Source of the DNA: Phorcus lineatus
Taxonomy: Eukaryota > Mollusca > Gastropoda > Trochida > Trochidae
Direction of reading: 5' to 3'
Assembly: GCA_921293015.1 (NCBI GenBank)
Contig: OV121092.1
Location: 4,780,001 to 4,844,000 of the forward strand
Length of the DNA stretch: 64,000 bases
Under the pieces are notes generated by a model. It saw only the letters and a program-made list of their open reading frames with translations, was not told the origin of the DNA and ran no database searches. Position numbers and translations under genes: made by a program. Below are positions 1-64,000 of the stretch, piece by piece (the first letter of the stretch is position 1; each line of letters begins with the position of its first letter).

Positions 1-824
1 AATTAAGTTTCGAACGGTTGGTAATAGTTTTCATTCCCTAATGTTGACACATAACTGCATGACGAACATGATATTTGATGAATAACAATAAAAACTTACG
101 AAAGATTGCTGACATATGGCTTTTATCTGTTGATATAGTTCATGAACTTATTTTCTAAAATAATTTGTGAAAATGAACATCATGTTAAGAAAATAACAAT
201 ATCTTTTAAATGAGAAAACATTTAAGATAACAATATAATATTTTAGTCACATCACATGAAAGGTATAATAAATTACTTGATTAATTGATTAAATAACTCT
301 ATCAAAATAGATTTGACATGTATTTTAAAATGGATGTTCCATATAAACGAACTTTTTATGAATCTTGAAAGAGTGAACATTTTATAGCAGAGTTATTCAT
401 TGCACATTCACAGTTATTTCATTGGGTTAGTATCTTTTTTACAAGTACATCATTACTGAGCAATGTAGAATATGTATGATATGGACATTTATTTCTCTAA
501 TGTGTTTTTATATTAGTCTTCCCATTCATATTTAACCATTGTGACATTTTGATTAATATTTCTAAATTCATAATGTTTTACTTGTTCAAGTTACCTTAGA
601 GAAGTAGATGTTACCTTGTTGGTTATTGGTTTGGACTGTAGAAAATATTTCTAAAAGACTTGGAACATAAAAGAAGGGAACTAAAACATAAAGTGTTTGT
701 CGACAACTAAAATCATTTACAAAAATGTTAGTAGGGAACTTATGCTTTTCAAAGTATCAAGAGTTTCAATATTGATTAAATTCATTGTGATCAACATTAG
801 TTTTTAAATCACACAAGGGATTGC
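1..824. other. Intergenic, nothing recognised
   Basis: AT-rich sequence without a supportable gene, RNA or repeat boundary. Confidence 0.5.
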
Positions 825-1124
825 ATGATTTCAACGAATTATGTGGTGTGGATGGCATTATTGGCAGGAAGTCTCTTGGTCAGTACAATGTATGAAGCGG
901 GCGTGCGTCAGATATTAGGTGATCAATGTCGAAGCATTGACTTTACAATGTTGTGTCAAAGCAGTCAACTAAAACTCTTCTTAAAGCAACGTAAAATAAT
1001 TGACTTAGAAAACAAGGCGTATATGGAACTAAAACGGTTTATTACAAAGACCTGCAAAGGGCCATTAAATAATCAAATTCTAATGCCCCCTCATAAAAAG
1101 GACAATGAAAAGAATCTAAAATAA
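825..1124 (+). CDS. Small secreted-like ORF, unrecognised
   Basis: A 99-codon frame starts at ATG 825 with a hydrophobic N-terminus (NYVVWMALLAGSLLV), like a signal peptide or single anchor, then becomes Lys/Gln-rich and ends KNEKNLK-like at 1124. I recognise no family. Its first part has a diverged copy about 3.55 kb downstream, where the frame soon hits stops. It may be a real short gene, one exon of a gene, or a repeat with a chance frame. Confidence 0.22.
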   Translation: MISTNYVVWMALLAGSLLVSTMYEAGVRQILGDQCRSIDFTMLCQSSQLKLFLKQRKIIDLENKAYMELKRFITKTCKGPLNNQILMPPHKKDNEKNLK

Positions 1125-4100
1125 AACATGTATCAATAAACTAGAGGACTGACAGACGCCATATTGTCTTTCTTAAAACGTTATTACGTTATTATCATAT
1201 TTCACAACCTACAAAATGTCATCTGCAAGGTTTTATCAAAAATTCTATATAAGGTTTCATTTTAATCGTCTGCTGGTACAGACTGGTGTTATAAAATGTT
1301 ATAATCTTGTTTAATATTAAAAGTTATGAGGGTTTTTTTGCATGGAAAACATTTATATCTTTCAAAATTTAGACAAAGGAATTATGCCTATGCTAGATTA
1401 AACGCCAAACAAGATAATATTACGTTTTCACAAAATCAATACTATTTGTAAGCGGTCTAGCAATCATTCATTAAGTCAAATCAAGAGGAAATTCAATGTA
1501 ATGTACTGAACATGAAATGTTCTGAATGTATGATAAAAACTATTATCAATGTTGCGTTGTGTCATCACAGTACGCACAATGAGTAAATGAAGGATTTATT
1601 TTTAACGCATAAATAATTTACATCACAGTATTTTTGATTATTAGGCCGTGAGGTGGTTAATTATTCATCCGAAAGTTAATACCAAAATGACATCTAATTA
1701 TTTCTTATGACTGGTTTAAGATATTTAGATGGTAATGGGAGACGGATGAAAATAGGTTGTAGCAGTTAGCCATGCTTAACGGTTAAATTTGATTTCAGTT
1801 GAGTTGAAAATTTTGTAAGTATCACATGCACTATATACCAAAGCGTCACAATGCATTCAATCTTATAATTTTAAGGGGAAATTGTTCGAATAGTTGTCAA
1901 TTGTATCCGAGACAATGAATTATGTACATTGGAAACAGGCAGCTTTTCAAATAATGGTGTTTAGAGGGCAATAGTGAGAAAATGCACTTTATATGTGTTT
2001 TAATCAAGAAAAGACTTCACACTTACACATTGCTTAAATCTTGTATCATAAACCTTTTCAAATAAATCATAACACCTGCTAGAACCTTTTGCAATGCATT
2101 TCCACACAAACCATTTAGATCAAAGTTACGTTTGCAAAAATGTCATGCAGGGGAAAGCAACTAACCTGGCAATGAGTAGTATTTTACATAAAGGCAAGCC
2201 GTAAGTGGTTCTGAATGAACATCAAAGATAAAAGGAAATCCTTAATTCATATCGTTTGATAACACGATATGAAATAATGTCATCTTTGTCATGCCTTTGT
2301 TGATAATCAAGGTAATAAAGTGGAATCTCTATGCAATCATATTGCTCTTCTGTTGTAGTACGCAGTTCAAAAGTGTTCAGGTTATAAAGTTATCCTTCTT
2401 GAAAATGTACATTTAGCACTTCCATGAGGGATCCTTTGCAACATTATAACACCTTTCATAGCAATATCTTGACTTTATGTCCATTAATGGCTTATAGGCA
2501 TTGGAGCATAGACAGATACCTAAGATGTTCATGATATTCCTCTGGGCCATATGCGGATACCGATTCAATTACATTGTCAAGAACAGGAACTTTTTGTAAA
2601 TAACGATAGCGCCAAACAATTTGATACCGAACGCTGCTATCATGGATGACTTCATAAGAAATAGAGCCACCGGTTCTGAAGTTGATCAGGGTATCTATAA
2701 CTTATTCTATGAACACAGGTTCATCATATGCGCTTTCACAGAATCATCGAATCCATTCATTATTATCCTCATCAGCTTAGGAGAATGTTAGCTCTATGTT
2801 ACTTTCATTTTTTAATCATATTGGGATACAACAAGGAATAAAATTGTTAAAAGAAATATACTTAAGAAATAGAGGACTTAACTTGTGATACTGTATATCG
2901 TGACTTTGTCTTCCAAAAATGACGACATAAAAGAATACCCAATTTTGTATGATGTTTACAACAAAGACTTTCCAGATATACAATTTAATTTCCATTTGCA
3001 TTGAATTAACCTTTTGCATGGAATCTAAAACATTAAACTTTTTCCTCTATTTCAAAGCATGAATATATAAATATAAAAAATAAAACACAGAAACAAAATA
3101 GCTAATTATCAAATGTAGTTAACTGTAGGTCGTTTTTCAACATAATTTTTTACCGACAAATATATGTGAATTACATTTCATTTCAAGTTACTAATTGTGA
3201 ATATATATATAAATGAATTGATCAAAGGATTTTTGCATCTTGTTTTTTAAAAAATAATTCGAACTCACCCTAAACTTCATGACCTACAATTGAATTTTTT
3301 TTATTTTGCTGCACAATCAATACTTGAATTAGGTTCACAACAACAACTTTGGTAGACTAGACACTTTCACAGACTAAATGCCTGGATGTCTGCTTAACAT
3401 TTCTCAAAATCGAATTCATAGCTGAAACATATTGTCAAAAGGATTTTATCACTCATTGTCAGAAAAATAACTGGGTTTCTGGGGTTTTATGTTTTAACTA
3501 AACACATAAAGTGTTCAGGGAAAAGAAAATAATTTTCTAGCAAATGAAGTACTTAATAAAAACAACATTAGTTCACGATCATCCAGTGTTTCCAATGCGC
3601 ATTAACAAAAGCGTGTTTGAAATAATATGATACATTCAATAACACTTTTCAAATTGTAAATTATTCATGAAGGCGATTTCCCTTTCATGTTGTATCTCCG
3701 TTTAATCTTTTGCACTGTTATGCACATTCCATAAAGCATGTGTCTTGCTGCTTTAAATCCCTGTCGCTTTTAACAAAAGTGGGTTTATGACAATAAAACA
3801 CGTCCGTCTTTCTTAGATAATGAAATAGTGTCCATGCATTAATGTTGGTAGATGTATGTCTGGCGAGATATGATAATGGCCGGGAGATAAGATGACTTAT
3901 TGATTTTTCATTTATCTTAGATACATAGCGAATCTCCTCTTATTGGGGATGATGAGCAACATGCGTTTATATTTTCACATCCCAATATGAACAAGTATTC
4001 ATCGAATGCATTTTTAAATTTGTCATTTTTCAGCTGTCCTTTTTTGTATCGGGACAATACCTGAACTTCACTTATCTACAAGTCGTGAATTTGTAACCTA

Positions 4101-4309
4101 TAAATGATAAGTATTCAAAGGGTTTCAATGTCGCATACGTGTATATTTTTTCCGATTACAGAAGGTATACTGAAAATGACCTGGAAAATCCACTTAAAAA
4201 TAAATGATTGTTTAACTGATGAGATATCTTGACAAGTATAATATAAACAAACAGCATGGAGGGGAAATTTTTTAAAAGAAACTTGCTATTAAAAGTTTTA
4301 AAGAAAGAT
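1125..4309. other. Intergenic, nothing recognised
   Basis: AT-rich sequence. The only notable frame (minus, 2816-3019) has no domain, neighbour or splice support. Confidence 0.45.
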
Positions 4310-4495
4310 TGATACTGATTTACGTCATTGTGATCAAGTTAAATTTTCATATCACAAACACTAACAGGGATTCCGTGCTATCAACAAATTATGTGGTGTG
4401 CATGGCGCTATTGGCAGGAAATCTCCGGGGCTGCATCAAGGGTGGAACGTCAGATAACGCTGAGGGGGATCAATATTAAAGCTTTGACTGTTGAA
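4310..4495 (+). pseudogene. Degraded copy of the 825-1124 sequence
   Basis: From CATTGTGATCAA (about 4327) onward this matches 785-945, including AATTATGTGGTGTG and TTGGCAGGAA. The ATG start is GTG, and the frame ends in TAA at about 4478 followed by further stops. The copy lies in the same orientation and shows a direct duplication followed by decay. Confidence 0.55.
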
Positions 4496-5968
4496 TAAAC
4501 GACGATAATGAAATAATTCCAAATTGATTGTGGATTGATTTGTTTTACAAATTAGATGAAGCCATTGTTTAATAACAATAACAGGTATAAGACACTATGT
4601 GCCATGCAAACATGTTCGTTCAATTTGTTCCTAAGTCACGTTTTATCATTTTATGTTGGTACTCATTATGCTTTTAATGCAATAACGACGTCCTGGTACG
4701 CAATCTATAAATAATAAGTACGTGTTCAGTACGATATCATAAACTTCAAAGAAGAATTAGAGTGAACAAAGAAAGACGGGTAATTAGAAATCCAGGTCCT
4801 CATTCAACAAGCTTATTATCTTTGTCCACTGTCTGCTGTATAAACTCATTGCTCTGCTACAATAAACTAACAGCAGTAGGCCAGCATTTATCATGTTACC
4901 AACTGCAAAGTTGTTCAGGGCGAACTTCTCAAACTATCTGATGAACGTTTTGAAATACATGTAATGATACCTTTGATAAGAACTGTGTACGAATTTTGCA
5001 AACTTACCAACAACGCATAGACTGCAATCTGTTTGTAGATGAACAGGAAATAAACGATAAATTACATACAAATGGTCTTACAGACAATCCTAGATGTATT
5101 TGCAAATTAACTTGTGAAAGCTGTTACCATTATTTCATGGAATGGACTATGTATTCCAATAATAGACATAAATTGTTAATATAACATAAGTGCAATATGC
5201 AATAATAGATTATTAGTTCAAAATGATCAAAGTGCCATGGTTACCTTGAAAAGAGGGTCATTATAATTATAATCAACTAGACTAAGACTTTGTGAAATTC
5301 CAAAATGAAGGATGTTGCCAAACATTTGATGCAACGGTACAACAGTTTTACAATAGTTTGAAATGGCGAGTTGACTTCAGAAATAGGTCAAGGTCAATAT
5401 AACAGACTGGTGCCTGGAATCAACTAATGTAGAATGTCACAAAAATTTTAACCTTCAGGGTTGAACGGTTCATAAGATAACACGTTAACAGGAGTTTTAT
5501 AGATTTTCATAAAGTTTTAGAAAATTTTAAAGAATTAAGGTTACAAAAATAGAAAAGTGTCTGCCTATCCTTTTAATGTAAGCTGTCAATAAATTGAAAA
5601 GATTATGTGCAACGTTTCGTGAGATGTCTGCATAAGATAAATACGAGATACGAAAGGAATTCACGGCATAAATTACACCCGTCCCGCGCTGCAGCGTTAG
5701 ACCATAAAGTAATTATTTATATACTGAATATACAAAAAGTACTTAATTGGTATGGATAAATAACACCTGGTAATAAAGGGTTACACTCTTATGAGTGAAA
5801 CCTGATTCCAATCTCTTTAAGTCAAAATACTTATGTCATACAAATATACATTCCGTTATATCTTTTGTAAGAGAAAGTTTGAAGGCATGCCGTTGATTTG
5901 CCACGTGAATTTATTTTCTTTAACATCATTTCTTCCTAACCCTGTCCATACCGCAGTGAAAATTAATT

Positions 5969-6391
5969 TGTCAGATAAAATAATTTACACATATACACTC
6001 ATTTCATAAGAACTCTTCATATGCAATGAGTTTCAACTTAAAAGTGAATATCAGCGATTTTACATTTGTTCATTTTATATGTTTCTTCTTTTTATTGCTA
6101 AATTAAAAAGTTGTCAGATAAAATAATTTACACATATACACTCATTTCATAAGAACTCTTCATATGCAATGAGTTTCAACTTAAAAGTGAATATCAGCGA
6201 TTTTACATTTGCTCATTTTATATGTTTCTTCTTTTTAATGCTAAATTAAAAAGTTGTCAGATAAAATAATTTACACATATACACTCATTTCATAAGAACT
6301 CTTCATATGCAATGAGTTTCAACTTAAAAGTGAATATCAGCGATTTTACATTTGTTCATTTTATATGTTTCTTCTTTTTATTGCTAAATTT
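5969..6391 (+). repeat. 143-bp tandem repeat, about 3 copies
   Basis: TCAGATAAAATAATTTACAC occurs at 5971, 6114 and 6257, an exact 143-base step. The copies differ at only a few positions (for example TTTGTTCATT/TTTGCTCATT), so the amplification is recent. The third copy fades at about 6391 where CTAAATT becomes CTAAATTTAAAG. A short frame starting at 6312 runs from the last copy into unique sequence and is a by-product. Confidence 0.93.
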
Positions 6392-8503
6392 AAAGTTTTC
6401 TTTTTCAATCAACAATATTTTTCATATATACAAGTTTTCTGAATACAAACCCTATAATTCACCTCATACTTTTTCTCTTTTCAAAGAAACATCATGGGGC
6501 ACATAATGCTTTAAACATCAAAAGCTGACTTAAGAGGTTTCTTTGCTTAAGGATACTTGTTATTATGGTAATGGTGTACCTTTCAACGTTTGATAGCTAT
6601 TTTTTTAGGAAAGATTCATCTTTTAGAGTATTCCACCATGGCCTGAAGTATAGAGTTAATTACTTGAGACCCTGAGGATGTTATCACCTCAAGTCATACC
6701 ACACAACTGCACATTTCCTTAATTTATTCAAATGACATTGTGTACACCATTTTTATTTAGATTATACGAAGATATTTACTTAAAATCTTTTGTCAGCACT
6801 GACTCCAAATAATGAGCCCGTGCTGGGAAAAGCTATGGTTGTCGAGGGTTAAAATAAACATAGCCATTAAAGTATTTTCAATTATTTACAAAACCTGCCT
6901 CAATGTTGCGGATATTTGGAATTGTTTGCACTAAATTTGTTTTGCTACGGGTCAGTTCATTTGTAATTCGATATGCCGTGATACAAATAGAACAAATATC
7001 ATCGGCGAAAACTTCTCTTTCCAAGTGTAATATAGAGCGTAATACCAGCAATAAGGGAAATCTATCAGCAGATAATAACTTCGGGGGTTTTGGCCCCAAG
7101 CAATAAGTCCCACAGAGGTTATCCCTTAACGGCCTATTCTCTATCTCTAGAGGCTACATCTCTAAAAAGCCGAAATCTTCTGTAAAGGTACCTATGGGAA
7201 TGGTTAATTGCAAATTTGCTGAACCTTTGGCCCCTCATAAGCACACAAGGGGATGCACTAAAACATTATTTTCATCTTTTCCTCAAGAACGATAGATATT
7301 TTTTACAGGGGTGAAATCTTTTTCTCAGGTGTCATGATAAATTGTGACTATAAATCGTGGAGTTTGTGACTCTACGTTTCTAAATGAGGTTATGGCGGAC
7401 AATGCCCTAAAAGCCTACATCCATCCTTCCCAATGAACAAAACGGATAGAAAATTTTAATCTACTGTACTCCATCGCTAAATGGGCTAATAGCGTTTGTT
7501 TCATTCATCTAAGTGTTTTACAAATCCATTAAATCCCCGAATTATGTTTTATCTTCTGATGTTGTGATGTTGTGGTTTTTTTCATGTACTATACAATTTG
7601 TAACTTTTAGCCAAAAGGTTCTCAAATAGTCGAACTGATTTGAACAGCTAATTACATTTCCGAAATTAATGAAACCCTTTAGTTCTACAGATGTACATAT
7701 TTCGCATTTTCGACCCGGTAAAGCCATATACCAGTTGTAATAAAAACAGCCTCACTGCGAACCGTCTAAATATCGTACGGAGTTTTGCTGCTTTCATCAA
7801 TGGAATTAACTCTGTGATTGGATTAAATATATAACTTATTTTGGATACTCCTAACGTCTGTTTCCCTGTAACATATTTGGTATGCTAAATCATAAATCTG
7901 AAATGGTTGTAAAATGATACCGAAAAATTACAACAGGTTGTTATTTCACATTTTAGCAAGGGAATAAAACACATGATTCAAATTCCATAAGGAAACGGCA
8001 AAGAAAGTTTCAAGACTCTTCCCATCTTGTAATAAGGAACTACAGCTAGGGGAGAAATTTGGGCAACGTGGAGTGTCTTCCTCGGGATAGCGACGACACT
8101 AAAGGGTAACCTACAATAATCCAATAAAACCTTGCGTATAAGCCTAGTCTTATGTTTTTTAAAGAACGTTAACAGTGGGACATGTCAAGAACCCATCCAT
8201 TTCAAGGCAATATGTAAGTAATTTGCAACTACCTGCTGGATCAGTAAATGCAATGTTAAGTGCAAGAACCTTAAACTGTTAGAACATCCGGTTTGAAGTG
8301 GCGTCAAGGCGTGATCGATGCAATTAAGTTGCTGTCATCAAACTGGAATCATGCAAAGTTAAATCTTTACAACTATGGAAGGGCAAGAGATCTTCAAGGC
8401 AATACGTGAAGTGACCGTTGTTTATGACTGTATCGATTTTACTATTCGAAAAGTCCGAATGAAGGATAGTTATCTGAAGAAATACATACTGTACCCAAGT
8501 AGT
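6392..8503. other. Intergenic, nothing recognised
   Basis: The segment 6878-7106 is open on both strands, but neither frame has a recognisable motif or splice support. Confidence 0.4.
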
Positions 8504-8567
8504 CAGAGATCAGGGTATATGGAAGGAGCTCAATCAGCGGATTCAATTACATTGATGAAGCAGGATG
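8504..8567 (+). mobile_element. Lone MITE right end
   Basis: AGAGATCAGGGTATATGGAA through GAAGCAGGATG matches the right terminal inverted repeat of the full MITE at 48208-48548. No left end is visible, so this is a solo terminus or truncated copy. Confidence 0.75.
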
Positions 8568-10043
8568 CCACGTAGTAGGAGATACGCAAGTAAAAATACG
8601 CTGAGTTACTTGTTTATGTTACTTAGTTTTTGTCTGGTATTATCATTAATGACAGTAAAAATGACATCGACTATGAGATATAAAACAAACAGTTATCAAA
8701 CGCCATTCAGATCCTTTCTGGTAAACTTTAGTCGGTTTAAAACATAATCATTTTTATACTAACAGCAAAAAGTAACAACGATACCGAAATTTGAAATGTA
8801 ATATACACTAACGAAAGTGTGCACATTGTGAACACATGACACATCGTTCCACTGCAACCATCATATGTATAGAAAAATATTGTGATATGGGGATTTGTTT
8901 TCTGGTATCAAAGGATTAACCTGAAGCACGTGCATCATTAGAATACAGAATATGTTCGCATTACTTAAGTATATACCATTACCCTAAATGAATCTAAAAC
9001 ATGGCATTGTGGAACATGTATAGGACCATTCGAGTCGTCAAATCAGATATCAGGAAACCGTTAAGAACTTGCTTAAACCAATAATTTTGTAATGACAGAG
9101 AATGCCATACGGTGTTATCTTACGTCTAATATCCTCAGCAAGGTCTGTACCCATTATTTTCCCATAAGCTTGTGAATGTTTCTATACCGAATAATCGCCA
9201 TTGTGAAAATAAAGAAGTTGTACATCCATAGACATATCTTCCTTATTTTAGAATCTTCTAAAATTACTCTTAAACAATTTTATTTATTAGCTTTATATAA
9301 ATGAATAGTTGTCCAAATGCTAACACCTAGATACAACTTGTGAAATTACTATTTGGATACCAATGGTTTATCTAAAGCAAAACATCTTTTTTACAGTAAA
9401 GATGGTGGGGACATTTTTCTGAAAGATCTCTAAGATTCAATGGAAACTATCATTTAAATTAGGTCGATTGTAACCCTCGTTATTTGGGGTAACATATAAT
9501 CAGAGACTGCCAAAAAATCTATTTTTTACTCCCAAAAGTCTCAGTAAGAAATAAATACTTAGACTCGTTTTTTAAAGGTCAAATTTACGAGCAAATGACC
9601 ATTACTGATATCATGACAGTAATCTTTCAAACAATCATTATGCCCAAACAAAAACGCAAATGCCGAACGATCAATAAAGGATCTTAGACATGGAATGTCT
9701 TTAACACAGCACTTTCATTGCTTCACAGTCCCAAGACGGATACTTACTGCAAACATTTGCTTTAGCCGCAATTTCCTTTGCGATTTGCTACTTAGAAGTG
9801 ATTTCCCTTGAGGTGACAGTAACCATCTTTCAAGAAAACATTGATGATTGGACTTTTTACAGATGGTTATCCTATGGTCCATGTTTTATTTATAATCACA
9901 ATCAATCAAATTATTTAAGTAGCTGAGAACCCTCACTAATAAAGCGACAAACAACTCTAGTTGAAATGCTATATTCTAACATAATTTTGCAGTTGTCTGC
10001 AAAACTAATGGTATGTTTGAGGACATTCTCCTAGTAAAAACAA
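8568..10043. other. Intergenic, nothing recognised
   Basis: AT-rich, with no supported feature. Confidence 0.45.
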
Positions 10044-10170
10044 AGTGTAATGTAAGGTGAGGCTATATGGAATATGAAATTCAGGTTACCAATGCACCCA
10101 CACCTTACTGCTTGTAGAACAGTTCTCCCCTGCAGACAAAGATGCCAAGCCCCTGGCGGTATTCAAAACA
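10044..10170 (-). mobile_element. Internally deleted SINE fragment
   Basis: On the minus strand this reads from the end of the tRNA-like head (TTTTGAATACCGCCAGGGGC) through GTCTGCAGGGGAGAACTGTT to a CTGAATTTCA block. It then jumps to the 3' tail CTCACCTTACATTACAC. It matches the SINE copies at 48758 and 15764 but lacks most of the central body. Confidence 0.75.
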
Positions 10171-11699
10171 CGCACCTCTTAATCCAAATCCATAACGCAT
10201 AGTTTTGAAAATTGTAAAAACCACGACCCGTGTATATATCATGTTGAGTGAATAATTCTGATTTTAAACAATTTATAATTCATATAAATCAGACAGTGGT
10301 ACGTAGTCACTCTTCTTTTTGCAAAGTTAATGCAAACAAATGTTCAGTTGATTAATTTGTAAAGACAAACTCTTTACTTCGTTCACATTTGGTTAATGAC
10401 ACATTTAGAATGGTTGAAATGATTAGAATTGCCTACTTGATAATTTCAATTTTATTAGGGAAATAAAATGATATATAGATTTAGATAGTATAACCTGGTA
10501 TCCTCATCGAATTGTGCATTTACCTATTAGAGGTTATGACATACCCAGTTGACTGTAAATATGATGCATTGAGTATGCTTAAACTAATTGAGATACAAGA
10601 AACTTTTCTCGGAAATAAGTCAGTCGTATATTTGGACTATTTAACTTATTATTTGAATCTATAAATTTCCTCATCAGGACAGGTCCTAAAATTAAAAATT
10701 GAGATCAAAATATCTATTTATGGAAGTCAAAATCTGCTTTATTGTTTCAGACTGAAACTTTACACTATTTGCCGGTCTAAAATTATTTTTAAAGATTCCC
10801 TCACGCCAATCATATGACTTCAGCCTTATCCTCTTAGATGAACGTGAGAATTCGTAATGAAGATTTTTTAAATTAAGGACTATAATAGTTAATGATCACA
10901 TCCAATGTTCATTGAGAAATTTTATCGTCGTAGATGCTATTATTTGTTCTTACAATGCATCTTACCTAATATTTTCCGTGAAACATTAGGCAAAACCAAG
11001 GACGTGTATAGACCTATTAAAATCCTTGGGCAAAACATTTCAATTTGAAAACTTCCGCGAATGGATGAATAAATCAGATTTTAGGACTGCTTCTTTCGCT
11101 CGTAAATGTCCCAGGTTATCTTTATTTGTAAATTGTCATTGCTCATAATTAGTTGCAAAATCACATTTAGTATTCATTTAATTCTATTTCTATACTGTTA
11201 ACAAGTGAATGTTTTGCCAATTATAGAACTACAATTTGCAGAATGAAGACAACATTTTAGTAATAACATTTCCTTCTTTCATATGATTCAACAGGTATTT
11301 TTGTTTTATATTTGGATATTAAAAATATGTGTTTGTTGTAACAAGATATGTAACGAAATCGCGGACTTGCGTATGGTTTGCCAAGAAATAAATCTTAGTT
11401 TATTAGTTTACGATTCGGACTATCCATAACCAGAAGAAGCACTCATAAAATATTTTACTCTCGCCATGTATGGTGTTTGTGACAGCTTAGGATTGACACG
11501 TATAATAATCTTTCTGATCCACATATATCTGTATAACTGTCATGTTGCTACTTTTAAATTTCTACAGATCACAAGATCCACGCCCAAGCGTCGTTAGGAC
11601 TTGCTTAACCCAAACATTAATGTCAAATTCATATTAATAAAGTGTTTTGCTTTACATATCTGCCTCGAGTCATTTTATAAAAAGGAGCTCGAGTTACGA
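10171..11699. other. Intergenic, nothing recognised
   Basis: AT-rich, with no supported feature. Confidence 0.45.
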
Positions 11700-11803
11700 A
11701 TCCTACATCACATAAGATATTGCAGCATGCGTCACTACCTATAACTGCCTTGATGTAAGTGAAATACTCTTGAAAGAGGCGTTAAACCCCCAATCACCTC
11801 CTC
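11700..11803 (+). mobile_element. SINE 3'-end fragment
   Basis: GTAAGTGAAATACTCTTGAA followed by GGCGTTAAAC and AATCACCTCCTC matches the 3' end of the SINE at 48758-49066. The head and middle are missing or unrecognisable. Confidence 0.7.
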
Positions 11804-11809
11804 TCATAG

Positions 11810-11845
11810 TCATAGTCAATTTATATAGCGCTGTATCCATGCAAT
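11810..11845 (-). mobile_element. Short L2/CR1-like LINE 3' end
   Basis: On the minus strand TGCATGGATACAGCGCTATA, then TAAATTGACTATGACTATG, resembles the 3' end of the LINE fragment at about 31740-31794 (GCACGGATACAGG...). It abuts the SINE fragment in opposite orientation. It is too short to say more. Confidence 0.4.
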
Positions 11846-13536
11846 AAAGTGATAATGGGAAACACAAAACTGAACCATTGAAAAAATAATTTGATAGGAT
11901 TGCGAACATGAATATGCATCTTAACGTGCCACTTTATGAGGTCAACACTAATATTACAACATCAACGTTTGAAATTATTTTATCTCATAGGTAACGCGAC
12001 CTTTGCTGAGCATTGTCATAACAAGAAAAAAGTGAGCATGGCTCACATATCCCGCAGCCCGTCTGATTTCTTCTCCCTCTAGTCTGAATTGATATGATTC
12101 TGGATAACCTGATTTACTAAAGGTTACTGTAAAAATGAATTCCAAAAAATTCATAAGCGCTCCAAACTGTAGACAAGGTTGTGGTTAACAAGTGTGCAAA
12201 GATCTAGACCTAACGTTTTTTGAGTGAATTTACCGGACGGAAGGACAGACGGACGGAATGGCCGCTATATGCCCCTCTACGTATAATTACATTGTAAAAG
12301 TCATTCAGAAAAATACGAACGCGGGTTTAGTCCGGTTTGATCCTAAACGATCGTAAAATTTCAATGAAGATCTAATCTGACGATGAAACATGGAAGCCGC
12401 TTTGCTCATTCCAACAGCAGGAGTACGTGTACTGTGTGGGTAAGAGAGCGGAAAGAATTTTTCATCCACTTTTTTTTATTCAAAAGCTGCTCATTTTCTG
12501 ATCTTAATTTATTCGACAGTATTGTTAATCAGATCTGGAAATTTGCCAATCTGTCACAGAACGTTTACTGCTCTAACGCAAAGAGATGTAAATGATATAT
12601 AATCATGAGATATAATATCTATCAGGACATATCATAACTTAGCATTTATAGATGCATCTTTTTATGGTCATTGAAACATATTTAAATGGTTAGCCTTCTT
12701 TCTTAATGCTAATGAAAGCACATTTATAGGATCAGCAATGAATAACAATTTTATGAAATGGTCCCAGATTATCCTCCGGCAAGAGAAGCGATTGCCATGG
12801 ATAGACATAACTCATGTCATACTTTCATCAAGCTCTGGTAACATTTCGTGTTGAGAGCAAAAAATTTTACCAACAAGATATTACGATTTAAACTAATCCC
12901 TATATTACACTGAACACTAGATTTATTAAAGCCGTTTGACACACGAAGTAATTTTTTCATAGCACAGATCAATCTATGTACACTTAAATGTTTGCCACAG
13001 CTTGCACATTTTCGATCTTCGATTCTAGTTATCTTGACGTTGCTGTAATCATGGTAAAATTTCTATTTCCACTGGACTCACGAGGTAAGGACGTTGTTAT
13101 TCAAAGTTTTCCATCTTTATGGCAATCACTTTTTTATTCTTTACCTTTACAGAAATATTAAATCTCGTGCGTTTCTCTATAAGGAAATGATAATCATCTA
13201 TCTTAAGGTAGTAATTTTGTATATTTGTAAATACGTTATTGATTATCTACCCATTTTTACGTCTTTTGTTAAATTGTTTCATAGTCTTAATTAAAACGGG
13301 TAAATACCAGTTTAACAGTTACACGTTTGCCAAAGCAATTTACACCTGGAAGAAAGTATTGCAACACCATTTTTTTCTTGATTTCTTCCTACAATCAGCG
13401 ACCCATCTTCCCCTGCATGGTTTGAATTGCACCAGTCTCTTTCATTGGCTAATTTAAACCTTCCTGCCAACCTATCTAAATTTGTGTTTTGAATGCAGCG
13501 ATAAGTTGCACCTTTTTCATATGATTTATCATTGGA
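11846..13536. other. Intergenic, nothing recognised
   Basis: AT-rich, with no supported feature. Confidence 0.4.
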
Positions 13537-13740
13537 TTATCGCGATCCGTCGCAGTAGCCTTGCCGACAAGCACAGAAAAGGACGGGAAATACGGCAAGG
13601 CCTATCTTAGCAGGTATGAATAGGCCATGCGTACGAAGTTGTCGGCGACCCAGCGGAAGACATGACGGGCTCCCAGTTGTTTTCAGAACTCTTCTGAAAA
13701 TTGTATTGTCAGAACGGAATGGACTGTATTGTCTCACAGA
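13537..13740. other. CpG-rich patch upstream of GALNT
   Basis: This 200-base stretch has roughly a dozen CpG steps and is clearly GC-richer than its surroundings. It ends about 850 bases before the GALNT start, so it may be a promoter or non-coding first exon. It also reads like old coding sequence on the + strand: VALPTSTEKDGKYGKAYLS in one frame (about 13552-13614), then YEVVGDPAEDMTGSQLFSEL in another. AG|T at 13554 and CAG|GTATGA at 13614 could be splice sites. No transcript evidence is possible here. Confidence 0.35.
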
Positions 13741-13863
13741 CAGCTCAGAGCCTTGCTAAGTAATAGAGGAGACGTTTTGCACCAACAACTTGTGTTCATT
13801 GATTTAACTCGAAATATTTTTTTTCTTCATAATGTGTTTTCTGTAATTAGTCTAAGTCAGTAG

Positions 13864-14157
13864 GAGGCGGGATAGCACAGTGGTTAGCGAGTTCGGCCTC
13901 GAATCAAGATGTCCGGGTTTCGAATCCCGCCAAAGGCCCTGCACGCAGAGAAATGCTTTACACGCAGTAAGGTTTGGATGCAATGCTACACTGAGTTTCA
14001 GCGCAGTGCAACCCACGGTTCGCTAGTTCCATCCGAGGCTCGCAGTTTTCACCCAGGGATATCATCAATAGTGTTGAGGGCTATCTCCCTGAAATAATAC
14101 TAGCAACCGTGGTGTAAGTAAAATAATCGCCGTTAACCCAAAAAACATCTCACCTCC
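13864..14157 (+). mobile_element. tRNA-derived SINE, near full length
   Basis: The head GGCGGGATAGCACAGTGG has a good A box (TAGCACAGTGG), and GGGTTTCGAATCC is a B box, so a pol III promoter is present. The body (CTACACTGAGTTTCAGCGCA and onward) and the 3' end GTAAGTAAAATAATCGCCGT match the copy at 48758-49066. It ends in CTCACCTCC. No clear target duplication is seen. Confidence 0.88.
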
Positions 14158-14590
14158 ATGCGATTTGGTCTTTTTCACAAGGATTATCCTGGTAACTGTT
14201 CTTGTAAAAAATGGGTAAATTCTTATTTTTAAAATCTATTTCAAACATGGCTTCACCTGAAATATACACCGTATTATGAAATAGATCCTTATCAATCAAA
14301 TATAAATTTTTCATCACGACAGCCATTGAAAAAGAAAGCGGAATCAATACGTTTCCACGTGTTTGTATATATAAATAAATGTTTAATACTTCCTGTAAAT
14401 GACTTGTCGTCAATCTAGATTGGATGTCACGTAAACGTTTATTTATCAAGGCTCGTTCAGATTACAAGTTGGATATTGATCATTGTTTATGAAACGACCA
14501 CATGGGTAGGTGAAAAGTGTAACACTATAAAACAGACTTTATTCCCATTTAACACATAAAAATGATATTATTTTTATGAAATAACAGGGG

Positions 14591-15254
14591 ATGAAATATC
14601 GGTGGAGGATTGGTGGGATTACCTTAACAAGGTGTATACCTAGGCGATGGATTATTACAGCTATTACATTTCTGGCTCTGTGTATAGTGTGCTTTTTAGT
14701 AAGTGGAAAACGCCAAATGACGCTAGAGGGCAGAAGAGGAGTCGATGAACCTTATGGACCTATTCTTGATCTTGAATATTTTACAAGGAACGCCTTTCCT
14801 CTTCGAAGTGAATATGGGGATAACAATAATTATAATGGAAACGCCAGTGAATTAAGACAGAAGAGACGTACAATAATAGTTAAACGAAACGGTCTTAATG
14901 CCCAATATGATAACGTTCAGGAAAACAAGAACAAAAGACACGGCAGCATCATTCATGAAAACAAATATCGACAACATAAAGTAACACATGACCAAAGCAA
15001 TCTCAATTACAGTGAAATAATACAGCAAGACAGCATTCACAGTGGAAGAAATTCGCAAGACAACAGTCAAGATGGACGACTTCGGATACAAGGTGTTCAC
15101 AATAAAGCCTTTCAGAAAGAAAAGCCTCACATACATGACGAACACAAAGGGTATAATCAGAATATGCAATATATTCGGGAACATTTTGATAACAATATAT
15201 TTAAAAGACTGAAGATTGACATACCTCCCTTTGTTTTCGGAACTGGTGGCTTAG
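14591..15254 (+). CDS. GALNT: GALNT exon 1: signal anchor and stem
   Basis: This exon encodes residues 1-221 and ends in phase 1 at TTAG|GTGAGT. The start is the first ATG able to open the frame; the ATG at 14576 is followed almost at once by TAA. A basic tail (RCIPRR) precedes a hydrophobic stretch at residues 20-38, the pattern of a type II membrane anchor. The rest is rich in Asn, Gln, His, Lys and Arg, probably disordered, with NGNAS as a possible N-glycosylation site. AACAG at 14583-14587 just before the ATG could be an acceptor for an upstream 5'UTR exon, but its pyrimidine tract is poor. Confidence 0.9.
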
Positions 15255-18200
15255 GTGAGTTGAAAACCCTCTTGAAATCATTATTGGCATTTTTGTTTTT
15301 GTTAAATTAGATAATTTATTTGATCATTTTACAAGGTTAAGACAAACACGGATAGTAACTCTTTAGGATAGTAATTCTTTAGAAGTAACGTATCAAAGCC
15401 GCTGAAAGAGATGAGCAAATCTTCAATTTCGAGAGATCGTCAAATTGGAATGCTTTAATTGCAAGGATATGAATTAAAACTAGCAAAACTTTTCCAATTT
15501 TTCAATCTTTTCAATTCCTTTCAAGTTGTGAACGTGTTAAATTGTATATATTGTCCAGGCCAGAACGGTACTCCGGTAGAAATAAAGAGGAATCTTTTAA
15601 GGAAGGAGGACCAGAAAGAATGGGACCAAGGATACCAGAGAAACGACTTCAACCAGTACATTAGTGACCGCATCTCTGTCGACAGAACAATACAAGAGGT
15701 CAGAGATCCGAGGTCAGTTTAATTTTTCATATTTTTCGTTACCACGCTTGATCTTATTAAGGTGATGTAAGGTGAGGTGATTTGGGGTGTAACGCCACTT
15801 TCAAGATTATTTCACTTATATCGCAGCTGCGAGTATTATTGCAGTGAGAAAACCCGCAACACCATTGTGGCTATGCATTGCGGTGAAACCTACGAGCATC
15901 GGCTGGAACTAGCGAACCATGTGTGGTACTGCACTAAAATTCTGTGTAGCATTGCACCCAAACCTGACTGCCTGTAGAACAATTCTCTACTGCAGACAGA
16001 TTCAGATCTTATTAAGGTCACAAGGGACTTTAATACCATATAACGAATATATTTGGAAAGTGTTGCATTAAAAAGGGATACACTGTTAATATTCAGTGTT
16101 CTAACATTTCAGGATGAAATAAGAAGTTTAAAAATTAATGGCAATAATATATATAATGTCACAATTGACTTTTTTACATACCATTGTTGATTTTCTTATG
16201 TTTTTTTTTTGGCATATCCCTTTGTTGATTGATAAGGAAATCACGCAAATTGCCTACAAAGGATGAATCTTTGAAATTTTAAAAATTTGAATATTAAGTT
16301 TAGGTTGAAAGTGTCCCATAACCAACTGATTATTGTCCACAATCGATTAATAAATATTAAAACCAGAAATCTTGTTTTATTGCCATATTTAAACAATTTC
16401 TCTTTACTGTCGTTTTAAAATGACCAAGGTATTTGCAGAGGCACGAATGCGTACGCCTATCGAACATCAGCCTTAATTCCTTTGGTTTATGTTCTCTAAT
16501 ATCATCAGATCACATTTTACTCCAGATGTCTGAATCTAAGCTACCCGATTGATCTACCTGACACGAGTGTCGTCATCACGTTCCGGAACGAGGCTTGGTC
16601 AGTTCTCTTGAGAAGTGTCCATTCCATCATTAACACCTCCCCGCCACATCTACTAAGGGAGATCATTCTTGTTGATGACTTCTCAGAACATGGTATTTAA
16701 AAGTTTTGAAAAAAACAGTTTAAGACATGTTATTTATAGTCATCAATAAGTACAAAAGTTATAAACTTTCATTTGTTTATTTTTAGGGGTAGAGAAAATC
16801 ACTTTCAAAGCATGTTATATGAATTCGATAATTTGAATTTGATTTCCAGCTCATTTGAAAGAACCACTCCAGATATACATGAAGAAATTCCGCAAAGTAA
16901 AAATTTTGAGGAATGGGAGGAGAGAAGGTCTGATCCGTTCCAGACTCAAGGGAGCCGAAATTGCCAAGGGGAAAGTTTTAACCTTTCTTGACTCCCACAT
17001 CGAATGTGCTACAGGTACGAACAAATTAAGGGGAGGTGAGGTATGATGACTTGAGTTGAGGGAGAGTAGGAGGCAAAGGAAAAGAGGTGAGATATGGTGA
17101 TCTGAGGTGAGGTATGGTGATTTGAGATAAGTAGAGGTGAGGTGAGGTATGGTGATATGACAGAAGGAGAGGTGAGGTGAGGTATGGTGATACGAGATGA
17201 GGGATATGAGGAGGTAAGGAAAGAGAGGTGAGGTAAGGTGAGAAAGTTTTGGGAGATGAGGTGAGGTACATGTAAGGTGAGAAAGATTTGGGAGAGGAAA
17301 TGAGGTTAGGGAGATGAGGTGAGCTAAGCCAATGGAGATGAGATTAGGTGCGGTGAGAGAGAGCGGATTAGGTCGTAACAGCTTCTCTCACCTCACCTCC
17401 TTCAACAATTTTCAAAACTTAAAGGGTGCCGATCTTTCGAATGATGGTGGTTTTGAAGCAATTGATCGAATCTGTCTTATAATGTATAAAATGTGAATTC
17501 GTACAATGTATAACATCTATGAAATAAATATCATATTTCAATTTCCTAGAAGAAAGGAAGGTCAAACACCGCTTCAGATTTAACATAAAATGTATAGCTA
17601 CCCCTTTTGTCTTTAATACATTCCAGTGTTATTCACGCTAATGAATAGCTCAGCTCCTTCCTTATATACCCATATCTCTTTCAAGCCAAAAAACCAGCAA
17701 ATGAGACGACTTGCTTCCAGCAACAGCATCCAGCAACAGCGGCACAACCCTGGTGGATAAATCATTTGATTTCAAGAAATAAGCTTAGTTCTTTGCATAA
17801 CGACATTTCATTGGCTGAGAAAATAACAGGTGAACTTAGCCACCATAATCATACCAAACACCATGCCGTACGAGGATTTTGTCTTGAAGGAGATCAGCGC
17901 ATTTGGAAAACGATACTGACAAGTTTAGGGTGAAAAGCAATGTTGGTACTGCTTGATTTAACCAAAATAATAGCTCTAAACATTTGAAATTATTGTTTGC
18001 TATAGAACATTATTATTAAGGGTTAGATCATCAATATATACAAACAGAAATGATCACATGCTTTTGAGATTAAAAAGCTGTTACATTTTAAGACTTTAAA
18101 TTTCAATCAATTTGTACGCAAAATCATTTCCAAATACACACGGATGTCCAGGAAGGAAAACACATTTTTAATTTCATTTTGTATGTAGTGATTGGTAATT

Positions 18201-21200
18201 GATGATATGGAACATTTAGCAACAACGATGTTGTCATAAAATTACTCATGTCGTAATGACCCAAAATGTACATATACATACAGTTTAGCAGCGCTACTCA
18301 TTGTTGTACATCGTGGAACACTTCTTTAAGGGGTATTTTAGAAGTTGATATGATGAAAAAATAGTAAATATAAGGATTAACAACTTCGTTATTGCAAAGA
18401 GATGCAATACAGGACTTGTTAATCCATGCATTTATTATTTCTTCATCGTAGAACACTGACAGTAAGCACGCATAGAGGCAAATAGGTCAGTCAGGTTATT
18501 GGGTTGACTTACGGATTCCATAGTATGCACGTTATCAGAATGTTTTCATTTCAGGCTGGTTACCTCCCCTACTCAGCAGAATAGAGCAGAACGTGAGCAA
18601 TGTGGTGTGGCCTGTTGTACCTGGGATCGATAGACACACGTTCGAGTTCCGCGTTCATAGAGACGCATCAGCTTTTCAAGTTGGAGGGTTCAATTGGAAA
18701 ATGATTTTTACGTGGTATCGGCCAGATGTTAGTGAAAGGAAAACACCAATCTCGCCGATTAGGTAAACCATAGTGTCAATAACAATGACAAGGGGAGTCA
18801 AATAGCTGACAAATTATTAGAAGGGTGATACTAAGAAATATTTTAACTTTTTCAGGTTTAGGATAACCTTCTTTATTTCAAATATGGTTTTAGTCAATTG
18901 TATTTAAAAAGTTATAATTATGTATACGTCAAAATAACATCTCAAATTACATGTAGTCAATGTTCCATTTTACAGATACGGTATCCTAATAGTGAACTTT
19001 TATTGCACAAACGATTTTACATTTTTGAAAATCACCATCTTAGGCAGACGCTCCAGATAACCAAAAAAGTTCGTCATTGATTTCATAAAAAGAAATATAT
19101 GTTCAACAAACAATGTGTCTTAAAGGAGTTTAACAATTTATGACTGTAGATTTTGCACAACGCCCTGATATCATTAGATGCGTGTGCCTCAACGAATATC
19201 GATTCTCTCCAAACAGTGGTATCTACGTCAGAAATTCCTATACAACCTCTATCTTATTATGAAGGTTTCTCGGGCTTCCGGCAGTTTCCCCTACCGGCAC
19301 AATATTGCAACTTAAACTACCTGGCAATATTTTGAGCCAATGAAAACAACGAATGCATGAATAACATAATTGGTGTCACAAGGCAGTCGCCATATGAGAC
19401 GTTTGTGATTGCAAAGACGACTCAAAGTGTGCACATTCGAATAAAGGTTAGCTTTTGGAGAGCTTGAGGAAAGAATTTAGGCGATTTGAATGGTAACTTT
19501 TGAAACGGAGTCGCTGATTGCACAACTAACTTTGATTGCATCCAATAAGCTTCTACATTTCTACATCAAGAAACCTTCGTATTAAGAGAGGTTATGGGAA
19601 TTTATGATGGATCTAATGCGAATACCTGACACCATGTTTTAAACACAATGACGTCAAATGCAACGAAGACACTGAAAGACTAAATGCAGTGCCAGCTGCA
19701 GGTTTGGTGATGAACAGGTATGAGTAATTGACAGTAGTTTTTTGAGCGATAAATATAAGTTATGCCATCATTTGTGCACCGATTTGAGATATACTTGCAC
19801 ACTCCTTACATAAACGCTCACACTCTCTATATCCTCAGGAGTCCTACTATGGCAGGAGGTCTGTTCTCTATTGACAGGGATTATTTTGACCATATCGGCT
19901 CATATGATGATCAGATGGAGTTTTGGGGCGGTGAAAACCTTGAAATCTCCTTTAGGGTAACCAATTCATTCATAAAAAACAACAACACTTTTAGGTAAAG
20001 GTTCATCTTCAAGGGCTTAAAGAACATATTATTTACCTTTAATACGAACCTAAATGTCATATGTGGTGATATAAAATCAAAACATCTTAACTTTTCATGT
20101 CCAAAAGACAAATATATGACAAATATTGGTTTTCCTTGAAAATCTAAAAACAGCTTTATAAATGCACATAGGTGTAGATATCACGTCCAATATACATGGA
20201 TACTAGTTATTTAACCTGACAAACACTATCAACTCCTAACTGCCCTCCTGGCTGTTTAAGATAAGTCTCCAAAATTACGTTTAACTATTTGACGCGTGCC
20301 ACTGTGCAGTTTTCGAACATAAATCATTTTCTACCTTCATGTTGTCACTGTAGAAAAACCAGTAAGCTTTAAAATCTGTCTTTTGGTAACAGCCGATAAT
20401 GCGCGATCAAAGGACACCTTTGATTAAGTTTGGCATATATGACTCCAACAACTCACGGAGTGGCTCGTTAAAACGTAAATGCCTCGATAATTTTCCCTAA
20501 GTTATCGCAAATGATAGATGTCTTGACACCAACATTTGTTTATTGGAACTATTAAGATTTTTGTTTTCAATTGAGTCGAAGCTTTGTCTTTATCGAATCA
20601 TCTGTTATTAATGCTTGTTTAGGTTGCATTTCATGCAATGATAGAAAATGTAAACGATGGAAAAATGTCCTAAGAAAGAGAAATATTTTGCCTATGACTT
20701 ATTTAAAACCAATTTGACGCTACGTATTTAAGCGTGGCAAAAGGCCCCGAGCTCTGTTAACTTATTTATGATCCATTGAATCGTGCATCATAGGTGGCTT
20801 AGAAAGACAATTTACGTTATGGATTATGTATTCCGTGTGGTTCATGAGTGTTACTTCAAGCATGACACTACTTTCACTTACTTTGTTGAAAAGATATGGA
20901 TGTGTGGAGGGAAAATCGAGGTAATACCATGCTCAGTCGTCGGTCACGTGTTTAGGAGTCGGAACGTTAATTCCAATGCCAAGAGCTCAGGCAAGATAAC
21001 CAAAAACATCGTGAGGACGGCTGTTGTCTGGATGGACGAATATAAGCATGTTTTCGCAAGAGTGGCTTATGCCGATTTGGTGAGTTGTTATGACCTCTGT
21101 TTGTAAAAAGTACTCTTGACATGAAGTGAACTTTACTGTAGATTCGTGATTAGAAATACATTGACGTACAGCAGTAAATATAATATAACTGATAATGGGC

Positions 21201-24200
21201 CAAGTGAAAGCTCAGAAACGCGGCTTGAGATTTTCAAAGAAATTGTCAGCCGTAGTATCGCCTTGTACTAAAAGCACATATAGAAGCTGGACAATTAGCT
21301 TAAAAGTAAAGTTGCTAACGTAAATTAACTTATCAAATTCAGGTTAATGAAAGTGTAGGATAAACGATAACGTCAAATTAAAATATATGTACACCTGAAG
21401 AGGAAATATATTTTCCTACAATCAGGCATAAAATAATTTGTTACTACAAGGCCATACAAGAAATGGGTGACATTAAAGCAAATACTCTCGTTTAAGACGG
21501 ATGTTCATCAAACCTGAGATCATATGTTCCTTAATCTTAAAAAGTCATGGGAGACCTTATGCCACTTTCTCTAACCAATCGGCCAGTTACTTGTGGGGCT
21601 CAATTGCTGCTTTTAGAGCTTTTTATCCATAACTTGTTTATTTCATTTTCATGAATTTGGCAATGAAAAATATTTTTCAAAACCAAATCACCCTCCCTTC
21701 GTTGTTGTAAGAAATTTAAAAAGTTACAGTTAAAGTTAAACAGACTGAATGACTCTTACAAAGAGGAGATATTATAAAACAGGGTAAACTAGTTTAATTA
21801 CAGAAACATCAAAGCTGTACAATTTGGTTCCAGAAAGACTCCGGGGATGTATCTTCGAGAATTCAACTTAGGAAATCACTGCAATGCAAAAGTTTTGCTT
21901 GGTATCTTGACAACGTTTACGATGTAATGTTCAGGCCTGGGAAGGCTATCACATCAGGACTTGTAAGTGTTACCTGTAATACCCTTTTACGCATTTTGCT
22001 CCAACAACGTATTTGAATCCTTCCACTCCGCTGATCCAGCTCCTTCCACTCTGCGAATTAGAATACGCTGATGGAGCAGGATGTCTTTTATGTTTCATCG
22101 AATAATCTTCAGTCTGCTACATCAGCGTATTTGAATCCGCTGATCCAGCTCCTTCCATATACCTTGATATCCTTTCGGCCAAAAGCCTCGAGCAGTCAAT
22201 GAGACGACTCGCATCAAGCAACAGCGGCACAACACGGACGAAGAAGTCCGTTAAGTTCAAAAGAGTAGCTTCAAGCGCCTTGGATAACGACATTTCATTG
22301 GCTTAAACAACAGGCGAGCACGGCAACGAACATCAAGCTACGCCAGCCGTACGAGGGATTTGGCTCGAAAGAGATCAGGGTGTATAGAAGGAGCTAGATC
22401 AGTGGAAGCGGATTCTAATACCTAGGATGAATAATCCTCCTCTATCGCACACTATCGACTCAATGTTGAATTGATACACTCGAACTTTGTATCATGACGG
22501 TATTTCTCGATTTTCACTTTTTTAAATGAGCATGTGATAGCATAACTAAAGCTATTGCAAATGTTTAGAAATAAAGAATTGCCAATAAACCTATTTAAGC
22601 AATAGAGAAGGAAATGTTCTGTATTTGTGTTGGGATATTTCTCGTGTTTCAGCTTCAAAACGGTGCCCCCTCTCGAATGTGCCTTAAGGCAGTTGACAAG
22701 AGTGGTAAACCTGTCCGAGTTGGAATGTGTAACCGTTTAGACTTCATACGACAGGTAATTTCAACATGTCTTCTGAGGGAAATTAAAATTGCAAACAATG
22801 TTTTGGAAAAAAATTAGCTCTTGAATGAACGTCTAAAGTTCGGTTGGGCTCATCTTCCCACGGCAAGGTGAAAATGTATCCAGAAAGACTCTATCCATTT
22901 TCTACCTTGCCCTCAACGGTAGCAAAACCTGTGATATGAAGAAGCGACAGCTAACGTCATCACGAGTTACCGCCCTTACTAGCTGCTAACCTGCAGCCAG
23001 TGAAATCGCCGTTTACATTCGAAACCTACGCCCAGCTTGGAGACCTTATTTGGATAAAGAAAATCCAAGCGAAAATTTCATGTTATACTTTAGTCAGATG
23101 GATTATTTGCAGGAATTCATTGACAACACCAAGAATTAAATTTTAACAATTAAGTCAAGTCAAAGAGTTTATTGTATTTAAGGCCTCCGGCCCATATACA
23201 AAAGTACATATACAAATAGTGAAGACACAAACAATATACAATTCAACAAATGACAATTGAAAAATCCCGTTTTAGTTACAAGTTTTTAACAGTTCATCTC
23301 TAAATCTTATACTATGCTTGATAAATAATGATAAATGGAGAATAACATTTTCGTTTTGAGAGGACATTAAGGATGTAAAGGCAACATTAGGTGATTTTGA
23401 TAAAAACTTTTCAGGAATGTACTTTCTTCTGAACACGGAATAAGATGGGCAAACTAGCATAAAATGTATTTCATTTTCAACTGCTGATTTACATAAAGGA
23501 CAAATTCTTCTATTCTTTTCGATACACGTTTTTCTCCCTTCATTTATCATTAAGTCTAACAACCCAAGTCTAAATCTGATGAAATATTTTCTTAAGTCTT
23601 TGGAATATAAAATTGACAAATATTTTTCTGGTTGAAGTAAACTTTTGAAAGTCCTGTAACAATCATACCGTGAGCTATCATTAAGGGTAGAATGCCAATC
23701 TTGATGAAACATATTAATAGCTTGGTTTCTAAAATCATATAAAAAGAGATCAATATTTCCAATTGTTTGGTTCATCCAAATAAAACCAAACCCGTGGGAG
23801 AACAGAAGGTTTCTGATGTGGGATGCCCATGTAATTTTGCCAATGTTATCTAAATGGAAAAGCATGTTATAAGCTAGCTTTGGGATTCTAGTATCAAGCA
23901 TACCGATAAGTTTTATCCAATGTTTTAGGCATTTAATTTGGGAATTTATATACAGGGGATATCTTCCACATTCGCCGTAAATCATGCAATTAGGTGTAGA
24001 TAAGCCAACGGATAAATATTTCTTACATGCTAAAAGATGGAGTTTTTCTAGACAATCATACCTTTGGTATCCCCAAATATCAGATCCATATAACAATATC
24101 GGTTGTATCTGGGAATCAAAGAGTTTAAAAAATACTTTAGGGGTAGTTATTCCGATCTTATATGTAACAGAAAGAACGTTCAAGAGGGCTTTCTTTGCTC

Positions 24201-27200
24201 TTGTAACTAGATCATTTACACTTTTAGAGAAGTTCATCGTATAGTTAAACAAAAGGCCAAGATATTTATATTGACTACTAACCTGGAGTCGTACCCCATT
24301 TAATACCCATTTTTCATTTGCTGATAATGGCCCGCCCCTTCTGAAAATAACTATTTTTGTTTTGTCATAGTTAACAGATAATTTCCATTCTTTTGTGTAA
24401 CGTTCTAAAATATTAAGTTGATTTTGTAATCCTATAACAGTGTCTGACACTAAAATGACATCATCAGCAAAAAGCAACATTAATATTTCAATAAAGTCCG
24501 GGAACATTTGAATGCCATGTTTTCCATTGTCAGCAATCTCGTAATATAATTCATTGATAAAAAATGAAAACAACATCGGGCTTAAAATACATCCCTGTCT
24601 TAGTCCAACTGGACAATCAAAATAGTCTGTAAGATCGCCATCACACCGAACACATGATTTTATGTTAGCATACATAGACTTTAAGATATAATACATTTTC
24701 CCACGAAATCCAGCCCTAAGTAAACAATACCATAACTTAGAACGATCAACAGAATCGAAAGCTTTTCTAAAATCGACAAATGCTACGAACAATTTGTGTT
24801 TTCGTCGTGAAAGACATTTCTGAATTATTGCAAATAATGTAAAGATGTGGTCTGAAGTTGAATATCCTTTTCGAAAACCGGCCTGAGTTTCTGGTATTAA
24901 ATCTCGCATATTTACCCAACTAGTTATTCTATTATTTAATATGGTTGTAAATATTTTGCCCAGAGTACTCATTAGTGAAATGCCTCTATAGTTGTCCGGA
25001 TCATCAAGCTTACCCTTCTTATGTAAAGGGACAATTATTGAAGTAGACCAATTTTTTGGAAACAAGCCATTATCAAAAACCCGGTTGAAACATTTGACCA
25101 AGAATGGCATGGTAATAGATACTGAACATTTTATCATTTCTATAACGATATCATCGGGACCCGCGGCTTTTCCGTTTTTAAGATGTGATATAGCATCTGA
25201 TATTTCCTTTTCTGATATTGTTGATTCTAGAATCAACTTATCCATATCTGTGTAAAATTCTGATGGTGAACTATACATGTCATCTAACATATCGTTATCA
25301 TGGTCGCTGTCAAAAACACATTCGTTGGAGAAGATTTTCTTAAAATGAATTAGCCACTCGGTTTTTGGAATGGGGTTTTGGTTAGACCGTCTATTTTGTA
25401 AGGACCGTACTTCTTTCCAAAATTTACCGGGATTTGTAATCGAACCATTAAGTCTAGTTTGCTTTTGCTTGCGTAGATCGGATTTAAATTTAAATCACAT
25501 CGTGCTGTATTCCTCAAGTAATTAATGTTTTTTTCTCCTTCTCTAAATGGTCCTTATTCAAGGCATATGTTTTACGTCATAAGCAGTAGATTCTTTACCA
25601 GAGACAAATTGTAGTGCACTGCTAAATTCAAAGACTGTGAGCTTGTCACAATGGATTTTCATTGAATTGAAAAAATTCCCCCTTCAGCACGTGCAGCAGT
25701 CAATATATATTTTACTGAATTATGCATTTACTGCCGTGTTGATAATTTCGAAGCTAACCTAATCGGCATCAAGTTCTCACACATTCCATCTTTCGGTGTT
25801 CAGAATTTGAGTAAATCACATCGTTTTCTCCAACATAACACAAAACGATGGCGCTATTACACAAGGTTTGAAAACGAATATTTCGCGATAATTTTGTTTT
25901 TAAAGGATACACGCGGGAAGAGTTCGAAATCTTTTCGTTTCGGTATTGACGTTGTGAAGATGGGTTGAGCGAAGCAAATTTACACAACTCGAATGATTAA
26001 AAGGTGTTCACAATTAAATGCCCGCAAAGAGTTTCACTAAAACGCGATTACTGTTTCTATGAGATTACTGTTTCTATGAATACGGATACTCTTCTTGAGT
26101 TAAATCATTATGGATAATAATGTTTTTTGAATGAAATAAGACTTGGGGGAAAAATAAGAAGAAGAAAATCAAGAAGTGGTACGGTGCCCTGAACAGGCGT
26201 TAGGAATATCAAACATTCAATTACATTTGTGTTTCATGAATTAAAGGACTATTCTGTATTATTTCCTTTAATGTCTAGTTATGCTATTCATTGTCACGAT
26301 TAACATTCAGGAAAGTTACATTCAAAATATGCAATATCGGTCTACAAAACCGGTATCTGCTCTGATTGTTTCGCCAAATCGAGATAACTTGGAAATTTAA
26401 AGTAAAAAACATTTAAAAAAACATGATAAACCTATGTTGTTATTTCTGAAGTATCAGGTAAATTGAAAAGCTTGTCATGTTTAGTCAAAATGACAGTCGA
26501 GAATTCAGATTGAGTCGAAACTCGAGACTCTACTACCATAAAAAGAAGTAAAGGGACCTGACGAGGTAAACATAACTGGTCTGATTGAACACTACCTCAA
26601 ACACTTTATATGTACAGGTGTTTCATCTTACCAAAAATGAAGAACTGCGTCTGCTGGACCATTGTGTTGATGTTGGGCCTGGGAACCCTATCATGTTTCC
26701 ATGTCATAGGTTGAAGGGCACACAACATGTGAAGCACAGAGAGGTAGGTAATCTCCTATTTATCATTCTAGAGTGATGTAATGGATAAGCCTTCTTGACG
26801 GGATGTTCTGATTGACTGTTTGTTCGATAAGTTCTCCACGAGACCCAATAGCTTATAGTTGTGTCGAGATGTGTTCTGGTCTTTAACAATTCTGTTCATT
26901 CCTCTCGTTATATTTGTATGTCCATCTTTCTCTTTTCCTGTTACTTTCTATACTGAACTGTCTATCCTATGGATTACAGCATCAACGTCCTAAGTACTTG
27001 AAATACTGAAGGCAAAGTAAACGAAGGAAGATGGCTTAACACCGATATCTCTTAACGTACATGTCAAGGATGTAGATGCGGAAAGAGGACGAATTCCGTT
27101 TCTTTTGAATTTGTCATTTCTATTCTTATACGAAGATTGCATTATCTTCAAAAGGTTAAAGATAAATTGCAAGTTAATGAAATATTCAAAACCTTTTATC

Positions 27201-28432
27201 TTTAACTGCGAGGGAAACGTAAAGGAATTTAAGTAAATCGTACCATTAAGGACGAACATTTTGGAGACGACGAGAGCACTGGTTGACAATACAACGTTTA
27301 ATACAGGACTGAAGGTTACAAGGACAAACCCGAACGCGTAAACATGCACTGCACGCACAAATTCATGGCGTATGCTACTGATCATCATTACACGGGAACA
27401 GATCATTACAAATATATTCAAGCAAGGACCATGATGTCACCTGATTAGCATAATTTACAATATATCCTTGTACATTGTACGTATATTTTGTTATAAATAC
27501 GCGTGTAATGCGATGTCAACGATCATATCGTTTCATCCCTGATGAGTCAATACTATTGACGAAATACTATTATCGGATTAAATTGATTCTGCGAACGACT
27601 ATGTGAAGTATGTTATATTTCATCTGTATGTGACCTTGCGTTTGAACTAATTCAACTTTAATCTTTGCTTGTAAGTAGAGTCTAACTTCGTTAAGCTCCA
27701 TATGTCAATTGCATATGTGTTACATGTAAAATGTTTATGTATATTGGCCTTTGGACTTCTTGCATAATGATAAAAGATTGATTGATCTACACCTACTCAC
27801 ACTCGCTAGTTTCAGATAAACTAACAAACGGAGTCTTCAAACCATGAGATCTGTTTTGTAAAATGCCATGTGAAGTTTATTCTTACCACTACAAATTAAT
27901 GTTAGTTAAGATGGTACAGCTATTGAAACTCTGGTCTGTACTCTTATGATACCTATCTTCCGAGTTACTGTCAGACATTAATTTGGGATCATAACTAGGT
28001 GTTATTCAATGGGCACAGTCACCTGTGAAAATATTGGGAAATAGGGCAAGGTAATTTTGACCTAAATGGAGGAACTGTAGCTACTGCAACAATGTTACTT
28101 GAAACATTTTAATTGATTTTACTTTTGGCTATTAAACAAGTATGGCGTGGCCCGTCTGCACCATTACAAGATCATTATGTCGTCATTGCAGTTTCAGTAT
28201 CACACAAATATGATACACTTGACTTATACAAAATAAAGTCGATCATAAGTTGCATAGTAACCAATATACTGTAGGTTTGTATATTGATTTTCTTCAGGAT
28301 CATTCGTTATACTCACCATGGGCCGGAAAATGTCTTGAATGGATCGAAAAATCGATGAGAGTTGGATTACGGGACTGCAGTGGCTCTCCACGACAGATGT
28401 GGATGTTGGAAGAACAAAAATTTAACTTCTGA
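14591..28432 (+). CDS. GALNT: Polypeptide N-acetylgalactosaminyltransferase, 11 exons, complete
   Basis: Joined exons 14591-15254, 15559-15712, 16526-16692, 16850-17014, 18555-18762, 19839-19956, 20894-21079, 21834-21962, 22653-22754, 26618-26743 and 28298-28432 total 2154 nt, giving 717 residues plus stop. Family knowledge: such type II Golgi enzymes transfer GalNAc from UDP-GalNAc to Ser/Thr, starting mucin-type O-glycans. Seen: signal anchor (about 20-38), polar stem (about 39-220), catalytic domain (about 222-597) with FRNEAWS, DSH (Asp376, His378), [23 protein letters not shown] and GH (His510), then a ricin-B-like lectin domain (about 598-717). All junctions are GT/AG and keep frame. 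The protein is longer than the usual roughly 560-640 residues because of the stem. It reads closest to the GALNT11 type from memory, but I would not fix the orthologue. An ATTAAA at 28657 may serve polyadenylation. Confidence 0.95.
15559..15712 (+). CDS. GALNT: GALNT exon 2: start of catalytic region
   Basis: The exon starts after TTGTCCAG and ends before GTCAGT in phase 2. It encodes the conserved entry to the luminal catalytic region: GQNGTPVEI, then [19 protein letters not shown] and the beginning of the DPRC motif. The NxFN..SDRIS..R pattern is a family hallmark, and this join fixes the phase of exon 1. Confidence 0.93.
15750..16018 (-). mobile_element. 5'-truncated SINE in GALNT intron 2, with TSD
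   Basis: The element at 15764-16004 is a minus-strand SINE lacking its tRNA head; it starts at TGTCTGCAGTAGAGAA in element sense. Its tail TCACCTCACCTTACATCACC lies toward 15764. GATCTTATTAAGGT stands on both sides (15750-15763 and 16005-16018), a perfect 14-bp target-site duplication. Truncation plus duplication fits target-primed insertion by a LINE enzyme. Confidence 0.93.
16526..16692 (+). CDS. GALNT: GALNT exon 3: UDP-binding start of GT-A fold
   Basis: The acceptor is ACTCCAG and the donor CATG|GTATTT (phase 1). It encodes [19 protein letters not shown] and then [15 protein letters not shown], followed by [12 protein letters not shown]. The SVVI.F.NEAWS and ILVDD motifs form the first nucleotide-sugar-binding strands of this family. 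The usual His in FHNEAWS is Arg here. Confidence 0.95.
16850..17014 (+). CDS. GALNT: GALNT exon 4: metal-binding DxH motif
   Basis: The acceptor is GATTTCCAG and the donor CTACAG|GTACGA (phase 1). The exon encodes [20 protein letters not shown] and ends with [14 protein letters not shown]. Asp376 and His378 match the DxH pair that binds manganese in the family. A GGTGAGG-rich tandem repeat begins about 20 bases after this donor. Confidence 0.96.
17026..17360. repeat. GGTGAGG purine-rich tandem repeat in intron 4
   Basis: An irregular array of units like AGGTGAGGTATGGTGATTTG begins about 12 bases after the exon 4 donor and runs to about 17360. The + strand is almost all purine plus T. Reverse-sense CTCACCTCACCTCC follows at 17387-17400. 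About 13 GGTGAG words match the 5' splice-site consensus. The unit resembles the SINE tail nearby (ATGTAAGGTGAGGTGATTTG at 15765-15784), which suggests its origin. Confidence 0.85.
17640..17915 (+). mobile_element. Degraded MITE in GALNT intron 4
   Basis: CAGCTCCTTCC, AATGAGACGACTTGC, CAGCAACAGCGGCACAACCC, ACGACATTTCATTGGCT and GCCGTACGAGG follow in the same order as in the MITE at 48208-48548. The ends are worn and the outermost inverted repeats are lost. Confidence 0.82.
18555..18762 (+). CDS. GALNT: GALNT exon 5: middle of catalytic domain
   Basis: The acceptor is CATTTCAG and the donor GATTAG|GTAAAC (phase 2). It encodes [20 protein letters not shown], then the GGFNW motif and a W.RPDVSER..P stretch, matching the segment between the DxH motif and the GalNAc-T motif in the family. 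It follows a 1.5-kb intron holding the GGTGAGG repeat and a degraded MITE. Confidence 0.95.
19839..19956 (+). CDS. GALNT: GALNT exon 6: Gal/GalNAc-T motif
   Basis: The acceptor is ATATCCTCAG. The exon ends AGG|GTAACC in phase 0, chosen over AG|GGTAAC because only it joins in frame to exon 7. It encodes [16 protein letters not shown], then [18 protein letters not shown], the strongest signature of this family, including the acidic residue next to the active site. Confidence 0.96.
20894..21079 (+). CDS. GALNT: GALNT exon 7: end of catalytic core
   Basis: The acceptor is GTTGAAAAG and the donor GATTTG|GTGAGT (phase 0). It encodes [20 protein letters not shown], then [15 protein letters not shown]. 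His510 in VGHVF corresponds to the third metal ligand of the family. The frame is also open upstream of the acceptor, but the join to exon 6 fixes the true border. Confidence 0.95.
21834..21962 (+). CDS. GALNT: GALNT exon 8: linker to lectin domain
   Basis: The acceptor is TGGTTCCAG and the donor GGACTT|GTAAGT, both phase 0. It encodes [20 protein letters not shown] and then [11 protein letters not shown]. The GDVS.R..LR..L.CKSF.WYL.NVY pattern marks the end of the catalytic domain in the family. Confidence 0.95.
22001..22084 (+). mobile_element. Foldback remnant of the MITE
   Basis: ACGTATTTGAATCC with CGCTGATCCAGCTCCTTCCA, then GAATTAGAATACGCTGATGG with AGCAGGATG, is a left and a right terminal repeat of the MITE joined with the interior missing. 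It lies directly before the fuller copy at 22108 in GALNT intron 8. Confidence 0.75.
22108..22429 (+). mobile_element. MITE copy in GALNT intron 8
   Basis: The left end (TGCTACATCAGCGTATTTGA) and right part (GGCTCGAAAGAGATCAGGGT) are inverted relative to each other, as in the copy at 48208. The interior keeps AACAGCGGCACAAC, CGACATTTCATTGGCTTAAA and CCGTACGAGGGAT. The outer right end is disrupted (GATTCTAATACCTAGGATG). No transposase frame is present, so it is non-autonomous. Confidence 0.88.
22653..22754 (+). CDS. GALNT: GALNT exon 9: lectin alpha repeat
   Basis: The acceptor is GTGTTTCAG and the donor CGACAG|GTAATT, phase 0 at both ends. It encodes [20 protein letters not shown] and then [14 protein letters not shown], the first beta-trefoil repeat. 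The sugar-binding Asp of the usual CLD motif is Lys (Cys607-Leu-Lys609), which may weaken GalNAc binding by this repeat. Confidence 0.9.
23145..25700 (-). mobile_element. 5'-truncated LINE antisense in GALNT intron 9
   Basis: A non-LTR retrotransposon with an open reverse transcriptase frame (next entry). Its 3' end on the minus strand is GGGCCGGAGGCCTTAAATAC, then AATAAACTCTTTGACTTGAC near 23145-23160, with no long poly-A. Upstream of 25492 the coding similarity continues in other frames to about 25700 (for example [12 protein letters not shown]), so the 5' part has frameshifts. No endonuclease domain remains. Jockey/CR1-like by general look, but the clade is not settled. Confidence 0.88.
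23272..25492 (-). CDS. LINE reverse transcriptase ORF, endonuclease missing
   Basis: The frame is open for about 740 codons between stops; the first in-frame ATG shown is at 25290 (672 residues). Counting from there: RT finger and palm motifs ([15 protein letters not shown] about 100-113, [17 protein letters not shown] about 134-150, [11 protein letters not shown] about 171-181, [13 protein letters not shown] about 229-241) and the catalytic FADD at 274-277. Next come a thumb-like part ([21 protein letters not shown]) and a C-terminal CPLC...H...C knuckle. Family role: copies element RNA into DNA at a nicked target. Without the N-terminal endonuclease it should not move on its own. Lack of internal stops indicates a young insertion or recent truncation. 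Confidence 0.92.
26618..26743 (+). CDS. GALNT: GALNT exon 10: lectin beta repeat
   Basis: The acceptor is ATGTACAG and the donor AGAGAG|GTAGGT, both phase 0. It encodes [20 protein letters not shown], then [16 protein letters not shown]. The CVD at 647-649 keeps the Asp expected in a working repeat, but the QxW motif is QHV. It follows a 3.9-kb intron carrying an antisense LINE. Confidence 0.9.
28298..28432 (+). CDS. GALNT: GALNT exon 11: lectin gamma repeat and stop
   Basis: The acceptor is TTTTCTTCAG. The exon encodes the last 44 residues: [20 protein letters not shown], then [13 protein letters not shown] and TGA at 28430-28432. The gamma repeat keeps the QxW signature (Gln706, Trp708) while CLD is CLE. 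The end matches the usual C-terminal position of the lectin fold. Confidence 0.92.
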   Translation, partial: DHSLYSPWAGKCLEWIEKSMRVGLRDCSGSPRQMWMLEEQKFNF

Positions 28433-31317
28433 AACACCCGTTATGGAAAACGTGATTGTGGACGATTTGTAACAATTAAGATAAAACCACTTGACACAAA
28501 CCAATTAATCAAAACAATTGTACAGTGATACTTCTGTATACATGGTGAATATAATGTGGGATTTGCCGATTTAAACTTGCAATGAGTCGAAATACACGCA
28601 TCAAGTATTACAATGATGTCCTAAATCGATATTGTATGAAGATTTTCTGTTACATCATTAAATTTCAACTCTTGTCAGCAACATCAGATAAAAAGCATTC
28701 GATAGTTTGAACTGATTCGATAAGTTGTAAACTCAATAATTAGAATGAGCTTTTATACCAAAGACACAAATAACTGGTGACGCCATTTGCAATACTAGAC
28801 GTCAAAATCGTAATGATCTCAATGAAATAATAGAGTAACTTCAAGAAAAGGAAATATCAACATTTAACCCTAGGAACACTGAAATATTTCTTAAACTAAA
28901 AGAGAAACTCAAACCATGACATAAATGTTACAACTTAAAACTTTCATAGGTATAACTTATCAAGCCGTACTTATCAATTAAGGCTGCATTACAAAAGTTG
29001 GTTCACTTACACTGTATCGTAGTGAAAATATTATATACTTTGATTAACTTCAGCAAATATGATAAAGGATCCCCAATGGTCCACGCGTAAAGTATCCATT
29101 CCTCACTTATTTTAGGCTCATTTTGTCTCTCGTGCCTGATTAAATAGACATAAAATGTTAATTTTATGAGAAAACAATAAGAACAATCACTGTGGGGGAT
29201 TTTTATAGAGATAATGTTTGCAAAATGTTGACCACAGCTGATCAATGCGTGCCAACATTTTTACCGTCAAATAATGGGTAAGATACAACGTATGTTCACT
29301 TTTGTATTTGAAATATCAAGTTATCGTTTCTGTTTGACAATTCTCCGATGGTTGAAATCTGCCTCTAATGACATGATATTTGCACTAGTATAGAGCTTTA
29401 TCAAACAGGGCTAGTTTTGATACAAAAATGTCAAGTCAGTGAGTAAATACTTTCCCGTACGTATTATAAGAGAATGAATATATCTTCAAAAGTGGCCCTT
29501 TATTCAATGTCCGAGAAATTATGACGTGCACATCACAAATTGTGTTCTATGAGATAAAATGCAATTTATTTGGCGAGGACTACATTGGACAGGGCGGGTC
29601 CATAGAACACTGAGAGAACCAATCCTGTCGCTGCATACCATTGAGTGCACATATATATGTGCCTGGGTATATATCTAAATGAACATATACAACTCTCTAC
29701 AAAATCATGTCAGATGGCGATGAAAAGAGGAAAGAGAAAATAATTCTTATTAACTCTTCAGACCACAATAAACTAACATCAATGTAAAGTAGCAATGTTC
29801 ATATACTTCTTTAAGTATTTGCTTTTACTATACATGTGATGACTGCATCCAAATGCCGTTCCTCATCTGTGGGTATGTATTGTAATGAGTTATGCGCCCT
29901 ATTTTCTGTGGCGCACCAACTTTTTGTGCTTTTGATTTTTATCAACGTTTTTTTACGAAGTCCGTGTATTTTATTGAACTTTTACCTTAGACATAAAAAG
30001 ATTTCAAGATTCTTGTTAAAAATACGTTGGCTGAAAAATATAACATCACGTTGTTTATTATATTTCAATGTGTCCATATATAAATGCAATAATTCTCTCT
30101 GACCTCAACTCTTTAGGATGATTTTATTGATCAGATGACAATTCTCCAATACGCAATCCCCCCACTGTATTCTTATTCATTCTAATTAGATGTATCATAC
30201 AGACAGAACTCTACTACTCGTCTGTTATAATATATTTTTGGCTATGTGAAATTCTCTGTTTAAAGGTGTGATTTTGTTAATAGTTACGCATAAAAACATG
30301 TTTTTTTTGTTTGAAAAGGATTCGCATGATTAGGAAATGGGCCTCGGGATGTCTTATAGAAGCATTCGTAAAATGTGCAATAAACCTCTGTATGTCAACG
30401 AACTTTCACCTGCCGAAATCACAAATTGAAATTTCTCGAATGTGAAATGTGTGTTAGGGTTGTGAAAACAGTTGTGTTCAGAAAATGTCGTGGTATTAGC
30501 ATCGTTCTCCTGAACACGGTGTATTGTTTTAAAAGACTGTTCAATGTCTGATACTGATTTTAAAATAAAGTTATGCAAAACCAAAAGATGAAAGGGCTTT
30601 AACCCTACTTTTAGTGAAGTAACAAATGATTACATCCCTAGCTATTGGTAATTATGTTTTTTAATGCATTTACGTGTTGAATAAGCATTTCTATTGTGGT
30701 TATTTAAATTGGACAGTTAATAAACCCGAATGCCTTGTTAAGATAAGCAAAAACATGCAAAATTCATTTGGAAGGTAATTGGTCAAAGTTACAATCTTGC
30801 TTCGTTTCTGATGTTGCTCATAAGTTGACTAAAAAATCTTCTGCAAACTATATAAAACAATTAAAAATGTAATGGAGTAAAAACCAATCATTTTAAAATT
30901 TGATAATAGGGAAGATTCCTATGAACACGTGTTCATGTCAAAACTTACAACAACACTTTTTAAAGCATGTCATGCAGCAACTAGTCGTTATGAGCTCTTG
31001 AGACATCTTAACAAATCATGCTTTGAAGAGTTTACGTTCTTTCTCTTTAAATCGTTAGGTTATTAGGATTACCTTGAGGACTTTGGACATTGAAAGGTAA
31101 AGATCAAACCTCTTTTAGGGAATATATGCTCTTTTATATATTTGATGTTTGTTAAAGTTCTCATTTGGAAATTGTGAAAAACAGAGGCAATATGATTGGT
31201 TAATTTCTTTCAGTAAATATTTGCTCGGAGACATAACTAATACATTCGTTATCGAACAGTTAATTTTCACATTGATGTTATAAATTATAAAAGATGTTGT
31301 GTGTCTGAAATCTAAAC
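28433..31317. other. Intergenic, nothing recognised
   Basis: 3' flank of GALNT. An ATTAAA at 28657 is the only candidate polyadenylation signal close to the stop. Several 60-90 codon frames lack any recognisable motif. Confidence 0.45.
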
Positions 31318-31794
31318 GAGATCACATCACTTCATCTCTCATTTTCTTTCATTGGTTACCTGTTAGGTACCGTGTGAATTTCAAAATCTTGTGTCTAGTT
31401 TATAAATGTCTTAACTGCCAAGCTCAAGAGTATCTGAACTTCTTACTCTGTACACCCCTGCTAAATGTCTAAGGTCACAGCAGCAGCACCTTCTTACACT
31501 CCCTAAAGTCACACTTGTCTCCTATGGCCATAGGACCTTTGCCTACAATGCACCATATCTTTGGAATTCACTGCCAACCGAAGTCAAATATGCCTCTTCA
31601 CTGAATTCATTCAAGTCACTACTAACAACTCATTATTTCTCCTTAGCATTTTCATAGATATTATTTCCATCAAACTGCAACTCTGTGTAAACTCCTGTTT
31701 CTATACTGTATAAAGTTTTGTAGCACCTTGAGCGAGCATTCAATGCACGGATACAGGCGCATAACAAATATCCACTATTATTATTATTATTATT
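31318..31794 (+). mobile_element. L2/CR1-like LINE 3' fragment with (TTA)n tail
   Basis: Translation gives HWLPVRYRVNFKILCLVYK, then after one frameshift near 31455 VSYGHRTFAYNAPYLWNSLP and SFKSLLTTHYFSLAF, the typical last part of L2/CR1/Rex-type polymerases. It ends with TGCACGGATACAGG and a run of TTA units at about 31770-31794, the microsatellite tail of such LINEs. It is strongly 5'-truncated. Confidence 0.85.
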
Positions 31795-33155
31795 ATAAAT
31801 TACTTCTACCTCGCGTAAATGTTAATGATAAATATTGCTATGGAATGTGCGTAAGTTAATGTATAAATTGTACATCGCCATTACCATAAACCCAAAAGTG
31901 GCGTTAATATTACGAATCGAACTACCATCTTTTATTACTAGTAAAGACTCATTAATGTCAAATACAAGAGCAGTTTGTCTCTGTTAGAGAGAAGATTAAT
32001 ACCTTAATACCTAGAAAACGTGTCACTGTTGTCTGGCAGGCTACTATCTGTTGGGGATAGTCAATGAGGATAATTCGATCTTCTAGGAATTTTTGTTGTT
32101 GTTGTATTCATGTCTGTATTTAGCATTTGAAAGGTAATATTTGTCATGTAAAAATGGTACACTGATCAAAGATGATATTTTACTAAATTACTTTGTCTTT
32201 CAGTGGGCGAGGTATTGTTTAGCGCCGCATTGCCATTACTTCAGCAAAAAGTAGCGTCGTTTGTAGTCGTAATTGGCCTAAATGCTTCATTCTATCAAGT
32301 TTCGATCATTTATTCAGAAAGAAGGATTTTGAAAAATATTTTGCACAGACAAAAATAACTTTAAATGGCCAAAAGTTCACAAATGTGTTGTCCCCAATGT
32401 CTTTAATTTACAGAATAGAAGGACGTAAAACGATAATAAGGCAAAAGTATTATTTTCTTAAACAAAACGGTAGTGACTAATAAAATTCTGCATCAATTTA
32501 GTTTTTATCGAGAGCAATCTATCCAAAAGTATATCTTTATTATTTGTAAAAACAGAGAAAATACATGGATGGATTTAGACTGGACTAATAACGGTTGCCT
32601 GCAAGAAGACATTTTGGGTAAGCATGCCGTAAATCTGTATCTAGGAGACAATTAATGCTAAGCAATCTGAAAGTACCTGGTACACATATAAGTGTGAGAG
32701 CTTTCCGTTAAGATAATTTCCTGTCGTGCACTACAAGGCGGCTTTAAGTTCTAAGATAGCCTTTTATCGGCTTTGATACCAATTTATAGAAACGCGTACG
32801 GTGACCTACCTTCCAAGTCTATACAAATATGTTTTTTCCCACCTGCAGGCAGTTACATTGTTAGTATGTTAAGGAGTTTGTGTGTGTGACTTTGTGATTA
32901 TTTTCCAACTTCAATTCGGATCGAGTGTGATCCATTCCACAGGAAAAGCAACTTTATCATCTCTGAAGAATGAATCTGAAGGATTACACAGTAGAGTCGA
33001 TGAATTACTGTCATGGTTACCTCTTTGGGACATACGTCAGGAGCTTTTCAGGAAATTGTGGACACCGAAAAAGATTAATACGATAATCGATTTTTTTTAT
33101 TATAACTGAGAAGACGATATAGGATTAGAAAATGTCCAAATCATACTCATTTTCC
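31795..33155. other. Intergenic, nothing firm
   Basis: A frame at 32882-33109 looks mildly coding after a possible acceptor, but no family is recognised. Confidence 0.35.
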
Positions 33156-33628
33156 TTGGGTTTAACAACTTTTTTTTTTCAAATTTTTTTATTCCAGCAT
33201 TCAGTCAAGTACAGTGTTACATGTATACTCATAGCTAGTCCTTATGGGTAGATGACAAAATATTTGTGATAACATATAATGGTTGCAGTATACATAAAAA
33301 TTTTAAACTGTTACATTGTCAAGGCACGTGAAAGTGGAGACCATTTTTTTTCAAATGCAAAAACATTGTGATTTTTACAAGAAATAATCTTTTCAATGGC
33401 ATAGACTAGTTTGTAATTTTTAACAGCATTTTCAAATGACAAGATTTCACCTTTAAGACTACTCAAAAAGATATGCCTTTTGCTCAACGAGATTAGGTGA
33501 TTGAGTAATTTAAATCTGGCAGGAAAACCAAAAAGAATAGCATTTGTGTCTAGAACTATACCCATTTTTGTGTGGGTGTTAAAAAATAGTTCCATCTTCA
33601 TCCAAAATTCTTTTGGGTTTAACAACTT
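33156..33628 (-). mobile_element. Short LINE insertion with 16-bp TSD and A-tail
   Basis: TTGGGTTTAACAACTT stands at 33156-33171 and 33613-33628, a perfect 16-bp target-site duplication. The insert reads on the minus strand as the C-terminal end of a LINE polymerase (ILFGFPARFKLLNHLISLSK, then ENAVKNYKLVYAIEKIISCK and KKWSPL). It ends with AATAAAAAAATTTGAAAAAA. The family differs from the intron 9 LINE. Only about 440 bases were inserted. Confidence 0.9.
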
Positions 33629-35849
33629 ACTGTTTAGAAGAATTAGCTAAAGTTTGCTAAAATTACATTAGTTCCCTCCGAGATATAGGTTTTGATATTA
33701 CTTAAGTAAGATGGACTTTTTCTTTTAGGTATGAAAGTGATTTGGTTTTGATGCGTGTCATAGGTAATATGATTTCAGGAAATATCACTTGGCTTATATA
33801 TTCATTCAAAATGCCGCGCAATTTAACTTTGAAGTTTTCAGTTATAGTTTAAAAGGATTTATATAAATGTAGGATCCGAAAATGCACTAAATTTGAGTGT
33901 GTACTGGTTAAACAATATCAAGCCTCATATGTCCTTGTAACTGTTACATTTGTTTTTTTTTGAAAATCATATCTGTGATGGAACAAACCTTCAAGCCTTT
34001 ATGCCGGTGATCACTAAACTCAACTGATAAAATAATTAATAAATGAATAATTATTCTTAAACATGAGTCAGAAATAATAATTGACATCTAAATTTCAAAC
34101 AAAACTAATAGTGTCATTAATTACCAAGTAGGTCGCTCCTGCACACAACCAGACGTTTTGCAGCTACCCTGCAAATCAATTATATTGGTTATTGAACAAG
34201 AGTTAGTTAAAGCCAAGTACACCAAGTCTCAGAAACTTCCTCGACGAATAGTTCAAGTAAACTAAAGTGGAGCAGTCATGTCAAATAATGTTTCAAAGCA
34301 ACAATGGAAATATGTTTTGATTAGATGATTTCTGAACAATTGTGAACTTTGTACACCTTTTCTCTGTTGTCGATTGTACTTACTCACTTTAATACTGTAA
34401 ACCATATATCAACTATATCTAAATCGCTTCCAAAATCTAATATATGCTTATTCCATTATACAATCTTGCATGCATGATATTTGTAAAGCGTTAAAGGAAA
34501 TTTAATTTGACTCAGAATTTCAAAACCTAACAACACACTTACACACTTTCAACACACGCCTACTCTTTATCAAGTCAGGGGAATTCTTTCTTGAGGACAA
34601 GGCCCAAACCCTTGGGCGTCAACTTGTGACAGTAATTACGGCAATGATTAAACTACTTTATCAATTTTGAAGTGAGATTTTCATTAGATGTGAACAACTA
34701 ACCAGAACAAATTGACATTATTGACATCAAGATGAGGTCCTGATGTGCCAGCGTAACCTTCAGTAATTAATGAGTGTAACAGAAGTCGATTTTCTTTTGT
34801 TGTACAGTTGTCATAAGTTCCAGCTTACAAACAAGTTACAATCCTAAAAAGGCAATACCTGATACCGCTTTGGTAGTTATAAGAGAATGCCAGGTAGCAG
34901 TACCGATAGAAATAGAAATATGAAAAAAAGGTTGAACACAATTGATATTTGCATAACTTTTTTCATACATTTTTTTTAAATCTCCCAAATATGAGTTTAC
35001 AGCACATTATGTTGTGTATTATCAATAATTTTAAAAAGCCAAATTGTATCTTTGATGCAAGCGATAGTATGTAACTATGCTTTAATCTCAATAGGGTCAT
35101 TGACAATGTTATAATTCATTGAAAATATTCATCTATCATGAGTTTGTTTAATAATTTTTTTTTTGATAATGGTGTGATCAATTCAGTAGGCATGAATGCT
35201 AGTAATTCTCTTATTTCTCAAGAAGAAAAGCCTTGCAATATTTGACTATTGACCAGATATTCTTCTGAGACTGGTTTCTGCCAATTAATAACATAAACAC
35301 TTGGGGGCAGTTTATGTACGTTTCAATATTGTTTTAAATATTCGCTTTTTTCTAAAAAGAAAATTAAAATGTGAAGGAATGCAATTGTACATGTCACTGT
35401 ATCATTTGCAACGTGAAAGGGATTTTGACTCCGATGCTCATGCTTAAACACTGACCAAGACAACGTGTTTTATCAACACAATAAATTACAGGTGCATATG
35501 GTTGGAGTCCCTGGAATAATGATAGTGATGGAACTTATTCAGACTACCCCACGCCCATACCCTAAATCTAAGGTGAAGGATATACCCTCGATAGCAAAAA
35601 TAGATTTTGACCAAGAATGCACCTCCACGACTCTAAGGCGTCTAACCATACCAACAAAACACCCATAATTCGTTTGTGAATAGATTTTTGAAAAAGGAGG
35701 ACATGTTGGTTTAGTCAATTATTTTCTAACAGGAACAGCTTGATTTCAGGAACAAAGAGCTTCTGGAGGAAACTTTCTTTATATCCTCCAGGAATTGAAT
35801 ACTGATTGACTTACTTAACTGTTGAAAATGTCTACGACAGAGTCTGCAT
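33629..35849. other. Intergenic, nothing firm
   Basis: AT-rich. The segment around 33990-34030 (CTTTATGCCGGTGATCA) weakly resembles 46384-46400 of unit A, so the edge of the repeat cluster may reach here. Confidence 0.3.
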
Positions 35850-38800
35850 CGATGAGTTTTCATTGCTGTCTTTGTTCTATCATAAACTGTCTGGCAAAGG
35901 CGATTGAATCATTAATACTGGCACGAAATTTTATTAGTAACTCAAACTAGATCTGATATCTGTAAACTGGGATCTCAGGGATAAGGGATCTTGATATTTT
36001 TAAGATTAATCACCGATGTTGTGTCGTGATATAGACCATAGAATCTCTTTTGTTTGATATATAACCTCTTGTCTTGCCAAAAATGATTTTATTCTTCTTC
36101 TCTGCCATGAACTTGCTGATATTGCTGGTAAACATTCTTTTCAAGTCAATCACAAGATAGTTTAAATATTACGATATACTTATTTAGTTCAATGCCATGT
36201 AAATGTTAACAAAGTTATGAAATCTCCATAAAGTTACATATTTATTGATTTGAATAATTTTGCATATAAGTGTCACTTCATCATCAAGAGTTCCATAAAA
36301 GCTTTCTTTAGTTCAGTGTATTGCATTCAAACCTTAACGATTTTCTTGTCTTTCATAATGCATCATGTATATTGATTCTTTAAAAAGACAATAATTAGAT
36401 TTTTTCGGAATCAGAAAATGATCTTTATCTTTCGTGCTTCTTCTAAATGTATTCATCTTATTTACAATAGAAATATTGAGTTCATGATTTATATCTTTTT
36501 CGAAACCATATATGGCAATAGTATATCTCTTAGACCTTAGAAAATGTCCACATAACCAAATTCACAGTACTAAAACGCATGACAATGTATTGGTTGTAGG
36601 GATTGGAAAGTGTTACAGCAAGAGATAATTCAATAGACTTATCTACTGCGCAACGGTTTATAGATGTCTTGATTCCGACGGAACAAGATTTGAAACTATA
36701 ATGGTTATTTTGGAGGTTCGTGAGATTGAAAATCTCCCCTACATTGAGATAAAAGCTAGACTACATGGATTACTTTTGGACAAAAAGTGTCATTCAGATG
36801 TTGAAATTAGTGCACACTTTAATTACTCGTTATTATAATACGGTGAACAGAACAAAGATGTTTCGTATATTTGAATTATAAGATTATATTATTTGAATTA
36901 AAAGAATCGATTGTAAGAAGGAGCGGTGGGGATGTTGACAACTATATAGTAGACATAATCCGTAGAAAATTTGAAGTAAATATGGTTTAGATAGATGCTC
37001 CGGCATGAAAGCAACTTAGAAATACCAACATTGATGGGTGAATATTGCTGTGCTTAAAGGCAGATATATTCCTATTTTGTTTAAATAGAAGTTATAAAAA
37101 CTAAATAGTACTTTGGGGTATACATCTCCGATTTGATAAGATTATTTTATAATATGCCAAAAATTGTCGCCATTTGATCAAAAGGCACAATTAGTGTCTT
37201 AAAGTATACACATTAAGGGCTAATCTGTTAAGTAAAGTATCTCTCCAGAGCGCAGTCTGTCGAATCACCTTTAAAAGCAGAAGTAAGTTTATATTTTGAT
37301 TGTTAGTTTTGATACTTTTTGTACATGCTAGTCCTATAGTCAATTGATGTAAGCAAGGGAGCTTTTTATAATTATCTATATTTTATATAATTTTTTAACA
37401 TTGATTTTTCGCTTTCATGTGTTAAAAGATGTGGTTTCTAGATTTACATTAAAGAGGTCTTAACCTTCACTTACTTGATGTGAAGGAATCAATTTTTATC
37501 AATTCATATGATCACATATGGTATTTTGGCAAGCATCAAATCCAAATTCAGAATTATAGTGTCACAACACTGAAGATAGCATCTTAAAGTTGGTGGATCA
37601 CCTGTGTTATGTCTTAAAAGCGGTTAATTCTGTCAGAAGCTATCCACATGAAAGGAGTTCTTCGCCAATAAAAATAAAAGAAACATTAGGGATACACTCC
37701 GAAGTAGTGAAGAATGCCAAACACATCTCTGCCTGACGTGTTTTCGTTTAGCCGACATGTGTGTAAGTTATAATGATTTATAAAGAGGCATATGAGCTTT
37801 ACCCAGTTGTCTGCCTTGCCCACTGTATATTTTAGGATGCGTTGTAGACGATTATGATGAAAACATTGACACTTTTCTCTTGAATATTAAATGAATAAGT
37901 CTAACGTCAAAACTAAACATACAGCTAAACAAGGTCAATATTTCATCGAACCTGAAACATAGGTTTTGATGCAAAATTGATTGTTATCAATCGAGTGTCA
38001 ATCATTCTTACTACAATAGATTCTTTTTCTAACTTAAATAATTCATTTTGGTTTAACTTATCACAACATTGACTTTCTTGAAGGGGCTAGCGGACACGTG
38101 ATTTCGATCCCACGATACTATGTATATGCAGTTTTGGCTGTAGCGATGTTTAAAACATTTTGTGTGATTTAAGAAGTGCTTTTATGTTATTTTGCACTTT
38201 TGTTGATTTCCATATGGATATACGTCAGTCTAAAGATGCAATGTGACATCTCCAGAATAATATTCTTGGCGAAGAAGAGACAAAGTGGTTCAGGTGGGAA
38301 GAGGTTATAGGACTTCGTAAAAATTTGGGTACAATGGATATTTTACATAAATGCAAACATTTTTCGTCAAGCTTGGAAAATCTGCTTATCGTAGTCTTGT
38401 CATTGTTTATATCTTGATACATTGGCCCTCTGACTCGGTCATCACTCATAACAATACCTCATTAATTTTGAGCTTCCATTATTGACACAAATACATCTTA
38501 CCAAGATTAAAACGTCAAGACGTCAACAATCCCCGGTCTGCTCAGGTTACAATTATGTTCGTTAGTTTTGTGAAGAGTTAAATAAGACTGTGTGGACAAG
38601 ATCACTCCGAAGCAACCCAACACTTGAAATCTAAAGCTTCTACTATCAAACAGAAAAGGACGGCAAAGACTGATTGCGAAATATCAAATCATGATCAAAG
38701 TCTGATTAGAGTTCAATGCGAATCCGCTTCTTAAAAAGTAAAAAGTCGAAATTGAAAAACTGTTTTAACTCGTGTTCTTAATCTATTATTCTTTTGGGTT

Positions 38801-39202
38801 CCTTTTTACTGAAACACTGAAGTTTTTATATAATTATGTGATAGTTTATGATTATTTGATACCTGATTTTAATAAAACCAGAATGAATAACACTTGACTA
38901 TTAGATAGGTTGCTGTAAAGATGCCCTACAGAGGTATGAATAACAACACGTTAGCGGCCCGAGACAATTTCAGGGATGAGATTCCAGGATACTGTGGAAT
39001 TTTGCAAATACATATAAATCTGATAAGCTACGCATACGGCTTCGGTTCTTGTTCTTAAATTGCAAGATTTCATTACAATTAAGATTCCATAAGCAAAATA
39101 ATATTCAAAATGTTATAACTTGAATGATCGATGATTCTGGATTAAACGTGTTTGCAAAAATATGCAAGTGATTAAAGTCATACGAAAACGTTTTTGCATA
39201 TC

Positions 39203-39279
39203 GAAAGAAAAGGGATATAAAGAAAGAAAAGGGATATAAAGAAATAAAAGGGATATAAAAAAAATAAAAGGGATATAAA
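39203..39279 (+). repeat. 19-bp minisatellite, 4 copies
   Basis: GAAAGAAAAGGGATATAAA at 39203 and 39222, then GAAATAAAAGGGATATAAA at 39241 and a slightly longer variant at 39260-39279. Recent local expansion. Confidence 0.92.
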
Positions 39280-39569
39280 GACTGACGAAACAGAACCATG
39301 CAAGATAAATCTTTTACGGAAATTTAAAAAAATATTTTGTTGGAGAAAATGTTGTGAATACAACAAAATCCTCGCAGAATACCTCCTGAGGCGATTTATA
39401 AACTTAATAATGCAAAAACCTATGAAGGCCTTTGAAAGGATTATCGAAAGGAAACCCTCCTCAATAGTCATTTTTATATGTGAAAACAATGACCAGTCTA
39501 AGTATATTCGATCTTGTTTTATTGATGCTAATTCAAGACGCTAAATCAAATCCGCATAAAATGCTCTTA

Positions 39570-39776
39570 TCAATGTATATCTTTCAGGCAAAGTCGCTTT
39601 CTCTCTTTACGTTTTTGACACCGAAGGAGTAAATCTTCCCATACCTGAAGATTAATTAGGAGTTTGTCATCGTAGATCACGCACTGTAATAATAAATTTT
39701 CTGCGATTTCGTAAAGATGAGATAAACATTCTTGTACAGATGCACATAAATGAGTGCTTTTGAAATGATGTTTGGT
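39570..39776 (-). pseudogene. Exon-like block conserved with units A and B
   Basis: After TTGTTTTTAG, a good acceptor, 68 codons stay open to TGA at 39570-39572. Parts read LCASVQECLSHLYEIAENLL, then LQCVIYDDKLLINLQVWEDL. A CAG|GTATGG donor lies inside. In units A and B (43411-43570 and 50704-50860) the same protein pattern can be followed (SVQEC, QCVIxDE, LINPKVWE), but with a 1-base insertion and a stop. Preservation of amino-acid pattern across copies suggests a former exon; no family is recognised and none of the copies is proven active. Confidence 0.35.
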
Positions 39777-40560
39777 CTAAAAACAAGCTTCATAGAATGG
39801 ATACCCTTACACAGATATTTTGGGAAATGATACATCATTTGGCATCTTAATCAGTTATCGTCAATAACGCAATGCTATAAAGAGATCTTTTTTGTATCTG
39901 CTTATGGTCGATCATATTTCATATAGATTGTTTTACTAACTTTATTGAAATAACAAAAAGATTAACAGTTATTAAGAATAAAGACACATAGAAAACGTCG
40001 AATATTATTGGTCGAATATAAATTGACGATGTTAACATTAAACAATCTATGCAGAAAACGGACATGATTGATAGAAACACATGATTTATTTGTCAACTTT
40101 TATCAAATAAACAAACAAATAAACCAAGGATTATTCTATCTTTTTCTGCATGTATCAATGCCCTATATAACAAACACTTGGGTCAACATTACTTTCATTT
40201 TATGTAAATGTTTAGTTACCAAGCGTGTACATATTACCATATGCAAGTATTTTAATACAGGTCTGTGTCCTTTCAGTACCGGGAATAAATTGAATTGAAT
40301 GGGTTTTATCTAGCATAACTTCCATTCAATGTTGTACATGATTTTTGGAAATAAAGATAAGACCACTTTTAGGCTTAATTAGGATTTATTATATTTGATA
40401 CGTGAATGTGCTGGATTCACATGACTACATTTGTGACAGGAATTCGATAATTTTCAACAGTTACAGATGAATTGCCACAGTAGATGTTTTGATCGAGGAT
40501 CTTCTTCCTTTTAATTCTCTGGATTTGCATGTCCTCATCATTGATCAAGATGAAATTTAC

Positions 40561-40681
40561 ATTCAGGAATCGAGCAGTAATCAGATCCTTCTTCTGGTTC
40601 AGTGCTATAGCACCATGGTCCACGTAGATCGTAAGCTTTTGCGGATGTATCTTGACATGCATTAATCAGTTCAGACAGGCT
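40561..40681 (-). CDS. Kringle-domain half exon (second half of fold)
   Basis: On the minus strand, after GCATAG at 40682-40687, one frame reads [20 protein letters not shown], then [19 protein letters not shown], before a GTAAAT donor in phase 1. Kringle knowledge: the C-terminal half has N.C...PWCYTxDP....DYC.IP.C. Here PWC to the next Cys is 11 residues and C.IPEC is kept, exactly as in the fold; only the first Cys-to-PWC gap is about three longer than usual. Phase 1 at the domain end is typical of shuffled kringle exons. The last Cys is completed either across the intron or by the genomic TGT read straight through (then stop six codons later). The first-half exon was not found. A different frame (81 codons) overlaps on the same strand. 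Confidence 0.55.
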
Positions 40682-43600
40682 CTATGCGCCGGGAAAGAGG
40701 TAAATCTAAAAGGCAATGCGAACATAAATGGTACACAAGGACCTGACATCAATCAGTTTTCAAAAAATATGATAGTGATAACAAGAACCGTAATAATAAC
40801 GTTAATAATAGCATATGAGATATGCATATCCGATCTTCTTATTATGTGGTTGTACACTAGACAATACACAATAAGTTTGGGACGTTCCTTATTTAGTGAC
40901 TTACTTTATCTATTTATTAATCAATGAATATATTATTTCTTAAAACTTAAATATACACATACAAATTTTGACAATGATATCCGCAGAATTTTGTGACATT
41001 CCAAAGTTATAACACAATTTAGAAACTGATCTCCTTTCGGTTTTCTAATGAAACCATATGACTTCTTCATAATCATTACCAAATGTTATGGTCAGCTCCG
41101 TGTGAACTTTAATTTGTTATAGCAGTCTGAAGTGTTCATATTGGAAGTGAAGAAACCTCATATCACCTGTGGTCCAGACACACTTCGTAAAAGAGAGGCG
41201 GAATTGTTTGTTATTAATTCCTTTTTGGATGCGTGCCTGATAATGAGCTCTATACATCATTTCATGAAAACAGTTCAGTAACATTGAACACAAAGTGTTT
41301 TGTAAATCTCGGAATTTCTTAAAACACTTCACTTGGCACAGATAAATGCTAATTACTTGCATCTTGTTGATTATTCATACATATTTTTTCCCTCTAAATA
41401 TCACTATATATGTCGTTGGTTTGATGAAGCAGGAAGGTTCACCTGCATGTGCATTGTAGTAAGTGTCGATTGGGAGTCCCATCTCAAAATTGTACATTTT
41501 AGCGCATTCTCAATTTAGCCTATAACTAAGCAGACGTGGCAAAAAACAAATAATGCTTTCTACAATAACTACTGTGGCGGGTAAACCATAGGGGAACTGT
41601 CTTTATAAATACTTACTTCTGAACGCTTACAGTGATGTTGAGATTGTTGATAGTGTTTAATACAGCGTCAGTCTGCTTCGATGATTTCTCATAGCTGTCT
41701 TATCTTCAGTCATAGGCTGTTTGATGAAGGTGATTGAAGAATTATTGCCGGCATGAAAATCAATGATTAACTAAATCTGGATCTTATTCTGTTGACTTGG
41801 TTCTTGCTTGAATTGTTTTCACGATTACCAAGCCGATGTCATGATAAAATACACGAAATTCACATGTAGATAGCTAACCTTTGGTCTGACTTTCTTAGAA
41901 ATAATTTTATTCCAAGACCTCAAGTTTGATTTACAAAGTTATTCAAAGTTGATCGCCTTTATCTCTTTCACTGGAACCATACACAAGTAAATTTCCGAAA
42001 CTGTCTTCAAGCATGTAGTGGTGAGAGATTTATCTGCACGAAACAAGCCATTCTTTCACCACTTCAGTCTCGATAATGTATTTGTGTCGCGTTCTTTCGA
42101 GTGAAATTGTAAGATAGTATGTGGCAAATATTTACGTATTTAGATTCAATGTCAAGTGAAACTTCAACTCTTTAGATGAAGTTAAGAAATTTCAGTTTGA
42201 GGGACATTCAAATAAAATGCGTTAATTTTGCGTAGTGGTGTCACTCTATTATCAAATCTGTTGAGGTCATTTGATGTTCATTACATAACTGAATTGACTG
42301 ACGTAAATCCACCTAAACGTATCCACATTGCGTTTACATGAACGTGCATCTCGTGACTTGACTGAAGTGAAATGTCTGCTTTCCCTCAGATCCATAAGCG
42401 TAAGATAATGAGGTAGAGCCATCAGAGTTTGTGACCTACACAAAACCCAATTTGACAGATGGAGAGAAGACACTCGAGATAATTAACATACAGTATGTCA
42501 AGTCTACATGTTGTCTGGTAAAAGTGTTGACAATCGACCTAGCAATATACAAAGCGACAACTCCACTACATCTACCACGGTGGTCAAAGCGGCGATTTCT
42601 TATACACTTGAAACATTTGTGTTTTGAAACAGATGTTCAAAATCCGAAGCAATTGTAAACTTTAAGGGATAATAGTAAAACATATTGTACCTTACAATTG
42701 TTTATAACATTTTAAATCGTAAAGTATAATATTAAGATAGAGAGATCGCAGATGTAAACATTGGAATATTAACCTCTTCTCAATTACCTGTCAGTATTAC
42801 AGGTCGGTGTCATCATGTAAATTGTGTCTAATCTCTCGTTTATGATATAACAAATGGACTAAATGCTGCGACTGGCACATGGGTATTCCGTTATGAAAAG
42901 TTCTATTTCCACCGTAACGATATTAAAATGGGATATCAAAAGCAACTGAGGACATTATCTTCCGAAAAGTGCTTTGAAAGAACAACATAATGAGTTTGCA
43001 TACAAATGAAAAATCTTACGTCATCCTATATTTAAATCACATTTGTACTTTCATTTGTTGATAACCAATGGTACCTTTCACATTAATGTGTCAAGTGTTA
43101 TTGTCGTAAATTCTACTTAAAATAAGAACAACAATGCTACTTTTCAGTTTATCTAATGTATTCCATTACATATGATTCTACTGGCAACAACATTTAATGT
43201 TAATTAATTTAGATATTGTGGAATCGATATGAGAACACTATAAAGACATCAACACATTTCCTCGATTATTGACAAATAAATTTGATTTCCTTTTAACTCA
43301 GGTTAGCCCTTTTCAGCATTACGTTAAAGACGAAAACTGATTAAGATACCACATGATTTACCATTTTAAAAAATGCTAGAGTTTGATTTATTAGAAGCTT
43401 TGTCTACACCAAACAATATTTCAAAAGTACACATTCGTTGGATCTAATTTATGTGCATCTGTACAAGGAATGCTTTTCATCTATATGTCAAATGGTAGAC
43501 AGTTTATGATTCCAGTGCGTGATCAACGATGAAAAAAACCTAATTAATCCTAAGGTTTGGGAATATTTCTTCTCCATCCATAGCGACTAAAACTACTTCG

Positions 43601-44589
43601 TGTGTCATGAATTTATGAAACTAACGGTTCAATAGTCCGACGTCCCTTTACATATACTTGATCCATTTATTTCTTCCGGATTTGATTGAAGTTCTTGAAA
43701 TAACTCAAACGAAAATAGATAGAAGAGGTAATTGCTTTCACTCACAAAAAAGTTTGTCGTATACAAACTACTTTATGGCCTTGATGTTTTACTTTTGAAT
43801 TAATGAGAAGTTCTAAAACGAAAGCATATACTTTGAGCATAAAAGGCTACACTTTGTCGACTTGTATCGTTAACCATTAACAACATGGTTTGTAGAGGAA
43901 AACAATTTACTCTTCTTGGCTGATTTACAAGATTGGCCATATTGTTTTGGCTTCAAATTTTTTTTTTACTTTTGAATGTTAATGAGATGGTCTACGCCAA
44001 TAGCCTATACTTGTACGCACAAAAGAGTACACTTTAACTCTCGTTAAATGAAAATTTCACCTGTTCATCTTTGAAACTATGTATATTTCTTTGTTATATA
44101 TTTCTATGCTCATGTACCAACGTCGGTAGCGTTTTTTGAGAATAAATGAATTTGAAAGAACAGTTTACTCTTCTTGGCTGATTAACAACATATATATTGT
44201 TTTGAATTAAGATAAAACTTAAAATCTCAAGAGAAACGAAAAGGGATAGAGTATTGACAAAGGCAGTTACTAAATCTTGAAATTAAAAGAAAACAGTGCT
44301 AAATTAATTCATTGAGAATGTAATGAAAGATAACGAAAGGGTTGATTTACTTGAAAAAATTCTTGTCCTGACACTTTTGCATGTATTTAGACCTTTATAC
44401 CCAACACACCTAATAACGTCTTAACGTAGTTTCTTAAGACATAGCCTGACCAAGGGGTAATGCGATAGTTTTTAATGTCTAATGATCAGTAAAAATAGTG
44501 GTGGATCACCATTATGTGATCCTTTCCCTTATTATTGAAATCCAAAAATATATGGTAGAGAATTATCGTTGTTCATGATAGTTAAATTG

Positions 44590-45190
44590 TTTGAAAAGGA
44601 CTATAAAATGAATATTTTGCGGAATAGAATCCTATCATCCACTGATACTGCACTTGGTGAACGAGGAAGTGTTAGAATGTATAAGCACGGTATCATCAAA
44701 GTTGTAAGATTTTGGAATAGATTGTAAGAAGAAGCAAAACAGCCAGATACTTTGATTCATTGCTTTGTAAACATATTGAAATAGGGAAAACATGGGTATT
44801 GCCTGTTAAATATACTCTTTTAAGCTCGGATTTTGGTATAACTAGGAAAACTTGAACATTTTTTATAAGATGATTGTGAAAATACTTAAATGAAGTTAAG
44901 AGATATTTAACCTAAAAACAATAACAATATTTGATTTCAATTCATTCATTCATTTCAAGAAGGAATTACACAACATTAAGATTTCAAAAAGTGTTTTAAG
45001 TAAATATACGTGGTAAAGATTTTAAGTATGTCTATTGCAAAGTGTATGGAACACGGGAAAAAGATCAATAACAAAGTTTTTTTTATCTTATCGTCATCTG
45101 AGTACAAGATATTTACCGTCTTTATATTCTAAATACCCATCACATTTAAGGTATCATCAGAATAATTATAATGAACTGTAATGTTTGATT
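44590..45190 (+). pseudogene. LINE polymerase relic inside unit A
   Basis: Translation of 44655-44729 gives LGERGSVRMYKHGIIKVVRF then WNRL and a stop. This aligns without gaps to [20 protein letters not shown] then WIKL of the intron 9 LINE. Further on, LSYRHLSTRYLPSLYSKYPS lies where LINEs have the FK...YL region. Many stops intervene. The matching part of unit B (about 51870-52370) has lost about 100 bases. A weak copy lies at about 36830-37080. Confidence 0.4.
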
Positions 45191-48100
45191 TACTACATTT
45201 TTTAAAGCTCTAAATCCTCTAATATATATCTTATTATCCGAACTTTATGGCCACTGTATTATTGGTCTCTTGGCCAATGAAATAAACTCTGTATTGTAAT
45301 CATAGTGTGCACTATTTTAAGCGTTTGAAACAAGTAGTCAAGATAATAATGTCTTAGTATGAGGGAAAGACTTTCAATACTTCAAACTCACAGATTATCC
45401 AGTTATGAAGCAGATAAAATGTTCAAGAAGGTTTCTGGTCCAAATATCATTCCACCAATTTAACGTAGACGTCACAGGCCCGTGGTAGACGTCTTATAAC
45501 CATTGACCAGAAGACAAGCTTATTATATTATGTCTTGCTGAAACACTTCAAATCTTTCAATCAGGGTATTTGGTTCATGTATACACAGTTCACAAACAGT
45601 TTCCACCATTAAGTCTTAATTACAAGGGGAAAAAAACATTTGTGAAAGAAAATCAAGATGATTTATTTACACAGGTATTTCGAATGTAAGATTTCATCAA
45701 GGGACTAATATTGAGTCTTGTAGTAAATTTTGATTAAACGGTTATAAGTTAAACCTCAGAGGAATATGAAAGAAAAAAAATCAATAATAGAGTTGGAAAT
45801 ATGATGAATAGATTTTAGAGAGGCAATGAAAATGATGCATTATGAGTATCAGGAAAATCATTTGAGCTATATTCAACTGAAATAGATTAAAGGACCTCAG
45901 GAATGAAATGTCATATATGAACATTTACGACACTCTTTAAGTTATGATAGACAATATGGGTTAACATGAAGATATAATTTGCGTTTTTACACAAATATTT
46001 TGAATTGAAATTTCATAAGAAATTGTGTTGCACAAATTCCTGCAAAATATTTTGCTGTGGTATTATGAGTATCACCTAGAGTTTGAGAAACATGTTTTCT
46101 ACATCTTCTAATACAACATGATGTTAGTATGAAAAATGTTTAACAAGTATATCTTAGGTGAACACCATTCACATTATATTTGCACAAGAATGGAATTTTT
46201 TTGTTGTTTTCATTCATCTGCATTCATTAAAAAAGTAAGACAATGAATTACGTTGTTCATCAAACTAACTGAAATATTTCCTCAAATAGTTTAAGTTTAC
46301 TAAAAAAGCTTAATTGGGGGTATTTCATTGAAAATGCATTATTCGAGGTATGGTTATAGGATGTTGTTAATCGTAACGATTGTAAACCCCTTTATGCCGA
46401 TAATCAGAAATCAGATCTAGTTTACTTACTCATTGACTTTTGTGCCAGCAATAATGCTTCATCAGACAGTTTCTGATCGAAATTAAGAAGTAATCAACGA
46501 TTCAGATTGATCTGTCTTGGTCAATATTAACAGTTTCTTTGCAAAAAGGATACAAAAGCTGGTTGTTCTATGTTTACTCGTTGCATTAGTTTTAGGCTAC
46601 AAGAATGTGATTTTGTTTGATTTCTGCGGAAACTCTGTTTTTCAAGAACATGCTAGTCTTAGTTGATGATATGTTTTTTAAGTCAATTATTTTCTATCCA
46701 AGAACTATTAAATGGTATTATGTTCAAATTATTCGCATCCAAACACCCTAATATATATTCAATTACTATTCATTAAGGACCTTCTATTATTGAATATCAC
46801 AAATGAGATATTCCATATATCATATAATTAGACATTTTGCATAAGTATTATTATTGAACTTCGCTGAATGTTTTACTGTAGTAGGCTGATGTATGAATTG
46901 TTATCTGTATCGTTCTCTACAAGGTAATTGTTTGCTGAAACTTTCAGCACTTCCTTTTCTCAAAATAAACATAATAATATGGCTTATTCAAGCTTTAACT
47001 TTGATAATGTCTGGCTCATTGGAGAATAAAAGCAGAGCTAAAGACTAATTATGTTCTAAGGTATGCCTTTTCCTATGAAAAATGTGTTTGTGATATTTTT
47101 CTACGCAGTCAGGTTAAGTTGCTCTATTACAAAACAGAATTAATGGAGCCTTCTTGAAAGGCTTTTAAGCATTGGTCCCCAGGAGGTGATGTCAGTTTTG
47201 TCTTCTTTGCAATGAATGTCATGTATTAATGTAATATAGAGAGAAAACTTTTCTTCGCAAATATCTTCTTAAGTAGGAACGTATTAGTGACTATTATTAA
47301 CAATCAAAGCCATGATTTATAGAATAAGTTTTAGTTTTCATATTTGATACACAGCTTCTACAACGGTAACAATATATGTATTTTGTCAGAAAATAGATAA
47401 ATGCTTCAATCCTAAACAGTTGAAATTAACATCTAAATTCACTGTAATAATTTTTTAAAGATCTATCTCCAAAATTGTTTTGAAACTTAAGGTGTTCGTC
47501 GATCTCATTGAAATCGGTATCGCAGGTTCTTGATTGTGACCTTTCACCTTGTTTTGATTAGAAGAAATCAGAGGTATGGTGATGGCTCGATTCAGCTATG
47601 ATCCCTATGGAACATAACCCGAATCAGAAATACAGGTAAGAATGAAGGTTTTGAACTGTCTTTATTGAGATTGAGTGCTGCTTATAAAGAATAAAGACTA
47701 TCGTCTCTGAAATGTCAACAAATAGGTTGCATTTTACATTAATGTAGCAAAGAACTTCATTAATACATTCTAATGAAAATTAGTTCTTGTAATGTTATTC
47801 CTAATGATAATAAACGATTAATGCCTTCATGACATTTAAAGGTGTTATCATCTTGATCTATTCGGAATTCTTATTAGCTAAGCCTGAATGGAAAATGTCA
47901 GCTTTAATAGCATTTGCTCCCTTGGAAGTTGATGTAAATAGGCTAGTATTGAGTATCTCTTATCTGACATCTCCCGCAAAGGAACTTGTGATTCTTAACC
48001 ATTTATCAGTATCCACAAAAAGATGAAATACACTCCGACACCATTATGGAATCTTTTTATTGCTTCGCTACAATATCATTCGAAGACACCAAATTGACTT

Positions 48101-48207
48101 ATAAGTAAATAAGAATAAGCCGCCACTTAATGGACAAACCATTGAACTAATTGCTGTTTCTTAAAGGAAGAGTTTGTTTATCAAGGAAGTGACCATTAAC
48201 TCATATT

Positions 48208-48548
48208 CATCCTCCTTCATCAGTGTAATTGAATCCGCTGATCGAGCACCTTCCATAAAACCTGATATTCTTAAAGCCAAAAGCCTCGCATCGCTAGCTA
48301 TCTAACCAGCCAATGAGACGACTCACAACCAGCAACAGCGGCACATCCCGGATGGAAATGTCCCTTTACTTCAAAATAGTAACTTCAAGCTCCTTTAATA
48401 ACGACATTTCATTGGCTTAAAAATAACAGGTGAGCACAGCCAATAACATCAAGCCGCACCAGCCGTACGAGGGATGTGGCTCGAAAGAGATCAGGGTATA
48501 TGGAAGGAGCTGGATCAGCGCATTCAATTACGCTGATGTAGCAGGATG
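48208..48548 (+). mobile_element. Full-length MITE, about 341 bp, in unit A
   Basis: CATCCTCCTTCATCAGTGTA with ATTGAATCCGCTGATCG at the left is inverted as CGCATTCAATTACGCTGATG with TAGCAGGATG at the right. The inverted repeats run on through GAGCACCTTCC / GGAAGGAGCTGG and the AAAGCC / GGCTCGAAAGAG region, about 70 bases in all. The interior has no transposase. No clear target duplication can be read. It is a non-autonomous DNA element and the reference copy for the family in this window. Confidence 0.88.
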
Positions 48549-48723
48549 TTTTAGATAAGTTAGACAGATTATGACAGATATTGGTCAGCTATTAGAACAT
48601 TCTTAATTTTTACCCAAATTTTGGTGAAAACAAACTTGCATCAGAGATTTTATTGTTGCCTCCCCGGCTCCAAATGGATTAAAAGTGAAACAGGGTTTCA
48701 TTCATAGTCGCGGATAGTGTTTA

Positions 48724-49112
48724 TCATTCTTTTCCAACAGAGGTAGTTCGTCATATAGGGGGCGGAAAGTGCAGTGGTTAGCGCGTTCGGCTTCGGATCA
48801 GGAGGTCCCTGGTTTGAATCCCGCCAGGGGCTCGGCAACTTTGTCTGCAGTAGAGAACTGTTCTACACGCAGTCAGGTTTGGGTCCAATGCTACACTGAA
48901 ATTCAGCGCAGTACCACCCATGGTTTGCTAGTTCCAGCCGATGCTCGTAGGTTTCACTGCAATGCATAGCCACAATGATGTTGCGGGCTTTCTCCCTGCA
49001 CTAATACTAGCAGCCGCGATATAAGTGAAATAATCTTGAAATCGGCGTTAAACACCAACTCACCTCCGTCATATATTTCTATGATGGAGCTGCCTCTGTT
49101 GGGAGAGAATGA
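48724..49112 (+). mobile_element. Short foldback element interrupted by a SINE
   Basis: TCATTCTTTTCCAACAGAGG at the left (48724) is the inverse of CCTCTGTTGGGAGAGAATGA at the right (ending 49112). The flanks GTGTTTA (48717-48723) and GTGGTTA (49113-49119) look like a 7-bp target duplication with one change. Unit B has the empty site (ATTGTTTAATTG near 56711-56722). Without the SINE the element is only about 70 bases long. Confidence 0.85.
48749..49075 (+). mobile_element. tRNA-derived SINE with 9-bp TSD
   Basis: The SINE at 48758-49066 has the head GGGGGCGGAAAGTGCAGTGG (A box AGTGCAGTGGTTAGCG), B box TGGTTTGAATCCC, the body CTACACGCAGTCAGGTTTGG and the 3' end GTGAAATAATCTTGAAATCG then GCGTTAAACACC. 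CGTCATATA lies on both sides (48749-48757 and 49067-49075). It sits in the centre of the short foldback element. The 3' end resembles SINEs common in bivalves; that comparison is from memory. Confidence 0.92.
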
Positions 49113-49648
49113 GTGGTTATTTGATATTCAAAATTATTCATCAGTAGTTAAGGTTCAGGTTTGTCAATGGATTCTGAGTACTTTTGGTTTAAATCTATAT
49201 GTGGTTGATTTGAGTGTCTCATTATAAATATAAACATTAAGGGTAAACAAATAATGTTGTAACTAACACAATGATGTATTCACAATATCTCAATAAATAA
49301 ATATGTAAATCACAGTCAGAAAGAGTGGTTAGTAAAGGGTAATTATGCATTGTTCGTGATCATCTGTCTTTGAATAGTCATTATCTGACTTATCTTAAAA
49401 AGAAAGCTTTAATTGTTACGCAGTTTGATAAACACATTTTTCAGTTCTTTTCGTCATAGTATTTAAATCATAAAGTCATTCAGATGTAAGTTCACAAGAG
49501 CAAACAGTCACCAAATAGTGAATTGATGTGCTCTACCGCTCTTTCGAAATCAACGTTAATAAAGCTACCAAAATCGTAAGAATACTTGTCTACGATATCA
49601 ATGAAATACTGACGTAACTCCACCTAAACGTATCCACGTTGCGTTCAC

Positions 49649-49957
49649 ATGACTCGTGACTTGACTAAATTGAAAAGTCTGCTTTCGATCAGATCCATAA
49701 CCGTTGAGGTAGAGGCATCAAAGTTTGTGACGTACAAAAAACCCAATTTGACAGATGCAGAGGAGACACTCGAAATAATTAACATACAGTATGTCAAGTC
49801 TACATGTTGTCTGGTAAAAGTGTTGATAATCGAACCAGCGATATACACAGCGACACCTCCACTACATGTCCACGGTCAAAGTGGCGATTTCTTATACACT
49901 TGGAACATTTGTGTTTTGAAACAGATGTTCAAAATCCGAAGCAATTGTAAACTTTAA
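49649..49957 (+). pseudogene. Open 102-codon block of unit B, broken in A
   Basis: From ATG 49649 the frame gives RDLTKLKSLLSIRSITVEVE, then PNLTDAEETLEIINIQYVKS and IIEPAIYTATPPLHV. The same stretch in A (42340-42658) keeps NLTDGEKTLEIINIQYVKS but has indels and stops upstream. The opposite strand is also open over about 200 bases in B, so the coding strand is uncertain. No domain is recognised. Confidence 0.25.
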
Positions 49958-52900
49958 GGGATAATTGTAAAACATATTGTACCTTACAATTGTTTATAAC
50001 ATTTTAAATCGTAAAGTATAATATTAAGATAGAGGGATCGCAGGTGTAAACATTGGAATATTAACCTCTTCTCAATTACCTGTCAGTATTACAGGTCGGT
50101 GTCATCATGTAAATTGTGTCTAATCTCTCGTTTATGATATAACAGATGGACTAAATGCTGCGACTGGCACATGGGTATTCCGTTAAGAAAAGTTCTATTT
50201 CCACCGTAACGATATTAAAATGGGATATCAAAAGCAATTGAGGACATTATCTTCCGAAAAGTGCTTTGAAAGAACAACATAATGAGTTTGCATACAAATG
50301 AAAAATCTTACGTCATCCTATATTTAAATCACATTTGTACTTTCATGTGTTGATAACCAATGGTACCTTTCATATTAATGTGACAAGTGATATTGTCGTA
50401 AATTCTCCGTAAAATAAGAACAACAATGCTACTTTTCAGTTTATCTAATGTATTCCATTACATATGATTCTACTGGCAACAACATTTAATGTTAATTAAT
50501 TTAGATATTGTGGAATCGATATGAGAACACTATAAAGACATCAACACATTTCCTCGATTATTGACAAATAAATTTGATTTCCTTTTAACTCAGGTTAGCC
50601 CTTTTCAGCATTACGTTAAAGACGAAAACTGATTAAGATACCACATGATTTACCATTTTAAAAAATGCTAGAGTTTGATTTATTAGAAGCTTTGTCTACA
50701 CCAAACAATATTTCAAAAGTACACATTCGTTGGATCTAATTTATGTGCATCTGTACAAGGAATGCTTTTCATCTATATGTCAAATGGTAGACAGTTTATG
50801 ATTCCAGTGCGTGATCAACGATGAAAAAAACCTAATTAATCCTAGGGTTTGGGAATATTTCTTCTCCATTCATAGCGACTAAAACTACTTCGTGTGTCAT
50901 GAATTTATGAAACTAACGGTTCAATAGTCCGACGTCCCTTTACATATACTTGATCCATTTATTTCTTCCGGATTTGATTGAAGTTTTTGAAATAACTCAA
51001 ACGAAAATAGATAGAAGAGGTAATTGCTTTCACTCACAAAAAAGTTTGTCGTATACAAACTACTTTATGGCCTTGATGTTTTACTTTTGAATTAATGAGA
51101 AGTTCTAAGACGAAAGCATATACTTTGAGCATAAAAGGCTACACTTTGTGGACTTTATCGTTAACCATTAACAACATGGTTTGTAGAGGAAAACAATTTA
51201 CTCTTCTTGGCTGATTTACAAGATTGGCCATATTGTTTTGGCTTCAAATTTATTTTTTACTTTTGAATGTTAATGAGATGGTCTACGCCAATAGCCTATA
51301 CTTGTACGCACAAAAGAGTACACTTTAACTCTCGTTAAATGAAAATTTCACCTGTTCATCTTTGAAACTATGTATATTTCTTTGTTATATATTTCTATGC
51401 TCATGTACCAACGTCGGTAGCGTTTTTTGAGAATAAATGAATTTGAAAGAACAGTTTACTCTTCTTGGCTGATTAACAACATATATATTGTTTTGAATTA
51501 AGATAAAACTTAAAATCTCAAGAGAAACGAAAAGGGATAGGGTATTGACAAAGGCAGTTACTAAATCTTAAAATTAAAAGAAAACAGTGCTGAATTAATT
51601 CATTGAGAATGTAATGAAAGATAACGAAAGGGTTGATTTACTTGAAAAAATTCTTGTCCTGACACTTTTGCATGTATTTAGACCTTTATACCCAACACAC
51701 GTCCTAAGACATAGCCTGACCAAGGGGTAATGCGATAGTTTTTTAATGTCTAATGATCAGTAAAAATAGTGGTGGATCACCATTTTGTGATCCTTTCCCT
51801 TATTATTAAAATCCAAAAATATATGGTAGAGAATTATCGTTGTTCATGATAGTTAAATTGTTTGAAAAGGACTGTCAAAATGAATATTTTGCGGAATAGA
51901 ATCCTATCATCCACTGATACTGCACTTGGTGAACGAGGAAGTGTTAGAATGTATAAGCACGGTATCATAAAAGTTGTTAAATATACTCTTTTAAGCTCGG
52001 ATTTTGGTATAACTAGGAAAACTTGAACATTTTTTGTAAGATGATTATGAAAATACTTAAATGAAGTTAAGAGATATTTTACCTAAAAACAATAACAATA
52101 TCTGATTTCAATTCATTCATTCATTTCAAGAAGGAATTACACAACATTAAGATTTCAAAAAGTGTTTTAAGTAAATATACGTGGTAAAAATTTTAAGTAT
52201 GTCTATTGCAAAGTGTATGGAACACGGGAAAAAGATCAATAACAAAGTTTTTTTTATCTTATCGTCATCTGAGTACAAGATATTTACCGTCTTTATATTC
52301 TAAATACCCATCACATTTAAGGTATCATCAGAATAATTATAATGAACTGTAATGTTTGATTTACTACATTTTTTAAAGCTCTAAATGCTCTAATATATGT
52401 TATTATCAGAAACGTTATGGCCACTGTATTATTGGTCTCTTGGCCAATGAAATAAACGCTGTATTGTAATCATAGTGTGCACTATTTTAAGCGTTTGAAA
52501 CAAGTAGTCAAGATAATAATGTCTTAGTATGAGGGAAAGATTTTCAATACTTCAAACTCACAGATTATCCAGTTATGAAGCAGATAAAATGTTCAAGAAG
52601 GTTTCTGGTCCAAATATCATTCCGCCAATTTAACGTAGACGTCACAGGCCCGTGGTAGACGTCTTATAACCATTGACCAGAAGACAAGCTTATTATATTA
52701 TGTCTTGCTGAAACACTTCAAATCTTTCAATCAGGGTATAGTAATGACGTTACGGACTGGTAATTGGTTCATGTATACACAGTTCACAAACAGTTTCCAC
52801 CATTAAGTCTTAATTACAAGGGAAAAAAAGAAAATCAAGATGATTTATTTACACAGGTATTTCGAATGTAAGATTTCATCAAGGGACTAATATTGAGTCT

Positions 52901-54959
52901 TGTAGTAAATTTTGATTAAACGGTTATAAGTTAAACCTCAGAGGAATATAAAAGAAAAAAAATCAATAATAGAGTTGGAAATATGATGAATAGATTTTAG
53001 AGAGGCAATGAAAATGATGCATTATGAGTATCAGGAAAATCATTTGAGCTACATTCAACTGAAATAGATTAAAGGACCTCAGGAATGAAATGTCATATAT
53101 GAACATTTACGACACTCTTTAAGTTATGATAGACAATATGGGTTAACATGAAGATATAATTTGCGTTTTTACACAAATATTTTGAATTGAAATTTCATAA
53201 GAAATTGTGTTGCACAAATTCCTGCAAAATATTTTGCTGTGGTATTATGAGTATCACCTAGAGTTTGAGAAACATGTTTTCTACATCTTCTAATACAACA
53301 TGATGTTAGTATGAAAAATGTTTAACAAGTATATCTTAGGTGAACACCATTCACATTATATTTGCACAAGAATGGAATTTTTTTGTTGTTTTCATTCACC
53401 TGCATTCATTAAAAAAGTAAGACAATGAATTACGTTGTTCATCAAACTAACTGAAATATTTCCTCAAATAGTTTAAGTTTACTAAAAAAGCTAAATTGGG
53501 GGTATTTTATTGAAAAAGCTATATTCGAGGTATTGTCATAGGATGTTGTTAATCGTAACGACTGTAAACCCCTTTATGCCGATAATCAGAAATCAGATCT
53601 AGTTTACTTACTCATTGACTTTTGTGCCAGCAATAATGCTTCATCAGAAAGTTTCTGATCGAAATTAAGAAGTAATCAACGATTCAGATTGATCTGTCTT
53701 GGTCAATATTAACAGTTTCTTTGCAAGAAGGATACAAAAGCTGGTTGTTCTATGTTTACTCGTTGCATTAGTTTTAGGCTACAATAATGTGATTTTTGTT
53801 TTTCAAGAACATGCTAGTCTTAGTCGATGATATGTTTTTTAAGTCAATCATTTTCTATCCAAGAACTATTAAATGGTATTATGTTCAAATTATTCGCATC
53901 CAAACACCCTAATATATATTCAATTACTATTCATTAAGGACCTTCTATTATTGAATATCACAAATGAGATATTCCATATATCATATTATTAGACACGTTG
54001 CATAAGTATTATTATTGAACTTCGCTGAATGTTTTACTGTAGTAGGCTGATGTATGAATTGTTATCTGTATCGTTCTCTACAAGGTAATTGTTTGCTGAA
54101 ACTTTCAGCACTTCCTTTTCTCAAAATAAACATAATAATATGGCTTATTCAAGCTTTAACTTTGATAATGTCTTGCTCATTGGAGAATAAAAGCAGAGCT
54201 AAAGACTAATTATGTTCTAAGGTATGCCTTTTCCTATGAAAAATGTGTTTGTGATGTTTTTCTACGCAGACAGCTTAAGTCGCTTTATTACAAAACAGAA
54301 TTAATGGAGCCTTCTCGAATAGCTATTATTGTCCCCATAGGTATGTCAGTTTTGTCCTCTTTGCAATGAATGTCATGTATTATAGGTAATTGGGAGAGAA
54401 CATTTGTTCGCAAATATATATCTTCTCTAAGTGGAACGTATTAGCGACAATCAACGCCGTGATTTATAAAATAAGTTTTAGTTTTATATATAATACACAA
54501 CTTGAACAATGGTATTTTGTCAGAATAGAAATATTTGCTTCAATCTTAATTAATTTCTTACAGTTAATATTGAAAATGTAAATGTACTGTATAACTTCTT
54601 GAAAGATATCTGAATTCATTTTAAAACATAAAGGGTTTTTCGAACTCATTGCAATAGGAAACACGGGTCCCTGTCTGTGACATTTCATCTTGTATTTTTT
54701 AGAAGAAATCAGAGTATGATAAAGGCTTGATTCACCTTACCCCTTGCCCTCAGCGATGTGAGGGTGAGTTTGAGTGTTGCTTATAGAATTTGAATTTTCA
54801 ACTAATCCGTTACATTTTACATGAATGAATAGAGAACTATTACATTTTATAGATATTCTAATGTATATTAGGTCTAATAATGTGTTTCATATTGATAACT
54901 ATATACGATTATCGCTGTCCTTACCTTTTAGGACTTTGTCTTCTTGATCCGTGAGGCTT

Positions 54960-55192
54960 ATCATTCAGAATTCAAATTAGCTGAGGAGTCTAAATATCAG
55001 ATTATAGCATTAAAGCTCTCTTGCTCCTTTGGAAGTTGATGTAAATAGGCTCGTTTTGTCATTTTCGTATCTGCCTTCTCCTGTGAAAACCCGCAATTCG
55101 TCTTCCAGATGTTTGTTAGCCTTATGAAGTTTCCTTTTCGTATTTCGCTGATGTTTTACCGCCTTCGCTTTGCTTTGAGGTTTTGAAAGCAT
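54960..55192 (-). pseudogene. Lys/Arg-rich frame in unit B with partner in A
   Basis: Minus-strand frame from 55192: LSKPQSKAKAVKHQRNTKRK, then GEGRYENDKTSLFTSTSKGA. In unit A (about 47840-48030, minus) TSLFTSTSKGA is kept with a synonymous Lys change and the frame runs on 18 codons, but upstream is a stop. The two copies are thus broken at opposite ends. No family is recognised, and chance cannot be excluded. Confidence 0.2.
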
Positions 55193-57099
55193 TTTAAAAT
55201 GTTACCAATTTCATTAAATATCACTTCGCTAATGTCGGCGCAACATGACATTCTTTACTCTCTTCCCAGGATGTACATGTAAAGATGACAATCTTATGAA
55301 GTTGGCAATTACGCAAACTCGTTGGTCTTCACTTTGCATTTTCGAGTAATATTTTCAATTTTAACCAGATTAACAATTGTTTTTAATATCAAGTCAGTAA
55401 ACCTGACCAAATAAATATACATTATCGACCTGTCTAGTTCCATCACGACATAACCTCGTTATTGCCCTAATAGAGGACTAATTTCCTTAAAATGAAACAA
55501 AGCAAAGTCATCGAAGGACATTACAGAATTAGACTTACTTGTGTCATTATATTAGTCTGTTTTAATGTGATATGAGCTCTTTCCTTTTGAATGTGATGAT
55601 TATTGATATCATTTATCTCCTTAAGATAGTATTAAATGTCCAAGTGAACGTCATCTTATAGCAAATTTGTTGTAGACAGTTCAAAAGACCTCGGCATAGC
55701 CGAGACTATGTGTCTTCTTTCCAAAGCCGTCAATATTTTTTTCAAGACCTTTTCTCAAACAATACTTAATAATCTTCATCATCACCAAATTAGTTTTCCA
55801 GGTTGTGTGAATTAAATGAGTTATTTTCGACATTTACAAGTAAAAAAACATGATTTAATAAGATTACATTAGTTAAAACAACTATGTTGCATTGCTTACA
55901 AAGTGATAGTTTCTAACAAAGTCAACAATTCACTATTGAACTCATGAAAATTCATGCTACTTCACACTTGACTTTTGTCAAATGATAAAAGCTCATTAAG
56001 GTAAATAGGAATAACAGTTACCATACGATTTTTAAAACAATAAAGTTTATATGAAACATCATTTTTTTCAAAACATCGCATTTACAATAACACCAGCATC
56101 GTCATAGTTATGGTTAGTTTGGACGCTCTTGAAGGGTTTTACCAATGAAATAAGGTTTAAGTTGTGCCTAGTTTTCGAAAATCGTAATTTGGAAGCATTC
56201 ACAATCAGAATGCCAGATATTAGATGAGAGTGTGCAAATGAATTATACAAGTATTACATATATACTACATGCTAATGGTGAGTTTTGCTTCAGCAACAGA
56301 AGTTCTACAGAAAACAGTCAACAGTGGTGAAGCAACGCACCAGAAAGTAACTGAAAGTAAGCCTTAGTAATGACAAAATTGAAACACATAGAAACAATAA
56401 ACAAGAAACAAATATGAATTCCATACTCTTTAAGATGATTAGTCCCAGGACGCATTTTAATGTAATTAGGACTTCCTTGCATATCATTCCAAACATTGAT
56501 TTTTACGATCAGTAAGGCCAAACACTGATCAAATTATGACAGATATTGGTCTCCTATTAGATAATTCTTAAATTTTACCCAAATTTGGGTGAAAACTACA
56601 TGTATACTTGCATCAGAGATTTTATGGTTGCCTCACCGCCTCCATATGGATTCATAGTGAAACATGGTTTTATTCCAGGACTTCTAGTAGAGAAAAATAG
56701 TCGCTGATATTGTTTAATTGATATTCAAAATAATTCATCAGTAGAAACATTCCATTTAGGTTTGTCAATTAATTCTGAAAAAATTTGATTTAAATGTATA
56801 TGTGGTTGATTTTAGTGTCTCATTATAAATATAAACACTAAGGCTAAACTATTAATCGTGTAAATTACAGAATGATTTTTTCACGTTATGTTATTAATTA
56901 AATATGTGTTATCACACTCAGAAAGAGTTGTTAGCAAAGGATAATGATGCATTGTTCGTGACCATCTGTCTTTGAATAGTCATTTAAGTCTAGATTGAAA
57001 ATTCTGACATACTCTTTAAAAGAAGCTGGTTGTGAAGGGCGCTTTGATTATTACGCAGTTTGATAAACACAATTGTTCACTTCTTTTTCTCAATATGGT

Positions 57100-60000
57100 T
57101 CCTGATCTCAATATGGTTCCTGAATACATGAACACATGGTTAAGACACATCAAGGAAGTATTCTGTTTACTGCGCCTGTGCCCTGTTAACTTGGTTTTAT
57201 CTACAGTTTTTTTTATATCAATTCAAAAAGATCTTAATTTGCTAACTAGCATGGGTTATTTTGATGCTGATCCGTAGTATAATTCTTGTCAAAAAACGAA
57301 AATTGTGCAGTAGAAAATTAATTCAGGTGTGTTTACTTCAGAAGAGTAATTGGTTATATGTTTATTTAAAAACATTAATTTGATTTGAAAAATGTAATGG
57401 GTTTGCACTTGTATGTCAGGATTTTTGTTCAAAGATAAATTTGGTCTACAGGAGCACAAGAACATACGTAAGATATGATGCACACATATGATACTCTGAC
57501 ACCACGATTAAGCACACTGGCTAAATAATATCATAAATCAAAATAATTCTGCTCGCATTTATTAGCATGGCATTTCTCAAAAAGTGCCTAATGTTTTATA
57601 TCACCCAATGTAAGATAGTGTTTGCTTGGGAAATTGTATGAAATTAAGATAGATCCATTCGCTCACATTTCGGTTTTTCAATGGTTTGTAACGAACACTA
57701 GCTTTTAGGAAGCCCAATAGAGTTGATTTACCAGACAAAAGGGACACGTGACAAATCAGAATGATCACTACATTATAACGACCACAACTTTAAAACTCTG
57801 AACGTCACATTACTCTATGTGGTGAGACGATTAAACGCTTTGGAGGATAAATTCATGAAAACAGTTAACCCGGACAACCATCTCAAGCTGAATACTTCCA
57901 CTTAACCCAGCGCCTATTAGGGGTGTGGAGGTATGGGTGTCTTCTTGACTTAGCCTTCATTTTTCATTTTAGTGTTCCAGCATTAGTGCTCCTGATCTGT
58001 CATTTCTCTTTGGATTGCAACATCCACGTAATAAATAACAAAAAATACTACATAAAGCACGTTGAATGCTACTACTTACTCAAACACTTCAAGCTTGAGA
58101 TCGATCCTGTGAACATATTTTTGTTTTCTAAGATTGCTACGAATTTAGTGTCATCAAAATTTTCAATGTTGATCTCTATTGAAAGTGACTTATTTGTACA
58201 ACTGGTGCAGTTCACAGCTCTGCTTTTCTATTTGAAGTTGATTTATTGTCAACACAAAGATAAAGTTTAAGGCCAATTAAATTTATCTTATATCTGGATA
58301 GTCCTTAAACGTACATGACACTTTGTAAGGACGGTGAGGGATTATATATATATGAATATCAAAATGACAATCTATCTACTTAACCGCAGACAGAGTTTCC
58401 TTCCGAATGGAGATAGTTAGAATAGATTCTGAACTGTATGAACTTATATGTGACCTACAGTATAAGTGGATGTAATATGAAAATATTCGAGTGACAAGTG
58501 CGTTGTTTGTGTCCGGAAAAGTGCTCACTGTTAAGTCTGACCTATCTACACAATGTATTCAGAGATTGATTCCAACTCTTGAGACGTGTTTGTTTTTATT
58601 TTTTTGAACATTATCACTTCCTGATAGACAATTCCATATCATAGCATTGGACATCTACAGGTTTGATTCACGCATGTACACAGACATTTTATGAAAAATA
58701 TACAAGAGTTACAGTGTTCAACATGGACGACGGAAAAACAAGATCAACAGTGTTTTCTCGCTTAATTAAAAAACCCAAGTAATTGTGTACAAGACACAAG
58801 ACATAAAATGATTTATTTCCTATGAGGGCATTCTCATAGGGATTCATATCTTTAAAATGATATAAATAACGTTCTTTAAATCAAATATTTATAATTTTCT
58901 TTTGAAAATTGTTCAAACAATTCTGATGTTGCACTTCTTAAATTTTTACAAACATTAAGTAAAATGATAAAATCTATACATAAATGGTTTTATGCAAGTT
59001 TTATTAAAACCGAACCAAAACTGCATTGTAAAGAGAAGGATGTTCTATGTGATAACAAGGTAATGATTAAAACCTATCTTTTATGGTTATAAGAGAAAAC
59101 TAAGGATGTTTATCGAGTGTTTATTAAGTGTTTACTCTATTTATGCAATATATTTTCAAAGTTTTCTTCGTGCATTATGCTACCATCATTCTCAAATGCA
59201 ACGATTGGATTATTACTTTTAAGATATTGATTTAATGGTATAACTGTCAATATTCTTTAGGAAATTTACAATATAACTTACCAACTTTGTGGAGAAGTTG
59301 TTATTCAAACGTCTTGTCATGAAATTCAAATGGATAAATCCTTGCGAAATATTTATTGATAGATATAGTCTTATCAGTCTACTCACATTATATATGCACC
59401 TTAGTAGCAAAATCTAATATTCGAGGTTTAATGGTCACGTTTTCTTGAATTTCTGATAGAACGTGCAGACAATTAACAACTTGTAAATATAAGGACTGGC
59501 TTCATTAGATGTTAACCATGACTGGTATGCTTATTCAACATATTGCACTGAATTTAATTATAAAGTAAGAAATCTATCGAAATACCAGTACTGACGCCAC
59601 CTTGTAATTGAAAAACGGAATGACATCCTGATTTATTTCATGAAGGAATAACTTTTCAAATTATTCTGAATTGATCACATTAAGAACACCTTAACGGACA
59701 TATCTCAGCATGGAACGCAATATTCTTCAGAACAATAACTTGTATTTTGACTTCCATGTTATCGTCGCAGATTTATTTAGAAATGCATTGTCCTGAAATG
59801 TGTTAAATTATAATCGATGTTTAGCTCCCCTCACCAAAATAGCTGCAATGAGGAATGAATGCTTATAGATCAGTTTTGGCTGAAATTGTAATCAAAATGA
59901 TCAAAGGAAAAATCTCGTTTATATACTTCTGAAATCATTTCAGCAATGTGAGAAAGAAAGGTGGTGTTCTCCACAGAGTTGTTACTAATTTATCATTTAC

Positions 60001-63000
60001 CCCCAATGTTACTTCAAGCAGCACCTTCCTTTGTACTCCAAAGCAAGCCATAAAGAAAGATGTTTACACAGATAGCCATGTATATTTATTCCAATCAAAC
60101 GTGTTAACGCTCAACCCAATAATAGGGAATGAGGAGTAGGTCCTGCAATTAACGATAACAGCCCACTTGATAAATTAACTTTTACCACCATAAATAGCCG
60201 TGAGAAGGCAAAGGAGGGTTTAAAGTGGCGTGATTAACATTTAGAGTGATTGCATCAATTATCTTGATTTAACAGATGGGTTCGAATTAAAGTTGTAGAT
60301 AGGTTTACGCTAGGTTACGCAAATGACTTTATATCCAACCCTTAATAGGACAGAGAGAGTTTAGTACATTCTTTGAATGACTTGTATTGAGGTTTGGGTG
60401 CCAAGAACATTAAAAACTACATTTGCCGCTTTGCAAATATCCCAAAGGAAAATATTAACTGTTTACTGACATGTGTATAATTGGGAAAGAACGAAACATT
60501 GTATCTGGTATTGACTTGTTTCGATTTCCTAAAAAGAAAATCGTATCTTATTCGATTTGTAGAAACCCTTACTTGTCAGCTATCATCCGTGACATCTGAG
60601 AGTTCAATAAAAGACACCCACTACATGTCTACTTAGAAAGTACATATATTTTGTCTCATGACTGATTTACACGACAAGTCTATGCCATATGTATGAACAA
60701 CTGTATGTAAACGATTAAATTGCAGCAACCAGTGTGGCTATCCTAGTGAACCAATATGATCAAGCCTAAGCTTTTGCTTACATTTATCCATGGTGGAACA
60801 TGGTCCTATTGTTTCAGGATCCCCGGCAGTAAATGTTCTTCCAGATGGCGGACGGTTTTAAAGGCTAGCTTATCAGTTGGACGAAATTCTATCCAATATC
60901 AAAACATGTTTTTCATAACCTGGTATTTGTGCTTAAAACGAACACTTTTTCAGCTGCTTATACTGTCGCAATGAACTATGGGCTTTTCTGTATTCATGAG
61001 AGAGTTTTGCTGTTGAATCTACCCCCAGGGTTTAATTGTAAGGTTGTTTGATAAGAAATCCATATGAATATTCTTATGATTTTAATCACTGGATTTGTGA
61101 ATCTTACTTCACACATGTTTTGGATACAGATGAAGTTATATCCTTGTTTTTTTCACTATTTCATAATCAAATCAGACTAATCATTTCAAAATTTTCAATT
61201 TAACACGATACTGTGTTGATAGTGATATAGGACCTCATTTAAACCTTTTTTGACTGTTAGCTCTAACATTGAAGTTATAGAGTAATATCTACTTTTGCTG
61301 TTGATAACTGTATAAAAGCAGCTCATCTCAGATAATGATAACGTACTATCGTAATAGATTCCTTGCAATGAATTGTGCCATTAATTAAACCACTAAGTCG
61401 ATTTAATTATGAGACACATTACAAAACGTTTGATATATTTTACTTACAAACCTGTACTTCCATACGTGATAGTTTTTAACATATGAAATTGCGGTTTGAG
61501 TCAAATCTTTTAAGTACATAATGAAAAGGATACACAATGCCATCAATGATAGTACGATATGTCATTGCTTTCAATGACTACTTGCAGGCCGTAATTAAAT
61601 TTAAATGCAATAATTGCTTAAAGAACGGCTTCCCTCATGAAACTGATATATGTTAATATTTTGATATCTTATCATGTGTCGCCGAGAATGAATCAATGCA
61701 GACATGGTCAGAATAAATAGTAGAGCATGTACTACTATTCCAATATCCTAAAACAATAAATTATTTCTCGATAAATGTATACAATTTGATTGTCACCTTC
61801 ACTCAAACACGAATCTACAGCAGCCTCTTACACGATTCTATTGATCTGTTCACTGTCCAATTATCTTCTAGCTTCAGACCCAGGGAGTCAATGCAAGACA
61901 AAACCTGCTTCAACTCGGACCGAGTCAGCACTCACAGTGTGGTAGCTCTCTTTACTGGTTGCGCACTGTACTGGCTTCCAGATGAACGACATTGGCTTCC
62001 AGGATTTATAACATATTGAACTGTGAGTATCTTTCTGGAGTAGCTAACTACCTGTTTGTCATTTTAATTACTATACAATTAAGTACATATTGACCTTCTG
62101 TAATACTGTGTATGTAAAATGCACTGAATTCGATTGCTGTATTCTTAATTGAAAACTTTCTGTTGGTCCTGTTTTTTTATATTATTTTAAAAGAAGTAAT
62201 AAGCGCATAGTTCATTATTGGATGATAAGACTACAAAGACTTGTTTCATAGAACAGAAAACGAGTTTTTGACTAACTTGTTTTAAAAAGTGTTTTTAAGG
62301 TTTAATTACTTTGAATTATATGCATTGCAATCTAAAAAGGCAAGATATTGAATCTTGTGCACAAAACGTATGTTATAAATGACATGATTGAACACAAAAA
62401 GCTATATGAATAGTTGCCAAGTCAAACCGATGACAACAATACCATATAGAAGTATTTTTCTCATCATCTTTAATATATGAGAAAAAAATATTTCCAATAC
62501 TCTTTGTTCCCTTTAACTTTTACATTGTATTTGTTGCTAACCTATGGATATATTTTTGTTCCTTTGTTCATGCTTATAAGGTATTTTGGCATATTATCAA
62601 TATATTTACAATATATCACAGTTTTGTGAAATAACAGTACAGCAGTGTAAAGGTTTAAAATTCTAAAGTAGCCTGCGTGTTTACCCATCTATGAATGATC
62701 TGATTCTTTAGATGCATATATATTAGTGAACAAATTATCATGTGTATAAAATTGAGTGGTTTTACGTTTAATGGCACTCACAATCATTCATATATACTAT
62801 ATCCCTGATAATTTTGTCCGGTTCCCTCGGATAGGGATTTTTCATCAAGACAATCAGTACTTAGATTGAGAACTTGCTTTTAGCAAATGAGAACATTCCC
62901 TCGTTCAGACCTGTGAACCAGTGACGGGGCGATAAAACGTCTAAACAGTCTTCCTGTTCAGAGTTTATAGTCATAACTCTGTAATTGGTATAAAACTGAT

Positions 63001-64000
63001 GGTTAGATGATCATCTGTTGGCGTTCTCAAATGTGAAAGGGAGGGTAAGCGTTTTAAATTTTATTTAAGCAACCTTTACACTAAAATAAAGTGTATGATT
63101 TTAAATCTTCACTAATGATATTTCTTATTTCTTTAGGCTTCTAATTTCATATGTAACCAGTCACATCTACATTTGGTGAATGAGGACCTAGACAGTAGAT
63201 CAAAGGATAGGCAGTAGAAGCATATGCAGTTTCGTTATGGTCTTTTTCTTCTTGAATGCATCCACTGTTCATATATTCAAACGGTCGTCTTAGGTTTCAT
63301 TATTAAGTAGTAACCACAGTCGCGTTGCAGGCTTCCGTGTGCTGCAGGACCAGAATCTCTGATAAGAGAGAAGTATACTCCAGGAAAACAGTGTTAAAAG
63401 CTACATGATGTAAACTAGTAATTTCTCAACAAAAACAAACTCAGACTGTTCCTTCTCATTTTGATTGATGCCTCTTTTTTTCTTTTTAAAAAAAAATAAA
63501 CATTACAACCTAATTAGGAATGAATCTATTGAAATTTCACCTAAGAAATAAAGCACCAGGACGATTTTTTACAGTCACTTTGGTGAAAACAGTATTGCAT
63601 ATGATGTAAAATCCTGTTTTGGAATCAATTCATCGATTGCAAGGGTTGCGTAAAAAGATCTGCGAGAATTAATAGTTAAAACATTCAACAATAATGACGT
63701 TTTCTCACAATAGTTAATCATACAAGATTTAGTTTCTATAGCTCTACTATAATACAAATTGAAAGGTCAGTGTAAGAGAACTGCGAATGGTTTTGCTGGG
63801 ATTATAAATTTTCAATTTCTTTCAAATACATCAAGGGATTTCATGAATAAGTAAGTAGGCAAATATTGGCGTTTAGGGTTCACTCAAAAATGATTTATTA
63901 ATTCAACCCGTGGAAGAAATTATTCCAAAACAGATAAAGTAGAAAAAGGGTTTCATGAACATCCAAACTGGTTCTATATGTGTTATATAGTTTAATCTCG
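57100..64000. other. Intergenic, nothing recognised
   Basis: AT-rich sequence without a supportable gene, RNA or mobile element. A weak SINE-like trace (CCACAGTCGCGTTGCAGGCT at about 63314) is too short to call. Confidence 0.45.

Follow-up and report, generated by a model that had tools for sequence, protein, structure and literature searches.

The window analysed here, a stretch of 64 kb with 0 N and a G+C content of 33.6%, fits chromosome 12 of Phorcus lineatus (Mollusca, Trochidae) in assembly xgPhoLine1.1 and occupies positions 4,780,001–4,844,000 of its contig. Comparison of this stretch against itself by BLAST, together with alignment in MAFFT, uncovered two units arranged as tandem direct repeats on the forward strand: unit A at positions 42299–49458 and unit B at 49610–57095, the right end of the latter being accurate to a few bases. 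The main pairs in the self-comparison join 42290–44705 to 49602–51977 and 44804–47594 to 51975–54734, and further collinear pieces join 48565–48703 to 56530–56675 and 49114–49382 to 56711–56984. Upstream of the tandem pair lies a GALNT-type gene, whose last recognised exon is approximately 14 kb away. The frames of this gene are found at about 19.8–28.4 kb, where one of them matches solved GALNT structures without matching a Pfam family; the remaining frames, which we take to belong to the same gene, were assigned to it by their motifs.

Within each unit, a left arm (A 42299–42611, B 49610–49903) leads into a near-identical core (A 42612–47094, B 49904–54255), which is followed by a proximal right arm containing numerous indels (A 47095–47975, B 54256–55085). 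Past 47975, the arms of A and B share islands only. One island, at 48565–48703 in unit A, pairs with 56530–56675 in unit B, and a second, at 49114–49458, pairs with 56711–57092 (118 and 341 aligned bases at 87% and 85% identity, respectively); in unit B the islands lie within 56530–57095. The two islands lie apart, with a SINE-like insertion in A and about 1.4 kb of private sequence in B. The private stretch of B (55086–56529) has no detected counterpart in A, and in its place unit A has 47976–48564, including a dispersed repeat. The SINE-like insertion (48758–49066, forward strand) is present in unit A only and is bounded by the direct repeat CGTCATATA at 48749–48757 and 49067–49075, as read from the sequence. 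Six relatives of the insertion within 304 kb share its end at base 49066, and we read the element from its sequence as a probable SINE of tRNA origin, although ARAGORN lists no tRNA. Units A and B are separated by a spacer of 151 bases (49459–49609), which has no homology to either outer flank beyond that of shuffled sequences.

Divergence along the two units

Differences were counted from a gap-aware realignment with cheap gap extension, in which A 42299–47975 was set against B 49610–55085. Mismatches amount to 25/294 in the left arm, 60/4325 in the core, and 127/765 in the proximal right arm, and all three segments differ from one another (Fisher tests: left vs. core p = 3e-11, right vs. core p = 3e-63, left vs. 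right p = 6e-4). Three segments describe the alignment best (BIC 1534.3, against 1795.6 for one segment, 1561.1 for two, and 1539.1 for four). The boundaries of the core in this model fall at 42611/42612 and 47094/47095. In the MAFFT alignment, read in steps of 150 columns, identity is 90–92% at 42341–42640 and 94.7–100% at 42641–47113, where 28/30 steps reach at least 97%; right of the core it is 84% and declines to approximately 72–75% by 47970. The gap-rich right arm is flattered by the realignment, relative to about 72–84% identity in MAFFT and 68%, with gaps, in a search of the genome (an assembly of 957,807,699 bases in 74 contigs, from which the best-scoring candidates only were taken, here and below). 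The core of A also differs from that of B by ten indels, each of 1–101 bases and totalling 185 bases. The original prediction had described direct tandem repeats with a near-identical core between diverged arms, and both this description and its coordinates, which are correct within tens of bases, are borne out by the alignment, along which identity is uneven and changes at sharp edges.

Distances were taken separately for arms and core, along the lines that had been advised. Kimura two-parameter (K2P) distances are 0.090 for the left arm, 0.0142 for the core (61/4339, counted to 47108), and 0.190 for the right arm (126/751 over 47109–47975), the last value being, if anything, low. The flanks of these paralogous units are therefore clearly older than the middle. 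Divergence is lower in the left arm than in the right one, so the two arms are not of the same age, and the duplication cannot be assigned one clear age.

Among the differences inside the core there is one cluster, of 7 in 45 bases (46311–46355). With this cluster set aside, variance-to-mean ratios of 0.84–1.17 across bins of 50–400 bases (permutation p = 0.24–0.59) reveal no overdispersion; with the cluster included, p is 0.057 for bins of 50 bases. The longest run of identity between A and B in the core is 435 bases (p = 0.10 with the cluster and 0.17 without). Such an even distribution fits better with one homogenising event of approximately 4.4 kb than with many short tracts of mixed age, within the limited power afforded by 60 differences. 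In unit B, the 45-bp cluster and a short tandem repeat of 28 bases overlap.

A core divergence of 1.4% is also a possible level of heterozygosity, as would be seen if both haplotypes of one locus had been placed in tandem during assembly. False haplotypic duplication (PMC9516828) shares with this locus near-identical tandem sequence at such a level, and the problem did exist in this assembly, from which curation took out 83 haplotypic duplications according to the genome report (PMC10444997). Unlike such false duplications, the units described here have diverged arms with private insertions and lie in an N-free HiFi stretch. An artefact would need alleles 9–19% apart in both arms yet only 1.4% apart in the core, besides a SINE carried by A alone and 1.4 kb found only in B, and no duplicate of the flank to the right of B appears among the best candidates in the genome, where this flank matches only itself and two stretches of 45 and 53 bases. 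The same publication gives HiFi coverage of 32x, assembly with hifiasm and purge_dups, a contig N50 of 4.9 Mb, and 0.6% duplicated BUSCO genes (PMC10444997). We therefore consider an assembly artefact unlikely.

A different origin of the same divergence profile would be an unequal crossover that joined two deeply diverged haplotypes, such that the arms preserve old allelic divergence and the core represents a stretch shared between alleles. All of the divergence levels would then be explained without any conversion after the duplication, but the core would still require an exchange between alleles that was sharply bounded on both sides, and arms 9–19% apart would appear deep for alleles. This heteroallelic origin seems improbable to us.

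Gene content, copy number and repeats of the core

The core had been predicted to lack an intact gene, and none was seen. Ten of the 27 stop-to-stop frames of at least 60 residues in the region were scanned against Pfam and gave no match at E-values up to 1, Rfam gave no match anywhere in the 64-kb window, and no tRNA was listed by ARAGORN. A conserved gene in the core was rejected on this basis, with short exons still possible, and a function for the core is neither needed nor indicated.

Searches of the genome with two pieces of the core (42610–44610 and 44900–47113, with 44611–44899 outside the queries) recovered full-length matches at A and B only among the best candidates, and the partial matches elsewhere belong to three repeat families. 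The best candidates for the proximal right arm are likewise A and B only, and those for the distal part of B are B itself and the corresponding islands of A. For the two core pieces, the proximal right arm, and distal B, the best candidates thus include no third copy by which an exchange could be polarised.

Both cores contain a LINE-like 3′ tail on the forward strand, at 44040–44156 in A and 51331–51447 in B. The tail occupies the same site in the two units and is identical between them over 117 bases. The name is given for the repeated tail and common 3′ end of the family, rather than for a database match. Relative to the consensus of 26 other copies, the tails of A and B each carry 3/116 substitutions, the same three in both, of which two occur in 0/26 copies and one in 1/26; they also have an extra base that is present in two of the copies. 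The other copies differ from the consensus by 0 to 3 bases each (mean 0.77, n = 26), in a sample biased to good matches, as the best 40 of 110 candidates were scored, 38 of these were family copies, and 26 were used. Since the tail lies at one site in both units with the same substitutions, it stems from a single insertion that preceded the separation of the two cores. If the tail were as old as the right arm, 11.0 substitutions would be expected in it (probability of 3 or fewer, 0.005), at that of the distal right island 9.5 (0.015), and at that of the left arm 5.2 (0.23). The tail looks younger than the right arms and not clearly younger than the left arm, which makes this a supporting test rather than a decisive one.

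The core also holds older repeats, which are as alike between A and B as the sequence around them. A dispersed repeat at 44923–45292 (forward strand in A), whose relatives among the matches listed are 64–79% alike, has 7/368 differences from its counterpart in B, and a second at 45577–45720 (also forward), with listed relatives at 73–84%, has 1/132. A core stretch that matches 39631–39754 at 82% identity has 1/122 differences, and the LINE-like tail 0/117. Taken together, repeat-derived DNA in the core differs between the units at 9/739 bases and the remainder of the core at 51/3586 (Fisher p = 0.86), and the repeat-derived fraction is far from the levels of the right arm (127/765, p = 3e-29) and the left arm (25/294, p = 4e-8). 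Constraint therefore explains the likeness of the core poorly.

Two further explanations of the core were rejected on the basis of its copy number, edges, and repeats. In the first, purifying selection has preserved the resemblance of the two cores ever since the units were first duplicated, for which the likeness itself may be cited, short exons or regulatory DNA being possible. Old repeats with listed relatives 64–84% alike show, however, the same degree of similarity between the units as the remaining core sequence, ten indels of 1–101 bases occur there, and a LINE-like insertion of recent look sits at one site in both units, so that we regard selection as very unlikely. In the second, the core is a mobile element that inserted independently at the same site in each unit, a reading to which its abrupt edges would lend themselves. 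It would have to be reconciled with full-length matches of 42610–44610 and 44900–47113 at A and B only (among the best candidates), with core edges at which no repeat of at least 16 bases was listed, and with the presence inside the core of older repeats and of a LINE-like fragment with common substitutions; the chance of such an origin appears negligible.

Probable homogenisation of an older duplication

The most satisfactory explanation, and in our view a probable one, is an old tandem duplication whose middle, approximately 4.4 kb in length, was later homogenised, whether through gene conversion or through a pair of unequal crossovers. A segment of about 7 kb of the snail chromosome would have been duplicated in tandem long ago, after which the copies would have diverged (their arms now differ by approximately 9–19%, gaps aside), each gaining insertions and deletions of its own. 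Much later, the middle 4.4–4.5 kb of one copy may have replaced that of the other, through interlocus gene conversion or through two unequal crossovers in which a unit was gained and then lost, and the middles would since have accumulated about 1.4% differences and the ten indels. The pair itself, its three levels of divergence, the abrupt edges, the even differences outside one 45-bp cluster, the LINE-like insertion common to both units, and the equal resemblance of repeat-derived DNA are observed; we infer from them, with good support, that the core was homogenised later than the duplication, and more tentatively that this happened in one event and by a particular recombination route. Known processes suffice for such a history, which would be a well-preserved but ordinary trace of recombination between repeats and requires no new mechanism.

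In concerted evolution by unequal crossing over, growth of an array to three units and subsequent contraction yield the same mosaic as is found here. The adjacent direct repeats of this locus resemble such arrays but comprise two units only, with no third copy among the best candidates for any part used as a query. Since a pair of unequal crossovers, passing through an array of three units, gives the same sequence as gene conversion, the two routes are indistinguishable from one assembly. The gene-conversion tract within an older duplication that was originally predicted is upheld in part: the resemblance of the two cores is of more recent date than the arms and is not accounted for by constraint, and conversion proper is one candidate route.

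The low divergence of the core, its abrupt edges, and its older paralogous surroundings are features shared with interlocus (ectopic) gene conversion between segmental duplications, as presented in PMC10172114, PMC3924818, and PMC4132178. A tract on the kilobase scale is likewise in keeping with the human survey of PMC10172114, in which interlocus conversion events average 6.26 kb. Unlike most events of that survey, the snail units have arms 9–19% diverged, a range with few human events (325 in duplications more than 10% diverged; PMC10172114), and the snail case comes from a single assembly. Tracts produced in experiments are mostly 50 to several hundred bases long (PMC3924818). Given these short experimental tracts and the few human events above 10% divergence, a 4.4-kb tract between such arms would be unusual, unless earlier exchanges had kept the core similar.

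A single conversion of at least 4.4 kb between units whose flanks were already 9–19% different is accordingly a possible but somewhat doubtful version of the proposed homogenisation. If it did take place, its tract would exceed the experimental ones and its partners would be more diverged than those of most events in the human survey, which would suggest either that ectopic repair in this snail is tolerant of mismatch or that the cores had been held similar by repeated earlier exchange from which the arms escaped. The locus is compatible with one long conversion, with such earlier exchange, and with unequal crossing over that first added and then removed a unit.

In the literature on gene conversion in molluscs and gastropods, none of the titles or abstract openings listed concerns this locus. 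The locus offers a clean molluscan case of probable homogenisation in apparently non-coding tandem DNA, with sharp edges, an even core, and an insertion that can be compared with its family, and it illustrates that duplications should not be dated by their most similar part.

A contiguous stretch of 304 kb served as a control. It contains one other large tandem duplication, at 4.677–4.699 and 4.700–4.716 Mb of the same contig, whose BLAST pieces are 84–94% identical. Old tandem duplications with patchy identity thus do exist nearby, but no block comparable to the core was observed in this one: in the control duplication, 7/63 windows of 150 bases reach 97% identity, against 28/30 steps in the core (the two series come from different aligners), and these windows are scattered, with two in a row at most.

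Internal structure of the A/B duplication

Within the near-identical cores of the two units of the direct tandem duplication (core A, 42612-47094; core B, 49904-54255), the largest indel is a 101-base segment (44703-44803) that is present in A and absent from B. Core A also contains a 33-base direct repeat (43901-43933 and 44159-44191; 91% identity) with a spacing of 258 bases and more similarity surrounding it, which is perhaps an older small tandem duplication within the core that later became the target of the 117-base LINE-like 3′ tail (44040-44156 in A). Inside the diverged left arm (A, 42299-42611), a 52-base run at 42479-42530 lacks any difference between A and B, and represents either a small conserved patch, a converted patch, or chance.

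GALNT exons and a reverse transcriptase frame

Exons of a polypeptide N-acetylgalactosaminyltransferase (GALNT) were assigned on the + strand at 19843-21106 and 28325-28402 from a structure match and sequence motifs. The frame at 20780-21106 (+ strand) matched solved GALNT structures (E 1e-17) and matched no family in Pfam; a PTMAGG/WGGEN exon and a lectin-like QxW exon, both identified by motif, are on the same strand. Judged by position, an intron of this gene holds a 740-residue open frame on the − strand (23272-25494). A Pfam match to RVT_1 (E 6e-35) marks a reverse transcriptase domain in this frame, which is probably a non-LTR retrotransposon.

Other tandem repeats

Upstream of the window, a second tandem duplication, larger than A/B, spans C19:4676939-4699917 and 4699918-4716172 (contig positions), with patchy identity of 84-94% and scattered windows >97%. 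Within the window, a 143-base unit is repeated at 5968-6394 in three copies that share 98% identity.
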